Of a stretch of DNA of 64,000 nt, positions 1-64,000 are shown one piece after another (the stretch's first letter is position 1; the number at the start of each line of letters is the position of its first letter). The DNA is from an uncultured Bacteroidales bacterium (GTDB lineage: Bacteria; Bacteroidota; Bacteroidia; Bacteroidales; Paludibacteraceae). The notes under the pieces were generated by a model, which saw only the letters and a program-made list of their open reading frames with translations, did not search any database and was not told where the DNA came from. Both the position numbers and the translations under genes were made by a program. The stretch covers positions 20,638-84,637 of the forward strand of contig CADBZO010000005.1 in NCBI GenBank assembly GCA_902799185.1. Direction: 5' to 3'.

Positions 1-224
1 CTGTTCTGCTTGATTTGAATGCTATTCGTAACTTTGCATCAAAAGAGAAAAAGGATGTAAAAGAACTTTATAAATATACTTTGCTCAAATTGTTTGCCTA
101 TGCGTATCAAGACCCGACGAATACAATTGACGAAACAGGAGCCTTTGTCAAAAAGGAATGGAATCCTTCTTTCTCTTATGACGAGCAGGAAGCAAATGAG
201 TTTGTAAAGAAATACTTACCTTAA
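1..224 (+). CDS. C-terminal end of an unknown protein (partial)
   Basis: The reading frame is open to the left edge of the window (first full codon at base 3) and ends at TAA 222-224, so only about the last 73 residues are seen. They are hydrophilic and lysine/glutamate-rich, with the segment KDVKELYKYTLLKLFAYAYQ probably helical. I recognise no family. A TTG at 15 could serve as a start, but the frame continues upstream, so a truncated view of a longer gene is more likely. A promoter for the next gene begins 30 bases after the stop. Confidence 0.5.
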   Translation, partial: VLLDLNAIRNFASKEKKDVKELYKYTLLKLFAYAYQDPTNTIDETGAFVKKEWNPSFSYDEQEANEFVKKYLP

Positions 225-255
225 GATGCAATAAAATACAAAAATAGAATTTCTA

Positions 256-287
256 TTTGCATATTTGCTAAAAAAGTAGTATCTTTG
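256..287 (+). promoter_or_regulatory. Bacteroidota-type promoter
   Basis: TTTG (256-259) lies 20 bp before TATCTTTG (280-287), matching the Bacteroidota -33/-7 arrangement. It precedes the nuclease-like gene at 374 with a leader of about 80 nt. Confidence 0.7.
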
Positions 288-373
288 CAACGAATTTTGA
301 GGGAAAACAATAATATAGTAAAACTTTAAAATCTAATAATAGGAGCCTCCGATACCTTAGTTCGGAATTGGTT

Positions 374-1180
374 ATGGATAAGAATTTAAAAGATGCAATT
401 GTCGAAGCTGTAAAAAAGAATGCTATTCATATAGTATCCCATGTTACTCGTAATATGACAACCAATAAAAATAATCATGGTCATATAAATGATTTTCAAA
501 ATGGAGTGCTTGAATCCTTGAAAACGCAGTACAATAACATATGGAAGAAAGAGCAGAAAAAAAACGGAAAGAAGTTTCATGATTCTATTGATATTCTTGG
601 GAAAATTCCAGGTCGAAATTGTATTATTGAAATAGATGCCGTCCGCCATGACCAAATAGCCGCAAAATTTGTATCAAGACTTGCTTTGTGGGGATTGGAT
701 GACGAACCGATTGACTACGTTGCTATACTATATGATAGTACACAAAAGAGCGGTCCACAAAGCGCAAAAAAATATGTTGGGTATATACATGATATCTTAA
801 AAAAAATTAATCCTGATTCTTCTCTCTTCGGCATTTATGTGGATGAAAATGAAAAGGTGGAAATATGGGATTTTGAAGAAAAGAAATATCGTATTTTGGG
901 CGATGCGCATGATTATGATGACATGAACAAATGCGCAAGAGCTGCTGTTAAGCTTTTCATTCAGAATAATCCCATCACATTTACAGAATTACAAGAAAAA
1001 TTTGGACGTATTGGCAGATACCCATCATATATCTTTCCCGAAGAAGGAGGAAGCAGAGCTAGAAAGATTGATTCGCCAACTGCAGACGGAAAGGACGTAT
1101 ATGTTTATTCTCAATTCCGTTCGAGTAACTGGGAACAATTTGTTGAAGTATGTAAGAAAAATGGAATCAGTATAGAATAG
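374..1180 (+). CDS. Hypothetical protein with PD-(D/E)xK-like motif
   Basis: A 268-residue soluble protein. Near residues 84-101 it has IIEIDAVRHDQIAAKF, an acidic E-x-D strand followed by R, Q and K. This resembles a PD-(D/E)xK nuclease core, but I infer it from the pattern only. The C-terminal third (FTELQEKFGRIGRYPSYIF onward) looks like a separate small domain rich in Tyr and Phe. The start is ATG at 374; a TTG at 368 is in frame but less likely. Its own promoter is at 256-287, and the DUF2779 nuclease gene follows 26 bp after its stop, suggesting co-transcription. The function, restriction or DNA repair, is unproven. Confidence 0.6.
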   Translation: MDKNLKDAIVEAVKKNAIHIVSHVTRNMTTNKNNHGHINDFQNGVLESLKTQYNNIWKKEQKKNGKKFHDSIDILGKIPGRNCIIEIDAVRHDQIAAKFVSRLALWGLDDEPIDYVAILYDSTQKSGPQSAKKYVGYIHDILKKINPDSSLFGIYVDENEKVEIWDFEEKKYRILGDAHDYDDMNKCARAAVKLFIQNNPITFTELQEKFGRIGRYPSYIFPEEGGSRARKIDSPTADGKDVYVYSQFRSSNWEQFVEVCKKNGISIE

Positions 1181-1206
1181 GTCATTAATCATAAAAATAT
1201 TTCTCC

Positions 1207-2718
1207 ATGAACCTCTCAAAATCACGATATGTAGCGTTTCGGCAATGTCCGAAATTGCTGTGGCTGAGTATCAATAAGCCGGAAGAAGCAGCTGAAGCGG
1301 ATGAGTCGCGGATGGCTGCTGGAATAGCGGTGGGCAACTTAGCAAAGGGCTATTTCGGCGCATACCAAGAAGCGACAGTTGCCAAAACGAATGGCAGTTT
1401 GGATATTCCCGCTATGATTGAGCGCACGAAAACGCTCATGGCAGATGCTTCGGTAGATACGATTTGCGAAGCGGCATTTTTGACAGATGGCTGTTACTGC
1501 GCTGTGGATTTGCTGCATCGCGAAAAAGGAGGATGGGCGATATATGAAGTGAAGAGTTCGTCCGGAGACGATACTAAAGACCCGGATGAGGTGTATATCA
1601 TGGATATCGCTTATCAGCGGTTTGTATTGGAGCAATGCGGAGTAAAAATCACCGGAACGTACCTGATGCGGTTGGACAGAAACTATGTCCTGCAAGGAAA
1701 TTTGGACACAAAAGCGCTGTTCTATATCGATGACGAGAAGAATCCGGTAAGTGCTGAGTATCCGAAGGTGGCACCTAACTGCGCGAAAGCAAAAGAAATA
1801 CTTTCCTTGACTACCGAACCGGACAAAGACTTACATGAAGGATGCAATGCGCCTTACGAATGTGCATTCAAGGCGTATTGTATGAAAGCACATAATGTAC
1901 CTTCGCCAAGCGTGTTTGATCTATACCGAATGAGTTGGAAAAAAGCGTTGGAGATGTACCAAAACGGCAAGGTTAGTTTTGAATCTCTGCGAGACGAAAA
2001 GGCTATCAATGAGCATCAACGGATGCAGATAGAACGCACCTTAAAGAATATGGATTTTATTGACAAAGATACCATCCGCGCTTTTTTAGCAACGCTCAAA
2101 TATCCCATTTATCAACTTGACTTTGAGACCGTTCAGCCTGCTATACCTGTTTATCAAGACACGCATCCTTACCAACAGGTTCCAACGCAGTACTCTCTGC
2201 ATATTCAGCCTTCTGCTTTCGGCGAATGTGAGCATCTTGAGTTCTTGGCAGATGCCAGAAGTGAGAACCCTATGCGCGAAGTGGCGGAGCAATTATGCCA
2301 TGATATACCGACAAATGTGATGGTCATGGCATACAACGCAAGTTTTGAGAAAGGTCGCATCAAAGAGATGGCAGAAGCTTTTCCGGATCTGCGAAACCAT
2401 CTGCTGGCTATTCATGAGAATGTAGTCGATTTGCTGGTTCCTTTCCGTAATTGGGCATATTATCGTCCGGCTATGAACGGATCATTTAGTATCAAGAAAG
2501 TGCTACCGGCTCTTTTCCCCGATGACCCGACCTTAGATTATCATAACTTATCCGGCTGTGTGCATAACGGCGGCGAAGCGATGGATATCTTTCCGAAGAT
2601 GCGGGATATGGAAGGTCAAGAACTGGCAGACACACGCGAATCGCTTCTTCGCTACTGCGAATTGGATACATGGTCCATGGTCGTCGTGTTAAGAAAACTA
2701 TACGAAGTGTCCAAATAG
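1207..2718 (+). CDS. DUF2779 protein: Cas4-like nuclease plus DEDD exonuclease-like domain
   Basis: 503 residues in two parts. Residues 1-230 look Cas4/RecB-like: SRYVAFRQCPKLLWL with Cys14, then Asp101 and Glu114-Val-Lys116 (IYEVKSS) as the PD-(D/E)xK active site, and Cys213, Cys219, Cys225 completing a likely [4Fe-4S] site with Cys14. Residues 300-503 carry LDFETV (Asp305, Glu307), MAYNASFEK and YCELD, the order expected of a DEDD 3'-5' exonuclease fold. DUF2779 proteins are known by sequence; their role is not settled, but this architecture implies DNA processing. The gene converges on the AAA+ ATPase and shares a bidirectional terminator with it. Confidence 0.85.
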   Translation: MNLSKSRYVAFRQCPKLLWLSINKPEEAAEADESRMAAGIAVGNLAKGYFGAYQEATVAKTNGSLDIPAMIERTKTLMADASVDTICEAAFLTDGCYCAVDLLHREKGGWAIYEVKSSSGDDTKDPDEVYIMDIAYQRFVLEQCGVKITGTYLMRLDRNYVLQGNLDTKALFYIDDEKNPVSAEYPKVAPNCAKAKEILSLTTEPDKDLHEGCNAPYECAFKAYCMKAHNVPSPSVFDLYRMSWKKALEMYQNGKVSFESLRDEKAINEHQRMQIERTLKNMDFIDKDTIRAFLATLKYPIYQLDFETVQPAIPVYQDTHPYQQVPTQYSLHIQPSAFGECEHLEFLADARSENPMREVAEQLCHDIPTNVMVMAYNASFEKGRIKEMAEAFPDLRNHLLAIHENVVDLLVPFRNWAYYRPAMNGSFSIKKVLPALFPDDPTLDYHNLSGCVHNGGEAMDIFPKMRDMEGQELADTRESLLRYCELDTWSMVVVLRKLYEVSK

Positions 2719-2734
2719 TAAGACCCGACTTACC

Positions 2735-2779
2735 AAGCCCGTCTCATCAGCAGAAGCCGATGGGACGGGTTTGTTTTTT
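2735..2779. terminator. Bidirectional intrinsic terminator
   Basis: A 14-bp stem (2735-2748 with 759-772 of the same kilobase, two G-U wobbles) is followed by a T tract on the + strand and preceded by A residues. It lies between two convergent genes and overlaps the last codons of the minus-strand ATPase. Confidence 0.75.
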
Positions 2780-4396
2780 GTTCAGATACTCGCTGTCGCA
2801 AGCTTGGCGGATTTTGCTCAGATCTCTGCCTTCCGAGGGAAAAAGGATAGCGTTCACAATCTGCTTGCGGGCGATATTTTCTATCTGTCCGCCGGAGAAA
2901 GCATACTGCTTCGCGAGCATCAAGGCATCGTCTTCGCTGATTTCCGGCAACATAGCCTTCCAGATATGACGGCTTTCCTCTGCCGTCGGCTTGAGGAACT
3001 CTACTTTGTAGAGGAAGCGGCGATCGAATGCCGAATCGAGGTTTTGGGTAAGGTTCGTCGTGGCGATGAGGATGCCGTCAAGGTTCTCCATCTCCTGCAA
3101 CAGGATATTCTGCATCGTGTTCGCCATCTGATCTACCGAGTGCTCCACTTTCGACAGACGCACGCCGAGCAACGCGTCCGCTTCGTTGAGCAGCAGAATA
3201 GGCGTGAGGTCGGATTCGCGGCATAGTTGACGGTAGCGCGTGAATATCTGCTTCACGTTCTTCTCGCTTTCACCGACGTACTTGTCGCGCATCTGCGACA
3301 TATCGACCTGCATGATATTGCGACCTGTTTTGCGGGCAAGTTGCAGTACGGTCTCGGTCTTACCTGTTCCCGGCGTACCATAGAACAGGCACGCAAAACC
3401 TTTGCGCATTCCATGCGCCTCCAAACTATCCTGCACACGGCTGAACTCTTCCGGTGAGAGCAGTTTCTCCAGTTCAGACACTTGACGAGCCGTTTTGACG
3501 GGATAGAAAAGCGCTTTCGCGCCGATACCATCGGCATTGAGCACATCTCTTTTGGAACTCTCCATGATGTTCGGGCATAATTCGCCCATCAGTTCTTTGG
3601 CTGCGCGGTGCGACAAACACCATTCGTTTTCACTCGCCAGCTCATCTCCTGCCGGCTCCAGAATCCCTTTCGTTAGTAAAATATGTTTGTTTGCGCGGAA
3701 AAGACGAGCCTGCTTAAATCCGGCGCCCGAAGATAAGAACTCATGAATTTCATCCAGATCTAATTTGGATTGACGGTTGCGATAGTAAGCGCAGCAGACA
3801 TGCAAAAGGAGTAGCCAATCCTCGTCTTTCAGTCCGTACTCATTGATTTGGCGGCAGAAAGAGAGATGTGGGTTGGCGGCAACAATCTCCGATGTGGTAT
3901 TAAAAGCATCGACGTAATCGATGTCTTCACGGCGGAATGCGTTTAACGTAGAGATGAGTTCGTCCATCATCTCATCGCCGCTCATATTGCTATAGTCTTT
4001 CGGTTTAAGAACATGGTTCTCCCTAAGCGCAATGATGACATTGATGGGCACATAATACGCGATATTATCACGTTCTTTGTACTCGGCGACATATCTCCTT
4101 TCGCGAAGCACTTTGATATCCTCGTAGCAGGCGATAATAGCGAGATTAGTACAACCAAAGTGGCGCGAAAGATCTTTGGTTGAAATAGAACTATCCGGAT
4201 ACAAGTTCACAAACTGCGTAAGCAGTAATGCCTGTAACGGCGTAAAATTCAGGCGATTACCTAATTCGGACGCATAGATGGCAATCTCCTTTTTAGAAAC
4301 GATGGTTTTGGGAGCACCTTGGCCTTCGCTAACGGAAGCAAGGTTTACCATTAAATCCATCAAACACATTTCTTTCAAATTTATATTTTTCTTCAT
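2747..4396 (-). CDS. AAA+ ATPase with N-terminal helical/winged-helix region
   Basis: 549 residues. The C-terminal half is an AAA+ module: Walker A GTPGTGKT (about 340-347), Walker B ILLLNEADAL (about 400-409) with Asn in place of the usual Asp before the Glu, sensor 1 ATTN (445-448) and arginine finger DRRF (458-461). The pore-like segment KYVGESEKN resembles proteasomal/Cdc48-type AAA proteins. The N-terminal 290 residues hold a helix-turn-helix-like stretch (STKDLSRHFGCTNLAIIACYEDIKVL) and no catalytic motif I recognise. It probably remodels a protein or DNA-bound complex; the substrate is unknown. A 185-nt leader precedes the start at 4396. Confidence 0.8.
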   Translation of the reverse strand: MKKNINLKEMCLMDLMVNLASVSEGQGAPKTIVSKKEIAIYASELGNRLNFTPLQALLLTQFVNLYPDSSISTKDLSRHFGCTNLAIIACYEDIKVLRERRYVAEYKERDNIAYYVPINVIIALRENHVLKPKDYSNMSGDEMMDELISTLNAFRREDIDYVDAFNTTSEIVAANPHLSFCRQINEYGLKDEDWLLLLHVCCAYYRNRQSKLDLDEIHEFLSSGAGFKQARLFRANKHILLTKGILEPAGDELASENEWCLSHRAAKELMGELCPNIMESSKRDVLNADGIGAKALFYPVKTARQVSELEKLLSPEEFSRVQDSLEAHGMRKGFACLFYGTPGTGKTETVLQLARKTGRNIMQVDMSQMRDKYVGESEKNVKQIFTRYRQLCRESDLTPILLLNEADALLGVRLSKVEHSVDQMANTMQNILLQEMENLDGILIATTNLTQNLDSAFDRRFLYKVEFLKPTAEESRHIWKAMLPEISEDDALMLAKQYAFSGGQIENIARKQIVNAILFPSEGRDLSKIRQACDSEYLNKKQTRPIGFC

Positions 4397-4438
4397 AACT
4401 TATTTCCTTATTTTAAATGATTACTAATGCGATAAATT

Positions 4439-4456
4439 TATCCTAAACTTAGGATA
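4439..4456. promoter_or_regulatory. Palindrome in the ATPase leader (possible operator)
   Basis: TATCCTAAACTTAGGATA has 8-bp arms around a 2-bp centre. It lies about 45 bp upstream of the ATPase start codon, between it and the -7 box, where a regulator could bind. Confidence 0.35.
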
Positions 4457-4580
4457 TTATAATTATTACAAATGCCCCTTAATACCAAAACTATTTTCAA
4501 ATCAATAAATCAAAGAACACTTGTCATAAATTGGAAATAAGTATTTTAAATTACAAATTACTTTTCCTCTTTTGACGATG

Positions 4581-4604
4581 CAAAGGTACTATAAGTTATA
4601 CAAA
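4581..4604 (-). promoter_or_regulatory. Promoter of the AAA+ ATPase
   Basis: On the minus strand TACCTTTG (4588-4581) matches the -7 box. The nearest TTTG upstream is only about 12 bp away instead of 20, so the -33 element is weak or absent. Confidence 0.5.
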
Positions 4605-4732
4605 TAAAAAAACGTAGAAACACAAAAAATGAGATGAATGAGATTTTTTTATTTTGCAATACACTGTACTTGGAAAATATCTCTCCAATCTATGCTAAAA
4701 TGAAGCAAAAAAGCAACGAAAAGGCCGCGACT

Positions 4733-4764
4733 CTTGCATATGTCAAAGAAAAGTAGTAACTTTG
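4733..4764 (+). promoter_or_regulatory. Promoter with extended -33 element
   Basis: CTTGCATATGTC (4733-4744) lies 20 bp (measured from TTG) before TAACTTTG (4757-4764). It drives the short winged-helix reading frame at 4814. ATTGAGTAAAA occurs twice (4791 and 4813) in the leader. Confidence 0.75.
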
Positions 4765-4813
4765 CAGCGCAAAACAAAATAACTCATTCCATTGAGTAAA
4801 AATACGAAGTGCA

Positions 4814-5071
4814 TTGAGTAAAATCATCGTTTCCGAGTCCAAACAGGCTGAGATGGCTATGGGGACTACGGAAAGCGGGAAGAAAGATGCACAGGATGTC
4901 ACCATAAATGTCCTAGAAAATGTCCTAGAAACATCCGCATCACTTGCAAAATATTTCCAAGTGGATGCAAGGACTATTCGTCGTGATTTGAGTGCACTTC
5001 GATCGCAAGGCATCATCCGTCGTGTCGGACCGGACAGAGGCGGTCACTGGGAAATAATAGAGCAACAATAA
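4814..5071 (+). pseudogene. Winged-helix C-terminal fragment of a Fic or Schlafen AlbA_2-type protein
   Basis: 85 codons. TSASLAKYFQVDARTIRRDL is a helix-turn-helix, followed by the ending RVGPDRGGHWEII typical of the C-terminal winged helix of Bacteroidota Fic-family and AlbA_2 (Schlafen-like) ATP-binding proteins. Those proteins carry it after a long catalytic region, which is missing here. An in-frame stop at 4793-4795 limits the frame; the only starts are TTG 4814 or ATG 4853. It follows an intact promoter, so it may still be expressed as a small DNA-binding protein. I favour a deletion remnant, by analogy with the decayed Fic gene at 27088. Confidence 0.5.
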
Positions 5072-5123
5072 AAGTATAAAATTATCCAAAATGAAAGAAA
5101 ATTTTAATTTTTGGGGTTAATTT

Positions 5124-5155
5124 CTTGCATATTTCATAAAAAATGTGTACCTTTG
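5124..5155 (+). promoter_or_regulatory. Promoter upstream of leader RNA and giant secreted protein
   Basis: CTTGCATATTTC (5124-5135) with TACCTTTG at 5148-5155, 20-bp spacing. Transcription would start near 5160. Confidence 0.75.
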
Positions 5156-5159
5156 CAAC

Positions 5160-5310
5160 CGATTTGTGTACCTTCCCGTGCACAAAAGGAGTATTATAAA
5201 TAAAATGTTCGATTTTACCCCCCCCAGAATGGGCGCAATATAAAGATAATCAACCTATTCGCAGTCTATTAGACGGCGCGTGACCGGTTTGGCACGTGCT
5301 GTCTTTTTTT
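5160..5310 (+). ncRNA. Putative small RNA or attenuator leader
   Basis: Between the promoter and the secreted-protein gene lies a segment ending in a strong intrinsic terminator. A 12-bp stem (5271-5282 with 5293-5304, two G-U pairs) is followed by seven T residues (5304-5310). An 8-C tract (5218-5225) and a small hairpin near 5164-5185 lie inside. The 132 bp between the terminator and the ATG of the next gene show no second promoter. The element therefore either makes a 150-nt sRNA or attenuates expression of the downstream gene. Confidence 0.55.
5271..5310 (+). terminator. Intrinsic terminator inside the leader
   Basis: 12-bp stem AGACGGCGCGTG/CACGTGCTGTCT with a 10-nt loop and a T7 tract, located 133 bp upstream of the next start codon. 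Confidence 0.75.
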
Positions 5311-5442
5311 GTCGTACGTGCGCTTGGCGATAAGCACGCGGAGAACTTGGGGGATTATGGGTAAGGCTTTTATGGGACACTACTGAAAACAAAATAAAAA
5401 CAATAAAAACAAAATAATTAACAACCTAACACAACAAAACAA

Positions 5443-8400
5443 ATGAAAAAAATCAAACTATTTACTCTGTTTCTCGCGCTGATAGGTGCGATGGGATTGA
5501 GAGCGCAGTGTAACCTCGTTGCCGTGCCCGACGCGACATCCGCCTACGAGCCGACGCAGATTGCGAACGGAGATTTCAGCGAATGTCCGTATATGGCATT
5601 CAAATACAAAAACGGCGTGGTTTACACAACCCTCACTAGTTTGTCAGATGCAACGATTCAGGAATCCTATCCTAACGGGATTAATGGAGGATGGAATACC
5701 ACCGAAGATAAAACAATGGGTGGCAACTTGTTTGAGTACACCAATTCGATGTCAACCTACAACACGACGTTGAGCACCAATGGCAATAATGACGGTCATG
5801 GTTATTTTATCGAGATGAATGCCCACAAGCCCGCTACATTCTATCAAGACCTAAGCACAAATGGTAACGATGTTATCCGATGGTCTCTTCAGCACGCATT
5901 AAGAAAGATTTTCGATACCGATCAAACTATGCGCGTCGATGTCGGTGCGCCGGAATATGACACTGACGGAAACATTGTTACACCTGCTATGGGCACAACA
6001 GAGACCAAGATAAATGAAGCAACAAAAGCGGTTTACGAACCCACAGGGATAAGCGGAGTCAATGGCTATGGTGGTGATAACTTAGCAAAACTATCACTAA
6101 ATCAGCATAATGAAGATGATGTGAAACAATGGCACACCGTAAGGGGTGTCTATGTCGTGCCGGAGAGACAAGCTGTCACGCGGTTTGCTTTCGTCGCTAC
6201 GGATAATAATGGTGGAGGCGGTAACCTGCTGGATAACATCACCTTCTCCACCCTTATCGGTGACCTCTCCGCCACATATGGCGACAACAACTCGGTGGTC
6301 ATCAAAGGCTATTGGGGAGAGACAGACACGAGCAAGAAACTCGTTATCAAAATCAACAACGAAGAAAAAGAGGTGGATATGAGCGGCGTCAGTGGTCAGA
6401 ACTTCGTTATTACCATGACTCAAGATTGCTATGGCGAACGTCCCGCCTCCATTAAAATCTACCACAAGGACTACGAGACTGCCGCACGTACCATCTCGGT
6501 TAACTATCCCATCTCTGCGAGTGCGGCAGATGTAGTATTGGAGTACGACGGCAACGCGCATACTATTAGTCCTGCGGTGACAGTTCCGACAAGCGGCTAT
6601 ACCCTGAAGTACGGTATTTCTTATGGAGGCATCAGTCTGGACGAATTAACCTATACCACTGTCGGCACCTATCCGATTTACTATTCGGTAAGTGCTCCGG
6701 GTTATACGACCTACAATGGCAAAGCGACCCTTCGCATCACGAAGACGTTCTTCCCCACCAATATCCCAGTTACGCCTCCTACCCCGCTCACACTTGATTA
6801 TGCCAAGCACAACCAGACGCTCGCAGAAGCCGGCTCTTGCACCGGCTACGAGATGGTATATGCCTTAGGTGAGAACGGCGAGAACGCTCCTACTACCGGT
6901 TGGTCCACCACCATTCCGCAAGGCCAGCAGTCGGGCAGTTACTATGTATGGTATAAGGTTTTGGGCGGCGAGAACTACGAAGACAGCAACCCCGCTTATG
7001 TCGTAGCCACCATCAAGGAGCGGGAGTCGCACACCGTATCATTTACGGTCAACGACCCGGCTATGGGTAGCCTCGGAGTGGGTTCGGCAGTTTACTCGGT
7101 GGATTTGGAGACGCTTGACAATGGCACTTTCGCACTACCCGACGGGTGGACCAACGACAACGAACGCCCATGGGTTGTAGAAAATCACACCCTCAAGAGC
7201 GGTAACGCCGGTCAAGATGGTACAACCTCTACTATTCAGGCTACATACAATTTTACAAAACCGGGTAAGATTTCATTCTCCTATCGCATTTCCAGCGAAG
7301 ACTGGTATGACAAAGGCTACTTCTCCATTGATGGCGTTACTAAAATCAATGGTATCAGCGGTTCTTCCGATGGTACCTTTACGGAAAATGTCGATGCAGG
7401 AGAGCATACCTTCAGTTGGTCGTACTCCAAAGACGGCTCGGCAAGTAACGGCGAGGATGCCTTCTTTATTGACAATATCGTCATCTATGAATTCCGCACG
7501 GACATCACGAATACCACTTGCCTCACAGCAGATGACATTGAAGTGAAAGCCATTCCGGCAGATGAATATAACTATGACTTCATCAACTGGACATTCAATG
7601 ATGTAGAGGTATCCACCGATCCTGCTTACACCATGACCGTCATACAGTCCGGAACCCTCAAGGCGAACTTTGCCGCCAACACGGACTTCGCAGGCAGTGG
7701 AACCGAAGAGGACCCCTACCTCATTCCCTCTCTGGAGGTATGGAATCTCTTGGCTACACGCGTTGGGCAAGGCAAGTCCTATGCCGGCAGACACTTCCTG
7801 CAAACAGCCGACATCAGCGGAGTAACCAACATGATTGGTCTGCATAGCAACTACTACTTCAGCGGCGTGTATGACGGAGGCGGACACACGCTCAATCTGA
7901 ACATCAATGCCACCTCCGGCACCAATGGTGTGGGACCGTTCCGCTATGTGCAGGGCGCAACCATCAAGAACCTGAAGACTACAGGTACCGTAAATAGTTC
8001 CCCCAACCACCCCTCCGGCTTGGTGGGTATGATGAACGGTTCTTGCACCATCGAAAACTGTCTGGTGAATGTAGCTGTCAGCGGTACTTCTCATATGGGA
8101 GGTCTTATCGGCCACACGCTGGAAGCAGACGTTACGATTACGGGATGTGCTTTTATCGGCTCACTCTCAGGAAGTAGCGTTACCGGCGGTCTGATTGGTT
8201 GGGGCGGCGATAACAGCGGTAAGACGCTCCATATAAAGGATAGTTACTTCGGAGGAACCTTCACCGGTTCGGGTAAGTTCCACCCGGTGGGATGCTTCTG
8301 CCAGCCGGATAATTACACACGCATTGTTACCAACTCCTATTACAGTTTAGCCCCCCAAGGCATGACGGACGATGACGGCAACTCATTTGTCAAGGGGCTC

Positions 8401-9420
8401 TCAAACAAAGGTAAGTTCGCATATAGTGTCGCCGGCGATGCAGAAGTGACAGTAGCCCTTGGCGGTACCCTTACGGAGTATAACGTCAGCGGTATTACGG
8501 CTTCCGAAACGGGTATCCTATATAACAACGTGGTATATGGCGGAGAAGGAGAAACAGTAACATTAGCATTGTCCCATATCCAGAAAACCGACGCTGTTTG
8601 CATCGGCTATACAGCCGATAACGGCACCCTCTCCGGTAATGCCTTAACCATGGTGGCAGCAAACAGTATTATCAGTGCTGAATGGTCGTCCGGTGATATT
8701 ATCCTCCACGGCGATGTAGCAGAGGACCAGATGCCGCTCATCAACATGTTGGCGGATGGTAATGCGTATGACGTCACCCTCGTTCGTCCCGTTTACCGCG
8801 ATGGCAGCCACAACACCTTCTGCGTTCCCTTCGACCTTGACGAAGCACAGATAGCCGCGTCCGAACTGAACGGCGCACATATCAAGCAGTTCATCGGAGC
8901 ACATATAGACGGCGGAGCCCTGCGGATTGAGATTAAGGAAGTGACCTCCATCCAAGCCGGCTATCCCTACCTCGTGAAGTACGACACGAACGAAGGGCTC
9001 CTCAACGAACTGCACTTCGAAGGTGTCACGGTGAAAGACGACGCACCCGCTAGAATCGAACTGGACGATGTGTATTACCAAGGTATCTATACACCGTTCA
9101 CTCCGGGCGTTGAGAGTGCAGAAGATTTCCACCACCTCTTCGTCGGAGTCAATGACAAAATCTTCTGGTCCAACACCGACAATTCCCTCAAGCCTTTCCG
9201 TGCTTACTTCACCGTCAAAGCCACCAGCACCCCACAGGGTGCCCCGGTTCGCCGCGGCATGCCGGTGATGTTTGACGAAACGGAAAAAGCGAACGTCACA
9301 ACCGGCATGGATGCAACAACAAGCAACGGGCAGCAACCGGTTAAGGTGATTCGTGACGGCCGGATGTATATCCTGCTCAACGAGCGGATATATACTGTGG
9401 ACGGCCAATTGGTAAAATAA
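5443..9420 (+). CDS. Large secreted multidomain surface protein
   Basis: 1325 residues with a clear Sec signal (MKKIKLFTLFLALIGAMGLRA). Residues about 330-440 resemble Ig-like MBG repeats (VVLEYDGNAHTISPAV, YKVLGGENYEDSN). About 600-740 is a lectin/jelly-roll-like region followed by a bacterial-repeat stretch ending in GTLKANFAAN. About 820-960 contains GLUG-type repeats (GGLIGHTLE, GGLIGWGGD). The last 20 residues (VIRDGRMYILLNERIYTVDG) are a short tail seen in many Bacteroidales extracellular proteins. No enzyme motif is visible; adhesion or glycan binding is inferred. A-rich leader before ATG 5443. A 44-residue peptide gene follows 26 bp after the stop. Confidence 0.75.
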   Translation: MKKIKLFTLFLALIGAMGLRAQCNLVAVPDATSAYEPTQIANGDFSECPYMAFKYKNGVVYTTLTSLSDATIQESYPNGINGGWNTTEDKTMGGNLFEYTNSMSTYNTTLSTNGNNDGHGYFIEMNAHKPATFYQDLSTNGNDVIRWSLQHALRKIFDTDQTMRVDVGAPEYDTDGNIVTPAMGTTETKINEATKAVYEPTGISGVNGYGGDNLAKLSLNQHNEDDVKQWHTVRGVYVVPERQAVTRFAFVATDNNGGGGNLLDNITFSTLIGDLSATYGDNNSVVIKGYWGETDTSKKLVIKINNEEKEVDMSGVSGQNFVITMTQDCYGERPASIKIYHKDYETAARTISVNYPISASAADVVLEYDGNAHTISPAVTVPTSGYTLKYGISYGGISLDELTYTTVGTYPIYYSVSAPGYTTYNGKATLRITKTFFPTNIPVTPPTPLTLDYAKHNQTLAEAGSCTGYEMVYALGENGENAPTTGWSTTIPQGQQSGSYYVWYKVLGGENYEDSNPAYVVATIKERESHTVSFTVNDPAMGSLGVGSAVYSVDLETLDNGTFALPDGWTNDNERPWVVENHTLKSGNAGQDGTTSTIQATYNFTKPGKISFSYRISSEDWYDKGYFSIDGVTKINGISGSSDGTFTENVDAGEHTFSWSYSKDGSASNGEDAFFIDNIVIYEFRTDITNTTCLTADDIEVKAIPADEYNYDFINWTFNDVEVSTDPAYTMTVIQSGTLKANFAANTDFAGSGTEEDPYLIPSLEVWNLLATRVGQGKSYAGRHFLQTADISGVTNMIGLHSNYYFSGVYDGGGHTLNLNINATSGTNGVGPFRYVQGATIKNLKTTGTVNSSPNHPSGLVGMMNGSCTIENCLVNVAVSGTSHMGGLIGHTLEADVTITGCAFIGSLSGSSVTGGLIGWGGDNSGKTLHIKDSYFGGTFTGSGKFHPVGCFCQPDNYTRIVTNSYYSLAPQGMTDDDGNSFVKGLSNKGKFAYSVAGDAEVTVALGGTLTEYNVSGITASETGILYNNVVYGGEGETVTLALSHIQKTDAVCIGYTADNGTLSGNALTMVAANSIISAEWSSGDIILHGDVAEDQMPLINMLADGNAYDVTLVRPVYRDGSHNTFCVPFDLDEAQIAASELNGAHIKQFIGAHIDGGALRIEIKEVTSIQAGYPYLVKYDTNEGLLNELHFEGVTVKDDAPARIELDDVYYQGIYTPFTPGVESAEDFHHLFVGVNDKIFWSNTDNSLKPFRAYFTVKATSTPQGAPVRRGMPVMFDETEKANVTTGMDATTSNGQQPVKVIRDGRMYILLNERIYTVDGQLVK

Positions 9421-9446
9421 TTAAAATAGCAAATCAATATAGCTTT

Positions 9447-9581
9447 ATGAGAAAGAAGGTTTATTCAGAGCCACAAATGAGTGTCATATGCTTTACCGAA
9501 ACGACCTCTTTGATGAGTGGCAGTACTCTTGGTAATCCGGGAGAAACCATCCCGTCTGATGATCCCGGCAACGCAATCTGA
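9447..9581 (+). CDS. 44-residue peptide downstream of surface protein
   Basis: ATG 9447 to TGA 9579-9581 gives a peptide beginning MRKKVYSEPQMSVICF, with LMSGSTLGNPGE near the middle and an acidic, proline-rich end (SDDPGNA). Short proteins of this pattern (basic start, Y-x-x-P, a leucine/methionine-rich middle, Gly-Ser, then Pro/Asp-rich tail) often sit beside large surface proteins in Bacteroidales; their function is unknown. The 26-bp gap suggests co-transcription with the 1325-residue protein. Confidence 0.6.
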   Translation: MRKKVYSEPQMSVICFTETTSLMSGSTLGNPGETIPSDDPGNAI

Positions 9582-9654
9582 GCCCTCAAGAGAGAAACTG
9601 TGAACCACAGGCGCACAGCACACTCCTTAAAAACAGGAAAAAGTGGCATACACC

Positions 9655-9683
9655 CTTGTGTATGTCATTTTTTTGTACCTTTG
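9655..9683 (+). promoter_or_regulatory. Promoter without an obvious gene
   Basis: CTTGTGTATGTC (9655-9666) and TACCTTTG (9676-9683) match the local promoter type, but the spacing is 17 bp instead of 20. The next 170 bp hold only a 20-codon frame (9728-9790) with no recognisable product, then a second promoter. It may transcribe a short RNA or an extended leader for the phosphofructokinase. Confidence 0.5.
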
Positions 9684-9861
9684 CAGCCGAATTAACCAAG
9701 ACGAAGTCTCAAACTCTCAAACAACCGATGCCAACCAATGCCAAGCAAATGCACAATTCGTTTTTTACCTCAATTCCACAGACAGAATAGACATCCTACA
9801 GGCTAAATAGATGCAGAATGAAGGCTATACGAAAAATATTTGGCATAAAAATCCTTTCATT

Positions 9862-9893
9862 CTTGCATATGTCAAAAAAAAGCAGTAAATTTG
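9862..9893 (+). promoter_or_regulatory. Promoter of PPi-phosphofructokinase
   Basis: CTTGCATATGTC (9862-9873) with TAAATTTG at 9886-9893, 20-bp spacing; a leader of about 60 nt precedes ATG 9957. Confidence 0.75.
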
Positions 9894-9956
9894 CAGGCAA
9901 ATTTGCGGTGAACCGCGTTAAATCGTTATATTATTACATTAAAATATACTAATCTT

Positions 9957-11624
9957 ATGCAAAAAAGTCCATTACAGATTGCCCGTCAGAGCTATCAGCC
10001 GAAGATGCCGGTAGCGTTACAGGGCGCAGTACGCCTCGTAGAAGGCGAGAAAACACAGTCGGTTGCAGACCAAGAGGAAATCCAAAAACTCTTCCCGAAC
10101 ACGTACGGTCTGCCGATTATTACCTTGGAACCGGTAGCTGAGTCGAAAGGCGAAAGTCAAAAGTCCAAAGCAGAGCCGTTCAATGTCGGCGTGATTCTCT
10201 CCGGCGGTCAGGCTCCCGGCGGACACAACGTCATCAGCGGTCTTTATGACGGCCTGAAAGCATTGAATCCGGAGAACAAGCTGTACGGTTTCCTCGGCGG
10301 TCCGAGCGGTCTGATTGACGGCAAGTACCAGGAGCTGACCGGCGCTATCATCGACGAGTACCGCAACACGGGCGGCTTCGACATCATCGGTTCGGGTCGT
10401 ACCAAACTGGAAGAGACATGGCAGTTTGACAACGGTATCGAGATCTGCAAGCAGTTGGGCATCAAGGCGATTGTCATCATCGGCGGCGACGACAGCAACA
10501 CCAACGCGTGCGTACTTGCCGAGTACTACCTCCAGAAGCAATGCGGCATCCAAGTCATCGGCTGCCCGAAGACCATTGACGGCGACCTGAAGAACGAGAT
10601 GATCGAGACCTCGTTCGGCTTTGATACCGCTTGTAAGACGTATGCTGAACTTATCGGTAATATCCAGCGTGACGCCAACAGCGCGAAGAAATACTGGCAC
10701 TTCATCCGTTTGATGGGTCGTTCGGCAAGCCATATCGCATTGGAGTGCGCACTCCAGAGCCAGCCGAATATCTGCTTGATTTCCGAAGAGGTAGAGGCAA
10801 AAAACATGACGCTCAACGACATCGTAGAGGACATTGTGAAAGTGATCGTAGCCCGCGCCAACGCCGGTCTGAACTTCGGTACCGTGCTCATTCCGGAAGG
10901 TCTGATTGAATTCATTCCGGCCATGCGTGTGCTGATTCAGGAGCTGAACGACATGCTCGCCAACAACGAGGAGTTCACCGGTCTGGACGGCGACGATGCC
11001 AAACGCGAGTATGTCAAATCCATGCTCACTCCGGCTTCGTGCGAGCTGTTCCGTTCGCTGCCGAAAGGCATAGCCAAGCAGTTGACGCTTGACCGTGACC
11101 CGCACGGAAACGTGATGGTCAGCCAGATCGAGACCGAGAAACTGCTGATTGAGATGGTACAGAAACGTCTGGCGGTTCTCAAGGCCAACGGCGAGTACAA
11201 AGGCAAGTTCTCCGCCCTCAATCACTTCTTCGGTTACGAAGGCCGTTGCGCGATGCCGTCGAATTTTGATGCAGACTACTGCTATTCCATCGGCGTGAAT
11301 GCCACCCACCTGATTGCAGCCGGCAAGACCGGTTACATGTCGCTCGTGCGCAACCTGACCCGTCCGGCAGCCGAGTGGATTGCAGGCGGTGTGCCTATCA
11401 CGATGATGATGAACATGGAGAAACGTAACGGCAAGATGAAACCGGTTATCCAGAAGGCTCTGGTGGACCTCAACGGCAAGCCGTTCCAGTATCTGCAGGC
11501 ACACCGTGAGGAGTGGGCAGACGCCAATACCAGTTATATCTACCCGGGTCCGATCCAGTACTACGGTCCGAGTGAGGTTTGCGACCAACCGACCCGTACG
11601 CTGTTGCTCGAAAGAGGCAAATAA
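9957..11624 (+). CDS. pfp: Diphosphate--fructose-6-phosphate 1-phosphotransferase
   Basis: 555 residues, the long PPi-dependent class of phosphofructokinase, which reversibly phosphorylates fructose 6-phosphate in glycolysis. GGQAPGGHN (about 83-91) and GGDDSNTNA (176-184) form the phosphate site; Asp in GGDDS rather than Gly (GGDGS) marks PPi use. [10 protein letters not shown] (204-213) holds the catalytic TIDGD. A linker at residues 63-73 ([11 protein letters not shown]) is encoded by a degenerate short tandem repeat, like others in this window. It has its own promoter; the next gene begins within 50 bp. Confidence 0.93.
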
Positions 11625-11668
11625 ATGCAAGTGACCAAGTGACTAAGTACCAAGTACAAAGGAGTGTT

Positions 11669-12361
11669 TTGGGGCTTCTCCTGATAGTTTTCAGCATGAC
11701 CCTGTCCGCCCAAGATTTTTCGGCGGATGGGGCATTGCTGAAAGCATACCTGACGGACGACATGCCGGCATGGAAAGCGCATATTGATGTGCGAAGGGAC
11801 GATGTACAAAGTACAAAGGATTTATTGTACGAGTACGGGTATTGCGGGTATATCGTAGCGGAGGCGAAGAAAGACGGCAAAGAGACCTTGCTGCCTGAAG
11901 CCAAGCGGTATGTACAGCGTTTCCGCCGGCATACGGAGGCGATAAAGGGCAAGTTGCCCAAAGGGCATTACGAGATGTACATGAGTGCGGTCTATGTCTA
12001 TGAGCTGCGGCTGCGCGAGTCATTCCATCCGGTCAAGTCACTGGAGCTGGCGCGTGAGGCGGTGAAGCTGGCGCCGGAGGACCCGATGACGCTCTGTTAT
12101 TGCGCTACGGCGCTGTTCTACGCCCCGAAACCTTTCGGCGACAAGAAAGAAGCACTGGAGCTCTTTCTGAAAGCCGAGAAACGGTTTGAGGGCAAGGAAT
12201 GGTATCACTGCTGGTGGCGGCCGGCGACTAAGATGTATATCGTACAGTGCTACCAGAAAGCGGGAAACAAGAAAGAGGCCCTGCGCCGTGCGCAAGACCT
12301 CCTGAGAGAGTACCCGGAGTACGGGTTTGTCACTTCGCTAATTCCAGCGCTGCAAGAATAA
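11669..12361 (+). CDS. Secreted protein of unknown function, TPR-like
   Basis: About 230 residues with a hydrophobic signal (GLLLIVFSMTLSAQ) and a mature part with paired helices, such as SLELAREAVKLAPEDPMTLC and KEALELFLKAEKRFEG, that look like TPR repeats. No ATG precedes the signal. TTG 11669 has AAAGGAG four bases upstream; GTG 11639 and codons inside the end of pfp are alternatives. The start region is a degenerate repeat (gtgac/caagtac units, 11630-11660). Its 3' end overlaps that of the convergent GH105 gene by 32 bp. It may be co-transcribed with pfp. Confidence 0.6.
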   Translation: MGLLLIVFSMTLSAQDFSADGALLKAYLTDDMPAWKAHIDVRRDDVQSTKDLLYEYGYCGYIVAEAKKDGKETLLPEAKRYVQRFRRHTEAIKGKLPKGHYEMYMSAVYVYELRLRESFHPVKSLELAREAVKLAPEDPMTLCYCATALFYAPKPFGDKKEALELFLKAEKRFEGKEWYHCWWRPATKMYIVQCYQKAGNKKEALRRAQDLLREYPEYGFVTSLIPALQE

Positions 12362-13502
12362 GCGGTGCTACGCCTTTGGGGTCGTCGTCCCGTACGCGCT
12401 CGTGGATATAATAGGAATAGGTGCCGTCCCGATAGGGGTTGCCGCCGAGTCCTGCTACTGCGCAGCAATCGGTCAGCGAGAGTGTCCCGTCATCGTTGAG
12501 GCGGATCTTATAGGTCTTTAAGCCGGACAGTATCTGTTCGGCTTTCTGTTTGTATTCGGGTGACAGGATTCCCAGCCGTGCGCCTTTGGCGAAGGCGTAG
12601 CAGTACATGGCGGAGCAGGTGGATTCGAGGTAGTTGCCTTCTTCTCCTGCGCGGTCTGGCACCTGGTACCACAGCCTGGTGTCGCTATCCTGATAGGTCA
12701 TCAGTGCGTCTGCCACACGGCGGAGGATAGCCTCCAGTTCCGGCCGTTCGGGCAGGTCGGAGGGCATGAGTTCCAGCACGTCGCAGAGCGCCATGACGTA
12801 CCACCCTTCGGCTCTTCCCCATGTCTCGGGGCTGCAACCGGTGATACTGTCCGCCCATCCCATACGGCGGCTCTCGTCCCATCCGTGGTGGTTGAGGCCG
12901 TTGGGTTTGAGCGTGTGTCTGTCCACGATGAGGAACTGGCGTGCAATGTCGCTCCATGCTTCCGGTTCGGGCTTCCACGCCGCATAACGGGCATAGAAGG
13001 TCGTGCCGGTGAAGAGTCCGTCAAGCCACATCTGGTGTTCGTACACCTGCTTGTGCCAGAAGCCGCCTTCGTCGGTCCGCGGCTGGTTGCGCAGCTGGTC
13101 ACGGAGGGTCTCTATGGCAATCGTGTATTCGGGCTTGGGGGCTATCCCGTTGAGGAGAATGAGAAAATTGCCGCCCTGGATACGGTCCATGTTATAGAGG
13201 GACTGTTTGTAGGTGAGGATGGTGCCGTCCTGTCCGATGAACTGGTCTGCAAAACGCTGTGCGTGAGCCAGATAGGCGGTGTCGCCCGTAGCGGAATAGA
13301 GTTCCACGAAAGCGCGTGCCATGAGGGTGGGGGTGTATTCCCATTTGGGTTTGGAGGCACCGTCACAGGTCCATAACTCGGGGTTGTGCCGCATCTCGGA
13401 GCGGGCGATCTCTTCGGCAAAAGCGAGAGAGGAGTCTTCCGGTGCGCAAGCGGTCAGGATGACAGCCACGGCGAGAAGAAGGTAAAAGGTGATGTGTCTC
13501 AT
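12330..13502 (-). CDS. GH105-type unsaturated rhamnogalacturonyl hydrolase lipoprotein
   Basis: 390 residues. The start at 13502 (MRHITFYLLLAVAVILTAC) gives a lipoprotein signal with lipobox LTAC. The mature part has the (alpha/alpha)6 features of GH88/GH105: YEHQMWLDGLFTGTTFYARY, NHHGWDESRRMGW, and WGRAEGWYVMALCDVLELMP. The Asp in QMWLDGL and the His/Asp of the later motifs fit the vinyl-ether hydration mechanism known for YteR. It would act at the cell surface or in the periplasm on pectin-derived oligosaccharides. Its own divergent promoter is shared with the AraC gene; no other pectin enzyme is nearby. Confidence 0.8.
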   Translation of the reverse strand: MRHITFYLLLAVAVILTACAPEDSSLAFAEEIARSEMRHNPELWTCDGASKPKWEYTPTLMARAFVELYSATGDTAYLAHAQRFADQFIGQDGTILTYKQSLYNMDRIQGGNFLILLNGIAPKPEYTIAIETLRDQLRNQPRTDEGGFWHKQVYEHQMWLDGLFTGTTFYARYAAWKPEPEAWSDIARQFLIVDRHTLKPNGLNHHGWDESRRMGWADSITGCSPETWGRAEGWYVMALCDVLELMPSDLPERPELEAILRRVADALMTYQDSDTRLWYQVPDRAGEEGNYLESTCSAMYCYAFAKGARLGILSPEYKQKAEQILSGLKTYKIRLNDDGTLSLTDCCAVAGLGGNPYRDGTYSYYIHERVRDDDPKGVAPLILAALELAK

Positions 13503-13527
13503 GTATGGTGATTTTTTGTATTGTGTA

Positions 13528-13559
13528 CAAAAGTACTGCTTTTTTTTGACATACACAAA
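13528..13559 (-). promoter_or_regulatory. Promoter of the GH105 gene
   Basis: Minus strand: TTTGTGTATGTC (13559-13548) and TACTTTTG (13535-13528), 20-bp spacing, 26 bp upstream of the start codon. Confidence 0.75.
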
Positions 13560-13573
13560 TTTTCGTGTATTTT

Positions 13574-13605
13574 CTTGCGTATCTCAATTATTTTTTGTAA
13601 TTTTG
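13574..13605 (+). promoter_or_regulatory. Promoter of the AraC-type regulator
   Basis: CTTGCGTATCTC (13574-13585) with TAATTTTG at 13598-13605, 20-bp spacing; the start codon is 26 bp further. It is back to back with the GH105 promoter (15 bp between the two -33 elements). Confidence 0.75.
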
Positions 13606-13631
13606 CAGGGACTTTTGGTAAAATAGAATCT

Positions 13632-14441
13632 ATGCAGCCGATTGAGATTGCGGACATATTATCGACAGAATTGCAACTCGCCCATACGGGTTACCTGACG
13701 CATGCGCTGTGTCTGCAAGGCACGGCAACGCTGCTTTTCAACGGCGCGGCGCATCCCTTACAGCCCGGCGATTGTATCATTATGCAGCGCAGCGAATCCG
13801 CGCAGATAGCCGGTGCAAGTGAGGACTTCCGGACGATCACTGTCTATGTCACGCCGGAGTTTATCCAGATGGCGATGCCGCTCAGCAACTACGGCACGCG
13901 CGGACACATGATGCTGTTCAACGACCCGGTGATGCACCTCAACCCGCGGCAGCAGGAGCGGTGCAGAGAGAATATGGAATACGTGCGCACGCGCTGTGCG
14001 GAGAGAGACCACCGGTTTTATCTGGACTTGACACTCAATGCCGTGCAGGGCATGATCATTGATTTTTTTGATTTCCACGCGGAGATCTACGACGAGAAGA
14101 ACGACCTGAGCCACCCGAACGCGCACCTCATGAACCGTTTTATTGAGATGCTGGAGCGCGGCGAGTACCGCACGCACCGTGACATCGCCTACTATGCCGA
14201 CAAACTGTGCGTCACGCCCAAATATCTCTCCGAGACCTGCAAAAGTATCAGCGGCTGTGGCGCAGCGTACTGGATCAACCGCTATACTTCGGTAGAAATA
14301 TCCCGCCTTCTCCGGGACCGTTCCTTGACTCTCGCCGACATCGCGTTCCGTTTCGATTTCTCTTCCACGGCTTATCTGAGCCGTTACATCCGCCAGAACC
14401 TCGGCGTCTCCGCCTCCGAGATAAGAGGAGGGGATAAGTAA
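13632..14441 (+). CDS. AraC-family transcriptional regulator
   Basis: 269 residues from ATG 13632. The N-terminal 150 residues form a cupin-like sensor (GTATLLFNGAAHPLQPGDCIIM). The C-terminal 100 residues hold two helix-turn-helix motifs, RDIAYYADKLCVTPKYLSET and TLADIAFRFDFSSTAYLSRY, the latter being the AraC signature. It sits between GH105 (divergent) and an iron-type alcohol dehydrogenase (same strand). In E. coli the AraC-type YqhC controls the similar dehydrogenase gene yqhD, so control of the downstream redox genes by aldehydes is a reasonable inference; control of GH105 is the alternative. Confidence 0.85.
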   Translation: MQPIEIADILSTELQLAHTGYLTHALCLQGTATLLFNGAAHPLQPGDCIIMQRSESAQIAGASEDFRTITVYVTPEFIQMAMPLSNYGTRGHMMLFNDPVMHLNPRQQERCRENMEYVRTRCAERDHRFYLDLTLNAVQGMIIDFFDFHAEIYDEKNDLSHPNAHLMNRFIEMLERGEYRTHRDIAYYADKLCVTPKYLSETCKSISGCGAAYWINRYTSVEISRLLRDRSLTLADIAFRFDFSSTAYLSRYIRQNLGVSASEIRGGDK

Positions 14442-14488
14442 TTTCTGCTTTTTCGGCGAATTGTGTATCATTTGCCGTAAATTGTGTA

Positions 14489-14519
14489 ATGGATATATCA
14501 GGAAATTGTTGTACCTTTG
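14489..14519 (+). promoter_or_regulatory. Promoter of the alcohol dehydrogenase operon
   Basis: TACCTTTG (14512-14519) is a good -7 box. The -33 region (ATGGATATATCA) is a poor match to the TTGCATATGTCA seen elsewhere, which fits a promoter that needs an activator such as the upstream AraC protein. Confidence 0.6.
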
Positions 14520-14525
14520 TCGTCG

Positions 14526-14624
14526 GAATTGGAGATCAATGACCTCGTTGCAATGCAACTCGTATAATTGTCTCAATTCCTCCTCTCCCCACCGGACGCG
14601 CTACGTTAGCGTCCGTCGGGGCTC
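14526..14624 (+). ncRNA. Structured leader RNA (copy 1 of a repeated leader)
   Basis: The leader folds in two parts. GGAATTG (14525 on) pairs with CAATTCC (14574-14580), extended by GAGA/TCTC and enclosing a small hairpin (GTTGC/GCAAC). Next comes the hairpin CCCCACCGGACGC...GCGTCCGTCGGGG (about 14587-14620). The second part is almost identical to 55845-55886 upstream of secA, where the first hairpin has a different sequence but the same layout. It may be a cis-regulatory RNA; I cannot match it to a known family. Confidence 0.5.
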
Positions 14625-14652
14625 AATGTTAATTAATAAACCCATATATCAT

Positions 14653-15840
14653 ATGCAAAACTTTGATTACCAAACACCTACACGCTTGATTTTTGGTGAA
14701 GGCGTAGTAACGAAACTGCCGAAAGTGATGAGCGCATTCGGCAAGAAAATCCTCCTGACATACGGAGGAGGCAGTATTAAGAAGATTCCGGCTTTTAGAG
14801 GTAAAACGGGCAGCCTGTATGACTACGTGCATGAGGCACTCAAGGACTTTGAGATTGTCGAACTGAGCGGTATTCAGCCGAACCCGAAATACAATCCTTC
14901 GGTGCTGGACGGCGTGCGGCTGTGCAAAGAGCACAAAGTGGATGTCATTCTTTCTGTTGGTGGCGGAAGTGTGCTGGACTGCTCCAAGGCGATTGCTGCC
15001 GGTGCCTGCTATGACGGCGACCCGTGGGACCTCATTTCCTACAAGGTCAAAGCCCAGGCAGCCCTGCCGATAGTGGATATTATCACGCTGGCAGCCACCG
15101 GCAGCGAGTACGACTGCGGCGGTGTGATCTCCCGTACGGAGACCAATGACAAAATCGGTTATATGGACCGCCACTTATTCCCTGCCGTTTCGTTCCTTGA
15201 TCCGACCTATACGTTCTCGGTCAGCAAGAAACAGACCGCAGCAGGTATCGCTGACGCGATGAACCACACCATCGAGCAGTATTTTGCGGAGGACACGACA
15301 TTGCTCAACGACGGTTTCTGCGAGTCCATGCTGCGTTCGCTCATGGAGAACGGCCGCAAGTGTATCGCTAACCCGGAAGACTACAAAGCCCGCGCGGAGA
15401 TGATGCTCGCCTGCACCTACGGATGCAACGGCATTCTGGCACTCGGCAACAGTGAGTCAGGCTGGCCCTGCCACGGCATCGAGCACGCCCTCTCTGCCTA
15501 TTACGACATCACCCACGGCGAAGGCTTGGCAATCATCACACCGCGTTGGATGAAACATATCCTCAATGAGCACACCCTGCCGCGGTTCGTCAAGTACGGA
15601 ATCAATGTCTTTGATATCGACCCTTCGCTGACCCAATGGGAGATTGCTAACAAGGCCATCGAAGCGACTTACGCATTCTTTGAGTCTATTAACATCCCGA
15701 TGCACCTGCGCGAAGTAGGTATCGACGAGAGCCGCTTGGACGAGATGGCGCATCATATCGCCGTCAACGAAGGACTGGAGAACGCCTATGCGCCGCTGAC
15801 GGAGCAGGATATTAAACAAATCTTAATTGACAGTTTGTAA
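14653..15840 (+). CDS. Iron-containing alcohol dehydrogenase (YqhD/BDH type)
   Basis: 395 residues from ATG 14653. The N-terminal NAD(P)-binding domain has LLTYGGGSIKK and VGGGSVLDCSKAIA; GGGS is the nucleotide loop. The C-terminal metal domain carries the iron ligands in AGIADAMNHTIEQYF, ESGWPCHGIEHALS and DITHGEGLAIITP, with the conserved Asp and three His. The sequence is closest in style to NADPH-dependent YqhD/butanol dehydrogenases that reduce aldehydes. It is first in an operon with an acetyltransferase (9-bp gap) and a flavodoxin. Confidence 0.9.
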   Translation: MQNFDYQTPTRLIFGEGVVTKLPKVMSAFGKKILLTYGGGSIKKIPAFRGKTGSLYDYVHEALKDFEIVELSGIQPNPKYNPSVLDGVRLCKEHKVDVILSVGGGSVLDCSKAIAAGACYDGDPWDLISYKVKAQAALPIVDIITLAATGSEYDCGGVISRTETNDKIGYMDRHLFPAVSFLDPTYTFSVSKKQTAAGIADAMNHTIEQYFAEDTTLLNDGFCESMLRSLMENGRKCIANPEDYKARAEMMLACTYGCNGILALGNSESGWPCHGIEHALSAYYDITHGEGLAIITPRWMKHILNEHTLPRFVKYGINVFDIDPSLTQWEIANKAIEATYAFFESINIPMHLREVGIDESRLDEMAHHIAVNEGLENAYAPLTEQDIKQILIDSL

Positions 15841-15849
15841 TTTTGTAAT

Positions 15850-16389
15850 ATGGAAGAATTTCGTGTAGATCCGCGGGTGACGACACCCGAAGCGCAGGCG
15901 GCGTATATAGAGCAGGGCCGCAAACTGTTTGCATTCAACCAGACCGTTCCCTTTACGCCGGAGAATATCGAGGCGACGAAAGCCCTCTTTGATGAGAACC
16001 TCGGCGAAGGAAGCATCGTTCAGCCTCCTTTGAAAGGTGTCTGCTTCGACATGGTTCATATTGGCAAAAACGTCATGATCATGCCGGATTGTCTGATGAT
16101 GTCGCGCGGCGGTATTACTATTGAGGATGGCGCAATGATTGCAGCGAACGTGCAACTCATCAGCAATAACCACGACCTCTACGAGCGCCAGATACTCATC
16201 TGCAAGCCCGTGCGTATCTGTAAGAATGCATGGGTGGGTGCAGGGGCAACTATCCTGCCCGGTGTGACGGTCGGCGAGAATGCCGTGGTAGCCGCTGCAG
16301 CCGTTGTGACCAAAGATGTGCCTGCCAACACCATCGTCGCCGGCAACCCTGCCAAAATCATCAAAACCATTCCGCCGAAAGAAAATTGA
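15850..16389 (+). CDS. Sugar O-acetyltransferase, left-handed beta-helix
   Basis: 179 residues. Hexapeptide repeats run from about residue 60 to 165 (IGKNVMIMPDCLM, GAMIAANVQLISNNHD, VGAGATILPGVTVGENAVVAAAAVVTKDVPANTIVAGNPAK). The His in SNNHD is the usual catalytic base of maltose/galactoside/NodL-type acetyltransferases. It transfers acetyl from acetyl-CoA to a sugar or similar hydroxyl; the substrate is unknown. It lies between alcohol dehydrogenase and flavodoxin genes with gaps below 10 bp, so it is co-transcribed with them. Confidence 0.88.
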   Translation: MEEFRVDPRVTTPEAQAAYIEQGRKLFAFNQTVPFTPENIEATKALFDENLGEGSIVQPPLKGVCFDMVHIGKNVMIMPDCLMMSRGGITIEDGAMIAANVQLISNNHDLYERQILICKPVRICKNAWVGAGATILPGVTVGENAVVAAAAVVTKDVPANTIVAGNPAKIIKTIPPKEN

Positions 16390-16395
16390 TATACA

Positions 16396-17046
16396 ATGAG
16401 AAAACTATTTTTAACTATCCTCGTGGGCATGTTCGCCCTGATGAGCTGCAATGCGCAAACAACTAAAACAAATGAAAAAATGGTAAATGATAAAATGGAA
16501 AAATGTCTTGTGGTCTTTTTCTCCCATGCCGGAGACAACTTCGCAGTAGGAAACATCAAAGTGGGCAACACCAAGATCGTTGCCGATTACATCAGCGAAA
16601 TCACAGGCGCTGACCAGTTTGAAATCGTCACCCATAAGTACGACGGAATGGCATACAAGCCGCTTTGCGACCTTGCGCAAGAGGAGCAGTACGCCGATGC
16701 ACGTCCGGCATTCGAACCGCTCATAACGAGTTCAAACGGCGAAGCCGTCAAACCTTCAAACGTCCAAGATTTCTTTGCGGATTACGACGTCATCTTCGTC
16801 GGCGGTCCCGTATGGTGGGGGACGTACCCGCAAGTGATGTTCACGTTCTTCGACACCTACGACCTCAACGGCAAAACTCTCTATCCGTTTACCACCCATG
16901 AGGGCAGCGGTTTGGGCTCTTGCGTGAGCGACCTGCGCAAGGCATACCCCAATGCCGATGTGAAGAAAGGCTTCAGCATGTATGGTCATGAGGTGCGCAC
17001 CAACAAGGCGAAAGTAGAGAACTGGATTAAAGGCCTAAATCTCTAA
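16396..17046 (+). CDS. Lipoprotein flavodoxin
   Basis: 216 residues. MRKLFLTILVGMFALMSC is a lipoprotein signal with lipobox LMSC. A linker of repeat origin (TNEKMVNDKMEK, DNA 16468-16503) connects it to a flavodoxin-like fold: VVFFSHAGDNF (phosphate loop), FVGGPVWWGTYP (FMN contact) and FTTHEGSGLGSC. Periplasmic flavodoxins of this type accompany alcohol dehydrogenases and aldo/keto reductases in Bacteroidales; partners here are inferred. The six-base gap after the acetyltransferase places it third in the operon. Confidence 0.85.
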   Translation: MRKLFLTILVGMFALMSCNAQTTKTNEKMVNDKMEKCLVVFFSHAGDNFAVGNIKVGNTKIVADYISEITGADQFEIVTHKYDGMAYKPLCDLAQEEQYADARPAFEPLITSSNGEAVKPSNVQDFFADYDVIFVGGPVWWGTYPQVMFTFFDTYDLNGKTLYPFTTHEGSGLGSCVSDLRKAYPNADVKKGFSMYGHEVRTNKAKVENWIKGLNL

Positions 17047-17250
17047 CCTAAATCAGTCATTAGACCATTTTGCGCTTACGAGGCTTACATAGACAACGGC
17101 TACGAAAATGACGCACTTATGGCGCACTTACCGCACACTTATCACGCACTAATTTAGGGAAAGGATGGAAAGAAAATCAATGCAAAGGTACGAAAAAAAA
17201 TTGATATATGCAAATTTTGATGCGGTTGCTCTGAAAAAATCCTGCAAACA
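17047..17250. repeat. Intergenic stretch with GCGCACTTA-type tandem repeat
   Basis: No gene is visible. Bases 17108-17150 repeat a degenerate 10-12-bp unit around CGCACTTA. A 7-bp inverted pair, CCTAAAT near 17047 and ATTTAGG near 17152, brackets it and could fold into a weak terminator. Confidence 0.5.
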
Positions 17251-17282
17251 CTTGCGTATGTGGGATTTTTTTTGTAATTTTG
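17251..17282 (+). promoter_or_regulatory. Promoter of the polyferredoxin/Tat operon
   Basis: CTTGCGTATGTG (17251-17262) with TAATTTTG at 17275-17282, 20-bp spacing. The first in-frame ATGs follow at 17294 and 17306. Confidence 0.75.
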
Positions 17283-17305
17283 CCCCGCAAAATATGCTCA
17301 ACTCT

Positions 17306-18802
17306 ATGTTACGAAAAATTCGAATAACTCTTGCTACCATCTGCTTTGTGCTGATCAACCTGCTCTTCCTCGGCGTCAGTTGGGGGCTGAGCCAGCATAT
17401 CGTGTGGGTGGCGAAGATTCAGTTCCTGCCTGCTCTGCTGGCGTTGGACTATGCTATGCTGCTGATCCTCATTGCTGTGACGCTCCTTTTCGGACGCATC
17501 TATTGCTCTGTCATTTGCCCGCTGGGCGTCATGCAGGATATCTTCGGCTGGATGGGCAAGAAAGCGAAGAAGAACCGCTACTCCCATTCGCCGGAGAAGA
17601 AATGGCTGCGCTATGGTGTGCTGGCGGTGTTTGTTGTCTGCCTCATCGTCGGTTTTGCGCCCGTGACGACGCTTCTTGCGCCGTACTCGGCGTACGGCAG
17701 GGTGGTCAATTCGCTCTTTCGACCGCTGTATGATCTGCTTAATAATGGTCTGGCGGCGTTTGAGAGTCATTATGACAGTTATATCTTCAGCGAAGTGCAG
17801 TTATGGATGCGGAGCGTCACGACGTTTGTAGTGGCGTTGCTGACACTCATCATCCTCGGTTTCTTGGCGTGGCGTAACGGACGGACGTATTGCAACACCG
17901 TCTGTCCGGTAGGAACGATACTGAGCTTCTTCAGCCGTTTCTCGCTCATGCGTGTGCAGATGGATAAGTCCAAATGCAAGAACTGCTCCCTTTGCGAGAA
18001 GAACTGCAAGGCATCGGCAATCGATTTCAAGGCGGGTACGGTGGACGCAAGCCGTTGCGTAGCTTGCGGCGATTGTCTGGAGGTCTGTCATTTCGATGCG
18101 CTGCATTACAGACCGCTGACGCTCAAAGACCGCTCCGCTCAAAGTACAAAGACCGCTAACGCTGAAAGACAGCCCGACCTGAACAAACGTGCGTTTGTAA
18201 CAAGCGCCGTGTTAGCCACCGGCGCCGTGGCAATGGCACAAGCGAAGATGAAAGTCGATGGCGGCATGGCGGTGATAGAGGACAAGCAAGCGCCTCACCG
18301 CGAGACGCCTGTCACGCCGCCGGGGTCAGTCTCTGCGTATAACATGAACCGGCATTGCACTGCGTGCCAACTATGCGTCAGTGCGTGTCCGAATAATGTG
18401 TTGCGCCCATCCACCGACCCGATGAAACTCATGCAACCCGAGATGTCTTTTGAGCGCGGATATTGCCGCCCCGAGTGTACGCGTTGCAGTCAGGTATGCC
18501 CTACGGGTGCAATCAAAGCTATCACCAAGGAGGAGAAGACCGCCATCCATATCGGTCACGCCGTATGGATTGAGCAGAACTGCATCCCTGTCACCAACGG
18601 TGACCACTGCGGTGCTTGTGCGCGTCACTGCCCCGCTTGGGCGATTCAGATGGTGGAGAAAGAGATCAACGGCAAAGTTGTCGAAGTGCCGGTAGTAGAT
18701 ACCGAGAAATGTATCGGTTGCGGCAAGTGCGAGAACCTCTGTCCCGCACGCCCCTTCAGCGCCATCTATGTAGAAGGAAACACCATGCACCATATCAATT
18801 AA
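17306..18802 (+). CDS. NapH-like membrane polyferredoxin fused to NapG-like domain
   Basis: About 498 residues; ATG 17294 is an alternative start. Four or five membrane helices with the NapH/CcoG motifs CSVICPLGVMQD and CNTVCPVGTILS are followed by ferredoxin clusters CKNCSLCEKNC and CVACGDCLEVC. A second hydrophobic stretch (KRAFVTSAVLATGAVAMA) then leads to four more clusters (CTACQLCVSAC, CTRCSQVCP, CGACARHCP, CIGCGKCENLCP). It therefore looks like NapH and NapG joined, moving electrons from the membrane to the periplasm. A repeat-derived linker (KDRSAQSTKTANAER) lies between the halves. The next gene is a Tat-type ferredoxin reductase. Confidence 0.85.
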   Translation: MLRKIRITLATICFVLINLLFLGVSWGLSQHIVWVAKIQFLPALLALDYAMLLILIAVTLLFGRIYCSVICPLGVMQDIFGWMGKKAKKNRYSHSPEKKWLRYGVLAVFVVCLIVGFAPVTTLLAPYSAYGRVVNSLFRPLYDLLNNGLAAFESHYDSYIFSEVQLWMRSVTTFVVALLTLIILGFLAWRNGRTYCNTVCPVGTILSFFSRFSLMRVQMDKSKCKNCSLCEKNCKASAIDFKAGTVDASRCVACGDCLEVCHFDALHYRPLTLKDRSAQSTKTANAERQPDLNKRAFVTSAVLATGAVAMAQAKMKVDGGMAVIEDKQAPHRETPVTPPGSVSAYNMNRHCTACQLCVSACPNNVLRPSTDPMKLMQPEMSFERGYCRPECTRCSQVCPTGAIKAITKEEKTAIHIGHAVWIEQNCIPVTNGDHCGACARHCPAWAIQMVEKEINGKVVEVPVVDTEKCIGCGKCENLCPARPFSAIYVEGNTMHHIN

Positions 18803-18845
18803 AGGACAAAGGGACAATGTACAATGTACAATGTACAAAGGATTT
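18803..18845. repeat. Short tandem repeat before the aldo/keto reductase
   Basis: Repeats of GTACAAT and GTACAAAGG fill the gap just upstream of the start codon at 18846; an in-frame ATG at 18831 lies inside the repeat. Confidence 0.6.
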
Positions 18846-20258
18846 ATGGACAGAAGAGAATTTATCAAACATAGCGCAGCAGCCGTAGCGGCTACATCGG
18901 TTCTGGCAACCGCCTGCAAGAACGGCAAACCCAATGACCCAATAAATAGCCAAATGGTAAATGACCAAATGGTAAATGGTATGACTTTGCGCACCAATCC
19001 GAACACGGGCGACCGCGTGTCGATACTCGGTTTCGGAATGATGCGTCTGCCGGTTCAGGCAGGCGGCACGGCGCGTGAGAACCCCGACAGCCCGATTGAC
19101 CAGGAGGCCGTCAATGAAATGGTGGATTACGCCCTTGAACACGGCGTCAATTATTTCGACACCTCGCCTGCGTACTGTCAAGGTCTCTCGGAGCAGAGCA
19201 CCGGTATTGCCCTTGCGCGCCATCCGCGGAAGAACTATTTTATTGCTACCAAGCTCTCTAATTTCTCGCCCGACACATGGTCGGCTAAAGAGTCCAAAGC
19301 GATGTTCGAACGCTCGCTCAACTACCTCCAGACCGATTACGTGGACTACCTCTTGCTGCACGGTATAGGCATGAGCGGAGGCGGCAGAGACGGCATGGGT
19401 GCTTTCTACGGAAGGTATATGGAGAACGGCATCCTTGATTGGCTCGTGGAGCAGAAAAAGAACGGCCGTATCCGCAATCTCGGTTTCTCCTATCACGGGG
19501 ATGTGAAGGTCTTTGACACCCTCCTTCAGTGGCACGACGAAGGCAAGTACCATTGGGACTTCGTGCAGATTGAACTGAACTACCTCGATTGGCACTATGC
19601 CAATGAAATCAACCCGCGCAACACCGATGCCGACTACCTCTATGCCGAGCTGCACAAACGCGGTATACCGGCGGTGATCATGGAGCCGCTGTTAGGTGGT
19701 CGTCTGGCGAAGCAGCCGGACGCTATCACTGCCAAGATGCGCGAGAAAGACAGCCGCTATTCGCCTGCCGCATGGGCGTTCCGCTTTGCGGGCAACCCCG
19801 AAGGCGTGCTGACCGTCCTCTCCGGAATGACCTATCTGGAGCACCTGAAAGAAAATGTCTCTACCTATTCGCCGTTGGTTCCCCTCACGGCGGAAGAAGA
19901 GCAGTGGCTTCTGACACTCGCCAGAGATATCTACGAACTGAAAGCCATTCCTTGCACTGCCTGCAACTACTGCATGCCATGCCCGTACGGGCTGAATATA
20001 CCGGGTATCTTTGCGCATTATAACAAATGTATTGCGGAAGGTACCATGCCGGCTACGGACGGTCCGTCCAATGAGTACCAACGCAACCGCCGTGCCTTCC
20101 TTGTAGGGTACGACCGCGCCGTGCCATCCGTCCGTCAGGCGGACCATTGTATCGGTTGCGACCACTGTGTGAGCCACTGCCCGCAGCGCATCGACATTCC
20201 CAAAGAGATGCAGCGCATCGACCGCTTCGTAGATCAACTACGACAAGCCAATTCATAA
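18846..20258 (+). CDS. Tat-exported aldo/keto reductase with ferredoxin domain
   Basis: About 470 residues. MDRREFIKHSAAAVAATSVLATAC has a twin-arginine motif (RREFIK) and a lipobox, so a folded, membrane-anchored periplasmic protein is predicted. A repeat-derived linker (NSQMVNDQMVN) follows. The (beta/alpha)8 aldo/keto reductase core has the tetrad in YFDTSPAYC (Asp, Tyr), IATKLS (Lys) and LLLHGIG (His). The C-terminus carries CTACNYCMPCPYGLNIP and CIGCDHCVSHCPQRIDIP, two cluster motifs. tatA and tatC follow directly, which supports Tat export. Electrons could come from the upstream polyferredoxin. Confidence 0.88.
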   Translation: MDRREFIKHSAAAVAATSVLATACKNGKPNDPINSQMVNDQMVNGMTLRTNPNTGDRVSILGFGMMRLPVQAGGTARENPDSPIDQEAVNEMVDYALEHGVNYFDTSPAYCQGLSEQSTGIALARHPRKNYFIATKLSNFSPDTWSAKESKAMFERSLNYLQTDYVDYLLLHGIGMSGGGRDGMGAFYGRYMENGILDWLVEQKKNGRIRNLGFSYHGDVKVFDTLLQWHDEGKYHWDFVQIELNYLDWHYANEINPRNTDADYLYAELHKRGIPAVIMEPLLGGRLAKQPDAITAKMREKDSRYSPAAWAFRFAGNPEGVLTVLSGMTYLEHLKENVSTYSPLVPLTAEEEQWLLTLARDIYELKAIPCTACNYCMPCPYGLNIPGIFAHYNKCIAEGTMPATDGPSNEYQRNRRAFLVGYDRAVPSVRQADHCIGCDHCVSHCPQRIDIPKEMQRIDRFVDQLRQANS

Positions 20259-20283
20259 TTTGTAATTTTTAATTCGTAATTAT

Positions 20284-20463
20284 ATGCATATCGGTATTAC
20301 TGAAATCATCATCATCGCCCTCATCGTTCTGCTGCTCTTCGGCGGCAAGAAAATCCCTGAACTGATGAAGGGTCTGGGCAAAGGCGTCAAGTCCTTCAAG
20401 GACGGCATGAAAGAAGGCGACGAAGAAGAGAAAAAAGAAAACGAAGAAATTCGTAATTCTTAA
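20284..20463 (+). CDS. tatA: Sec-independent translocase TatA/E
   Basis: 59 residues, ATG 20284 to TAA 20461-20463. The N-terminal helix [25 protein letters not shown] includes the Phe-Gly hinge ([10 protein letters not shown]) and is followed by an amphipathic helix ([18 protein letters not shown]) and an acidic tail. This is the pore-forming component of twin-arginine export. The last residues (EIRNS) and the stop are part of an AATTCGTAATT repeat that also fills the gaps on both sides (20258-20283, 20447-20482). No tatB is seen; TatA-TatC pairs suffice in many bacteria. Confidence 0.92.
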
Positions 20464-20486
20464 TTTTTAATTCGTAATTTAAACTC

Positions 20487-21233
20487 GTGCCGAGTTTTTG
20501 GGATCATCTGGACGAACTGCGCAGCGTGCTGATACGTTGCGTGGTGGCGTGGGGTATCTGCGCGGTAGCGGCGTTCTGCTTCCGCGACGCGTTGTTCGCC
20601 TTTCTCTTCGCCCCTGCCCATCCGGATTTTATCACGTATTGTTTGCTACGCTCCCTCCCTTGTGAGGAGGGTTGGGGAGAGGTTTCGGTCTCTTTCATCA
20701 ACACCCAATTAGCCGCCCAATTCACCACCCATATGCAGGTGGCGGCGCTGGCAGGTCTGGTGATAGCCTTCCCTTACTTGGTATGGCAGCTTTACGGCTT
20801 TCTCTCACCGGCGCTTTATGCCAACGAGAAACGCGCTGCGGGACGGATTATCGGTTTCGGCACGCTGCTTTTCCTCTGCGGCGTGGCGCTCAACTATCTG
20901 GTCATCTTCCCTTTCGCGTTCCGTTTCCTGGCTACTTACCAAGTGCAGCCGGAGGTGGTGAACCAAATAGCATTGGACTCCTATGTCTCCACGCTGCTGA
21001 TACTCTCGTTGCTGATGGGTTTTCTCTTTGAGATGCCGCTGGTGGCGTGGGCACTCGGCAAAGCGGGACTCCTGGAAGCCGCATGGCTCAAACGGTACCG
21101 CCGCCATGCCCTCGTGGCGCTTATGATAGTAGCGGCAGTGATCACCCCCACGGGCGACGCGTTCACGCTCTTGCTCGTCACCATTCCGCTGTATCTGCTC
21201 TACGAACTATCTATCATGGTCACGCCCAAATGA
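20487..21233 (+). CDS. tatC: Sec-independent translocase TatC
   Basis: 248 residues from GTG 20487. SFWDHLDELRSVLIRC is the conserved N-terminus, and six membrane helices follow, with FINTQLAAQFTTHMQVAALAG in the first periplasmic region and GFLFEMPLVAWALGKAGL and TPTGDAFTLLLVTIPLYLLYELSI near the end. It binds the RR signal. Residues about 55-68 (RSLPCEEGWGEVS, DNA 20649-20688) are encoded by a dispersed hairpin repeat and look like an in-frame insertion in the first periplasmic loop. The stop overlaps the next start as ATGA. Confidence 0.93.
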   Translation: MPSFWDHLDELRSVLIRCVVAWGICAVAAFCFRDALFAFLFAPAHPDFITYCLLRSLPCEEGWGEVSVSFINTQLAAQFTTHMQVAALAGLVIAFPYLVWQLYGFLSPALYANEKRAAGRIIGFGTLLFLCGVALNYLVIFPFAFRFLATYQVQPEVVNQIALDSYVSTLLILSLLMGFLFEMPLVAWALGKAGLLEAAWLKRYRRHALVALMIVAAVITPTGDAFTLLLVTIPLYLLYELSIMVTPK

Positions 21234-23122
21234 AAATCCGCATCCTCTGCATAGCACTCTTTGCTTTGATTCTCCTGCCACTTCGGGCAGTCGAAACAAC
21301 CGATACCTTGCGCACAGTGGACTTGCAGGAGGTGGTGGCCACCGGCACACGAACGAGCACCGACCCACGCCTGTTGCCGGTGACGGTGAACGTAGTGGGC
21401 GAAGAGGTCTTGACGGAGAAACAGCAGCCGAATATCCTGCCGACCTTGACCGAGCAGGTGCCGGGACTCTTTATCACCCAGCGCGGTGTCATCGGCTACG
21501 GCGTGAGTACCGGCGGTTCGGGTGGTATTAGGGTGCGTGGTATCGGCGGACAGCCTAATACCGATGTGTTGGTGCTCATTGACGGTCTGCCGCAATACGC
21601 CGGCCTGTACGGCCACCCGATAGCGGACAACTACCAGACTTCGATGGCGGAGAGGGTAGAGGTCATCCGTGGTCCCGCGTCCCTCTATTACGGCTCCAAC
21701 GCCATGGGAGGTGTCATCAATATCGTCACCCACCGGCCCAAGCAAGACACCATCCTCACGCGTCTCCATGCGCAGGGCGGTTCGTTCGGTTCGGTGGATG
21801 CCGGAATAACGAACCAACTGCGTCGTGGCAAATGGAGCGAAGCGGCGGGCTTCAACTACGTGCGTACCAGCGGCCACAGGGAGAACACGGCGTTCTCGCA
21901 GTACAGCGGTTTTGCACGGCTCGGCTATGACATCAATGCCCATTGGGCGCTCCAAGCCACGGGTAACATTGCTTATTTCAATACCGCTAATCCGGGTACG
22001 GTGACTGCCCCTGTCTATGACAGCCGTCAGCATATTCTCCGCGGTATGGCGACCCTCTCGGCGGAGAATCATTACGACCGAACGGAAGGAGCCATCCGCG
22101 CGTATTACTCCGGCGGCAGGCACCGTATCAACGACGGGCACAAGGCTTCCGAGCCTGCACCGGCAACCGAGTATAACCACACCGACCTCATGCTTGGCGT
22201 GAGTGCCTACCAGACCGTCCGGCTCTTCCGCGGTAACCATACCACCTTCGGCTTTGACTACCAGCATTTCGGCGGACACGTGTGGAACAAGGGACTAAGT
22301 GACCGGGTACCAAGTACCAAGGACATTATTCGCAAGACCCAATACGAGTTGGCAGGATATATAGATTTCCGGCAAGAGGTGGTCCATTGGTTCTCGTTGG
22401 ATGCCGGAGTGCGGTTGGGCTGGCATTCCGTAGCAGGATTCTACTACGCACCGCAGGCGGGACTCTCGTTCCTCTTGCCTCATGACGCGCAACTCAAAGC
22501 CGTGGTCTCTCGCGGTTTCCGCAATCCGACTATCCGCGAACTCTATATGTATGCGCCGGCGAACGACAGCCTGCAGGCGGTCAGTCTCTGGAACTACGAA
22601 CTGTCGTACAAGCAATACCTTCTCAACGGGCGCATACGCGTAGGCGCGAACATCTTCTATCTGCACGCGAAGAACATGATTGAGACGCGTCCTGTTGACG
22701 GACGGCCTCGTAACGTGAACACCGGCGAAATGAAGAACGCCGGAGCCGAAGTGGAGTTCTCCGCCCGCGTGTGGCAGGGGCTCATCCTCGGCGCCAACTA
22801 CAGCTACCTCTATATGGCGAACCCCGTTCTGGCTGCCCCGGAGCACAAGCTGAATATCTCCCTCGCGTACCACCATGACCGTTTCCGTATCGGTACGAAC
22901 GTGCAATATATCCACGGTCTCTATACCCAACTGCCGACGTCTGGCAATGGAGGTAAGAAGCAAAACTTCTGTCTCTGGTCTGCCCATGCGGCAGGGCGTA
23001 TCTGGCGCGAGTTGTGGGTAACGCTCACGGCGGATAATATCCTCGGCACCGAATATGAAATCAATGCCGGTTTCCCGATGCCCAAAATAACCGTCATGGC
23101 GGGACTGCAGTTTGCTTTTTAA
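21230..23122 (+). CDS. TonB-dependent outer-membrane receptor
   Basis: 630 residues from ATG 21230, overlapping tatC by 4 bp. Signal MKIRILCIALFALILLPLRA, then a plug domain (EVVATGTRTSTDPRLLPVTV, IRVRGIGGQPNTDVLVLIDG, VEVIRGPASLYYGSNAMGGVINIVT) and a barrel ending in Phe (MAGLQFAF). It lacks the SusC-type N-terminal domain, so a metal or cofactor transporter is likelier than a glycan receptor. The substrate cannot be read from the sequence. Position within a redox/Fe-S cluster suggests iron, heme or another cofactor, by inference only. Confidence 0.88.
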   Translation: MKIRILCIALFALILLPLRAVETTDTLRTVDLQEVVATGTRTSTDPRLLPVTVNVVGEEVLTEKQQPNILPTLTEQVPGLFITQRGVIGYGVSTGGSGGIRVRGIGGQPNTDVLVLIDGLPQYAGLYGHPIADNYQTSMAERVEVIRGPASLYYGSNAMGGVINIVTHRPKQDTILTRLHAQGGSFGSVDAGITNQLRRGKWSEAAGFNYVRTSGHRENTAFSQYSGFARLGYDINAHWALQATGNIAYFNTANPGTVTAPVYDSRQHILRGMATLSAENHYDRTEGAIRAYYSGGRHRINDGHKASEPAPATEYNHTDLMLGVSAYQTVRLFRGNHTTFGFDYQHFGGHVWNKGLSDRVPSTKDIIRKTQYELAGYIDFRQEVVHWFSLDAGVRLGWHSVAGFYYAPQAGLSFLLPHDAQLKAVVSRGFRNPTIRELYMYAPANDSLQAVSLWNYELSYKQYLLNGRIRVGANIFYLHAKNMIETRPVDGRPRNVNTGEMKNAGAEVEFSARVWQGLILGANYSYLYMANPVLAAPEHKLNISLAYHHDRFRIGTNVQYIHGLYTQLPTSGNGGKKQNFCLWSAHAAGRIWRELWVTLTADNILGTEYEINAGFPMPKITVMAGLQFAF

Positions 23123-23143
23123 CAACCTCAAAAACATATATTT

Positions 23144-24526
23144 ATGAAAAAAACATTCCTTTGTACTTTGTGCTTGGTCACTCTGTCCCTTTTCCTCGGC
23201 TGCGCGAAGAAGGCAACAGCGGAGCCGCAGACAGCCGGTAATGACAAGCCGGTCGTGTATATGACGCAGGAGATTTCTCCGGCGGCATTGGTGCGTATCT
23301 ACGAAGCACTCGGCCGTCCTGCCGAGGGACGTGTGGCGGTGAAGATCTCTACGGGTGAGGCGGGCGGTCACAACTACCTCAAGCCCGAACTGATCCGTCA
23401 GCTGGTGAACGGCGTGAACGGTACGATCGTGGAGTGCAACACCGCCTATCCGGGCAAACGTAACTCCTTCGAGGCGCATTGGCAGACGATCAAGGACCAT
23501 GGCTTCCTCGACATAGCATCCGTGGATCTCATGGACGAGGAGGGAAGCATGCGTATCCCGGTACAGGATAGTACATGGGTCCATTACGACCTCGTCGGTT
23601 CGCACCTCGCCAACTATGACTTCATGATCAACCTCGCCCATTTCAAGGGTCATGCCATGGGCGGCTTCGGCGGAGTGCTCAAGAACCAGTCTATTGGTGT
23701 CGCTTCGGCGGCAGGCAAGGCGTATATCCATTCCGCCGGTGTGACGGAGGATGTGGACGAGTGCTGGTCGCACACGGCCAACCAAGACGGTTTCTTGGAG
23801 TCCATGGCGGCTGCGGCGCAGGCGGTGCATAACTATTTCGGCGGTGAGCGGATCCTGTATATCAACGTGGTCAACAACCTCTCCGTGGATTGCGACTGCG
23901 ACAGCCATCCGGCGGCACCGGAGATGAACGACATCGGTATTCTCGCCTCCCTCGACCCCGTGGCACTTGACCAGGCATGCGTGGACCTGGTATTCAACTA
24001 CCCGTCCAAAGAGGGCGATGACGCAGCGGCACTCATCGAGCGTATCAACTCGCGTCATGGCATCCACATCCTCGAACACGCCGCCAAGATCGGTTTGGGT
24101 TCGCGCGAATACCAACTCGTTTCGATTGACGGCGAAGACATGCTGGCGCGACTCAACGGGCAGCAGCTCAGTCTGATTGTCCGCAACGCCGGACTGACGA
24201 CCGAATACCACCAGCACGGTGTGAACGACCTGCTGCAACTGTTGGAGAACGAACCGCAGCGTCTGCAAGGCGCCGTGGTGGCGGACAAGATGATCGGCAA
24301 GGCGGCAGCTGCACTCATGGCAGTAGGCGGTGTGAAGCAGGTACATACTAACCTCATCTCTACGCCTGCGCGAGAGATGCTGGAGAAAGCGGGTGTGCAG
24401 GTCACAGCCGCCGAAGAGGTGGAGATGATCCTCAACCGCGACCAGACGGGGCAGTGTCCCATGGACAAAAGCCTCAATGAGACCGACGACCCGTCGGAGT
24501 GCGTGGCTATTCTGAAAAACAAATAG
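23144..24526 (+). CDS. DUF362 domain lipoprotein
   Basis: 460 residues. MKKTFLCTLCLVTLSLFLGC is a lipoprotein signal; its DNA (23158-23190) is a reverse copy of the GTAC/AAGTGAC repeat seen at 11630. The DUF362 body has VYMTQEISPAALVRIYEALG, VKISTGEAGGHNYLKPELI, FMINLAHFKGHAMGGFGGVLKNQSIG and DPVALDQACVDLV. DUF362 proteins often carry ferredoxin domains; none is visible here. The function is not established. It follows the TonB receptor after 21 bp and so probably belongs to the same operon. Confidence 0.85.
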   Translation: MKKTFLCTLCLVTLSLFLGCAKKATAEPQTAGNDKPVVYMTQEISPAALVRIYEALGRPAEGRVAVKISTGEAGGHNYLKPELIRQLVNGVNGTIVECNTAYPGKRNSFEAHWQTIKDHGFLDIASVDLMDEEGSMRIPVQDSTWVHYDLVGSHLANYDFMINLAHFKGHAMGGFGGVLKNQSIGVASAAGKAYIHSAGVTEDVDECWSHTANQDGFLESMAAAAQAVHNYFGGERILYINVVNNLSVDCDCDSHPAAPEMNDIGILASLDPVALDQACVDLVFNYPSKEGDDAAALIERINSRHGIHILEHAAKIGLGSREYQLVSIDGEDMLARLNGQQLSLIVRNAGLTTEYHQHGVNDLLQLLENEPQRLQGAVVADKMIGKAAAALMAVGGVKQVHTNLISTPAREMLEKAGVQVTAAEEVEMILNRDQTGQCPMDKSLNETDDPSECVAILKNK

Positions 24527-24541
24527 TTCGCTGCCGCTTTT

Positions 24542-25228
24542 ATGACCACCGAACTGCTGATAGATAACCGGCCGTGCATGGTCTATGCCATGCCGGAGCC
24601 GCGGTGCCTTGTGCTGACCACGCTCGGCGCACACGAACGCAAGGATTTTGAGACGCTGGCGCAGATGATAACCCAACAGACTTCCGTGCCTTTTGTTCTT
24701 GCGGCGTTCACGATAGGCGACTGGGAAGCCGAACTCGCGCCGTGGGCGGACTCGGCGCTGTCCCAACGCCCGGAAGTGGGCACGCAGGCAGGCGCAACGC
24801 TGGATTTTGTGGCAAACGCGCTTCTGCCCGAAATGCAAGGCCTGTACGGCTCGCTGCCGGTCATCCTTGGCGGCTATTCGCTGGCAGGTCTGTTCGCGCT
24901 CTGGGCGGCGTACCAACAGCCACTCTTTGCGGCCGTGGCTGCCGCCTCGCCATCGGTGTGGATACGCGGCTGGATGTCTTTTGTACAAAGCCACGCGCTC
25001 CTCACGCCGAAGGTCTATCTCAGTCTGGGTATCAAAGAGGAGAAGACCCGCAACAGCGCTCTTGCGCAGGTGGGCGACAACATCCGTGCGTACCATGAGT
25101 TATTGACGCACTCGCTCGGCGAGGAACACACCGCGCTCGTCTGGCACAACGGCGGCCATTTCACCGACTGCACCCTCCGCCTCGCCCAAGCCATAACTTG
25201 GTGCATCAACCGTATAACAACCCTATAA
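24542..25228 (+). CDS. Alpha/beta-hydrolase (esterase-like)
   Basis: 228 residues. LPVILGGYSLAGLFALWAAY contains the nucleophile elbow G-Y-S-L-A-G. HNGGHFTDC near the C-terminus supplies the likely catalytic His; the acid is not certain. There is no signal peptide, so it is cytoplasmic. The fold resembles the putative esterase (EsD-like) group. The gene starts 15 bp after DUF362. The substrate is unknown. Confidence 0.8.
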   Translation: MTTELLIDNRPCMVYAMPEPRCLVLTTLGAHERKDFETLAQMITQQTSVPFVLAAFTIGDWEAELAPWADSALSQRPEVGTQAGATLDFVANALLPEMQGLYGSLPVILGGYSLAGLFALWAAYQQPLFAAVAAASPSVWIRGWMSFVQSHALLTPKVYLSLGIKEEKTRNSALAQVGDNIRAYHELLTHSLGEEHTALVWHNGGHFTDCTLRLAQAITWCINRITTL

Positions 25229-25299
25229 ACGGCCGGTGGTGGTCAATTATTTCTACCACGAGACCATCACCAAATCCGCGCAAAGAAAGCAAATTGAGT

Positions 25300-25929
25300 A
25301 TGGAAAACAAACTGGCAATGACTTTTGACGAGATTTACCGACAGATGCAGTGGACGCGTGAGCCCGCAAAAGTAGAGGAAAAAGACGGCGTGATTGCCGT
25401 CACCACCAAACCGCATACCGACCTCTGGCAGCGGACGTACTACCACTTCCGCAATGACAATGCGCCTGTGCTCCAGATGAAGACCAACGAGCGGTTCTTT
25501 TCGTTTGTCGTCAAGACCGATTTTTCGCAGAGCCACCACCGGTTCGACCAGTGCGGTATTGTGATGTACCTCGATAGCGAGAACTGGCTCAAAGCGTCCG
25601 TAGAGTACGAGAACGGGCAGTTCCAACACCTCGGTTCGGTGGTCACCAACGGCGGCTATTCGGACTGGGCAACGACGGCTATCCCGGCGGACGTAAAAAC
25701 GATGTGGTACCGCTTCTCGCGGCGGGAGGACGATTATTGCATCGAGAGTTCGGCGGACGGCGTACATTTCAGCCAGATGCGCATCTGCCACATCCACGCC
25801 GGAGCCGGAGAGATACGTTTCGGTATCTATGCCTGTTCGCCGGAGGACTCGTCATTCACGGCTTTGTTCTCAAATATGAAAATCACCGCCTGCGCATGGC
25901 ATGCCCATGACGGACAGCAACCGGATTAG
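25300..25929 (+). CDS. DUF1349 family protein
   Basis: 209 residues from ATG 25300; an upstream frame overlaps the hydrolase but lacks family similarity. WQRTYYHFRNDNAPVLQ, FDQCGIVMYLDSENWLKASVEYENG, and YRFSRREDDYCIESSADGVHF are typical of the DUF1349 concanavalin-like beta-sandwich, related to laminin-G-type lectin folds. The family's role is uncertain (possibly carbohydrate or ligand binding). No signal peptide is visible. The EamA transporter begins 3 bp after the stop. Confidence 0.82.
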   Translation: MENKLAMTFDEIYRQMQWTREPAKVEEKDGVIAVTTKPHTDLWQRTYYHFRNDNAPVLQMKTNERFFSFVVKTDFSQSHHRFDQCGIVMYLDSENWLKASVEYENGQFQHLGSVVTNGGYSDWATTAIPADVKTMWYRFSRREDDYCIESSADGVHFSQMRICHIHAGAGEIRFGIYACSPEDSSFTALFSNMKITACAWHAHDGQQPD

Positions 25930-25932
25930 GCC

Positions 25933-26817
25933 ATGACGCAGAAGCAGAAAACAGTTCTCGGCTTTGCAGCCGGAGTGGCGGCGGGTGTCTCGTACGGACT
26001 GAATCCGCTGTTCGGCAAACCGCTTTTGGACGGCGGCGTGCCGGTGTTGTCGCTCCTGTTCTTCCGTTATGCCATCTCGGCGGTGATCTTAGGTCTCTGG
26101 ATGGCGTTCCGGCATGAGTCTTTCCGCGTCAACGGACGGGAAATGCGGCTGCTGGTCGTGCTCGGCTGTCTGTTCGCCGCCAGCAGTGTCTTTCTCTTCG
26201 AGTCGTACCGGTTCATCCTTTCAGGGCTGGCAACGACCTTCGTTTATCTGTATCCGGTCTTTGTGGCGCTTATCATGGTCGGGCTGCATGTCTATCCCCA
26301 ATGGCAGGTATGGCTGTCTATAGCCGCCACGGTTGCGGGAGTGGTCTTGCTCAGCTGGCCCGCCGCCGGAACAGAGATTCACTGGCTCGGCATTGTTCTC
26401 GCGGCAATGTCCGCTTTGAGTTACGCCGTTTATCTGGTGATTGTCAACCGCTCGCAGCGTATCAAACATATCTCCGAACACATGCTCACGTTCTATGGTC
26501 TGGTGGTGGGTGCCATCGCTTTTCTGGCGTACCTGCTTATTGACGGAACGCCGGTGTTGCAAGGCATAGACACCACTCCGGACGTGCTGAATCTCATCGG
26601 CTTGGCTATCTTCCCGACTATGATAGCCATGCTGACAATAGCCCTTTCCACGCGCCTTATCGGACCGGCCAAAACGTCTGTCTTGGGCGCTTTCGAACCC
26701 GTAACGGCTATCTTGGTCGGCACGCTGGTCTTTGGCGAACCGCTGACGGTGAATATCCTCGCCGGCATCGTCATCTGCATCGCTGCCGTCCTGTTCATGA
26801 TCCTCAGCGAGAAGTAA
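25933..26817 (+). CDS. EamA/DMT-family transporter
   Basis: 294 residues with about ten membrane helices arranged as two five-helix EamA repeats (GFAAGVAAGVSYGLNPLFGK and IVLAAMSALSYAVYLVIVN start the repeats). Drug/metabolite exporters of this family move amino acids, nucleotides or other metabolites; the substrate is unknown. It is the last gene of the 17-27 kb run and is followed by a palindromic GCAAAAACGGCGTTTTTTGC (about 26830). Confidence 0.87.
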   Translation: MTQKQKTVLGFAAGVAAGVSYGLNPLFGKPLLDGGVPVLSLLFFRYAISAVILGLWMAFRHESFRVNGREMRLLVVLGCLFAASSVFLFESYRFILSGLATTFVYLYPVFVALIMVGLHVYPQWQVWLSIAATVAGVVLLSWPAAGTEIHWLGIVLAAMSALSYAVYLVIVNRSQRIKHISEHMLTFYGLVVGAIAFLAYLLIDGTPVLQGIDTTPDVLNLIGLAIFPTMIAMLTIALSTRLIGPAKTSVLGAFEPVTAILVGTLVFGEPLTVNILAGIVICIAAVLFMILSEK

Positions 26818-27028
26818 AAATGAAATGGCAAAAACGGCGTTTTTTGCATGGTTTTGGTGTATTTGTAAATGCTTGAAATATAAATAGTTGCAGCGTTTTT
26901 GTAATAGCAAAGTCTAGGATACCTCCGATGTGCCCCCGATGCACCCCTTATTCCCCCTTTATTCGCTACCTGAAATCCACCGGAACGCGGTAGCTGAGAG
27001 GTCTTTGAAAAATAAAAAAACGTGTATG
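26818..27028. other. Gene-free gap with palindrome
   Basis: No open frame of note. GCAAAAACGGCGTTTTTTGC near 26830 can form a hairpin ending in T residues and may end the upstream transcript. Bases 26920-26970 contain loose repeats of C-rich words (GATGTGCCCCC / GATGCACCCC). Confidence 0.4.
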
Positions 27029-27060
27029 CTTGCATATGTCAGAAAAATATTGTAACTTTG
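27029..27060 (+). promoter_or_regulatory. Promoter at the left edge of the defence island
   Basis: CTTGCATATGTC (27029-27040) with TAACTTTG at 27053-27060. It originally served a Fic gene, now decayed; it could read on into the DUF1016-hsd genes. Confidence 0.75.
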
Positions 27061-27087
27061 CACGCAGTTTTGCGTGCAGAAAGAAAA

Positions 27088-27301
27088 TGAAGGCAACATC
27101 AGACATATTACAGACTATTGCCCGCTATCGCCAGTTGGGCATCGAGGAGCAGATTGACTACAAAAAATTCTACTTGTATTCCATCATTACGCACTCTACC
27201 GCGCTATCAATAGATACCGAGAACGAGAATTACCTTGTGGGACCTTATGAGGAAATACCGAATAAGCGAAAACCGGTCATTGGGAGATAATCGAAAAATA
27301 G
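27088..27301 (+). pseudogene. Decayed Fic-family gene (N- and C-terminal remnants)
   Basis: The first 43 codons read MKATSDILQTIARYRQLGIE and continue QIDYKKFYLYSIITHSTAL, the N-terminal region of Bacteroidota Fic/adenylyltransferase proteins. It should continue into the inhibitory helix and Fic core, but the similarity stops at about 27215. At 27275-27301 a different frame reads GHWEIIEK and stop, the usual end of the same proteins' winged helix. The catalytic HPFxxGNG region is missing. This is therefore a gene with a large internal deletion and a frame change. The promoter remains intact. Confidence 0.65.
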
Positions 27302-27313
27302 CATCATCTGTCC

Positions 27314-27333
27314 CCACCGAGCGATGAGCGGGA
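27314..27333 (+). repeat. 20-bp direct repeat, left copy
   Basis: CCACCGAGCGATGAGCGGGA, identical to 28415-28434. The right copy spans the stop codon of the DUF1016 gene, so the left copy looks like the tail of another copy of that gene or the scar of a duplication. Confidence 0.85.
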
Positions 27334-27375
27334 GATGAGCGGGAGAAAAGCTAAAGAAAGAAAAGACAAAGATAT

Positions 27376-28428
27376 ATGGCAGATATAGAGAAAATCAATC
27401 CGACCAAAATAGTTTCTGCGGAACTTCTCGGTGACTTGCGGAAGATAATCGATTCCGCTCGTTCCCACGTAGCTGCTACCGCTAATTATGAGTTGACGGC
27501 GATGTATTGGCATATCGGTGACCGCATCAATCGCGATGTGCTGAATAACGAGCGTGCTGAATATGGCAAGCAAATTGTGTCGACGCTATCGACACAATTA
27601 CAACAAGAGTATGGAACGAAGGGATTTGATGAAAAAAGTATCCGTCGAATGATGCAATTTGCCCAGACATTTCCCGATTTTCAAATTGTCGCACCACTGG
27701 CGCGAAAATTGTCATGGTCTCATTTTCAAATAGTTATGCCGATTAAGGATGCACTCCAACGAGAGTTTTATCTAACCATGGCAGCAACCGAAAGATGGAG
27801 CAGAAGGACGCTCCAAGCCAAGATTGATGGCATGTTGTATGAACGCACAGCGATTGCTACAAAACCGGAGGAACTGATCAAGCAGGAACTGGCAGATTTG
27901 CGTGATAACGAGACTCTGTCTCCGGATTTGGTGTTCAAGAGCCCTTATTTCTTGGAGTTTACAGGTCTCAAAGGCATGTATTCAGAGAAATCGCTGGAAG
28001 ATAGTCTGGTCGTGCATTTAGAGCAGTTTATCATGGAGTTGGGCAACGGCTTTACGTTTGTGGAGCGCCAGAAACGAATGATCATTGACGGCGAGGACTT
28101 TTATTTGGATCTGCTATTCTATCACCGCAAGTTGCATCGTTTGATAGCTATAGACCTCAAACTCGGTCGTTTCAAAGCGCAGTACAAGGGTCAAATGGAG
28201 TTGTATCTGCGTTGGTTGGAGCAGAATGAGATGCAGCCGGACGAAGAGTCACCGCTTGGATTACTATTGTGTACGGAAGGAAGCGAGGAACAGATAAACT
28301 TGCTTCAATTGGATAAGTCGGGCATCCGGGTAGCGCAATATCTGACCGAACTACCATCCAAAGAGGTTCTTCTGCGCCAATTACAAAAATCCTTAGCCGC
28401 CGCCAAAGAATTATCCACCGAGCGATGA
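27376..28428 (+). CDS. DUF1016 (YhcG-type) PD-(D/E)xK nuclease
   Basis: 350 residues. The N-terminal DUF1016_N part (about 10-170) has ANYELTAMYWHIGDRINRDV, and SVHFQ-like WSHFQIVMPIKDALQREFYL. The C-terminal nuclease part has FYLDLLFYHRKLHRLIAIDL followed by K, L, G (about 240-262), where Asp, Asp/Glu and Lys of the PD-(D/E)xK core are visible. DUF1016 genes are common in type I restriction and other defence loci; their role is unclear. Here the gene lies between direct repeats and upstream of DUF262 and hsd genes on the same strand. Confidence 0.87.
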   Translation: MADIEKINPTKIVSAELLGDLRKIIDSARSHVAATANYELTAMYWHIGDRINRDVLNNERAEYGKQIVSTLSTQLQQEYGTKGFDEKSIRRMMQFAQTFPDFQIVAPLARKLSWSHFQIVMPIKDALQREFYLTMAATERWSRRTLQAKIDGMLYERTAIATKPEELIKQELADLRDNETLSPDLVFKSPYFLEFTGLKGMYSEKSLEDSLVVHLEQFIMELGNGFTFVERQKRMIIDGEDFYLDLLFYHRKLHRLIAIDLKLGRFKAQYKGQMELYLRWLEQNEMQPDEESPLGLLLCTEGSEEQINLLQLDKSGIRVAQYLTELPSKEVLLRQLQKSLAAAKELSTER

Positions 28429-28434
28429 GCGGGA
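28415..28434 (+). repeat. 20-bp direct repeat, right copy
   Basis: CCACCGAGCGATGAGCGGGA, identical to 27314-27333 and 1101 bp away. It encodes the last residues (STER) and the stop of the DUF1016 protein. Degenerate GACGAGCG/GAGAGACGAG words follow. Confidence 0.85.
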
Positions 28435-28482
28435 CAAGACCGAGAGACGAGCGAGAAATAAAATTATAGAATAAACAAAGAT

Positions 28483-30144
28483 ATGGATAGAATAGAGATT
28501 ATTAATCAATGGAATCTTCAAAGAGTTTTCCAAGAGTTAGAACGTGGCAATATGCGAATCCCACGTTTCCAGCGTGCATATGTGTGGGAGCGTTCTAAGA
28601 TTGTGAGATTGCTGAATAGTATTTCAATGAGCTATCCAATAGGTTCGTTCTTTCTCTGGGAAACGGATACAACCATGGAGGCTTTTGGACGGGATATAAC
28701 CGAATTTGGTTTTCCGAAGAAGCCACAGGGTAACTATTTTATGTTTATATTGGATGGGCAACAACGTATTACTTCGTTGTATGTCTCGCTGATGGGTAAA
28801 ACATTAAACGGAATCGATTACTCCAAAATATGCTATAATCTTGATTCTAAAAAATTCAAGATACCGCAATTAAAGACAGAACAGCATAATATTCCTGTTT
28901 GGAAAATATGGGATGCAAAAGAGTACAGCAATTTACTGATGGATTATGCTAAGAATGGCGATTTCGATCGTATGCAAGCGCTCAAAGAATGTCAGGAATG
29001 TTTGTACAATTATCCAATTAGTATCATCATGTCGCGTAATATGGGGCTTGAAGAAGTAGTGGATATCTTTGAACGTATTAATCAGGGCGGTAAGCGCTTA
29101 TCACTCTTTGATTTAGTCCATGCAACTGTATGGTCGCAAGATTTTGACTTGCGTGAAAAGATTAAAGATTTCAATAACGAAAAAGCAATTAGTTTGTTCG
29201 GTAAAATTGGCGAAGAAATATTTACACAGTCTCTATCGCTTAATATCAAACATGATTGTACTAAACTTGTTCAATTGAAATTAACGAATCAGGAATGTAT
29301 AAATGCATGGGCAAGAACAATTGAGTGTATACGCATAGCTATTGATTATGTGAAATCATTAGGCGCACAAAACTTATCCATTTTGCCCTATGCCAATATG
29401 CTTGCTATCATCCAGCACTATTTATATATTGGCAAATATAATGGAATTCAACCTATTCACACCAAGTTGATTAGTGATTGGTTCTGGACTGTTACATTCT
29501 CCAATCGTTATTCGTCATCTACACTCACGCGTATGAATGAAGATGCAAACTGGATTTCACGCATTGTTGCAGGGAAAAACGAATCGCGCATCTTCAGTAT
29601 ATCGCTGAAAGCAGATGACTTAAAGCGTGTAAGGATGAATACCATTTCGGTTGTCAAGAATGGTATCTTGTGTCTAATGGCTAGTAATTCTCCTCGCGAC
29701 TTTGATAATGGTCAAGTGGTAACATTGGATAATACAAATGCATCGCGTTCCAATTCCAAGGAGAACCACCACTTCTTCCCCTTCTCTTTACACAATACAT
29801 TTGGACTTACAGCAAATGAGGCTAATTCGGTATTGAACTTTGCATTTATTTCCAAACGTTTAAATGGCACTATTCTCAATAAGAAACCGTCTAGATATCT
29901 TACAGAATATGAAAGTGCCACAGATAAGATAGTAGAAAATCTGGCTACGCATTTTATTTCAGAAAAAGCATTTGAGTCGGCTAAGAATGATGATTTCAAT
30001 GCATTTATTGAAGAGCGCGGGAAAACTATCATGGCAGAGATCAATAGAGTTTGTCAAGTACAAGATCCTCATACGATAGCACCAATCATTGATGAAGATG
30101 ATATTGAAAACGATCTTATTGATGTAGATGAGGATAACGAGTAA
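28483..30144 (+). CDS. DUF262/DUF1524 protein (GmrSD-like)
   Basis: 553 residues. The N-terminal DUF262 (ParB-like/GmrS) part has RIPRFQRAYVWERSKIVRLL and LDGQQRITSLY (about 91), the nucleotide-binding QQR motif. Near residue 428 KENHHFFPFSLHNTF fits the HNH-like DUF1524 (GmrD) H-x-x-P motif. GmrSD-type enzymes are modification-dependent nucleases that attack phage DNA with altered bases. The gene is AT-rich against its core-genome neighbours, a sign of transfer. It is followed after 34 bp by a membrane-protein gene. Confidence 0.85.
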   Translation: MDRIEIINQWNLQRVFQELERGNMRIPRFQRAYVWERSKIVRLLNSISMSYPIGSFFLWETDTTMEAFGRDITEFGFPKKPQGNYFMFILDGQQRITSLYVSLMGKTLNGIDYSKICYNLDSKKFKIPQLKTEQHNIPVWKIWDAKEYSNLLMDYAKNGDFDRMQALKECQECLYNYPISIIMSRNMGLEEVVDIFERINQGGKRLSLFDLVHATVWSQDFDLREKIKDFNNEKAISLFGKIGEEIFTQSLSLNIKHDCTKLVQLKLTNQECINAWARTIECIRIAIDYVKSLGAQNLSILPYANMLAIIQHYLYIGKYNGIQPIHTKLISDWFWTVTFSNRYSSSTLTRMNEDANWISRIVAGKNESRIFSISLKADDLKRVRMNTISVVKNGILCLMASNSPRDFDNGQVVTLDNTNASRSNSKENHHFFPFSLHNTFGLTANEANSVLNFAFISKRLNGTILNKKPSRYLTEYESATDKIVENLATHFISEKAFESAKNDDFNAFIEERGKTIMAEINRVCQVQDPHTIAPIIDEDDIENDLIDVDEDNE

Positions 30145-30178
30145 GCGCTAAAATTAAAAGTAATAGTAATAATACATT

Positions 30179-31327
30179 ATGACAAAAAAAGAAATATTAG
30201 ATGTCTTATACTCGGAGAGAAATAGACTCATGAGCATGTATACACGCCCAGGGTGGACAACTTGGGCGTTAGTTGGTGCCATCGCTTCTCTATTGTGGAT
30301 AATGCTCGATTTGTATTTCCGCGCTTCCATTTCTTGGATATATAGCGTTGCTATTTATTTCCTTTTATATAACATTTATGTATGTGGAGGATGTCTGGTA
30401 ATTTCTTTTAAGAATGATCATCAACCAATATGGCAAAAGTATGAATTTACAGATAGAATAAAGCTTGTTTATGCATTTATTATATACGCAGTACAACTAC
30501 TATTATTAATCATCCATAAGTCCTTTTTTGTAGGAGGCATATCAGAAGTGTTCTATTGGTTTTCTATTGTATTTATTGCTGTATTATTGCTTCTTTTCTT
30601 ACTAATATACCTTCTCTCTTTTATACCATCCCTGAGAACACAAAAAAATAATCGTTGGGGTGGTTTCTTGGGACTGTTCTTTTTATTGATAGCAGTAACA
30701 TGGGGGATATTTATAATCCGCGAGCATAATTTTCTAGACGAAGGTAGTATAAAAGTAGGATTATTACTGGTTGCAATAGGGTTGTTAATGGAATGTTTTA
30801 ATATATCTACTCCTAGCAAATTAAAAAAGTTGGATAATCTTATCAATAAAGTTTTGTATGAAAATTATATCGATGAAGATGCAGTTATGTCTGAGTTGGA
30901 AAAATGCATGATAGGACTTAAATATGGAGATTACCTAATGAATCAGAATTATGATTATATCTCCAAATGGACTAGATATTTATATTATAATTTGCTGACA
31001 CTTAATGACTCTATCAATAACTCGACAGGTTATAATGATACTATTCATTCTGTAATACATGATTCTATGAAAAGAATTGACAATCTCCAACCAGTTGTTC
31101 ATAATGTACTAAAAATGATAAAATTAGGATATGACGAAACAGATGTTGATCCTAAACTTTCTCCACTTTTGCGCGTAATGCAAGATTCCATAGACATAAT
31201 CGGCATATGGCTCGAAATCCAGAAAAAAACGTCTGAATATAACTTTGAGGACTTTGGAAAATTTGTAAATGCCAAGATGCAAGAAGCAGATATTATCTTT
31301 AAGAAAAACAACATCAACAATGAATAA
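30179..31327 (+). CDS. Six-helix membrane protein coupled to hsdM
   Basis: 382 residues. About six hydrophobic segments lie in the first 215 residues (for example WALVGAIASLLWIMLDLYF, VFYWFSIVFIAVLLLLFLLIY, GGFLGLFFLLIAVTWGIFII). A soluble, helical C-terminal region of about 165 residues follows. I recognise no family. The DNA is strongly AT-rich. Its stop overlaps the hsdM start (ATGAATAA, 31320-31327), so the two are translationally coupled. The position suggests a membrane-linked part of the restriction system or an unrelated cargo gene; an abortive effector is only a guess. Confidence 0.75.
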   Translation: MTKKEILDVLYSERNRLMSMYTRPGWTTWALVGAIASLLWIMLDLYFRASISWIYSVAIYFLLYNIYVCGGCLVISFKNDHQPIWQKYEFTDRIKLVYAFIIYAVQLLLLIIHKSFFVGGISEVFYWFSIVFIAVLLLLFLLIYLLSFIPSLRTQKNNRWGGFLGLFFLLIAVTWGIFIIREHNFLDEGSIKVGLLLVAIGLLMECFNISTPSKLKKLDNLINKVLYENYIDEDAVMSELEKCMIGLKYGDYLMNQNYDYISKWTRYLYYNLLTLNDSINNSTGYNDTIHSVIHDSMKRIDNLQPVVHNVLKMIKLGYDETDVDPKLSPLLRVMQDSIDIIGIWLEIQKKTSEYNFEDFGKFVNAKMQEADIIFKKNNINNE

Positions 31328-33326
31328 ACAACAACTTGCCGCACGCATCTGGGCTTCTGCGAATAAGATGCGTTCCAAAATCGAAGCCAGTGAGTACAAG
31401 GATTATATACTCGGTTTTATCTTCTATAAATATCTTTCCGATAAGGAAGAAGCGTTCATGCTTTCCGAGGGCGGTATGACGCAAGCCGAATTAGTGCAAG
31501 TGGAGGAACAGGACGAAGAAATCGTGCAGTTCTGCCAAACGAACTTAGGTTATTTTATAGCTTATAACAACCTCTTTTCCACATGGCTTAAACCCAATGC
31601 GGATTTCGGAGTGGAGAATGTCACTAAGGCGTTAAGTGCGTTTGAGCGTCTTATCAATGAGAATTATAAAAAACTGTTTGAAGGTATTTTCTCATCCCTC
31701 AGCGCCGGATTGACTAAGTTAGGCTCAACAGCTGCCCAACAATCGAAAGCCATTTTGGATTTGCTGTCCTTGATAAAAGATATTCCTACGGACGATCGGC
31801 AGGGATATGACGTGCTGGGCTTTATCTACGAGTATCTGATCGGTCAGTTTGCAGCCAATGCAGGCAAGAAAGCGGGTGAGTTTTACACGCCGCACGAAGT
31901 GAGCCTGTTGATGTCTGAGATTGTAGCAAGCCATTTGCACGACCGTAAAACCATCTCTATCTATGACCCGACCAGCGGTTCCGGTTCGTTGCTGCTTAAT
32001 ATCGGGCGCGCCATCAGCAAGCACACCACTAACAAAGATAGTGTGCATTACTATGCGCAAGAACTGAAATCTGCTACTTATAACCTGACGCGGATGAATC
32101 TGGTTATGCGTGGTATCAAGCCCGGAAATATCGAGGTGAGGAACGCAGACACCTTAGAGGAAGACTGGCCGAAAGACGAGCGCACGGGTGCACCGACTCT
32201 ATATCTGGATGCAGTGGTTAGCAATCCGCCTTATTCGCAAGCGTGGAATCCCAATAACAAAGAATTGGATCCGCGTTACCGTTACGGTGTAGCCCCTAAA
32301 GGCAAAGCCGATTATGCGTTCTTGCTGCATGATTTGTACCACCTCAAGCCGGACGGTATTATGACTATTGTTCTGCCGCACGGCGTTCTTTTCCGTGGCG
32401 ACCCTGCCAAAGACGAGGCGGAAGGAGTAATCCGCAAGAATCTGATTGAGAACAATCACATAGATGCGATTATCGGTTTGCCGGCGGATGTGTTCTTCGG
32501 AACTGGAATTGCTACTATTATTATGGTGCTTCGCCAGAAACGCGACAGGGATGATGTGCTGTTTATAGATGCAAGCAAAGGCTTTATCAAATCCGGCAAG
32601 AAGAACAAACTCCGTGCTTCGGATATCCGTCGAATCGTAGATACTTATACAGCACGGCAGGATATAGATAAATACTCGCGCCGTGTCAGTCGTGAGGAAA
32701 TACGCACCAACGGCTACAACCTGAATATCCCTCGCTATGTGGATTCAAGCGACGCCGCAGAGACTTGGGATTTATATGCCACGATGTATGGCGCTATTCC
32801 AAATCGGGAAATAGATGCGTTGCCTTATTGGAAGCACCTGCCAACACTGCGTGATTCTATCTTTGAGCGTATCAGTTCGACGCACAGCCAACCGCGTATG
32901 GGGTATGATTCATCCATCGGTATTCGTTTGTTTATTGAGACAGACAAGAGTTTCGCGCAACTCAAAACCGATTATAACCGCACAATGGATGGATTGGTGG
33001 ATTATCTCAATAAAGAACTGCTGCAATCCATCACCGCTATTCCTACCAACCAAGAGGAAGATATTATTTCTGCGGAACTGTTCGGACGGCTTGGCAAACA
33101 TCCTGTTTTCAATCCGTATGATGTCTATCAGCTCTTGGATGACTCATGGCAAACGATTGCTGCCGACCTTGAAATCCTGCAAACAGAAGGATGGAAAAGT
33201 GTGCGAGAGATAGAGCCGAACATGGTCAGGACGGCTGGCGAGGTCGTATTATGCCGTTTGAACTGGTACAACAACTCTTTCTGTCAGACGAACTGGAACA
33301 CAAAGCGAACCTGCAACTGCAAATAG
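31320..33326 (+). CDS. hsdM: Type I restriction-modification methyltransferase HsdM (frameshifted, N-terminal part)
   Basis: Starts at ATG 31320 (MNKQQLAARIWASANKMRSK), the usual HsdM N-terminus; an ORF start at 31269 lies inside the previous gene. AGEFYTP (about 186-192), the SAM-binding DPTSGSGSL (216-224) and the catalytic NPPY (302-305) define an N6-adenine methyltransferase. After VREIEPNMV the frame runs into 17 unrelated residues and stops at 33326. The expected continuation QDGWRGRIMPFELVQ is found in the +1 frame (33236 on). Adding one base near 33230 would restore a protein of about 844 residues. Either a real frameshift or a sequencing error. Confidence 0.85.
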   Translation: MNKQQLAARIWASANKMRSKIEASEYKDYILGFIFYKYLSDKEEAFMLSEGGMTQAELVQVEEQDEEIVQFCQTNLGYFIAYNNLFSTWLKPNADFGVENVTKALSAFERLINENYKKLFEGIFSSLSAGLTKLGSTAAQQSKAILDLLSLIKDIPTDDRQGYDVLGFIYEYLIGQFAANAGKKAGEFYTPHEVSLLMSEIVASHLHDRKTISIYDPTSGSGSLLLNIGRAISKHTTNKDSVHYYAQELKSATYNLTRMNLVMRGIKPGNIEVRNADTLEEDWPKDERTGAPTLYLDAVVSNPPYSQAWNPNNKELDPRYRYGVAPKGKADYAFLLHDLYHLKPDGIMTIVLPHGVLFRGDPAKDEAEGVIRKNLIENNHIDAIIGLPADVFFGTGIATIIMVLRQKRDRDDVLFIDASKGFIKSGKKNKLRASDIRRIVDTYTARQDIDKYSRRVSREEIRTNGYNLNIPRYVDSSDAAETWDLYATMYGAIPNREIDALPYWKHLPTLRDSIFERISSTHSQPRMGYDSSIGIRLFIETDKSFAQLKTDYNRTMDGLVDYLNKELLQSITAIPTNQEEDIISAELFGRLGKHPVFNPYDVYQLLDDSWQTIAADLEILQTEGWKSVREIEPNMVRTAGEVVLCRLNWYNNSFCQTNWNTKRTCNCK

Positions 33327-33850
33327 AGGAACTAACAAGCGATATAGATGATAAATTGCGCGAACTAAGCGACGAGAATCGCGAGAAATATATTGATGCA
33401 GAAACAGAAAAGTTCGACGCTAAACTACTTGCAGCGGATGTGAAGGCAATGCAGAAAGACCCGGATTTGAAGGACCCGGAACTGATAGAACTGCAACGCT
33501 TGATCAGTAAGCAGAAAGAGACGAGCAAAGAACTCAAAGCCCTCGAAACGGCACTTATTGATCTTACCTGTCAGCGCATAGAGCAACTGACCGACGAGGA
33601 AGCCTATGCACTTCTGCGCGAGAAGTGGATTAAACCGCTTTGCACAAAAGTCTTTGCTCTGCCTGAGGAACTGCTCAGTGCTATCGAAAAAGAGGTTAAC
33701 CAACTTATCAAGCGCTATTCCGATACGCTTTTAAGCGTTGGACAAGAGATAGAGACGGCCGAGAAAGAACTGGCAGGGTTATTAGGCGAACTGACAGGCG
33801 ACGAAGCCGATATGCAGGCTATCCAAGAACTCCAAAAACTTTTGAAATAA
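33191..33850 (+). pseudogene. hsdM: C-terminal part of HsdM in a shifted frame
   Basis: This frame opens at ATG 33191, but similarity to HsdM begins only at QDGWRGRIMPFELVQ (33236). It then continues as a long coiled coil (KANLQLQIEELTSDIDDKLR, KEVNQLIKRYSDTLL, IETAEKELAGLL), which in long HsdM proteins contacts HsdS. If not joined to the N-terminal part by recoding, the methyltransferase would lose this contact region. The stop overlaps the hsdS start by one base (TAATG), as expected for the authentic end of hsdM. Confidence 0.7.
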
Positions 33851-35031
33851 TGGCAAAAGTACCAAACATACGATTCAAAGGTTTCACGGACGAGTGGGAA
33901 GGAGGAAAAATCGGAGATGCCTTTAGCGAAAGAGACGAACATTCAGGAAACGGTGAATTACTATCAGTAACCATCAATTCTGGTATTCGCAGAGCTGTAG
34001 ACATGGAGCGCACTTTTGCAACTGGTGATCTGAGCAAATACAAAGTTGTCCAAAAAGGCGACATTGCGTACAATACTATGCGAATGTGGCAAGGTGCTTG
34101 CGGTGTCTCTGAATATTCTGGTATAGTTAGTCCCGCTTATACTATTGCGACTCCTAAAGACGAGCAGGATAGTGCTTTTTATGCCTATTATTTTAAGTCA
34201 AATAAAATGTTGCAAAACTTTCGTATAAACTCACAAGGATTAACCTCGGATACATGGAATCTTAGATATCCAGTTTTTGCAAGTATAGATATTCATTATC
34301 CGAATAAGCAAGAACAAAAAGAAATAGCCAATTTTTTACGCACCATTGATAGCACTATCTCTCAGCGAGAGAAAGAATTAGAGAAACTAAAGAATATCAA
34401 GCGCGCATTATTGGAACGCATGTTCCCGCAAGACGAGCAAACAACTCCGTCTATCCGATTTAATGGATTCACAGATGAGTGGGAAGAAAAGAAAGCAGAT
34501 GATATTTTTATATCCTTTGATGAACGAAATCATCCGGAATTACCGGTGCTTGCAGCGACCCAAGACAAAGGAATGGTAATTAGAGAAGAAATAGGCTACA
34601 AAATTGCACATAATACAAGTAATGAGGTTGGATATAAGCATGTTCTTCCTGGGCAATTTGTTATACACCTTCGTTCTTTCCAAGGAGGTTTTGCTCATTC
34701 TAATGTAGAAGGAATTACCTCGCCCGCATATGATGTGTTTGGATTAAGAAACCCTGAGAAACATGATGATTGCTTCTGGAAATATATCTTTTGTTCTTCG
34801 TGGTTTATTAAGAGATTAGTTACTGTTACATATGGCATTCGTGATGGGCGAAATGTCAGCTACAACGAATTTCTTGGATTATCGTTTATGGTTCCCTCCA
34901 AACAGGAGCAGATTCGCATAGCCAAATTATTCAAAACACTCGGCGAACAGATTTCTCTCCGCGAACGGCAATTAACATTATTAAAACATACCAAACAGGC
35001 ATTACTGGAACAAATGTTTGTAAACGAATAA
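33850..35031 (+). CDS. hsdS: Type I restriction specificity subunit HsdS
   Basis: 393 residues with two target-recognition domains. Each begins with a repeat (RFKGFTDEWEGGKIGDAF near 8, RFNGFTDEWEEKKADDIF near 201) and ends with a coiled spacer (KQEQKEIANFLRTIDSTISQ, KQEQIRIAKLFKTLGEQISL). The half-domains set the bipartite DNA target. The two TRDs differ from each other, so the site should be asymmetric. There is no nearby second hsdS or recombinase, so inversion-based switching is not evident. The next gene starts on the base after its stop. Confidence 0.92.
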   Translation: MAKVPNIRFKGFTDEWEGGKIGDAFSERDEHSGNGELLSVTINSGIRRAVDMERTFATGDLSKYKVVQKGDIAYNTMRMWQGACGVSEYSGIVSPAYTIATPKDEQDSAFYAYYFKSNKMLQNFRINSQGLTSDTWNLRYPVFASIDIHYPNKQEQKEIANFLRTIDSTISQREKELEKLKNIKRALLERMFPQDEQTTPSIRFNGFTDEWEEKKADDIFISFDERNHPELPVLAATQDKGMVIREEIGYKIAHNTSNEVGYKHVLPGQFVIHLRSFQGGFAHSNVEGITSPAYDVFGLRNPEKHDDCFWKYIFCSSWFIKRLVTVTYGIRDGRNVSYNEFLGLSFMVPSKQEQIRIAKLFKTLGEQISLRERQLTLLKHTKQALLEQMFVNE

Positions 35032-36324
35032 ATGTCCTCCGAACATGACATATGGCAACCGCAGGAGCCGGGCAAAGCATGGAAGGGAGCCGGGCTATAC
35101 CATATCACGCTGACAATACCGTCGCGTGAGCCGTTGTTGGGCTCGCTGGCTATCCCCGAAAACGATCCCGCCCAAGCGAAGGTGGAGTATAGCGATCTGG
35201 GGCGGGCGGTTTTGGATTATCAGATTGCTAATGCAGCCCATTATCCCGAGATACAGATTCTCCATTATTGCCTCATGCCCGATCACCTCCATGCCGTCTG
35301 GTATGTCCGCAAGGCTATGCCCCGTGGCATTGAATCCGCGGTGCGCGGTTTCTGGCAGGGCGTCAAGAAAGCAGGCCGGGCGTATTCCTATCTTTCTTCT
35401 ATTAAACCCGAATCAGATTCGGGGGAAGGAAAGAAAATATATGAGGTAGCCGAGCATCTGCGAGGGCAGATACCCGATGCGGCATACGCCGCTCTCCCGC
35501 CCGTCTTTACCGAGATGCCTTTCATCCGCCCGATGGGGCAACGGCGGCAGCTGCCAACGACCATCCGCTATATAGATATGAATCCGCAGCGATTGGCTAC
35601 CAAGCGTTTGAAACCAGGATTCTTCCGCGTACAGGAGGGTATTGAGATAGCAGGGCGCACCTATCGCGGCATCGGAAATACTGCATTGTTGCAGGCAACA
35701 AAATATGCGCCCGTTCATGTAAGGCGGACGATGATTGACGAAGCTATGCATGGCGACAACACACGCTTGCGCAATTATATGAACGGCTGTGTGCTGGCAG
35801 CACGTCAGGGAGCTGTGATGGTCTCGCCCTTTATCTCCGACAAGGAGAAAGAGGTGATGGTGGTTCTTTTGGCGGAGGAGCATCCTATTATCTATATCGC
35901 GGATAATGGCTTCCGCGATTATTACAAGCCGAGTGACGGCTTATTTGACTCCGTCGCCGCCGGGCGCGTACTGATACTCTCGCCGTGGAAGTATGATCCC
36001 TCCAAGCGCCATGTAACGCGCGCGGAGTGCGTAGCGATGAATCAGATGGCGGAGGAGATATGCGCCCTTTCTTCACTTAACCCCGAATCCGATTCGGGGG
36101 AACAAAAGAAAACACAAAACGGAACCATCGATTCGGGGGAACAAAAGAAAACACAAAACGATACCCTCGATTCGGAGGAACAAAAGAAAACACAAAACGG
36201 AACCCTCGATTCGGGGGAACCAAAGAAAACATATAGCGATACCCTCGATTCGGGAGGCGGCGGAAACCTCGCTTTTTCTTCTCATACGCCCGAATCGGAT
36301 TCGGGCATAACGCCAAGAAAATAA
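35032..36324 (+). CDS. Long RAYT-like (HUH, Y1) protein with Rossmann-like C-terminal domain, copy 1
   Basis: 430 residues. Residues 1-220 match REP-associated tyrosine transposases: LYHITLTIPSREPLLGSL, the HUH motif CLMPDHLHAV (His85, His87) and RYIDMNPQRLA. Residues about 230-350 (AARQGAVMVSPFISDKEKEV, PIIYIADNGF, YYKPSDGLFD, GRVLILSPW) look like a DprA/SLOG-type Rossmann domain, unusual for RAYTs, which are normally about 200 residues. The tail is a 13-residue repeat (DSGEQKKTQNGTL) encoded by REP-like DNA. It abuts hsdS (0 bp) and precedes hsdR by 8 bp, so it is embedded in the hsd operon. Confidence 0.8.
   Translation: MSSEHDIWQPQEPGKAWKGAGLYHITLTIPSREPLLGSLAIPENDPAQAKVEYSDLGRAVLDYQIANAAHYPEIQILHYCLMPDHLHAVWYVRKAMPRGIESAVRGFWQGVKKAGRAYSYLSSIKPESDSGEGKKIYEVAEHLRGQIPDAAYAALPPVFTEMPFIRPMGQRRQLPTTIRYIDMNPQRLATKRLKPGFFRVQEGIEIAGRTYRGIGNTALLQATKYAPVHVRRTMIDEAMHGDNTRLRNYMNGCVLAARQGAVMVSPFISDKEKEVMVVLLAEEHPIIYIADNGFRDYYKPSDGLFDSVAAGRVLILSPWKYDPSKRHVTRAECVAMNQMAEEICALSSLNPESDSGEQKKTQNGTIDSGEQKKTQNDTLDSEEQKKTQNGTLDSGEPKKTYSDTLDSGGGGNLAFSSHTPESDSGITPRK
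35407..35423. repeat. REP-like palindrome within RAYT copy 1
   Basis: CCCGAATCAGATTCGGG, in frame as KPESDSGE. Same class as those at 36082, 36289, 40310 and 40974. Confidence 0.8.
36082..36305. repeat. REP-like palindromes and 39-bp tandem repeats at the end of RAYT copy 1
   Basis: CCCGAATCCGATTCGGG (36082-36098) opens the block and CCCGAATCGGATTCGGG (36289-36305) closes it. Between them a 39-bp unit that starts with the half site CGATTCGGGGGAAC repeats about four times, in frame. Confidence 0.85.
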
Positions 36325-36332
36325 CACAACAT

Positions 36333-39300
36333 ATGTACGATAGCGAACTACAATTTGAGCGTGATTTGGTAGCGTTCATGACTACCAAAGGTTGGAGCAA
36401 CAAGATTCTGAAGAACTGCACCGAGCAGCAGCTGATTGAGAATTGGGCAAACATTCTCTTTCAGAACAACTCCGGCATTGATTCATTGAACGGTTGTCCG
36501 CTTACGTCAACCGAGATGCAGCAAATTATTGCGCAAGTCAATACTTTGCGCACACCTTGGGCACTCAATGGTTTTATTAACGGCAAGACGGTAAATATCA
36601 CTCGTGACAATCCAAATGACAAACTCCATTGTGGAAAGACCGTCAGTCTCTCTATCTACGACCGCAGCCAGATTGCGTCGGGCAGTAGTGTGTATCAGAT
36701 AGCCGAACAGCCGCAGTTCACGACAGCCCATCCCCTTGCCAGCGACAGACGAGGCGACTTAATGCTGCTCATCAATGGTATGCCGGTATTTCATATCGAA
36801 CTCAAACGCTCACGCGTGGATGTGTCGCAGGCAGTCGCCCAGATACGCAAGTATTACAAAGAGGGCATTTTCTCGCAAGGTATCTTCTCACTTGTACAGG
36901 TATTCGTTGCAATGAATCCCGAAGAAACGGTGTATTTCGCGAACCCCGGTCAATATGATGCTTTTTCTCCGCAATACCAATTCCATTGGGCGGATTTTAA
37001 TAATGAGCCTATCAACGATTGGAAAAGTATCGCTACTCATCTGCTTTCTATCCCGATGGCGCACCAGATGATTGGTTTCTATACCGTTCCGGACAAACTG
37101 GCAGGCAATCTAAAGGTAATGCGCAGTTATCAATACTATGCCGCATCCGCTATTGCTGACCGTGTAGCAACATGCCGATGGGAAGAGAAAGATCCGTTTG
37201 GTGGTTATATATGGCATACGACAGGAAGCGGCAAAACGATGACTTCTTTCAAATCCGCCCAACTGATGGCTGATTCAGGCAAAGCCGATAAGGTGGTATT
37301 CCTCATGGACCGTATCGAGTTAGGCACCCAGACGGCTCTCGAATACCGGGGCTTCAAGACAGATTTAGAGGAAGTACAAGAGACAGAAGATACCGCCGAC
37401 CTCATTGGCAAATTGGATAGTCCCGATAAGCAAAATACGCTTATTGTCACCTCTATTCAGAAGATGAGCCGTATTGTGCCGAACAACAGAAACAGCCACC
37501 AACTCAAACGGATAAACCAGAAACGAATAGTAATCATCATAGATGAATGTCACAGGGATGTGTTCGGCGATATGCTGAGCACTATCCGCGCTACTTTCAC
37601 ACATGCTATCTTCTTTGGCTTTACGGGTACGCCTATTCATGAGGAAAACAAAAAGATGCTGCTTACTACCGCAGCTGTTTTTGGCAATGAGTTACACCGC
37701 TACAGCATAGCAGACGGTATCCGCGATGAGAACGTGCTGAAGTTTGACCCTATTATGAAAATAGTGTTCCCTGACGATGAAATGCGTCGCAAGGTGGCAC
37801 TCTACAAAGCCCATGCGGACGACGAACAACAAGCATTGGCGGACGAGAAGAAAAAAGCCGTTTATCTGCATTATATGAACGAAGTGCCAATGGCAGGCAA
37901 GACAGAAGCGGATGAAGGCATCGAGGATTATATCCCCAAAGCACAATACAAAGAAGGCAAGTACCAACGTGCTATCGTGGAAGATATACAAAAGCATTTC
38001 CCGTCGCTCAGTTTGGGCGGTAAGTATCACGCTATTTTTGCTACATCCTCTATTGATGAAGCTTTTGAATACTACATCTATCTCCGCACTTTTGCTCGCG
38101 AGTTGAAAACTACCTGTTTGGTTGACCCGTCTATTGATAACGAGGGGAAGGGAGAAGTAAAGGAAGAAGTGTTGCTAAAGATACTGGAGGATTATAATGC
38201 CCTGTATAACAAAAGCTTTACCATGCCCCGCTATGCGGCGTTCAAGAAAGATGTTGCTCTACGATTGGCGCACAAGGATCTGTACAAAGGCATAGAGAAT
38301 AATCCGGCGCAGTGTCTGGATGTATTGGTAGTAGTAAATCAAATGCTTACCGGATATGATTCCCATTGGGTCAATACCTTATATCTTGACAAAGAGTTAC
38401 GCAACGAAAATCTTATTCAGGCATTCTCTCGCACCAACCGTTTGAACGGACCCGATAAACCGCACGGAACAATATGCTACTATCGCTATCCGCATACCAT
38501 GAAACGAAATATCGAGCAGGCTATCCGGCTCTATTCGGGAGACAAGCCGCTTGGTATAATGATGGCGGAGCAATTAGAAGTACATATACAGGCGATCAAT
38601 ACTGCTTACGCTCAGATACAACTCCTATTCAAAACAGCAGGCATAAAAGACTTCTCCAAACTCCCGGAAGAAAAAGATGTACAGGGGCAATTCTCCAAAC
38701 TGTTCAAAGAACTTAACCGACATCTTAATGCCGCCAAAGTACAAGGCTTTACATGGGACAAACTGCAAGGCAATATTTTCCAGACTGAAGCGGAGGGAGA
38801 ACATGAAGCGGTTAGTATGTCTATGGCTATTGACGAAACGGCTTATGGCGCATTGCTGCAACGTTATAAAGAGATATATCGTGTTCCGCGTGATAGACCA
38901 ACGGACGAAGTTACGTTTGAGGTAGATCCCTATATTATTTCTATCAATACAGGAGCTATTGATACGGAGTATATGAATGCCCGTTTCCGTAAATATATGC
39001 GGACGTTGGATAACTATGCGACGAAGGAAGAACAGGCGCAAGCGTTAGAGGAATTGCATCGCTCATTCTCTACTTTGACGCAAGAAGAACAAGATTTTGC
39101 GGAACTATTCTTGCATGATGTTCAGCGCGGACAAATACATGTGGATGAATCCAAGACGTTGCGCGATTATCTCACGGAATATATGACACGTGCCAAGAAT
39201 GACCGTATTCACCGTTTTGCTGAAGCATTGGGGTTGAATGAAGATATATTGCGTGAAATCATGACAAACTACATGCCCGATGATATTATACCGCCGGGAC

Positions 39301-39452
39301 CGTTTGAGCAATTGCGTCTTAGTGTGAATAAAGAAAAAGCGAAAGCATGGTTTGAGCAACACGAAGGAGTGCCCATTCAATCCTTCCGCATCAATATGCG
39401 TATAGATCGTATCCTCCGCGCATTTATTGAGGAAGGTGGATTTGAAGTGTAG
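36333..39452 (+). CDS. hsdR: Type I restriction endonuclease subunit HsdR
   Basis: 1039 residues. The N-terminal nuclease has RRGDLMLLINGMPVFHIELK (Asp142, Glu156-x-Lys158), the PD-(D/E)xK site. The SF2 motor follows: Walker A TTGSGKT (296-302), DECH (404-407), FTGTP (430-434) and IQAFSRTNR. The C-terminal helical region (after about 800) binds the methyltransferase core. HsdR translocates and cuts DNA lacking the host methyl mark. The gene appears intact, so a defective HsdM with active HsdR would be hazardous. This argues that the hsdM frameshift is either tolerated by recoding or an error. Confidence 0.93.
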   Translation: MYDSELQFERDLVAFMTTKGWSNKILKNCTEQQLIENWANILFQNNSGIDSLNGCPLTSTEMQQIIAQVNTLRTPWALNGFINGKTVNITRDNPNDKLHCGKTVSLSIYDRSQIASGSSVYQIAEQPQFTTAHPLASDRRGDLMLLINGMPVFHIELKRSRVDVSQAVAQIRKYYKEGIFSQGIFSLVQVFVAMNPEETVYFANPGQYDAFSPQYQFHWADFNNEPINDWKSIATHLLSIPMAHQMIGFYTVPDKLAGNLKVMRSYQYYAASAIADRVATCRWEEKDPFGGYIWHTTGSGKTMTSFKSAQLMADSGKADKVVFLMDRIELGTQTALEYRGFKTDLEEVQETEDTADLIGKLDSPDKQNTLIVTSIQKMSRIVPNNRNSHQLKRINQKRIVIIIDECHRDVFGDMLSTIRATFTHAIFFGFTGTPIHEENKKMLLTTAAVFGNELHRYSIADGIRDENVLKFDPIMKIVFPDDEMRRKVALYKAHADDEQQALADEKKKAVYLHYMNEVPMAGKTEADEGIEDYIPKAQYKEGKYQRAIVEDIQKHFPSLSLGGKYHAIFATSSIDEAFEYYIYLRTFARELKTTCLVDPSIDNEGKGEVKEEVLLKILEDYNALYNKSFTMPRYAAFKKDVALRLAHKDLYKGIENNPAQCLDVLVVVNQMLTGYDSHWVNTLYLDKELRNENLIQAFSRTNRLNGPDKPHGTICYYRYPHTMKRNIEQAIRLYSGDKPLGIMMAEQLEVHIQAINTAYAQIQLLFKTAGIKDFSKLPEEKDVQGQFSKLFKELNRHLNAAKVQGFTWDKLQGNIFQTEAEGEHEAVSMSMAIDETAYGALLQRYKEIYRVPRDRPTDEVTFEVDPYIISINTGAIDTEYMNARFRKYMRTLDNYATKEEQAQALEELHRSFSTLTQEEQDFAELFLHDVQRGQIHVDESKTLRDYLTEYMTRAKNDRIHRFAEALGLNEDILREIMTNYMPDDIIPPGPFEQLRLSVNKEKAKAWFEQHEGVPIQSFRINMRIDRILRAFIEEGGFEV

Positions 39453-39707
39453 TAAATATCTATTGCTCAGCCTTAGTCTTTATAAACATAAATGAAATAA
39501 AACACAAAAAAATAAAAAAAGTTGCTTTTGAGGTGATAGATTCGGGCACTTTTTGACATCTATATGAAGGGGGATATATAAACAACTACAAATATGCAAT
39601 TACCTAAGTGTTCGCAATTCGCGAACGGCGAACACAACATATTAACATATACCGCAATTCCATTAAAAAGTACAAATTTATGGATTATATTCCAAAAAAT
39701 AATATAA
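39453..39707. other. Intergenic region after hsdR with inverted repeat
   Basis: AT-rich, no gene. GTTCGC and GCGAAC form a hairpin around 39610-39628. One operator-like box GGATTATATTCC lies at 39682-39693; a second, GGATTATACTCC, is at 39714-39725. Confidence 0.45.
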
Positions 39708-39818
39708 TTTTTCGGATTATACTCCAAAAAGTTTGCAGATTTCAAAATCCTGAAAGCCTATGACATCAAAGGAACAGCAATAGTCACTACCGACAATTAC
39801 CTTGATTGGCTCATTTAG
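39708..39818 (+). pseudogene. C-terminal remnant of an unidentified gene
   Basis: A short open frame without a start codon reads KFADFKILKAYDIKGTAIVT and ends NYLDWLI before TAG 39816-39818. The sequence looks like a genuine protein end (amphipathic, no low complexity) and is cut off by a stop at 39705-39707. I cannot name the family. It suggests that another gene was lost between hsdR and RAYT copy 2. Confidence 0.4.
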
Positions 39819-39950
39819 TCCGTGCCCTGTCCTCATAATCACGGCATGCTTACGGGGAATAGATTGGGAAAAATGAGCGGGCAACGGCATTGCCCTGAAA
39901 AAAGAAGAAAAAGGAATAAGCAAAACGAAACACAAAAAGGAAGAATAGAC

Positions 39951-41042
39951 ATGGCAGATCACGACACATGGCATTGGCATGAACCCGGAACGGCATGGAA
40001 AGGCGCCGGACTATACCATATCACGATGACGATTCCGTCGCGTGAGCCGTTGTTAGGCTCCCTCCTCATTCCCAATAATGACCCTAAGCAAGCACATATA
40101 AAGCGGACGGAATTAGGAGACACCTTGGTGGATTGCCTTTTGAGCATTCCAAGGTATCATCCAAATGTTGAGATCTTGCATTTCTGCCTCATGCCCGATC
40201 ACCTTCACGCGGTAATCTATGTGACGCGGGAGATGTCTGAGGGCATCGCCTCTGTAGTGCGCGGCTTTTGGCAGGCCGCGAAGAAACTGGGGCGTGCTTC
40301 TTCTTTCGCCCCGAATGCCATTCGGGAGAACTACCAAGAAGGGGCAAATATCCTCCGTAATCAATTAGGCGATGCAGCGTATTATCAACTCCCGCCGATC
40401 TTTACCGAGATGCCCTTCATCCGCCCGATGGGACATCGGGATCAGTTACCCACTACCATCCGCTATATAGATATGAACCCTCAGCGGTTGGCTACCAAAA
40501 AGCTCATGCCGGGGTTCTTCCGCGTGCAAGAGGACATCGAGATAGCCGGACGGAAGTACCGCGGCATCGGTAATGCCGCTTTGCTGCAAGCCTCCCGATT
40601 TGCGCCCGTGCATGTCCGCCGGACGATGATAGATGAGGCGATGCACGGCGATAACAAGCGCCTCCGCGATTATATGAACGGCTGTGTAGTAGCTGCCCGT
40701 CAGGGAGCGGTGATGATCTCGCCGTTCATCTCCGATAAAGAGAAGGAGGTGATGATCGTTCTGCTCGCAGAGGAACATTCCATCATCTATATCGCGGATA
40801 ACGGTTTTAGCGATTATTACAAGCCCAGTGACGGCTTGTTTGATGCCGTTGCCGCCGGTCGCGTCCTCATCCTCAGCCCATGGGAGTACGATCCCTCCAA
40901 ACACCATGTCACCCGCCCCGAATGCGTCGCCATGAACCAGATGGCAGAAGAGATATGCTCTTTGTCCATCGTTCCCGAATCCGATTCGGGGCAAAACGAA
41001 AAAAAGTTGCTTTATAGAATAACACAAAACATCTATAAATAA
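39951..41042 (+). CDS. Long RAYT-like (HUH, Y1) protein with Rossmann-like C-terminal domain, copy 2
   Basis: 363 residues from ATG 39951, preceded by an AAAGGAAG purine run. It is a close paralogue of copy 1, clearly similar in DNA as well: LYHITMTIPSREPLLGSL, CLMPDHLHAV with both His, RYIDMNPQRLA, and the C-terminal AARQGAVMISPFISDKEKEV through GRVLILSPW. It has no 39-bp tandem tail but carries two REP-like palindromes (40310-40326, 40974-40990). It may act on REP-like DNA. Single-strand cleavage is known for RAYTs; the added domain's role is unknown. Confidence 0.8.
   Translation: MADHDTWHWHEPGTAWKGAGLYHITMTIPSREPLLGSLLIPNNDPKQAHIKRTELGDTLVDCLLSIPRYHPNVEILHFCLMPDHLHAVIYVTREMSEGIASVVRGFWQAAKKLGRASSFAPNAIRENYQEGANILRNQLGDAAYYQLPPIFTEMPFIRPMGHRDQLPTTIRYIDMNPQRLATKKLMPGFFRVQEDIEIAGRKYRGIGNAALLQASRFAPVHVRRTMIDEAMHGDNKRLRDYMNGCVVAARQGAVMISPFISDKEKEVMIVLLAEEHSIIYIADNGFSDYYKPSDGLFDAVAAGRVLILSPWEYDPSKHHVTRPECVAMNQMAEEICSLSIVPESDSGQNEKKLLYRITQNIYK
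40310..40326. repeat. REP-like palindrome in RAYT copy 2
   Basis: CCCGAATGCCATTCGGG; arms differ by one base pair from the other copies (G-C in place of C-G), keeping the pairing. Confidence 0.75.
40974..40990. repeat. REP-like palindrome near the end of RAYT copy 2
   Basis: CCCGAATCCGATTCGGG, identical to 36082-36098, again encoding PESDSG at the end of the conserved protein. Confidence 0.8.
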
Positions 41043-41054
41043 GAACGAAGAACA

Positions 41055-41288
41055 ATGTCAATAGACACTACTAATATGTGCTCGCATTTGCAGCGGAAGT
41101 TATTTGCGGAGGACGGCGAATACCGTGTTATCCGGGAGCAGATAGAGAACGACCCGACGCTCACGGCGGTTGTGCGTTCGCGGCAGCTGCATATCTATCG
41201 CGACGGGAAGAAGATACTGGTCCTTGCAGGCAAGAGCGCACCGAAGATTATCCGGAACGACCAACTGAGCGAGTTACTGAATGGATAA
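41055..41288 (+). CDS. Small hypothetical protein
   Basis: 77 residues, starting MSIDTTNMCSHLQRKLF. The second half (VVRSRQLHIYRDGKKILVLA and the following GKSAPKII) looks like a small beta-rich domain ending in a helix. No family recognised. Its stop overlaps the exonuclease start by 8 bp (ATGGATAA), so the two are coupled and likely work together. Confidence 0.65.
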   Translation: MSIDTTNMCSHLQRKLFAEDGEYRVIREQIENDPTLTAVVRSRQLHIYRDGKKILVLAGKSAPKIIRNDQLSELLNG

Positions 41289-41796
41289 TTTCGTAGCCAT
41301 AGATTTTGAGACGGCGAACTTCGCGCAGTCAAGCGTCTGTTCGGTCGGGTTGGTCATCGTCAAAGACGGCGAGATAGTGGATAACTACTATTCGCTCATC
41401 CGGCCGGTGCCGAACTACTACAACGCGCGTTGCAGCGAAGTGAACGGCTTGCATTTCGACGACACCAATGACGCGCCGGAGTTTCCCGACGTGTGGACGG
41501 AGGCGGTGAAGAAAGTGCATGAGTATTTCCCGTATATCGAGGACGGCGAAGTGCCGTTCGTGGCGCACAACAAAGCCTTTGACGAGAACTGCCTGAAGGC
41601 GGTCTTCCGTGCGTACGACATAGCCTATCCGGACTATGCGTTTGAATGCACCTTGCTCCGTTCGCGCAAAGTGTGGCCCGGCGGACATCACAACCTGGAT
41701 ATCATTGCCGCCTACTGCGGTTACGACATGACGAACCACCATCACGCCCTCGCTGACGCAGAGGCATGTGCTATTATTGCAAAACAGATATTATGA
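41281..41796 (+). CDS. DnaQ-like 3'-5' exonuclease
   Basis: 171 residues. FVAIDFETANF (Asp8, Glu10), PFVAHNKAFDENCL (Asp in motif II) and HHALADAEACAII (His and Asp of motif III) are the DEDDh exonuclease motifs. It is a stand-alone epsilon-like domain similar to the exonuclease part of DNA polymerase III. Both ends overlap neighbours (ATGGATAA upstream, ATGA downstream), giving a three-gene translational unit. A role in DNA repair or nucleic-acid turnover is likely. Confidence 0.88.
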   Translation: MDNFVAIDFETANFAQSSVCSVGLVIVKDGEIVDNYYSLIRPVPNYYNARCSEVNGLHFDDTNDAPEFPDVWTEAVKKVHEYFPYIEDGEVPFVAHNKAFDENCLKAVFRAYDIAYPDYAFECTLLRSRKVWPGGHHNLDIIAAYCGYDMTNHHHALADAEACAIIAKQIL

Positions 41797-41906
41797 CCTA
41801 CGACGAATACATAGCCCAAGAGCAGCAAGCGATGGATGAGGAGCAGCGGGATGACAGTTGCTTCCTGGAGTATCAGCCCGAAGGGCAGTTTGTTCGCGGA
41901 CATTAA
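41793..41906 (+). CDS. 37-residue acidic peptide after the exonuclease
   Basis: ATG 41793 overlaps the exonuclease stop (ATGA) and the frame ends at TAA 41904-41906. The product starts MTYDEYIAQEQQAMDEEQRD and is rich in Glu, Gln and Asp. The coupled start makes it likely to be translated; the function is unknown. Confidence 0.5.
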   Translation: MTYDEYIAQEQQAMDEEQRDDSCFLEYQPEGQFVRGH

Positions 41907-41943
41907 ATCTGACCACAAAAAATCGCCTAAATAGCCCCAAACC

Positions 41944-41975
41944 CTTGCACATGTCAAAAAAAAGTAGTACCTTTG
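41944..41975 (+). promoter_or_regulatory. Promoter with extended -33 element
   Basis: CTTGCACATGTC (41944-41955) with TACCTTTG at 41968-41975. The next ATG is only 5 bp downstream, so translation would be leaderless or start at ATG 42010. Confidence 0.75.
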
Positions 41976-41979
41976 CACC

Positions 41980-42333
41980 ATGTTTCAGTTAATTCGCCAA
42001 TATGCCCCGATGGTACTCATCCTTTTGATGAGTATGTTCGCTATGGCATTGGCGGCGGATGAATACAGCGACAGCCGGCGTATTGCGGAGGACCTGCGCA
42101 TCGAGAGCTGCGTGGAACTGGAGACGGAGGACTATGAGTGGGACGAAGGACAGGTGCAACACCTCACAGACCTTTCTCCCGTCTCCCCTAAAGGGAAAAG
42201 CTCCCTCTCCTTGGGAGAGGGGTGGGGTGAGGTGTCTCGCACTCCTTTTATTTCCCCCAAACAGCGGCTCGGCTTGGTGCGCCGTTATGCCCCGCAAGAG
42301 AGCATCGCAAGCCATAACTATACCCTGACATAG
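41980..42333 (+). CDS. Small secreted protein with repeat-derived insert
   Basis: 117 residues (107 if translation starts at 42010). MVLILLMSMFAMALAADEYS is a signal peptide ending at ALA. The mature part is acidic (ELETEDYEWDEGQ) and is interrupted by SPKGKSSLSLGEGWGEVSRT, which is encoded by the dispersed hairpin repeat also found in tatC. The end (KQRLGLVRRYAPQESIASH) is basic. No family recognised. A strong terminator follows 6 bp after the stop. Confidence 0.6.
   Translation: MFQLIRQYAPMVLILLMSMFAMALAADEYSDSRRIAEDLRIESCVELETEDYEWDEGQVQHLTDLSPVSPKGKSSLSLGEGWGEVSRTPFISPKQRLGLVRRYAPQESIASHNYTLT
42184..42234. repeat. Dispersed hairpin repeat (in coding sequence)
   Basis: CTCCCTCTCCTTGGGAGAGG followed by GGTGGGGTGAGG, encoding GEGWGEV. 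Related copies at 20649, 42377, 50255, 50853 and 61045. Confidence 0.75.
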
Positions 42334-42338
42334 GCTAT

Positions 42339-42374
42339 ACGGTACGGACTCATATGAGTTTGTACCGTTTTTTT
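42339..42374 (+). terminator. Intrinsic terminator
   Basis: ACGGTAC / GTACCGT outer stem and ACTCAT/ATGAGT inner stem, followed by T7. Confidence 0.85.
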
Positions 42375-42376
42375 GT

Positions 42377-42416
42377 TAGACCTCACCCCAGCCCTCTCCC
42401 AAGGAGAGGGAGAAAA
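42377..42416. repeat. Dispersed hairpin repeat (intergenic)
   Basis: GACCTCACCCCAGCCCTCTC then CCAAGGAGAGGG; CCCTCTCC pairs with GGAGAGGG. Orientation is opposite to the copy at 42184. Confidence 0.75.
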
Positions 42417-42456
42417 ATGGTCAAATAAGAAAATGCGAAAATAAATAAATGAACCA

Positions 42457-44130
42457 ATGGATTTTATTTCTATCTTAACAGCTATCTTAACCCTCTTGGC
42501 AGGTATCGGAGTGTTCCTCGTTGCCTGCACGATGATGAGTAGCAACCTGGAGTCGGCGGCTTCACGGCGGCTCAAGCAACTCTTCTCTCACACCGGCAAC
42601 AACAAATGGATCGGCGTGGGAATCGGTACGCTCGGCACGGCGGCTATCCAGTCCAGCGGAGCCGTGACGGTCATGGTCATCGGTTTTGTCAACGTGGGCA
42701 TCATGTCGCTCACGCAAGCCGCCACCATCATCTACGGTGCGAATATCGGTACTACCGTCACCGCCCAGTTAGTGGCGCTCGGTCTATCCGGTTCCAACAG
42801 CATTTCCACCACCGTCCTTTTTGCCGCTTTTGCAGGCATAGGAGCCTTTATGATGCTCTTCGCCAAGAATGATTCATGGAAGAAGACAGGCGGTATTTTG
42901 ACGGGCTTCGGAATGTTGTTCGTCGGACTTAGTATGATGGCGAACGCCATGGACGAGTTCGCGGCGCTCGACTCCGTCAAACTGTTCCTCGCTTCGATAC
43001 GCAACCCGCTGTTATTGGTGCTCTTGGGAGCCATCATCACCGCTATTATCCAGTCCTCCTCCGTCATGACGTCTATTGCGATTACGATGGTCGTTACGGG
43101 GCTTATTGCGCTGGACCAGGGTATCTACCTGACGATGGGAAGTAACATCGGTTCGTGCGTGGTAGCCATCATCGCGGGTATGACCAGCGGCGTAGCAGCC
43201 AAACGGACGGCGATGATCCACCTGCTTTTCAATGTCCTGGGTGTCGTTCTGTTCCTCTGCGCGGCCTTGACGCTCAGCCTTGTTACCGCCGGCGTCTGGA
43301 GTTTCGGCACTATCTTCGAGCATCTCTTCCCCTCCGCGCCGCAACTGCAGTTGGCTATGTTCCATACGGTCTTCAATGTCACTACGATGTTAGTGGCGCT
43401 GCCGCTCACCAATGCGCTGGTCAACCTCGCCTGCCGTATCATCAAAGACCAGCCGGTGCAGAAAACCAACGAGCCGCATCTCTATTTCCTTGACCCGCAG
43501 ATGCTTCGCACGCCCGTAGTGGCTATCCGCCAGCTCAAAGCCGAGGTGGAGAACATGGCTAAACTGGCGATAGAGAACTACCGGCGGTCCATTCATGATG
43601 TCACTACGCTGGACAACTCCGAACGCGAGCTTTTCGACCGGACAGAGGACCAGCTCAACTACCTCAACCGCGAACTGGTGCATTATGCTTTGCTGCTCTC
43701 CAATAACCAGCTCAGTCAGTTTGACCACCAGTACCTCGTCTCGACTATCCGCACGGTCAGCGACCTGGAGCGTATCGGTGACTACGCCAAGAACATCATC
43801 GAGTACGCCGACAGCCTCCGCCAGCAGGAGGTGCGTTTCTCCGACTATGCGCTCAAAGAGATCGACCAGATGAACACCCTCATCAGCCGTCTCTACGACG
43901 CCACGATGCAGGCGTACCATAAGATGGACATGGAGGCTCTCGGACTCGCCAACCAGGTTGAGGACGAGATAGACCAACTGACCGACGAGATGGAGCGCAA
44001 TCATATACAGCGGCTTGCCTTGGGTATCTGCAAACCCCAAGCCGGAACGGAATATATCTCCCTTGCCCAGAACTCCGAACGTGTTGCCGACCACCTTATC
44101 AACGTGGCGAAAACCATTCGGGATCTTTAA
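42457..44130 (+). CDS. Na/Pi cotransporter family protein with PhoU-like tail
   Basis: 557 residues. The membrane part (about 1-320) has the two QSS-type repeats of NaPi-II symporters: GTAAIQSSGAVTVMVIGFVN and ITAIIQSSSVMTSIAITMVV. Each is followed by a GANIGT/GSNIGS loop (YGANIGTTVTAQ, MGSNIGSCVVAI). The C-terminal 200 residues form a PhoU-like helical bundle (ERIGDYAKNIIEYADSLR, ISLAQNSERVADHLINVAKT). It should import phosphate with sodium. No pho genes are adjacent. A PepSY-like gene follows after a repeat-filled gap. Confidence 0.9.
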   Translation: MDFISILTAILTLLAGIGVFLVACTMMSSNLESAASRRLKQLFSHTGNNKWIGVGIGTLGTAAIQSSGAVTVMVIGFVNVGIMSLTQAATIIYGANIGTTVTAQLVALGLSGSNSISTTVLFAAFAGIGAFMMLFAKNDSWKKTGGILTGFGMLFVGLSMMANAMDEFAALDSVKLFLASIRNPLLLVLLGAIITAIIQSSSVMTSIAITMVVTGLIALDQGIYLTMGSNIGSCVVAIIAGMTSGVAAKRTAMIHLLFNVLGVVLFLCAALTLSLVTAGVWSFGTIFEHLFPSAPQLQLAMFHTVFNVTTMLVALPLTNALVNLACRIIKDQPVQKTNEPHLYFLDPQMLRTPVVAIRQLKAEVENMAKLAIENYRRSIHDVTTLDNSERELFDRTEDQLNYLNRELVHYALLLSNNQLSQFDHQYLVSTIRTVSDLERIGDYAKNIIEYADSLRQQEVRFSDYALKEIDQMNTLISRLYDATMQAYHKMDMEALGLANQVEDEIDQLTDEMERNHIQRLALGICKPQAGTEYISLAQNSERVADHLINVAKTIRDL

Positions 44131-44144
44131 GCCTTTGGCGTAGA

Positions 44145-44208
44145 ATACGTAGTTTACGTAGAATACGTAGTTTACGTAGATTACGTAGTTTACGAAAACA
44201 ACGAAAAT
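44145..44208. repeat. Short tandem repeat, TACGTAGTT/TACGTAGAA units
   Basis: Degenerate 9-bp units (TTACGTAGT, ATACGTAGT) fill the gap between the symporter and PepSY-like genes; the same unit occurs at 62938-62990. Confidence 0.85.
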
Positions 44209-44235
44209 AACGTTTACTAACAATTTAACATTTTA

Positions 44236-44676
44236 ATGTCTATGAAAAAGACCATTTTGAGTGCACTTTTAGTGCTGACCACATGTTTTACGGCATGTGC
44301 GAAAGAGAAAGTCATTGCTTATCCGGAAATGCCGCTTCAGGCGCAACGACTTATTGAGGCGCATTTCTCCAAAGCCGATGTGTCCGTGGTGATGATGGAC
44401 CGCGAGATGCTGAGTACGGACTACGAAGTGCGTCTGAACGACGGCACGAAAGCGGAGTTCGACAAAGACGGCGGACTGACCAAGATCGACTGCGGCACCA
44501 AGGCAGTTCCCGAAGCCCTTATTCCGGAAGCTGTGCGTGCGTATGTAGCAGCCAATTTCCCGAACGCTTTCATCACGGAGTGGGGCAGAGATGACCGCCG
44601 CTGGAAAACCGAACTGAACAACGGTCTCGACCTGGAATTCAACAGCAAGTACGAATTCGTCCGCATAGACGATTGA
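44236..44676 (+). CDS. PepSY-like (DUF2874) secreted protein
   Basis: 146 residues. MKKTILSALLVLTTCFTACA (ATG 44242, or 44236 with two extra residues) is a signal with lipobox-like FTAC. Two PepSY-like repeats follow: FDKDGGLTKIDCGTKAVPEA then AVRAYVAANFPNAFITEWGR and WKTELNNGLDLEFNSKYEFV. Such proteins are periplasmic, with suggested inhibitor or binding roles. Nothing in the context defines the partner. Confidence 0.82.
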   Translation: MSMKKTILSALLVLTTCFTACAKEKVIAYPEMPLQAQRLIEAHFSKADVSVVMMDREMLSTDYEVRLNDGTKAEFDKDGGLTKIDCGTKAVPEALIPEAVRAYVAANFPNAFITEWGRDDRRWKTELNNGLDLEFNSKYEFVRIDD

Positions 44677-45133
44677 TAATTCCTTTCCACTGCCATAGGA
44701 AAAATCTACTTCCATGAAAAACACATTAGTGAGTAAGTAGAGAGTTCCTATGGATTTTCTGTGTACCTTTGTGCTCGCAAATAAATCAAAATTTAGTAGT
44801 GTTGCGATAATTTTAAGAACATAAACAGAGATAAACCCTTTTGAATGCTTTTGAGCTTCGCTCTCGCGTACTTTGCTGCTAAAAACTCCCTCAAACTCCG
44901 CAACTCTGCGAGTAAAAGCCTTCAAAAGCTATAAACATAAAAAACATTTTTATTAGTCAAAAATTACCAACAATTATTCAAAAATTTGCATTGCTGATCA
45001 AATCAAAAAAATGAATAGACTCATAAGTAACTATGTAATAGTGCTTTACGTAACGCGGAACTTAAAATATCGCAACAGCAGTATTCCTTAAAAATAAAAA
45101 AAAGCACTTCTTCGAAAGATTTTTGATAAAAAA
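44677..45133. other. Long intergenic region, no gene
   Basis: A possible -7 box TACCTTTG (44764-44771) lacks a -33 partner. GCTTTTGAG near 44848 and CTTCAAAAGC near 44918 form a distant inverted pair. The remainder is AT-rich. No reading frame looks coding on either strand. Confidence 0.4.
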
Positions 45134-45165
45134 TTTGGTTATATGGAAAATTTTAAGTAATTTTG
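45134..45165 (+). promoter_or_regulatory. Promoter of the structured RNA
   Basis: TTTGGTTATATG (45134-45145) with TAATTTTG at 45158-45165, 20-bp spacing; no coding frame follows for over 400 bp. Confidence 0.65.
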
Positions 45166-45171
45166 CAGCGC

Positions 45172-45495
45172 AAAATAAAGGTTTTGCTGGATTCATCTAC
45201 GCCGTGTCCGTGAAAAACGGAAGGGATAGTGGGTTCAAACATATTGAAAAAGGCGTTATTGACGCTTTGTTGTAGATACTAGAAAGCTTCGCAACCTGTC
45301 TGTATCAAACCTACGCAAAGTTAAGCAATCGACGCCTACGGGTATGACATTTATCAACCCTTCGTACATGGTACATGGTACCTTGTACAATTCTATGGGT
45401 TTGTCATATCGGCGTAGGTTTCATCGTTGTTTATAGTTTGATAGGTTAGCGAAGGCCTCTAGTGTTGTAAGCAACAATGGAGGCTGCGCTTTTTT
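45172..45495 (+). ncRNA. Candidate structured non-coding RNA (about 320 nt)
   Basis: Transcript predicted from the promoter to a terminator. Helices seen: AAGGCGT/ACGCTTT (45250-45267); a long rod CTTCGC/GCGAAG (45288-45293 with 45449-45454), AACC/GGTT, TATCAAAC/GTTTGATA (45303-45310 with 45436-45443), CTACGC/GCGTAG (45311-45316 with 45412-45417), TATGACA/TGTCATA (45343-45349 with 45402-45408) and AACCC/GGGTT. A GTACATG repeat fills the loop. The end GCCTC...GAGGC, CGC, T6 (45455-45495) is a terminator. The bulged rod recalls 6S RNA, but the family is not identified. It lacks recognisable tmRNA, RNase P or SRP motifs. Confidence 0.6.
45455..45495 (+). terminator. Terminator of the structured RNA
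   Basis: GCCTC (45455-45459) pairs with GAGGC (45480-45484), inner GTTG/CAAC, then GCGC and T6. Confidence 0.7.
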
Positions 45496-45565
45496 GTGTA
45501 TGTGCTCTTTGACGTACTGGATTTACCGTAAAAAAAAAGAATTCCGGACGATTTTTGCGTGAAAA

Positions 45566-45597
45566 CTTGCATATGTCAGGAAATTGTAGTAATTTTG
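45566..45597 (+). promoter_or_regulatory. Promoter of the toxin-antitoxin pair
   Basis: CTTGCATATGTC (45566-45577) with TAATTTTG at 45590-45597; ATG of the antitoxin is 34 bp downstream. Confidence 0.8.
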
Positions 45598-45630
45598 CGA
45601 GCAAAATCGCAAAAAACACATACAAGAATT

Positions 45631-45801
45631 ATGGAAGAGACACTATCGATGTTAGAAAAAGATTTCGGAACCAGAATGCATGAACCGATGCTTGGCAATT
45701 ATGGTGACGAGGTATATTATACTCGCGAGGAATTTATGAATGAGTTGGCTAAGCAACTCGGGCAGGCTTATGGCTTGAATGATATTAGGGAGGCGAGATA
45801 A
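45631..45801 (+). CDS. Antitoxin of a ParE/RelE-type pair
   Basis: 56 residues from ATG 45631 (MEETLSMLEKDFGTRMHEPM). Acidic, with a helical second half (YTREEFMNELAKQLGQAYGL). No ribbon-helix-helix or HTH motif is obvious, so autoregulation is uncertain. Its stop overlaps the toxin start by one base (TAATG), the usual coupled order antitoxin-toxin. It is identified by position rather than by sequence. Confidence 0.6.
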   Translation: MEETLSMLEKDFGTRMHEPMLGNYGDEVYYTREEFMNELAKQLGQAYGLNDIREAR

Positions 45802-46103
45802 TGCGCTATACACTTTATTTCAAGTCCAAGGCTTATTCTGACATTCTGGGCTTAAAGGAGTACATATATAATAATTGTGCTGCTCCGCTGACAGCCCTCC
45901 GTCAGTTTGAATTATTAGATAAACATCTAACATGGTTGGAGCAATATGCCGAGCTTCCGGGAGTGGATGTGGAATTATCCATAAAGTACGGAAAGATAAT
46001 GCGCACTGTTCCTTTTGGAAGAAAGATGGCAGTCATTTATTCTGTAGAAGATAATATAGTTTATATCCATCGTATAATGCCCCAAAGCATGATCATCTAT
46101 TGA
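45801..46103 (+). CDS. ParE/RelE-superfamily toxin
   Basis: 100 residues. The fold signature is YTLYFKSKAYSDILGLKEYI near the start, a helical middle, then KIMRTVPFGRKMAVIYSVED and VYIHRIMPQSM at the end, matching the ParE/RelE core with C-terminal basic and His residues. ParE members poison gyrase and RelE members cut mRNA; which applies cannot be told from sequence. A strong terminator follows 40 bp downstream. Confidence 0.78.
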   Translation: MRYTLYFKSKAYSDILGLKEYIYNNCAAPLTALRQFELLDKHLTWLEQYAELPGVDVELSIKYGKIMRTVPFGRKMAVIYSVEDNIVYIHRIMPQSMIIY

Positions 46104-46143
46104 TTGGCCAAATACATAAATTTTTATTTGTTAATCCATACAA

Positions 46144-46178
46144 AGCGGTAAATCCAATAAGCGGTTTACCGCTTTTTT
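46144..46178 (+). terminator. Terminator of the toxin-antitoxin operon
   Basis: AGCGGTAAA/TTTACCGCT, 9-bp stem (46144-46152 with 46165-46173), then T6. Confidence 0.85.
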
Positions 46179-46206
46179 GTGTATGTGAGCGGTTGGCATA
46201 CACAAA
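46176..46206. repeat. 10-bp inverted repeat after the terminator
   Basis: TTTGTGTATG (46176-46185) and CATACACAAA (46197-46206) are perfect complements 11 bp apart. The same words form the -33 element of local promoters. Confidence 0.6.
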
Positions 46207-46208
46207 AT

Positions 46209-46300
46209 GAATGTACGAAGGACGGATGTACGGCGTGCGATGTCGATAAACGATGTAGGGCGTGCGATGTACGATGTACGAAGGAAGAAAATAACAACTA
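46209..46300. repeat. Short tandem repeat, GATGTACG/GCGTGCGATG units
   Basis: Degenerate repeats of GATGTACGAAGG and GGCGTGCGATGT fill the leader of the next gene. Confidence 0.75.
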
Positions 46301-46316
46301 ACACAAAAAATACATT

Positions 46317-49300
46317 ATGAAAAACTTAAACTTAAACGAACAGGAAAAACAAAGGGGATGGCATGATTTTTGCAGTATAAATCATGCTAATCAGACCGAG
46401 GTTCAAGCAGACACTCTGTCGGCGTCCGGTCGTTCTGCGGTTAGCGTTACCTTAGAGGAATGTCCCGCTAATAACGCGCTAATAACGCGCTTATCACGCG
46501 CTAATAACGCGCTTTTGCCCTTATCCCGGTGTGTAAATACTCTTATCCGCATAGGTGACTATGTGGTAGGAGGTCATGCACGGAGAGGTGCGGGGAAGGA
46601 GGTTGTCGCAATGATGCGACAAAAATGCATGATGTGGAAATATGCCGCGATGGTGGTTTTGATGCTCACACTTGGAGTGGGAGAGATGTGGGCGACTATG
46701 GCAAATTTCATAGAAGGTAGCTACATTTATATTGATGTTACAAACTGTACAGACTGGGCAAATAGTTGTACATTAAAAATGAATTGGTTTGACTCTAACG
46801 GCAATTCAAAAGGTAATTATATAGGTGCAGAAAATTACTCTACCAATATCTATCGTTTTCGCATTCCTTCAGATGGAATAGGTGGCTTTCAGTTAATTCG
46901 CTTAAATCCTAACAATCATGGACAGCAGTACAATTATTCCGGAACAATGTATGCAAAAAATCGTTCCTATGACTCGCAGAACTGTCTATGTGTGCCATCT
47001 GGAGCGGTAGCCGATAACGCGAATTTTACATGGTCTGTCTATCACCCATACACCTATATTTATGATGGAAGCGATGAGCGTGTTTCGCAAGTGGTGAATA
47101 GCGGAGCAAGCAATGGTGAACATATGTACGTATATTCTTGGAAAAATTGGGATAATGTAGATGAGAAGGAGTATGGTGACTGGCGTGGACGCGAAATCAC
47201 AAAAACGAACGGAGTTTACGCATATTACGTAACGGAAGGACGAAACTATAAGATGAACTGCTATACTGCCCCCAATAACAATAATTCACAACAAAACGAA
47301 TCCGCTACTTTATATGCCACATCTTCTCCTTCCCAAGCACATCATCATAATGATGGAACCTATTATTGGACAGGTGGAGACCAGGCGAGTAATTTTTATG
47401 GAACAGGCATAAGAATAAAAATTGTTTCCAACGCCTACGAATTGTATGTCGGTGAGACAACAACTTTTACCATTGAGGCAGAAGCACCCCTTACTGGTTT
47501 GGAAGGACTGGAGATTTGGGAGGATGGTGTAAAAATAGAAGGAACGCCATCCGGCTCTGGAACAAGTCGCACATTTAACTATACTGCTACTTCGGCAGGT
47601 ATAAAAGACATTTCAGCGCGTATTCATTTCACATTTAACGGACAAGCGATTTATTTGTGTGCAGCCGATATGCGAATCCGCGTTTATGAGAAATACACCA
47701 TCAAAGTGCAAAATACCTTTAATTGGGATAAGATTAAATTACATATGTTCCGCGATGCCGACAACGAAATAAAGAATTCGGCTTGGCCGGGTGTTGAAGT
47801 AACGGAATATATTGCTAATGATGGAGAGCATGATTGGTATTTTGTTACGTTGGACTCTAAGTTCGATCGGTTTATGCTGGCAAATAGTGATGGTAGCCAA
47901 CAAACTTATTCTGGCGGTATGAGTTTTGATAAGGCTACATATGCTGATAATTGCTATATAATACAACAAAACGAGGGAGTAACAAAATGTTATACTACAG
48001 AAGTCTCTTGCCCTGAGTTTTATCGTCTAAAATCTGTCTGCGCAGAAGGGACATATTATTCAAACACACTAATGGTAGCGGGAACGATGTCTCTCTATGC
48101 AGAAACATCCAAATCACTTACTTTACAACATTTGGTAGGCGATGTGTGGACGGATATGGCAGGAACTATTACTGCTACAGGCATTACAAAAAACGGTGTA
48201 TATACTGCTGAATTTAATGGAACAAATATCGTAGATAATTTTGCTCTCTACACCGGTGACTACCATATTCATTGCGGAGCAACGACTGCTAATTACCTCA
48301 CCAATGGAGCAAGCAATGAAAGAACAACAGGAACTAAATTCATCTATTTTGAGAACAACCCCATTTTTGGAACGGAATTATTCAACTACTATTGGTTAGA
48401 TTGGTTCCCTGAAGGACAAACAGTTGTAGCTACCGTGGGTAACGAATATAATGACAATCTGGCAAATGTCATCGGTGTAGATGCCTATGCTCCGGATGGC
48501 GTAACCGTAAGAACAGATCCCAGCGACAGCAAAGAATGGGGTGGAAACGTGCGCTTTGGCTATAATCCGAATACTAACTATTTCTCACGTGCTATTATAG
48601 CCGGAAGTGGTGCGAAAATCAAAATCCAAGGTACTTATGTGACTCCAAGCGGAGGTTCAGAAGGAGCAGAAGCCTCTTTCGGTGATGCATCTGCCTGGGT
48701 ATATACATTGGAAGCTTCCGTTAAAGGACAGGCAACCGCTACCGTAACCACATCCTATAACGAACACGCACAGACCTTGGAAGCAAACAAACAACTGATA
48801 GGCGGAGAAACGAGCAAATCATATAACGTGCTTATTACCTACGACTTCAAAACCAACCGTCTGTTGGCAGCATGGCAACCTCCTACAGAAGGTGAATCCT
48901 TTGACGGATTTGATTTGTCATCCAACCTAATGGCTATCCGTACGGAGAACGCTGCACCTACTGTACTTAACCTGACCACCACGCATAATCTAAGCAATAT
49001 ACAAAAAATATATACGGCTTTAGAGCTGACTTATGATAATTGGACGAAAAGTGGTGGTAACGCAGACCGGCGAATCGTTTCCAGCGGTTATATTGACGAG
49101 TATTACTGGATTTCTCTGCCATATGACTGCAATATAGGTGATATTTTCGGAATTGAGGGTTATGGGGACAGTTGGGTCATCCAAACCTACCATGGTGACT
49201 ATCGCGCACGCGATGGATGGTGGGCAGAAACAGAAAGCTGGTGGTATGACTTGGACCGCACAGATATGATGGAGAAGAATAAGGGCTACGTCTTGCGTGT

Positions 49301-50375
49301 CACCAATTTGGATGGAGAAAACGGTTCTCCGGACAGATTCCCGGGAAGCACAGGCTCTTCCATTTTCCTCTATTTCCCCTCAAAAGATAGCAAACTGGCT
49401 ATTGGGCAGTTGAGTAATAGTGCAACCGACACAACCACCACCGTTCCTGAGCATAAATGTGAAGTATGGCGTGGCAGGGAGACCAATACCAATGCAGGTA
49501 ACCCGAACTATGACCGCCGGGCGATTGACTCCAACTGGAATATCATCGGCTCACCGAGTTTCAATAGTGCCAAGATTACTACAAGCGGATGGAGTGAGAC
49601 TGCATATGGCTCATCCGGCATAGCAGCTACCCCGCTCAAGTTCTTCTACACGTGGGCAGCTAACCGAAACCCGATGTATAAAATTCAAACTACAGATGAA
49701 GTTACTTCCTTTGAGTTCCAAGCCACCCACGCTTATTTGGTTCAGTACGCCGGAGATATCACATGGGTGAAATATGATAACAACAACCCCTTGGTTGTTC
49801 TCAAAAAAGCACCGGCACGCGACAACGAAGAGCAGGGCGACCGGACGCTGAAGATGGTGCTGAACAAGGATGGCGAGCAAGCCGATGTGGCCTACATCAG
49901 CCGGATGGCAGAGGGTGCGACCGAAGGCTATGACCTCAACCTCGACCTGAGCAAACTACTCAGCAACAGCGGTAACAACCTCTACACCCTTGCCGGGTAC
50001 TATAAGATGGCGGGTAACTGCCTGCCGGAGACGACCACCACCGTGCCGGTCGGCGTACAGATTGCCGCCGAGGGCGAATACACCTTCTCGATGCCGGAGG
50101 GCACCAACGGCACAGGCGCAGTCCTTATAGATAATATCGCAGGCACGCGCACGAACCTCGCCCTGACCGACTACACCGTGCAGCTCCCTGCCGGACAGAC
50201 GGACAACCGCTTTGTGCTGGAGCTCTCGCCGATAAGCAATGTGGCGACAGGAGACCTCACCCCGACCCTCTCCCAAGGAGAGGGAGAGAAGGCGCACAAA
50301 GCGCTGATTGACGGCGTACTCTATATTGTCAAAGACGGCCAAGTCTTCGACGCCCGCGGCAACAAAGTAAAGTGA
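46317..50375 (+). CDS. Giant secreted protein with carbohydrate-binding-like region
   Basis: 1352 residues if translation starts at ATG 46317 (A-rich leader). A signal-like helix (WKYAAMVVLMLTLGVGEMWA) lies only at residues 107-126. ATG 46611 just before it has GGAAGGAGG upstream and may be the true start, giving about 1254 residues. The preceding segment includes NNALITRLSRANNALL from a TAATAACGCGC repeat. Around 460-560, VQNTFNWDKIKLHMF and NSAWPGVEV resemble starch-binding CBM26-type modules. The end LIDGVLYIVKDGQVFDARGN is a common Bacteroidales tail. Residues LTPTLSQGEGE near the end derive from the dispersed hairpin repeat. Confidence 0.7.
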   Translation: MKNLNLNEQEKQRGWHDFCSINHANQTEVQADTLSASGRSAVSVTLEECPANNALITRLSRANNALLPLSRCVNTLIRIGDYVVGGHARRGAGKEVVAMMRQKCMMWKYAAMVVLMLTLGVGEMWATMANFIEGSYIYIDVTNCTDWANSCTLKMNWFDSNGNSKGNYIGAENYSTNIYRFRIPSDGIGGFQLIRLNPNNHGQQYNYSGTMYAKNRSYDSQNCLCVPSGAVADNANFTWSVYHPYTYIYDGSDERVSQVVNSGASNGEHMYVYSWKNWDNVDEKEYGDWRGREITKTNGVYAYYVTEGRNYKMNCYTAPNNNNSQQNESATLYATSSPSQAHHHNDGTYYWTGGDQASNFYGTGIRIKIVSNAYELYVGETTTFTIEAEAPLTGLEGLEIWEDGVKIEGTPSGSGTSRTFNYTATSAGIKDISARIHFTFNGQAIYLCAADMRIRVYEKYTIKVQNTFNWDKIKLHMFRDADNEIKNSAWPGVEVTEYIANDGEHDWYFVTLDSKFDRFMLANSDGSQQTYSGGMSFDKATYADNCYIIQQNEGVTKCYTTEVSCPEFYRLKSVCAEGTYYSNTLMVAGTMSLYAETSKSLTLQHLVGDVWTDMAGTITATGITKNGVYTAEFNGTNIVDNFALYTGDYHIHCGATTANYLTNGASNERTTGTKFIYFENNPIFGTELFNYYWLDWFPEGQTVVATVGNEYNDNLANVIGVDAYAPDGVTVRTDPSDSKEWGGNVRFGYNPNTNYFSRAIIAGSGAKIKIQGTYVTPSGGSEGAEASFGDASAWVYTLEASVKGQATATVTTSYNEHAQTLEANKQLIGGETSKSYNVLITYDFKTNRLLAAWQPPTEGESFDGFDLSSNLMAIRTENAAPTVLNLTTTHNLSNIQKIYTALELTYDNWTKSGGNADRRIVSSGYIDEYYWISLPYDCNIGDIFGIEGYGDSWVIQTYHGDYRARDGWWAETESWWYDLDRTDMMEKNKGYVLRVTNLDGENGSPDRFPGSTGSSIFLYFPSKDSKLAIGQLSNSATDTTTTVPEHKCEVWRGRETNTNAGNPNYDRRAIDSNWNIIGSPSFNSAKITTSGWSETAYGSSGIAATPLKFFYTWAANRNPMYKIQTTDEVTSFEFQATHAYLVQYAGDITWVKYDNNNPLVVLKKAPARDNEEQGDRTLKMVLNKDGEQADVAYISRMAEGATEGYDLNLDLSKLLSNSGNNLYTLAGYYKMAGNCLPETTTTVPVGVQIAAEGEYTFSMPEGTNGTGAVLIDNIAGTRTNLALTDYTVQLPAGQTDNRFVLELSPISNVATGDLTPTLSQGEGEKAHKALIDGVLYIVKDGQVFDARGNKVK
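50255..50290. repeat. Dispersed hairpin repeat (in coding sequence)
   Basis: ACCTCACCCCGACCCTCTCC then CAAGGAGAGGGAGA, encoding DLTPTLSQGEGE in the giant secreted protein. Confidence 0.8.
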
Positions 50376-50403
50376 AAAGTGAAAGGTGAAAAGTGAAAGG
50401 ACA
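50369..50403. repeat. Short tandem repeat, AAAGTGAAAG units
   Basis: AAGTGAAAAG/AAGTGAAAGG units span the stop of the giant protein and the start region of the next gene. Confidence 0.8.
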
Positions 50404-50410
50404 AACGATT

Positions 50411-50782
50411 ATGAAAAAGAATATAAAGGTTATGGGTTACGGGTTATGGATGATGGTAGTGCTCTTTGTGAGCACGCCATTAACCGCCCAAAATGCACAA
50501 GAGTGGCAATCGACCTCGACGATGCAAGGTTCCGGGAGCGCCTATAGTTCGCAAGTGACCGCAGTAGGAGCCACAGGAGTGGCCGTCTTGGGAGCAAGCT
50601 CTTCTGCTCCTGCTAACGCTCCTTCCAGACCGCGCAGAGAGCACGCTTCCGACCGTAATGCCGGAGAGGCAACCACCGGCTCCAACCAGTCCCCCCTCGG
50701 CGATGCGGTGCTGCCGCTGCTGCTGATGGCGGCAGGGTTCGGGCTCTATACCGCAGTACGCAAAAGAAAAGAAGTAGCGTGA
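50411..50782 (+). CDS. Small secreted protein with tripartite C-terminal anchor-like end
   Basis: 123 residues from ATG 50411. Signal sequence MKKNIKVMGYGLWMMVVLFV and on to LTAQ. The middle is Ser/Ala/Gly-rich and unstructured. The end SPLGDAVLPLLLMAAGFGLY then TAVRKRKEVA is a motif, a hydrophobic helix and a basic tail, as in sorting signals. Small proteins with a P-x-GD start to this helix are frequent in Bacteroidales; the processing enzyme is not known to me. The gene follows the giant secreted protein by 35 bp and may be its partner. Confidence 0.7.
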   Translation: MKKNIKVMGYGLWMMVVLFVSTPLTAQNAQEWQSTSTMQGSGSAYSSQVTAVGATGVAVLGASSSAPANAPSRPRREHASDRNAGEATTGSNQSPLGDAVLPLLLMAAGFGLYTAVRKRKEVA

Positions 50783-50852
50783 AAGCGCTATTTCCATAAT
50801 GCATTTTTAGAAAGCTCTCGCAGGGATGCGCGGGCTTTCGCTTTTAGGACAC

Positions 50853-50915
50853 CCCCCAACCCCCTCTCAGAGGGGGAGAATAACCCCACCCGGCCTCCCC
50901 ACAAGGGGAGGGGCT
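50853..50915. repeat. Dispersed hairpin repeats, two adjacent copies
   Basis: CCCCCTCTCAGAGGGGG and CTCCCCACAAGGGGAG, each a palindrome flanked by C-rich words. Confidence 0.6.
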
Positions 50916-50921
50916 TTGGGT

Positions 50922-51222
50922 GTCGGATAGTATCCGACCCAATGGACGCCGCTCCGGGGTGGGCACCGCGGAGGAGGGAAGCCGGATAACATCCGGCGGA
51001 AAAGAAGAAGGGGCGAAGAGGTGGGACCGGAAATCCGGAAAGTCCGGACCGCTACGCTCATCCGGGAGGTTGCTCGGCCGGGGCAGGGCTCGGCATGTAT
51101 GCCGAGGGATAAACGGAACAGGAGAAGGCAAGGCTCGCGGAAACAGCCGCTCCGGGGTGGGCGCCGCGGGGGATGGAAGCCGGATAACATCCGGCGGAAA
51201 AGAAGAAGGGGCGGAGAGGTGG
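50922..51222. repeat. Palindrome-rich (REP/BIME-like) non-coding block
   Basis: Palindromes GTCGGATAGTATCCGAC (50922-50938), GCCGGATAACATCCGGC (50981-50997 and 51179-51195) and CTCGGCATGTATGCCGAG (51089-51106). A 77-bp near-identical direct repeat (50948-51024 and 51146-51222) contains two of them. No coding frame is credible. Confidence 0.7.
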
Positions 51223-51258
51223 CGGAGAGGTGGGGTCTCGTCCATAGATTGAGACAAC

Positions 51259-51286
51259 AAAAAAGAGACCCGAAAGGTCTCTTCTT
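51259..51286 (-). terminator. Terminator of tRNA-Gln
   Basis: On the minus strand AAGAGACC-TTTCG-GGTCTCTT followed by T residues, directly after the tRNA. Confidence 0.8.
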
Positions 51287-51288
51287 TG

Positions 51289-51359
51289 TTGCTCAACCAG
51301 GACTCGAACCCAGACAGACAGAACCAGAATCTGTAGTGCTACCATTACACCATTGAGCA
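51289..51359 (-). tRNA. tRNA-Gln (anticodon CTG)
   Basis: 71 nt. The acceptor stem TGCTCAA/TTGAGCA, the D-arm (TGGTGTAATGGTAGCA), the anticodon stem ACAGA/TCTGT with loop TTCTGGT (anticodon CTG), and the T-arm GGGTTCGAGTCC are all clear. The discriminator is A and CCA is not encoded. It is transcribed from its own promoter at 51434-51465. Confidence 0.95.
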
Positions 51360-51365
51360 GGGCGC

Positions 51366-51420
51366 ATTTGATGTTTGTCATTTGACATTTGACATTTGTC
51401 ATTTGACATTTGACATTTTT
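51366..51420. repeat. Short tandem repeat, TTTGACATTTG units
   Basis: About six degenerate 9-bp units (TTTGACATT/TTTGTCATT) fill the 5' leader of tRNA-Gln, between promoter and tRNA. Confidence 0.85.
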
Positions 51421-51433
51421 TCAAAAGCGGGTG

Positions 51434-51465
51434 CAAAGGTACTGCTTTTTTTTGACATGACCAAA
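51434..51465 (-). promoter_or_regulatory. Promoter of tRNA-Gln
   Basis: Minus strand TTTGGTCATGTC (51465-51454) and TACCTTTG (51441-51434), 20-bp spacing. Confidence 0.75.
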
Positions 51466-51517
51466 TTTTTGGGCAAGAAAATTTCAAAAAAATGCATTAT
51501 TGCCTTATTTCTGCCGT

Positions 51518-53053
51518 TTAGTAGCCCTCATTTTGCTCAAAAGAGGGGCGCAGGAGCAGAAAATCCAGTGGGATAGGGAAGACGGTGGTGTGGCCTGTCC
51601 AGCGTCCGAAACGGATCATGTCGTTGCGGTGCCACCCCTCCCACATCAGTTCGCGCCAGCGCTCGTAGTAGATATCATCGAGCGTAGGCGGAGCGGGCAG
51701 AGGCGCGAGTCCCACGCGGCTGCGTATCTCCGTCATGTCCTCCGAGGCGTCCTGTCCTTTTCGCACCAGGGCTTCTGCCCTCATGAGCACCACGTCCGCA
51801 TAGCGGAAGAGGACGATGTCATTCTTGCCAACCGTAGCGTCTTGGATGCCGTTGGGGTCGTGTTCGTATTTCCTGAACCGTGCGCCGGCGGTCTTCTCAT
51901 ACGGACTGCCGCTGAGGTCCTGTGCCACCTCTTCCGCCTGATAGACCAGGGGTGTCTTGCCGTCCGGGCGGCAGACGACTTGGCCGTTGACATAGACGGT
52001 GTCGTAATAAAAACAGAGGTCAAAACGCGGGTCTTGGTGGTCGGTGTTATACCCGAAGACCTCCAGTGTCTCGCGGGTAGCCGACGTGCCGTTCTCGCCG
52101 CCCATGCCTAACGCGGCGGCGTGGTTGTAATGGAGCGAGCGGTGGGCGTAGCGGTACTGCGCCGTGTATTTGCCTACCTCGCGGGGGATGACGAAGATAT
52201 TCTCGTGCGAGCGGTCGTTGTCGAGCGAGAAGTTCGTACTGAGCTGTTCCTCCAGGCGGTAGCGTTGTGAGAGGAGGTCGGCGTACCATACGACCGAGTC
52301 ATAGAGCTGCGGCTCCGTGACGCCGGTATAGACGGGGTGGTTGAGGTAGAGTTTCATCAGCACGAACGCCGCCACGTAATACGTCATCCGTCCGTAATAC
52401 TGCCCCAGCGGTTCGTTAGCCGGCTCGTACGCCAGCCGCGGCATCGCTTCGCGCAGCTCCTGCACGGCAAACCGGTACACCTCCTCCCGTGGGGAGAGGG
52501 TGATTGCGGCGGAAGGGAGACCGGCGTCCGTGACGACGGGTACGCGGCCGTAGAGGTCCAGCAGGTAGAAATAGTACATCGCCCTCAGTGCCCGCAGTTC
52601 GGCTCTGTAGGAGGCAAGGAGCGCGGTGTCCGCATCCGCGCCGTGGTAGGCGTCTATGTGCGCAATGCCGTTGTTGGCGAGCATGACCACCTTGAAGAGA
52701 TAGTCCCATGTGTCGCGTATGGAGCGGTCGGAGCTCTCCCAGGTGTGGTCATGGAGCCGCTGCCAGTAGCCTCCGTCGTACCAGTCACCGCCTCGGACAG
52801 GCATGATCTGCTCGTCCGTGGTGAGGGAGTTGAGGTCATAGACCCCCCTTCCGGTGCCCTGGAGCCCCTGCGAGTCGGCATTGCCGCCGAGGTATATATA
52901 GACGGAGAGCACGGCGTTGTTACGCAGTGCGGTCATCGAACCGAAGGCCTCCGCCTCCGTGAGGGCGGAAGAGGGGTTCTCGTCCAGAAACGAGCAACCC
53001 GTCATCAGCAGGGCCGTTGCCCATAGACAGAATATGTACTTCTTTGTCTTCAT
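51518..53053 (-). CDS. RagB/SusD-like surface lipoprotein
   Basis: 511 residues. MKTKKYIFCLWATALLMTGC has the lipobox LMTGC. SFLDENPSSALTEAEAFGSM is the SusD N-terminal signature, and RAMYYFYLLDLYGRVPVVTD plus the C-terminal YYERWRELMWEGWHRNDMIRFG match the RagB/SusD fold with TPR-like helices. It caps the SusC transporter and binds the ligand (glycan or peptide) outside the cell. The start overlaps the susC stop by one base. No glycoside hydrolase or regulator is linked, so the substrate is unknown. Confidence 0.9.
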   Translation of the reverse strand: MKTKKYIFCLWATALLMTGCSFLDENPSSALTEAEAFGSMTALRNNAVLSVYIYLGGNADSQGLQGTGRGVYDLNSLTTDEQIMPVRGGDWYDGGYWQRLHDHTWESSDRSIRDTWDYLFKVVMLANNGIAHIDAYHGADADTALLASYRAELRALRAMYYFYLLDLYGRVPVVTDAGLPSAAITLSPREEVYRFAVQELREAMPRLAYEPANEPLGQYYGRMTYYVAAFVLMKLYLNHPVYTGVTEPQLYDSVVWYADLLSQRYRLEEQLSTNFSLDNDRSHENIFVIPREVGKYTAQYRYAHRSLHYNHAAALGMGGENGTSATRETLEVFGYNTDHQDPRFDLCFYYDTVYVNGQVVCRPDGKTPLVYQAEEVAQDLSGSPYEKTAGARFRKYEHDPNGIQDATVGKNDIVLFRYADVVLMRAEALVRKGQDASEDMTEIRSRVGLAPLPAPPTLDDIYYERWRELMWEGWHRNDMIRFGRWTGHTTVFPIPLDFLLLRPSFEQNEGY

Positions 53054-55653
53054 CAGAAACCGATAGATAAACCAAAGGTGAAGGTGTGGTACAACGGGTA
53101 GGTCCGTTTGTCGTCCACACCGATGGTGGAGTTGATATTACTGCTGTTGATCATCGGCGTGAGGCCGGAGTAGGAAGTGAAGGTGGCCACGTTGTTCATC
53201 GTCAGGACGAGACGCAAGGTCTCCACCACTTTGTTCGGCGGCAGCGGCACGCGGTAGCCCAGCGTGATATAGTCGATATTGACATAGTCGCCCCGTTCGA
53301 GCCAGTAATCCGTCACGCGCTGGTCGTATATCTTCTTCTCCGGCGCGTCGCGCAGGACGTTATAGAGGGGCAGGGAGTTGAGGTTCATGTAGGCGAGGGA
53401 GGTGCCGTTGAAGATCTTGTGTCCGAAAGCGCCGTTGAGTTGGACGGAGAGGTCCCAGTCTCGGAACCGGAGGCTGATATTCGACCCCAGGAGCAGTTTC
53501 GGCGTGGCCTGTCCGGCTATATAACGGTCTCCGGCGGCGTAGGTATAACCGCCCTGGCCGTTGTCCTGCAAACCGTTGCTCCTCGGGATATAAAACGTGC
53601 CTAAAGGCTGGCCGATGATCTGCCAGGTGATATCATTGTCGCCGCCATGCGAGCCGGCTCCGGAGACAGAGGCGAGTGCCTGGTAGTCCGCTCCGTAGAG
53701 CCATTCGTCGCCCTGGTAACCGGAGAGGGCGAGGAGCCGGTTATGCTGCCATGTGAGGTTCGCGTTGACGGTCAGCCGCCAGTCGCGTGTGTTGACCGGC
53801 GTACCGCCGAGCGAGATCTCCACACCCTGGTTGCGCATCGAGCCGAGGTTGGCGATGAGCACGGGGTAGGTGTAAGGCGGCGTGGAGACGCGGTAGGGGT
53901 AGAGCATGTCGGTGACGAGGGTGTTGTAATAGCTGATATTCGCTACCAGCCGTCCGCGGAACAGACTCATGTCGAGCGACACGTTGCCTGTGCGGCTGAC
54001 TTCCCATTTGAGGTCGGGGTTGGCGTTGCGCAGCGCGGCATAGGTGGTGATCCCTTTGCCGCCTAACTCGATGAGACCGTTCGGTTCGTAGAGCGGCAGG
54101 GTGAGGTAGCTGTCTATTGCCGACTGGTTGCCCGCGAGGCCGTAGCCGCCGCTGAGGCGCAGGTGGTCCAGCACGTCCGACTGCGGCATCCACGGCTCGT
54201 CGGAGACAGTCCATGACGCCGAGACGGAGGGAAAGAGCCCCCATCTGTTATGGGCGCCGAACTTACTGCTGCCGTCTGCGCGGAGCGAGGCGGTGAGGTG
54301 GTACCGTCCCAAGAGGGTGTAGCCCACGCGGCCCATGAAAGAGAGCATGTTCGCTTGGCGGTTGTAGGAGTCGGTGCCGTCCCAGGGGCGGATAGAGCCC
54401 GCCGAGAGCCGGTCGTCGCCCAGAACGGACGAGGCGGACTGGTAGGTGGTGACATAAAAACCCTCTGACCTATGGCTGTTCACCTCCGTCATCGCCGAGG
54501 CGGACAGGGCATGGATGCCCCAACTTTGGTTGTAATCCAGCAGCAGATGGAAGAGTATATCGTGGGTCTTGCCCGTTCCGCGGAATGCCGTGCCGCCTTC
54601 GTCGGTAGGTATGTCGCGTGTCTCGTCCGTGCGGTGGAAGGTATATGCCGTCATGAGTTTGAGGTGCAGGGGGGCGATGAGCCGGAAGTCGAGGTGGAGG
54701 TTCGTCGTCACATGGGCGTCGGTGGGCTGTACGCTGTTCGCCAGCCACGCCATGGGGTGGGCTATCTGACTGGCTGCCGGGTCGCCGTCCCAGCCTCCGG
54801 AGGTGTTCTTCGATGCCGGAAAAGTGGGGTTGAAGCAGGCGGCGCTGTAGAAGAGTTTCTGCTCGTTGAAGAGCCGGTCACTCTTCTGATACGAGCCGAA
54901 CATGCCGATGTCGATCTTCAGCAGGTCCCCCCACATCCGCTGGGTGAGGTTGATATTCGACATGAGGGTCCTCTGGCCGGTGCCGATGATGACCGCCCTG
55001 TCGTCGATGAAACCGATGGAGGCGCGGTATGCGGTGTGTTTCGTGCCGCCGGTGAAAGCCAGGTGATGGTGGTGGGAGAGGGCGGTGCGGGTGATCTCCC
55101 GCTGCCAGTCGGTGTCGGCTCCTTGGTCTCTATATAGCAGGTGATGGTCTCGTACGAAAGAGCGGTAGGCCTCGCCGTCCAGCATAGGCAGGGTCTTATA
55201 GACCGCTCCTACGGAGAGAGAACCGTTATAATGGATACGGAGCTTGCCTTCGCTGCCCTTGAGCGTACGTATCTCTATCACACCCGAGGCGCCTCGGGAA
55301 CCGAACTGCGCCGTCTCGCTCGCGTCTTTCATGATACGGAAACTCTCGATATCCGTGGGATAGACGGAGGAGAGCAGACTCATGTCGCCTATCACCCCAT
55401 CGACGATGATGAGCGGGTCGTTGCTGCCGGAGAGAGAGGTGGTACCGCGCAGCCGGACGGCACTCATGGCGTTCTCGCCGCTCTTGTCCACCGTCAGACC
55501 GGCCACCCTGCCACGGATCACGTCGATGGCAGAGGACGACTGCTCGCGGTTGTTCATGTCCTCCAGACCGATGCTGTCGGGAGAGGCCGTGTTTTTATCG
55601 GCCAGAACGGTAGTGCTGATCAGCAGCAGAAAAAGCAGAAGCGTGTGTCTCAT
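53053..55653 (-). CDS. SusC/RagA-like TonB-dependent transporter lacking the N-terminal domain
   Basis: About 866 residues from ATG 55653 (signal MRHTLLLFLLLISTTVLA). Plug motifs: SSSAIDVIRGRVAGLTVDKS, RLRGTTSLSGSNDPLIIVDG and FGSRGASGVIEIRT. A 22-strand barrel ends FTFGLSIGF. Typical SusC proteins (about 1000 residues) begin with a carboxypeptidase-regulatory-like domain, which is absent; the plug follows the signal almost at once. It forms the pore for the adjoining SusD. The promoter at 55679-55710 faces away from that of secA. Confidence 0.9.
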   Translation of the reverse strand: MRHTLLLFLLLISTTVLADKNTASPDSIGLEDMNNREQSSSAIDVIRGRVAGLTVDKSGENAMSAVRLRGTTSLSGSNDPLIIVDGVIGDMSLLSSVYPTDIESFRIMKDASETAQFGSRGASGVIEIRTLKGSEGKLRIHYNGSLSVGAVYKTLPMLDGEAYRSFVRDHHLLYRDQGADTDWQREITRTALSHHHHLAFTGGTKHTAYRASIGFIDDRAVIIGTGQRTLMSNINLTQRMWGDLLKIDIGMFGSYQKSDRLFNEQKLFYSAACFNPTFPASKNTSGGWDGDPAASQIAHPMAWLANSVQPTDAHVTTNLHLDFRLIAPLHLKLMTAYTFHRTDETRDIPTDEGGTAFRGTGKTHDILFHLLLDYNQSWGIHALSASAMTEVNSHRSEGFYVTTYQSASSVLGDDRLSAGSIRPWDGTDSYNRQANMLSFMGRVGYTLLGRYHLTASLRADGSSKFGAHNRWGLFPSVSASWTVSDEPWMPQSDVLDHLRLSGGYGLAGNQSAIDSYLTLPLYEPNGLIELGGKGITTYAALRNANPDLKWEVSRTGNVSLDMSLFRGRLVANISYYNTLVTDMLYPYRVSTPPYTYPVLIANLGSMRNQGVEISLGGTPVNTRDWRLTVNANLTWQHNRLLALSGYQGDEWLYGADYQALASVSGAGSHGGDNDITWQIIGQPLGTFYIPRSNGLQDNGQGGYTYAAGDRYIAGQATPKLLLGSNISLRFRDWDLSVQLNGAFGHKIFNGTSLAYMNLNSLPLYNVLRDAPEKKIYDQRVTDYWLERGDYVNIDYITLGYRVPLPPNKVVETLRLVLTMNNVATFTSYSGLTPMINSSNINSTIGVDDKRTYPLYHTFTFGLSIGF

Positions 55654-55678
55654 GGGCGGTCGGGTTCGTTTGCGGGTA

Positions 55679-55710
55679 CAAAAGTACTGCTTTTTTTGCA
55701 TATATGCAAA
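55679..55710 (-). promoter_or_regulatory. Promoter of the susCD pair
   Basis: Minus strand TTTGCATATATG (55710-55699) and TACTTTTG (55686-55679), 20-bp spacing. Confidence 0.8.
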
Positions 55711-55736
55711 TAAAAATCGGATATTTTTCGTTATTT

Positions 55737-55768
55737 CTTGTGTATGTCAGAAAAAAGTTGTACCTTTG
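55737..55768 (+). promoter_or_regulatory. Promoter of secA
   Basis: CTTGTGTATGTC (55737-55748) with TACCTTTG at 55761-55768, 20-bp spacing; a leader of about 155 nt follows. Confidence 0.8.
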
Positions 55769-55774
55769 CACTCG

Positions 55775-55890
55775 CGTTCGGCAAATGGATCGCAAGAACG
55801 ATACCGCTCCGCTAAATCGTAAGTGCGACCATTGCCTCCGCTCTCCCCACCGGACGCAGCAAGTGGCACGTTAGCGCCCGTCGGGGGCTC
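55775..55890 (+). ncRNA. Structured leader RNA of secA (copy 2 of a repeated leader)
   Basis: GGCAAATGGATCGCA (from 55781) pairs with TGCGACCATTGCC (55824-55836) around an inner ACGAT/ATCGT hairpin. It is followed by CTCTCCCCACCGGACGC and GTTAGCGCCCGTCGGGGGCTC (55841-55890). The last part repeats 14583-14624; the first hairpin keeps the layout but not the sequence of copy 1. It may regulate secA in cis; no known family recognised. Confidence 0.5.
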
Positions 55891-55927
55891 TTATTATGGT
55901 ATAAATAAGAAAATATAGAAACGAGAT

Positions 55928-58900
55928 ATGAATTTCATAGAGATTATTACCAAATTATTCGGCAACAAAGCGCAGAAAGACATGCGTGCCATCCAGCCGG
56001 TAGTGGATCAGATCAAGGCGGCGTACGAGTCCATCGATGCGCTGTCCAATGACGAGTTGCGTGCCCGTTCGTGGGCGCTGATGGACAAGCTGCAGGCGGC
56101 TGTGGCGGACAAGAAAGCCCGTATAGCCGAGCTGAAAGCCTCTATCGAAGGTACGCCTATCGAGAAGCGCGAGAAGATATACAACGAGGTGGACAAACTC
56201 GAAAAGGAGATCAAGGACAAATACGAGGAAGTGTTGAACGAGATACTCCCCGAGGCGTACGCCATCGTCAAATCGACCGCACGTCGTTTTGCGCAGAGCG
56301 AGACGGTAGAGGTGACCGCCACCGAGATGGATAGAGCCTTGGCTGCTGACCCGCGTTTCGACTTTGTGGAGATAGTAGGAGGCGATAATCTCGCCAAGGC
56401 GGTGTATAAGAACCACTGGATGGCAGGCGGCAACGAGATTCATTGGGACATGGTTCATTACGACGTGCAGCTTTTCGGCGGTGTCGTTCTGCACCAAGGC
56501 AAGATCGCCGAGATGGCTACCGGTGAGGGTAAGACCCTGGTGGCTACTCTGCCGGTCTATCTCAACGCGCTGACGCATGAGGGTGTACACGTGGTGACCG
56601 TGAACGACTACCTCGCCAAACGTGATAGCGAGTGGAACGGACCGATCTATATGTTCCTCGGTCTGACCGTCGATTGTATTGACAAACACCGTCCGAACAG
56701 CGACGAGCGCCGCAAAGCGTACGCCTGCGATATTACGTTCGGCACGAACAACGAGTTCGGTTTCGACTACCTGCGTGACAACATGGCAACCTCGCCGCTC
56801 GACCTCGTGCAGCGCGGACATAACTACGCCATTGTCGATGAGGTGGACTCCGTGCTCATTGACGACGCCCGTACGCCGCTTATCATCTCCGGTCCGGTGC
56901 CCAAAGGCGAGGACCAGATGTTCGACGAATACAAAGACCGCGTGGCGAACCTCGTCCGTCAGCAGACGACTCTCACCACCAAGCTCCTTGCCGAGGCGAA
57001 GGCGAAGATGGGTTCGGAGGACGAGAAAGTGCGCGAGGAAGGCGAGTTGGCACTCTTCCGTTCGTTCAAAGGTATGCCGAAATCCAAGGCGCTCATCAAA
57101 TACCTCTCCGAGCCGGGCGTCAAAGTACGGATGCAGAAGACCGAGGAGTTCTACCTCCAGGAGAACGAGAAGAACATGCATATCGCCACCGACGAACTCT
57201 ATTTCGTCATTGACGAGAAGAACAAGTCCATCGAGCTTACCGACAAGGGTATCGACGCCCTGACCGGTTCGACCGACGACCCGGATTTCTTCGTTCTGCC
57301 GGACGTAGGTTCGGAGATGGCGGAGCTGGAGAATGACAAATCACAAATGACGAATGACGAATTACAGCAGAAGAAAGACGAAATCCTCACCAATTATTCG
57401 ATCAAGTCCGAGCGCGTACACACCGTACACCAGCTGCTCAAGGCATACACCCTCTTTGAGAAAGATATAGACTATATCATTGACAACGGCGAGGTGAAGA
57501 TCGTCGATGAGCAGACGGGCCGTGTGATGGAAGGCCGCCGCTGGTCCGACGGACTGCACCAGGCGGTGGAAGCCAAGGAGAACGTGAAGGTGGAGGCGGC
57601 GACGCAGACTTTTGCCACCATCACGCTCCAGAACTATTTCCGTATGTACCACAAGCTCGCCGGTATGACCGGTACCGCCGAGACCGAGGCGGGCGAGTTT
57701 TGGAATATCTACAAACTGGACGTAGTGGTCATCCCTACCAACAAACCTATCGCCCGCAAGGACCTCAACGACCGTATCTACCGCACCAAACGCGAGAAAT
57801 ACAACGCCGTCATTGACGAGATAGTAGCCATGGTGGAGCAGGGCCGACCGGTGCTCGTAGGTACCACGTCGGTGGAGATATCCGAGCTCTTGAGCCGTAT
57901 GTTGACGCTGCGTAAGATCAAGCATAACGTCCTCAACGCCAAGCTGCACCAACAGGAGGCGCAGATCGTTGCAGAGGCCGGTCGTCCGGGCGTAGTGACT
58001 ATCGCTACGAACATGGCGGGCCGTGGTACGGATATCAAGCTGACGCCTGAAGTGAAAGCGGCAGGCGGTCTGGCTATCATCGGTACGGAGCGGCATGAGA
58101 GCCGCCGCGTGGACAGACAGCTCCGCGGACGTGCCGGACGTCAGGGAGACCCGGGCAGCTCCGTGTTCTACGTATCGCTGGAGGACGACCTGATGCGTAT
58201 GTTCGGCTCCGAGCGTATCGCCTCTATCATGGACCGGATGGGCTTTGAGGAAGGTGAGATGATCGAGCATAACATGATTTCCAACTCCATCGAGCGGGCG
58301 CAGAAGAAAGTGGAGGAGAACAACTTCGGTATCCGTAAGCGCCTCATCGAATACGACGACGTGATGAACCAGCAGCGTAATCTCATCTACGCCAAACGCC
58401 GCCACGCCCTCATGGGCGAGCGCATCGGCGTGGATATTACCAATATGATTTACGAGACGGCTGACGTAATCTTCCAGGAGGCGCGTTCCGCCAACGACTA
58501 CGAGGGGCTCAAGATGGACGTGATGCAGACTTTCGCCATCGAGCTGCCTTTCGACGAAGAGGAGTTCAGCCGCGGCAAGCGTGACGCACTGAGCAATCAG
58601 TTGGCGGAGGCGGCGCTGGACAGCTTCAAACGCCGTATGGACAAACTCACCCAGGTAGCCGACCCGACGATCCAGCAGGTCTATGAAACCAAGGGTCAGA
58701 TGTACGAGAACATCCTCATTCCGATTACCGACGGCAAGCGCGTCTATAACATCGCCGTGAACCTCAAGGCAGCGGCGGAGAGCCACTGCAAGGAGGTGGT
58801 GAAGGAGTTCGAGAAACGGATGCTGCTCTACGTCATCGACGATGAGTGGAAAGAGCACCTCCGTCAGCTGGACGACCTCAAGCAGTCCGTGCAGAACGCT

Positions 58901-59281
58901 TCCTACGAGCAGAAAGACCCGCTGTTGATATACAAGCTGGAGTCGTTCAATATCTTCAAAAGTATGCTCGACACCCTCAACCGCCGCGCTATCGCTATCC
59001 TGCTCCGCGGCCAGATCCATACCCAGGAGCCCGACCGTGTACAGCAGGCGCAGCAGCAACGCCGTATGGACTATAGCCGTTACCGCACCCAGAAAGATGC
59101 GGTGCAGCAGGCGGCGCAGGCTTCCGGAGCAGCAGCGGCTGCCGGGCGTGATACCCGCGAGCAGCAACGCCCTGAGCCCATCCATGTGGACAAGAAACCG
59201 CGGCCGAACGACCCCTGCCCCTGCGGCTCCGGCAAGAAATACAAGCAATGCCACGGTAAGCTCGCTCCCGCGGGCATCTAA
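55928..59281 (+). CDS. secA: Preprotein translocase ATPase SecA
   Basis: 1117 residues, longer than the usual 850-900, as is common in Bacteroidota. Walker [19 protein letters not shown]-type [20 protein letters not shown], the preprotein cross-linking domain, NMAGRGTDI, and [20 protein letters not shown] are in order. The C-terminal zinc finger is [14 protein letters not shown]. It drives Sec export at the inner membrane. A repeat-derived segment ([21 protein letters not shown] about 57330-57375) lies before [21 protein letters not shown] structured leader precedes the gene. Confidence 0.97.
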
Positions 59282-59301
59282 GCGATATACCGAATATCGA
59301 T

Positions 59302-60480
59302 ATGTCGAGATTCCGAATGATAGTTGTATTACTCTTTTGTGCCGTCACCTCTGTGGCGGCACAAAACGATAGTATCCGTATCCATCCGGATACGTTCCGT
59401 CTGCAGGACCGGCGTACCACCGCGGATATAGACCTCTTGCTGCTGGATATGGTAGCGGCGCAGAGTGCGGATATCCATGCCGGGGATACCATTGACACCC
59501 TGACGGTGGCGGAGATATTGCTCCGAGACTCAATACGGCGTGAAAAAGAGGAGATAGACTCTCTCCGGGCGGTCAATGCCGCCCTCGCCTCCGCAACTCT
59601 CCGGCAGAGCTTGGGGCCGGATGTGCAGAAGTCACTCGTCAAAGACCCGGAGGAGGATCTGCGGGAGTTCAAACGTGCCAAGCGGGAGTTACGTACGCCG
59701 TGGCGCAGGGAGGCGACACTCATGGTACAGGTCACCCAGAACTATGTCACCTCCAACTGGTACCAGGGCGGTTCGTCGTCCTTCGCCGGACTGGGTATCG
59801 CCAAGGGCAAGTTCGGTTATGAGTCCGAGCGCTTCACCTGGGAGAACACCGGCGAATGGCGCATAGGCGGGTCCACCATCTCCGCCGACAGCCTCCATAA
59901 GGTCAACACTACCGACGACCTCTTCCGCCTCTATACCAAGGCGAACCTCCGTATCGTGCCGAAGGTCTTCACGTCCTTCTCGGCGGAGCTGGAGACACGC
60001 CTCCTGCCTACCTATAAATCCAATTCGCGGGAACTCAAGTCAGGCCCCTTCTCGCCTTTCCGTTTCAACGCCGGTATAGGTATCGACTACAAGCCCGTCA
60101 AAGACCTGTCGGTCTCTTTCTCGCCGCTGTCGTACAAGGTGGTGCATGTCATGGATACCGCGCGGGTGAAGGGCACGGATTACGGACTCAAGGAAGGGGA
60201 ACGCACGCAGCATAACGTCGGTTCGTCGCTACGGCTGGAATATACATGGAAACCCGTCCGCGAGATTGCCATCGAGACGCGGTTCTATATGTACACCAAT
60301 TACAGGGAAGTGGAGATGGATCTGGAGGTCAACTGCGATTTCATCATCAACCGTTTTCTCTCAGCGCGGCTCATGGTCCATCCGCGTTACGACACCTCCG
60401 TCATCATGGAGGGCGACAAACACGCCAAGATACAGTTCCGCGAACTGCTCTCTATTGGTTTCTCGCATAAGTTCTATTAG
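59302..60480 (+). CDS. DUF3078 outer-membrane-like protein
   Basis: 392 residues. Signal MSRFRMIVVLLFCAVTSVAA, a helical linker of about 110 residues, then a beta-rich region beginning VTQNYVTSNWYQGGSSSFAG. It has alternating strands (FTWENTGEWRIGG, FSAELETRLLPTYKS, DLSVSFSPLSYKVVHV) and ends in an aromatic-terminal strand GFSHKFY. This is the DUF3078 pattern of Bacteroidota and fits an outer-membrane barrel. The function is unknown. It follows secA by 20 bp and converges with the HD-domain gene (4-bp gap). Confidence 0.8.
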   Translation: MSRFRMIVVLLFCAVTSVAAQNDSIRIHPDTFRLQDRRTTADIDLLLLDMVAAQSADIHAGDTIDTLTVAEILLRDSIRREKEEIDSLRAVNAALASATLRQSLGPDVQKSLVKDPEEDLREFKRAKRELRTPWRREATLMVQVTQNYVTSNWYQGGSSSFAGLGIAKGKFGYESERFTWENTGEWRIGGSTISADSLHKVNTTDDLFRLYTKANLRIVPKVFTSFSAELETRLLPTYKSNSRELKSGPFSPFRFNAGIGIDYKPVKDLSVSFSPLSYKVVHVMDTARVKGTDYGLKEGERTQHNVGSSLRLEYTWKPVREIAIETRFYMYTNYREVEMDLEVNCDFIINRFLSARLMVHPRYDTSVIMEGDKHAKIQFRELLSIGFSHKFY

Positions 60481-60484
60481 CAGA

Positions 60485-61039
60485 CTATCCTTCGCACAGG
60501 GCTACGAGTTCTTGCCATCGGTTGAAAGCTTCGGAGCCGTATTTCCAGATGTTGTATTTGATTTTGTCCAAAGACACTTCTTCGCCGAGGTGACTTTTGG
60601 AATAGAATTTGTCGGCATAGCAGATGACTTTCTCTTCTATGCTCTGCGGGCAGTAGTCCCTTTCGGGGATAGGCAGTTCCTCGCGTTCCACCTGCTCGAT
60701 GGTGATGCCGGTGCCGGTATGGCGTTCGGCTACCAGCGCGTGTTTGGGCAGTCCTTCGCTCCGCAGCAGTTCGGCGCCTAAATAGCCGTGCTCGATATAC
60801 TTGTGCGGTCCCGTGCAGTATATCTTCGGTGCGTCGCAATAGAGGATACCTATGTCGTGGAGCATCGCCGCCTCTTCCACAAACGTGCGGTCCACCAGCC
60901 CCTGTTCCGTCCATTGGGGATGGGCGTCAACGATGGCGAGCGCACGGTCTGCCACCTGCCGGCTGTGGGTCACCAGCACGTGCCGCAACTCCGGCTGGCC
61001 GGCGTAATACTTATCTATGAGCGCTATATAGTCAATCAT
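60485..61039 (-). CDS. HD-domain phosphohydrolase
   Basis: 184 residues. HVLVTHSRQVADRALAIVD gives the first His, AAMLHDIGIL the HD pair (His, Asp), and the following HKYIEHGYLGAELL and AERHTGTG add His residues, so a metal-dependent HD hydrolase fold is complete. Substrates of such stand-alone HD proteins are usually nucleotides; the exact one is unknown. It overlaps fmt by 8 bp and is last in the nadK-lgt-fmt operon. Confidence 0.85.
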   Translation of the reverse strand: MIDYIALIDKYYAGQPELRHVLVTHSRQVADRALAIVDAHPQWTEQGLVDRTFVEEAAMLHDIGILYCDAPKIYCTGPHKYIEHGYLGAELLRSEGLPKHALVAERHTGTGITIEQVEREELPIPERDYCPQSIEEKVICYADKFYSKSHLGEEVSLDKIKYNIWKYGSEAFNRWQELVALCEG

Positions 61040-61997
61040 CTTTCCTGACTCCCTCCTTTGAGGGGAGGGGTTTCAATCCGTTCAAAAACGCTTTTGCCTC
61101 CATGCGTTTCTTACCCGGTACCTGCAGCTCTACGATGCGCACCGCCCCTTCGCGGCAGGGAATGACAATCTCCTTTGTACATGGTACATGGTCCCCTTGT
61201 ACCTTTTCAACCTTATATATCTTCACGTTCTCAAACGTCTGCCCTCCGATAGTCAGGTTCGCCCAGGCGGCGGGGTAGGGACTGAGGCCGCGGACGAAGT
61301 TATGCACCTGCGCGGCGGTCATCTCTCCGAAATGTATCTCGCAGTCCTCCTTGAAGATCTTCGGCGCCGGCAGGAGTTCGGCTACCTCCGGCTGCGGCGT
61401 GGTAGGCACGGGTATGCCCTGGTTCTCGCAGTCGATGATGAGGTCCACGGTGCGGGTGACCATCTCTTTGCTCAGCTCCATCAGGCGGTCATGCACCGAG
61501 CCTACGTTCTCGTTCTCGCCGATGGCGATACGCTCCTGCAGGATGATGTTGCCGGTGTCTATCTCGTGCTTGAGCATGAAGGTCGTCAGTCCGGTCTCTT
61601 TGTCGCCGTTCATCACCGCCCGGTTGATCGGCGCCGCGCCGCGATACTGCGGCAGCAGCGAACCATGGACGTTGAATGTGCCGAGCCTCGGCATCGCCCA
61701 GACGACTTCCGGTAACATGCGGAACGCCACGACGACCTGCAGGTCGGCGCGGTACGAACGGAGCGCCTCGAGGAACGCCTCGTCTTTCAGTTTCTCCGGC
61801 TGGAGCACCGGCAGACCCGCCTCCAAGGCGTATTTCTTCACGTCGGAGAACTGCATCTGGTGGCCGCGGCCGGACGGCTTGTCGGGCATCGTGACTACCG
61901 CCACGACGTTGTATCCGCCTTCCACCAACGCTTTCAGACCCGCTACGGCAAACTCCGGCGTACCTAAATAAACTATTCGTAAATCTTGCTTGGTCAT
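61032..61997 (-). CDS. fmt: Methionyl-tRNA formyltransferase
   Basis: 321 residues from ATG 61997. IVYLGTPEFAVAGL starts the formyltransferase domain. FNVHGSLLPQYRGAAPINRA with Asn and His and HEIDTGNIIL with Asp are the catalytic N-H-D set using 10-formyl-THF. The C-terminal domain positions initiator tRNA. Two pieces derive from repeats: VQGDHVPCTKEIV (DNA 61175-61206, GTACATG repeat) and the C-terminal KPLPSKEGVRKDD (dispersed hairpin repeat at 61045-61072). Formylation supports initiation of protein synthesis. Confidence 0.95.
   Translation of the reverse strand: MTKQDLRIVYLGTPEFAVAGLKALVEGGYNVVAVVTMPDKPSGRGHQMQFSDVKKYALEAGLPVLQPEKLKDEAFLEALRSYRADLQVVVAFRMLPEVVWAMPRLGTFNVHGSLLPQYRGAAPINRAVMNGDKETGLTTFMLKHEIDTGNIILQERIAIGENENVGSVHDRLMELSKEMVTRTVDLIIDCENQGIPVPTTPQPEVAELLPAPKIFKEDCEIHFGEMTAAQVHNFVRGLSPYPAAWANLTIGGQTFENVKIYKVEKVQGDHVPCTKEIVIPCREGAVRIVELQVPGKKRMEAKAFLNGLKPLPSKEGVRKDD
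61045..61072. repeat. Dispersed hairpin repeat at the 3' end of fmt
   Basis: CTCCCTCCTTTGAGGGGAGG GG with CCTCC/GGGAGG arms, encoding the last residues of Fmt. Confidence 0.55.
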
Positions 61998-62044
61998 TTC
62001 AACTTTCAACTTTCAACTATCAACTTTCAACTTTCACTTTTCAA
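61998..62044. repeat. Short tandem repeat, CAACTTT units
   Basis: About five CAACTTT/CAACTAT units between fmt and lgt, overlapping the lgt stop; same repeat style as elsewhere. Confidence 0.85.
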
Positions 62045-62933
62045 TACTTTTGGGCTGTTTCTCCACCACCGGCAGCAGCGGCCGCCTATACGCGCGTATA
62101 ATAAGGTATAGACCCAACGCGATGAACGGTACGCTGAGCCACTGGCCCATGTTCAGCATATGTCCCGCCTCGAAAGCCTCCTGGTCGTTTTTGATGAACT
62201 CCAGCAGAAAACGGGTGACGAAGATAATCTCGAAGAACACGCCGAGCAGCAGTCCCTCGCGTCTCCGGGCGTCGGTGTACAGATACATCGGCCCTACCAC
62301 GCACAGCGCCGCCAGGCAATACAGCATCTCGTATATCTGCGTAGGGTGGCAGGGAACTGTCTGGCCGTCACGGACGAAGATGAAGCCCCACGGCAGGTCG
62401 GTAGGACCGCCGTATATCTCGCTGTTGAAGAGGTTACCCAGACGGATGAGCGCACCCGTGACGCACACGCCTATACAGAGCCGGTCGAGGATCCATATCC
62501 AGCTGGTTTGGAACTGCGGGTAACGGCTGTACTTGTATTTGTTGAGCAGGACGGCGGCGGTAATCAGTCCTATCGCGCCTCCGTGGCTCGATAGACCGCC
62601 CTCCCAGATACGGATGAGCCGGAGGGGATTCTCTATATACGGGTTGCGGTAATGGAACTCCCACCCGAACAGATACCACGGCTGGCCGTAGTCGTGCCAC
62701 TCGTAGAACCAGCAGTGCCCTATCCGCGCACCGATAATCACACCCGCCACCATCCAGAAAAAGAGCTGGTCAGGCCACTCCGCCGGACAGTGCTCGCGGC
62801 GGTACATTTTCTCGTTCATCTTCCAGCACAGGTAGATACCGATTGCCCATAGCAACCCGTACCACCGTATTCCTCCGTCCCCGAAATGAATCAGTATCGG
62901 GTCCACATCCCAAGTAATATAGTTTAAAAGCAT
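62034..62933 (-). CDS. lgt: Prolipoprotein diacylglyceryl transferase
   Basis: 299 residues with seven membrane helices. RWYGLLWAIGIYLCWKM, GARIGHCWFYEW (family motif, Arg and His), HGGAIGLITAAVLLNKYKYS, RLGNLFNSEIYGGPTDLPWG (essential Arg-x-x-N-F-x-N-x-E) and HPTQIYEMLYCL mark Lgt, which attaches diacylglycerol to lipobox Cys. It matures the many lipoproteins in this window. The C-terminus is repeat-rich and short after the last helix. It lies between nadK and fmt in one operon. Confidence 0.95.
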   Translation of the reverse strand: MLLNYITWDVDPILIHFGDGGIRWYGLLWAIGIYLCWKMNEKMYRREHCPAEWPDQLFFWMVAGVIIGARIGHCWFYEWHDYGQPWYLFGWEFHYRNPYIENPLRLIRIWEGGLSSHGGAIGLITAAVLLNKYKYSRYPQFQTSWIWILDRLCIGVCVTGALIRLGNLFNSEIYGGPTDLPWGFIFVRDGQTVPCHPTQIYEMLYCLAALCVVGPMYLYTDARRREGLLLGVFFEIIFVTRFLLEFIKNDQEAFEAGHMLNMGQWLSVPFIALGLYLIIRAYRRPLLPVVEKQPKSIEK

Positions 62934-63007
62934 AAATGCGTAGTTTTTGTAGTTTACGTAGATTACGTAGATTACGTAGATTACGTCAATTACGTCGCGT
63001 CAGCGAC
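62934..63007. repeat. Short tandem repeat, TTACGTAGA units
   Basis: About six 9-bp units of TTACGTAGA or TTACGTCAA between lgt and nadK, the same unit as at 44145-44208. Confidence 0.85.
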
Positions 63008-63901
63008 CTATTTCCCCCAATTCAGTTTGGTTCGCAAACTCTTCAGAAAACTGTTATCGCCTATCTGCACCACTTTGATGGTGTAAGGCGCTTTCTCCAC
63101 GTGCAGGCTCATGTCCGTGCTGAGGCTCTGGCTGCGGCCGTCCACCGACACCATGTATGTGTCGTACCGGCTGTTCACGCGCAGGTCGAACGTCCAGTCG
63201 TCCGGCACGATGATAGGCTTCACTGTCAGACTGTGGGGCGCGATAGGCGTGAGGATGATAGCGCGGTTCTGGGGTACCATCAGCGGACCGCCGATAGACA
63301 GGTTATACGCGGTGCTGCCCGTCGGCGTGGAGATGACCAAGCCGTCCGAGTGGTAGGTATGCAGCAACTCGCCGTTGACCTTCGTCTCGATGCTGAGCAT
63401 GTTCGTCAGACCCTGTTTGAGGATCGCTATCTCGTTCAGCGCATTGGGCGCCATGACGAGGTCACTGCGGACCGTACCGTCTTTGTCCAGCACCTTCACG
63501 TTCAGCAGACTGCGCCGCTCGATGGTGTATTCGCCGGCTACCAGTTTCTGCAATATCTCATCCAGGTCCTGCGCCTGTACGTCTGCCAGAAAACCCAAAT
63601 GCCCTACGTTCACGCCCAGGATAGGGATGTTCTTGTTGCCTATCACGGCGGAGGAGGTCAGGAACGTACCGTCTCCGCCTACCGACAGCGCAAAATCTAT
63701 CGGCTCGCCATATACGTTCTCCGGCTGCCGGTCGCTGTCCCAGTTCTCGGGGAAAGCCGGATATTCGCGCAGGTTCAGCTCCTGCCGCAGTTCCTGGGAC
63801 AGAAGCACATGAACATCTTTCCCGGTCATGAACTCCAGGATATGCTGCACCTCCGTCAAGGTCTGCGTCTTCATCGCGTTTCCAAAAATAGCAATTGTCA
63901 T
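63008..63901 (-). CDS. nadK: NAD kinase
   Basis: 297 residues. SVGGDGTFL (GGDGT) is the kinase signature; NVGHLGFLADV, NEIAI (NE-x-x motif), DGLVISTPTGSTAYNLSIGG and PIAPHSLTVKPIIVPDD follow in family order. It makes NADP from NAD. It is first of four co-directional genes (nadK, lgt, fmt, HD) with its own promoter. Confidence 0.96.
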   Translation of the reverse strand: MTIAIFGNAMKTQTLTEVQHILEFMTGKDVHVLLSQELRQELNLREYPAFPENWDSDRQPENVYGEPIDFALSVGGDGTFLTSSAVIGNKNIPILGVNVGHLGFLADVQAQDLDEILQKLVAGEYTIERRSLLNVKVLDKDGTVRSDLVMAPNALNEIAILKQGLTNMLSIETKVNGELLHTYHSDGLVISTPTGSTAYNLSIGGPLMVPQNRAIILTPIAPHSLTVKPIIVPDDWTFDLRVNSRYDTYMVSVDGRSQSLSTDMSLHVEKAPYTIKVVQIGDNSFLKSLRTKLNWGK

Positions 63902-63920
63902 AAAAAGCCAAATTATGCTG

Positions 63921-63952
63921 CAAAGGTACTACATTTTTTGCATATATGCAAA
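63921..63952 (-). promoter_or_regulatory. Promoter of the nadK-lgt-fmt operon
   Basis: Minus strand TTTGCATATATG (63952-63941) and TACCTTTG (63928-63921), 20-bp spacing, 20 bp before the start codon. Confidence 0.8.
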
Positions 63953-64000
63953 TATTTGTGTCTTTTTTCCTAAAAATGCAGATTTGCTCGACGGACTTTT

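Follow-up and report, generated by a model that had tools for sequence, protein, structure and literature searches.

TnpAREP nucleases of the RAYT type are among the closest known systems to the genes analysed here. For E. coli TnpAREP and the group 2 and 3 REPtrons, Corneloup 2021 describes an irregular folded ssDNA hairpin as the substrate, with REPs found on both sides of the gene and scattered in numerous copies (PMC8266576). In TnpAREP subclass 2.4, which occurs in Bacteroidetes, the REP is found in frame within tnpAREP, between the HuH and Y motifs; the section of Quentin 2018 that defines this subclass gives it the motifs NH[IFV]H and YIxNNP, a median length of 194 aa, no C-terminal core extension, and GT[AG]G at the foot of the REP (PMC6006769). 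In-frame REPs within tnpAREP genes are already known from that description. As far as the literature searched goes, a fusion to a DprA-like domain, covariation evidence for the hairpin, an ORF-sized unit and linkage to restriction genes are new.

The window analysed here is a 64,000-nt stretch of contig CADBZO010000005.1, and all coordinates are positions within it. An initial annotation had placed two RAYT-like HUH genes in and beside a type I hsd operon. Both copies proved to be real ORFs with DHLH and Y---NP motifs, the C-terminal strings quoted for them were all found in the translations, and the hsd genes were identified by Pfam (Table 1). Copy 1 follows hsdS with a gap of 0 bp and ends 8 bp before hsdR, in agreement with the annotated spacing. 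Tight spacing is confined to copy 1, because copy 2 starts 501 bp after hsdR when counted from the ATG, the start that fits the relatives (the listed start is a GTG at 39822).

Table 1. Genes and hairpins of the hsd locus, in window coordinates.
Feature	Position	Strand	Remarks
hsdM, two overlapping frames (31269-33326 and 33191-33850)	31269..33850	+	Pfam
hsdS	33850..35031	+	Pfam Methylase_S
Copy 1, HUH/Y1 + DprA-like protein, 430 aa	35032..36324	+	between hsdS and hsdR; ORF, motifs (fold modelled on copy 2)
Copy 1 internal two-stem hairpin	35390..35439	+	inner palindrome 35407-35423, encodes PESDSG
Copy 1 first 3' hairpin	36065..36114	+	within ORF
Copy 1 tandem units, 39 bp	36090..36250	+	in-frame, each holding the palindrome's right half
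Copy 1 second 3' hairpin	36272..36323	+	extends to stop codon
hsdR	36333..39452	+	Pfam
5' palindrome GGGCAACGGCATTGCCC	39879..39895	+	upstream of copy 2; near left limit of L022-shared sequence
Copy 2, HUH/Y1 + DprA-like protein, 362 aa from ATG	39954..41042	+	downstream of hsdR; ORF, motifs, fold model
Copy 2 internal two-stem hairpin	40294..40344	+	inner palindrome 40310-40326, encodes PNAIRE
Copy 2 3' hairpin	40958..41006	+	inner palindrome 40974-40990; near right limit of L022-shared sequence

Structural modelling supports an architecture in which a class-2 (Y---NP) Y1 HUH domain is joined to a DprA/ShosA-like Rossmann domain. Searched with Foldseek, an AlphaFold2 model of copy 2 (pLDDT 84.6) matched ISDra2/IS608 TnpA, 2xma_A (E 1.5e-5), TnpAREP (4er8, E 2.5e-4), ShosA (8zva, E 1.4e-5) and DprA. 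When the C-terminal domain (~130 aa) was modelled alone (pLDDT 91.5), its best five matches were all ShosA or DprA (TMq 0.58-0.61; E 0.0099-0.15, above 0.01 in four of the five). Since AlphaFold2 and Foldseek support this pairing, the earlier guess of an HUH domain followed by a DprA/SLOG-like Rossmann fold holds. The domain resembles ssDNA-binding proteins in shape and would be expected to hold ssDNA. Residues H83, H85, Y171, N175 and P176 are invariant in an alignment of 66 sequences. Pfam Y1_Tnp gave a sub-threshold match to copy 2 (E 0.047) and none to copy 1, and NCBIfam REP_Tyr_transpos (NF047646) scored the copies at 22.7 and 21.8 bits, both below its cut-off of 80, so the HUH assignment rests on motifs and fold. 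Two marks of a TnpAREP/RAYT protein are present, namely HuH plus Y---NP, as that motif pair is defined in PMC6006769, and, in the copy 2 model, the TnpAREP/IS200 TnpA fold (4er8, 2xma_A). Solved structures gave no sequence-level match at E up to 1, and neither copy was matched by PADLOC. The protein is under purifying selection, with dN/dS of 0.08-0.27 in 14 pairs (dS saturated in some).

The genes resemble subclass 2.4 in their class-2 Y1 HUH domain, in the in-frame palindrome between HuH and Y and in their Bacteroidetes host. They differ from it, as it is characterised in the section cited above, in their DHLH and YIDMNP motifs, in a length of ~365 aa that includes the DprA-like domain, and in the near absence of GT[AG]G: of 84 genes, two have it in the 26 nt 5' of the inner stem and 82 lack it there. 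The HUH fold is shared with E. coli TnpAREP (4er8) and the REPtrons; unlike the REPtrons of the account cited, the hairpin here is within the ORF and the copies are few. Among IS200/IS605 elements, ISDra2 and IS608 provide the nearest solved HUH folds, and in some genes the hairpins lie close to the unit ends. Unlike those elements, the genes carry the extra DprA-like domain and form no fresh multicopy element. Reading 37 upstream regions by eye, we saw no conserved or target sequence left of the ATG. The C-terminal domain shares its fold with DprA and ShosA, but here it is fused to an HUH domain and has no sequence-level match among solved structures. In Rickettsia palindromic elements, palindromes are retained in frame within coding genes; unlike these, the palindromes described here lie within the gene for the nuclease presumed to be their cognate, and their changes are compensatory.

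Restriction genes adjoin part of the family. Some relatives follow hsdS immediately, with spacing from an overlap to 0 bp, and end 8 to ~30 bp ahead of hsdR. The same hsd junction is occupied by two gene clades, and positions immediately after a stop codon recur in restriction operons. The non-Prevotella set (44 genes; 75 neighbours, counting those of 80 aa or longer that are no more than 500 nt away) has 8 HsdR, 5 Methylase_S, 5 MmeI_N, 1 McrBC and 1 GmrSD among its neighbours, and L057 is placed behind an Mrr gene. The association with hsd operons that had been proposed is borne out for those relatives at the hsdS/hsdR junction, while most lie outside hsd operons, and linkage to hsd alone is ruled out by the MmeI, McrBC, Mrr and GmrSD neighbours. 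The proteins might then be working parts of the adjoining restriction systems, for instance by handling ssDNA that restriction generates or by sensing phage ssDNA via the DprA-like domain, with the hairpins as relics. Overlapping or near-zero junctions and the range of restriction neighbours are in keeping with this, as is the work of DprA homologues in TA and defence systems, described in the part of PMC9122126 cited here. We nevertheless consider it unlikely, given that most relatives have no restriction neighbour, that none appears in the Prevotella-clade set (38 genes, 59 neighbours) among 25 listed families of 50, that related hsd operons in G138, G012 and G142 lack the HUH-DprA gene, and that PADLOC recognises neither copy.

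The in-gene hairpins, absent from the initial annotation, are the strongest signal at the locus. The internal hairpin is ~50 nt long and has two stems, with an inner 8-1-8 palindrome such as CCCGAATCNGATTCGGG. Within the ORF it falls between the HUH motif and the tyrosine motif, in a protein loop of variable length that has lower confidence in the copy 2 model, and it is read in different frames in the two copies. A search of 33800-41300 against Rfam, with E up to 1, matched no known RNA family.

We detected the hairpin in 72 of 86 genes (L019 and L020 left out), against 0.35 expected under synonymous recoding; ten of the 86 did not reach p 0.01 in this test. Two reading frames are used, by 71 and 13 genes; for this count and that of GT[AG]G, L015 and L023 were also left out, and the remaining 84 include L035, L038 and L057, in which the best palindrome is of another kind. 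A palindrome was present at the same site in 12 of 21 distant paralogues, against 0.29 expected and 0 of 21 in a control region, an arm of 8 being missing in the other nine. Many distant paralogues have different palindromes at this site, some of them repeated at gene ends, and the placement is common to paralogues of 24-37% identity. Covariation scored 0.190 against 0.080 for shuffled data in the A2 group (47 of the 86 genes, chosen by 6/6 outer and at least 7 inner pairs, duplicates excluded) and 0.433 against 0.126 in the A6 group (18 genes, 17 distinct, chosen for a single register). Because these genes were chosen by pairing or register, the choice itself accounts for part of their percentage paired; recoding of all 86 genes is free of this selection. 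Compensatory double changes in the stems replace amino acids (PNAIR to LNAIQ, PTVSR or PHSMR), and the stems also contain G-T pairs. Judged by these sequence comparisons, the hairpin is preserved by evolution at the DNA or RNA level.

The palindromes are lineage-specific and in part of the family recur outside the loop. Internal and terminal hairpins are more similar within a gene (0.766) than between genes (0.621; 0 of 5000 permutations) in the 18 genes whose terminal hairpins were recognised by strict criteria, kinship being uncorrected. Private palindromes recur at gene ends in L180 (six times), L186, L188, L191 and L020, and in L190 with one base changed. Many genes have the internal hairpin alone, or an internal and a 3' hairpin. 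A constant pairing of internal and 3' types was dropped, since in copy 2 (W2), L022 and L024 the 3' hairpin is unlike the internal type.

We favour, with a probability of roughly 0.6, a REP/RAYT-like system whose recognition element is carried by the very gene that encodes the nuclease. The cognate element would be the two-stem hairpin in the variable loop, found again near the 5' or 3' end of some genes. From the sequence patterns we infer that the protein recognises the hairpin of its own gene; it would bind and cut such hairpins when single-stranded, and these would tag the unit both for spread and for deletion. Co-transcription with restriction genes may supply expression and perhaps a defence-related ssDNA role. 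This picture points to a mobile gene that has been recruited into defence loci and is semi-domesticated.

Of 29 genomes that have a family gene, 23 contain the palindrome, as do 2 of 12 that have none (G163 and G183; Fisher p 3e-4, from a table compiled by hand). A strictly gene-confined hairpin had been suggested by the genome of the window and by 15 genomes. This claim was dropped because the inner-palindrome scan gave solo places: of 107 places found in 41 genomes, 84 were listed, and 30 of these have a family match no more than 350 nt away. In the genome of the window, 8 of 9 inner palindromes lie in or near family genes. The highest numbers of places were 18, in G182, and 14, in G184, far below the more than 100 REPs per genome stated in the part of PMC2817692 cited here. 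In genome-wide searches with the hairpin model, 150 candidates were scored per genome; the model lists the copy 2 3' hairpin on the opposite strand only (20.4 bits, E 0.29).

A hairpin conserved within a translated region, with G-T pairs in its stems, could also act at the mRNA level: either the protein or the hairpin fold would autoregulate translation or mRNA stability, and mobility would be incidental. REP hairpins could down-regulate RAYT expression according to the pertinent section of Di Nocera 2013 (PMC3733652). We think this improbable, as palindromes in part of the family are also outside the gene and elsewhere in the genome, and lineage-specific sequences are easier to reconcile with a recognition element than with a generic fold. 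Very improbably, the hairpins are REPs that inserted passively into a flexible loop and are tolerated there without function for the gene, the restriction neighbourhood reflecting only insertion hot spots in defence islands. In favour of this, the loop is variable in length and less confidently modelled, an in-frame PESDSG palindrome occurs in an unrelated 357-aa ORF (G000:C39:3088), and REP insertions in host genes are reported in the parts of PMC3733652 and PMC6006769 cited, but amino-acid-replacing compensatory changes and a placement shared by distant paralogues are unexpected of relics, and the covariation, recoding and distant-paralogue results have already weakened this explanation.

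Several close relatives occupy unrelated loci and have sequence in common only from about the ATG to the stop codon. L086 and L094 are 97.4% identical from ATG-1 to stop+3, with no homology found in their flanks, and homology was lacking in both flanks of 7 of 22 tested pairs, this one included. The main match between copy 2 and L022 spans the 5' palindrome to the 3' palindrome, and the hsd site is empty in G138. Copies in the same genome share no more than 27-74% identity with copy 2, so there is no fresh multicopy element. Carriage by phages or plasmids was rejected, copy 2 being unmatched in phage and plasmid collections and in viral contigs. A fuller version of the REP/RAYT-like reading, which we hold to be doubtful, is an ORF-sized mobile gene: an HUH-DprA fusion with its own ssDNA recognition hairpins in the coding sequence would move as a unit from about start to stop codon behind the stop codons of restriction operons, be translated with the host operon and add ssDNA processing to defence.

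The nuclease gene and its presumed recognition element are inseparable in this RAYT-like family, and its diverging, clearly covarying hairpins form a natural panel for tests of coevolution between HUH nucleases and hairpins. The family connects relatives of single-strand transposases and a DprA-like domain with restriction systems of several unrelated kinds. It is also a case of DNA or RNA structure selected through codons strongly enough for amino-acid changes. Two further observations concern gene ends. The tails of L030, L033 and L034 hold fewer tandem units than that of copy 1. A single remnant, L169, has its internal hairpin joined to the flank of a 3' hairpin, a deletion that could instead have arisen by slippage between direct repeats.

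The initial annotation had described two RAYT-like HUH proteins in and beside a type I hsd operon, and both ORFs are present in the window sequence. Copy 1 does begin at the base directly after the hsdS stop and end 8 bp short of hsdR; copy 2 does lie downstream of hsdR, but the ATG that agrees with its relatives is 501 bp past that gene. The identities of hsdM, hsdS and hsdR were confirmed with Pfam, those of hsdM and hsdR additionally with NCBIfam. hsdM occupies two overlapping frames, either through an assembly error or a natural frameshift; judged by coordinates, the related loci L030 and L033 have both parts in one frame. Upstream of hsdM are genes for a YhcG/DUF1016 nuclease, a GmrSD-like protein and a membrane protein, and since the YhcG-like and GmrSD-like genes match Pfam and PADLOC models, this region has the look of a defence island. 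Eight family genes and one short fragment are present in the assembly (2.43 Mb, 55 contigs).

Coordinates of the features discussed (window positions unless another genome stretch or locus is named)
Feature	Position	Strand	Remark
Copy 1 (W1)	35032-36324	+	430 aa
Copy 2 (W2)	39954-41042	+	362 aa from ATG
Genes upstream of hsdM	27376-31327		
hsdM	31269-33850		two overlapping frames
Gene after the hsd locus	41281-41796		exonuclease-like, by reading only
Two small ORFs	45559-46103		80 and 100 aa; by reading, look like a RelE/ParE-type toxin-antitoxin pair
CCCGAATCTGATTCGGG in an unrelated 357-aa ORF (L016, own genome)	G000:C39:3088-3104		in frame, PESDSG
Solo hairpins, L172	about 5309 and 7012		
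Solo hairpin, L047	8575-8623		
C-terminal-domain-like fragment (L021, own genome)	G000:C2:135000-142277		GC-rich stretch

Profile libraries hardly detect the two proteins. Copy 2 has a sub-threshold match to Pfam Y1_Tnp (E 0.047) and copy 1 none; both (22.7 and 21.8 bits) stay under the cut-off of 80 for NCBIfam REP_Tyr_transpos, neither matched PADLOC, and a sequence-level search of solved structures with the proteins gave no match. An AlphaFold2 model of copy 2 (66 sequences, pLDDT 84.6) retrieved ShosA (8zva) first in Foldseek, at 1.4e-5, then IS200/IS605 transposases from 1.5e-5 and TnpAREP (4er8) at 2.5e-4, with DprA likewise among the matches. When the C-terminal 131 residues were modelled separately (pLDDT 91.5), the top five matches were all ShosA and DprA (TMq 0.58-0.61, E 0.0099 to 0.15, probability at least 0.94), the remaining 45 listed having a probability of 0.25 or less. 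The DprA/SLOG Rossmann fold proposed for this domain from patterns is therefore supported, as fold similarity. Residues H83, H85, Y171, N175 and P176 do not vary in the 66 sequences, and dN/dS values of 0.08-0.27 (14 pairs, dS saturated in some) point to purifying selection.

The genes carry a hairpin within their coding sequence. Palindromes of the type CCCGAATCNGATTCGGG occur five times in the window with at most 2 mismatches, against a mean of 0.24 in the shuffled window. Palindromes of this kind, not constant in sequence, recur in relatives, in most cases at nt ~350-460 of the gene, between the HUH and Tyr motifs. A second, outer stem is CTTCTT/AAGAAG in most of them and GTATGT/ACATAC, GCTTCGT/ACGAAGC or CTTTGT/ACAAAG in others, and the internal loop holds TT/AA. 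In a comparison with synonymous recodings of the same proteins (86 genes: 80 loci, the two window genes and four further genes of this genome), a two-stem hairpin of at least 12 pairs was found in 72 genes against 0.35 expected, and a simple palindrome with arms of at least 7 in 64 against 1.94; p was at most 0.01 in 76 genes, ten falling short. Of the 84 genes counted, 71 have the centre of the palindrome in codon frame 1 and 13 have it in frame 2, so that one DNA pattern yields different peptides (PNAIRE, PESDSG). Where the stem differs, so do the amino acids on both of its sides, as in PNAIR to LNAIQ, PTVSR or PHSMR. Compensatory pairing was seen in double-change cells, which numbered 39 against 8.4 shuffled in a 47-gene alignment, and 41 against 10.8 in an 18-gene one. 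The TT/AA pairs are intact in 46 of 47 rows of the former (G-T counted as paired) and all 17 distinct rows of the latter. The percentage paired in the two sets is partly a product of how they were selected. As ssDNA, six window stretches folded with z-scores of -2.15 to -4.29.

By analogy with TnpAREP, which recognises REPs as ssDNA according to PMC8266576, the HUH domain would most likely recognise this hairpin as ssDNA, and the DprA-like domain would hold or protect the strand (a probability of about 0.62). We infer that the family protein performs recognition, cutting and transport. The hairpin might instead act in mRNA, in autoregulation, a reading we rank below recognition as ssDNA. In Quentin et al. 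2018 (PMC6006769), subclass 2.4 has in-frame REP insertions in tnpAREP genes between HuH and Y, and is in this respect like the family; long C-terminal domains are described there for separate subclasses without REPs. Di Nocera 2013 (PMC3733652) likewise reports REPs within genes. Among the top literature matches, all open-licence PMC papers, none reported an HUH-DprA/SLOG fusion or a RAYT-restriction link.

The analysis also took in twenty distant paralogues sharing 24-37% identity, of which a truncated one was dropped, as well as L019 and L020. Of the 21 tested, 12 have a palindrome with arms of at least 8 in codons 110-160, against 0.29 expected and 0/21 in a control region; nine have none. 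Their palindromes are unlike the window's, and in several the private palindrome recurs beside the gene: four times upstream, once internally and once 3' in L180; 5', internally and 3' in L191 and L020; internally and 3' in L186 and L188; and 5' and internally, one base different, in L190. A terminal hairpin by strict criteria is present in 18 main-family genes, and there the internal and terminal hairpins resemble each other more within a gene (0.766) than between genes (0.621; 0/5000 permutations, kinship uncorrected). L023 and L024 have a 5' palindrome resembling GGGCAAYGGCATTGCCC twice within 150 nt upstream of the gene.

In this genome the two-stem model (150 of 1046 candidates scored) found nine places, all in or adjoining family genes, plus two weak partial ones. 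Fifteen further genomes gave 38 at E 0.1 after strand merging: 35 of these cover at least model positions 9-43, of which 30 fall in or close to a family match and five do not; three short partial ones, all in G182, are not near any. The inner palindrome alone has nine places in this genome, eight at family genes, and 107 in 25 of 41 genomes (reversed-pattern control, 0), commoner where the family is matched (23/29 genomes against 2/12; hand-compiled, Fisher p 3e-4). Among the 84 places listed, 30 have a family match no more than 350 nt away and the other 54 do not; some genomes thus house a small REP-like population. Solo hairpins, single or double and like those at some family genes' 3' ends, occur in L170, L171, L172 and L047; by reading, they precede lipoprotein-like genes with similar starts.

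Flank homology was tested in 22 chosen pairs. Seven had none detectable on either flank (L086-L094, L080-L082, L024-L025, L025-L026, L024-L026, L053-L070, L062-L067), L086 and L094 being 97.4% identical from one base before the ATG to three bases past the stop. Four had short homologies only (W2-L022, L053-L069, L056-L069, L014-L045), the main W2-L022 match running from 5' to 3' palindrome; three were testable on one flank only; and eight share one or both flanks, which places them at an identical or partly shared locus (e.g. L029-L031, W1-L033, L050-L055). One genome (G138) has the hsd operon, its HsdR 81% identical, without a family gene. The W1 and L029/L031 clades occupy the same hsdS/hsdR junction but branch apart in the tree (node supports 0.95 and 0.82), a pattern suggesting that genes were inserted there twice or that one replaced another. 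L133 and L029, which agree in length and junction, are apparently one contig and were counted once. In L169 the gene start and internal hairpin are followed immediately by the downstream flank of a 3' hairpin, a deletion between the two hairpins by nuclease or slippage. Passive tolerance of the hairpins in the gene we consider less probable than recognition by the protein.

The proteins might alternatively do a working job in restriction. Outside the Prevotella clade (44 genes; 75 neighbours of at least 80 aa within 500 nt), neighbours include eight HsdR, five Methylase_S, five MmeI_N, one McrBC and one GmrSD, as raw counts. Because several genes are closely related, independent contexts are fewer, about eight by our reading of the tree. 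L057 has an Mrr gene 2 bp upstream; L063 is flanked by McrBC and MmeI with overlap at both junctions, and L071 shares its downstream gene. For the 38 genes of the Prevotella clade and their 59 neighbours, the 25 families listed out of 50 include none linked to restriction. At L044 a different type I hsd system, its family gene broken by a stop or frameshift, lies upstream of a gene sharing 95% identity with the one after the window's hsd locus, and the site may thus exchange entire restriction cassettes.

A scan of genome contigs gave 111 related stretches, the best 80 of which are titled Bacteroidales, Paludibacteraceae, Prevotella, Prevotellaceae, Xylanibacter, Bacteroides or Bacteroidaceae, most being MAGs. 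The phages, plasmids and viral contigs searched gave no family match. Within the window's genus, family matches occur in 42 of 61 genomes; the C-terminal domain is matched in 10 of 247 genomes of the order (E 1e-8) and, at class level, in one of 149, this genome itself. The L021 fragment lies beside a gene reading like YchF, which suggests either that the contig end is chimeric or that this relative stems from a different lineage.
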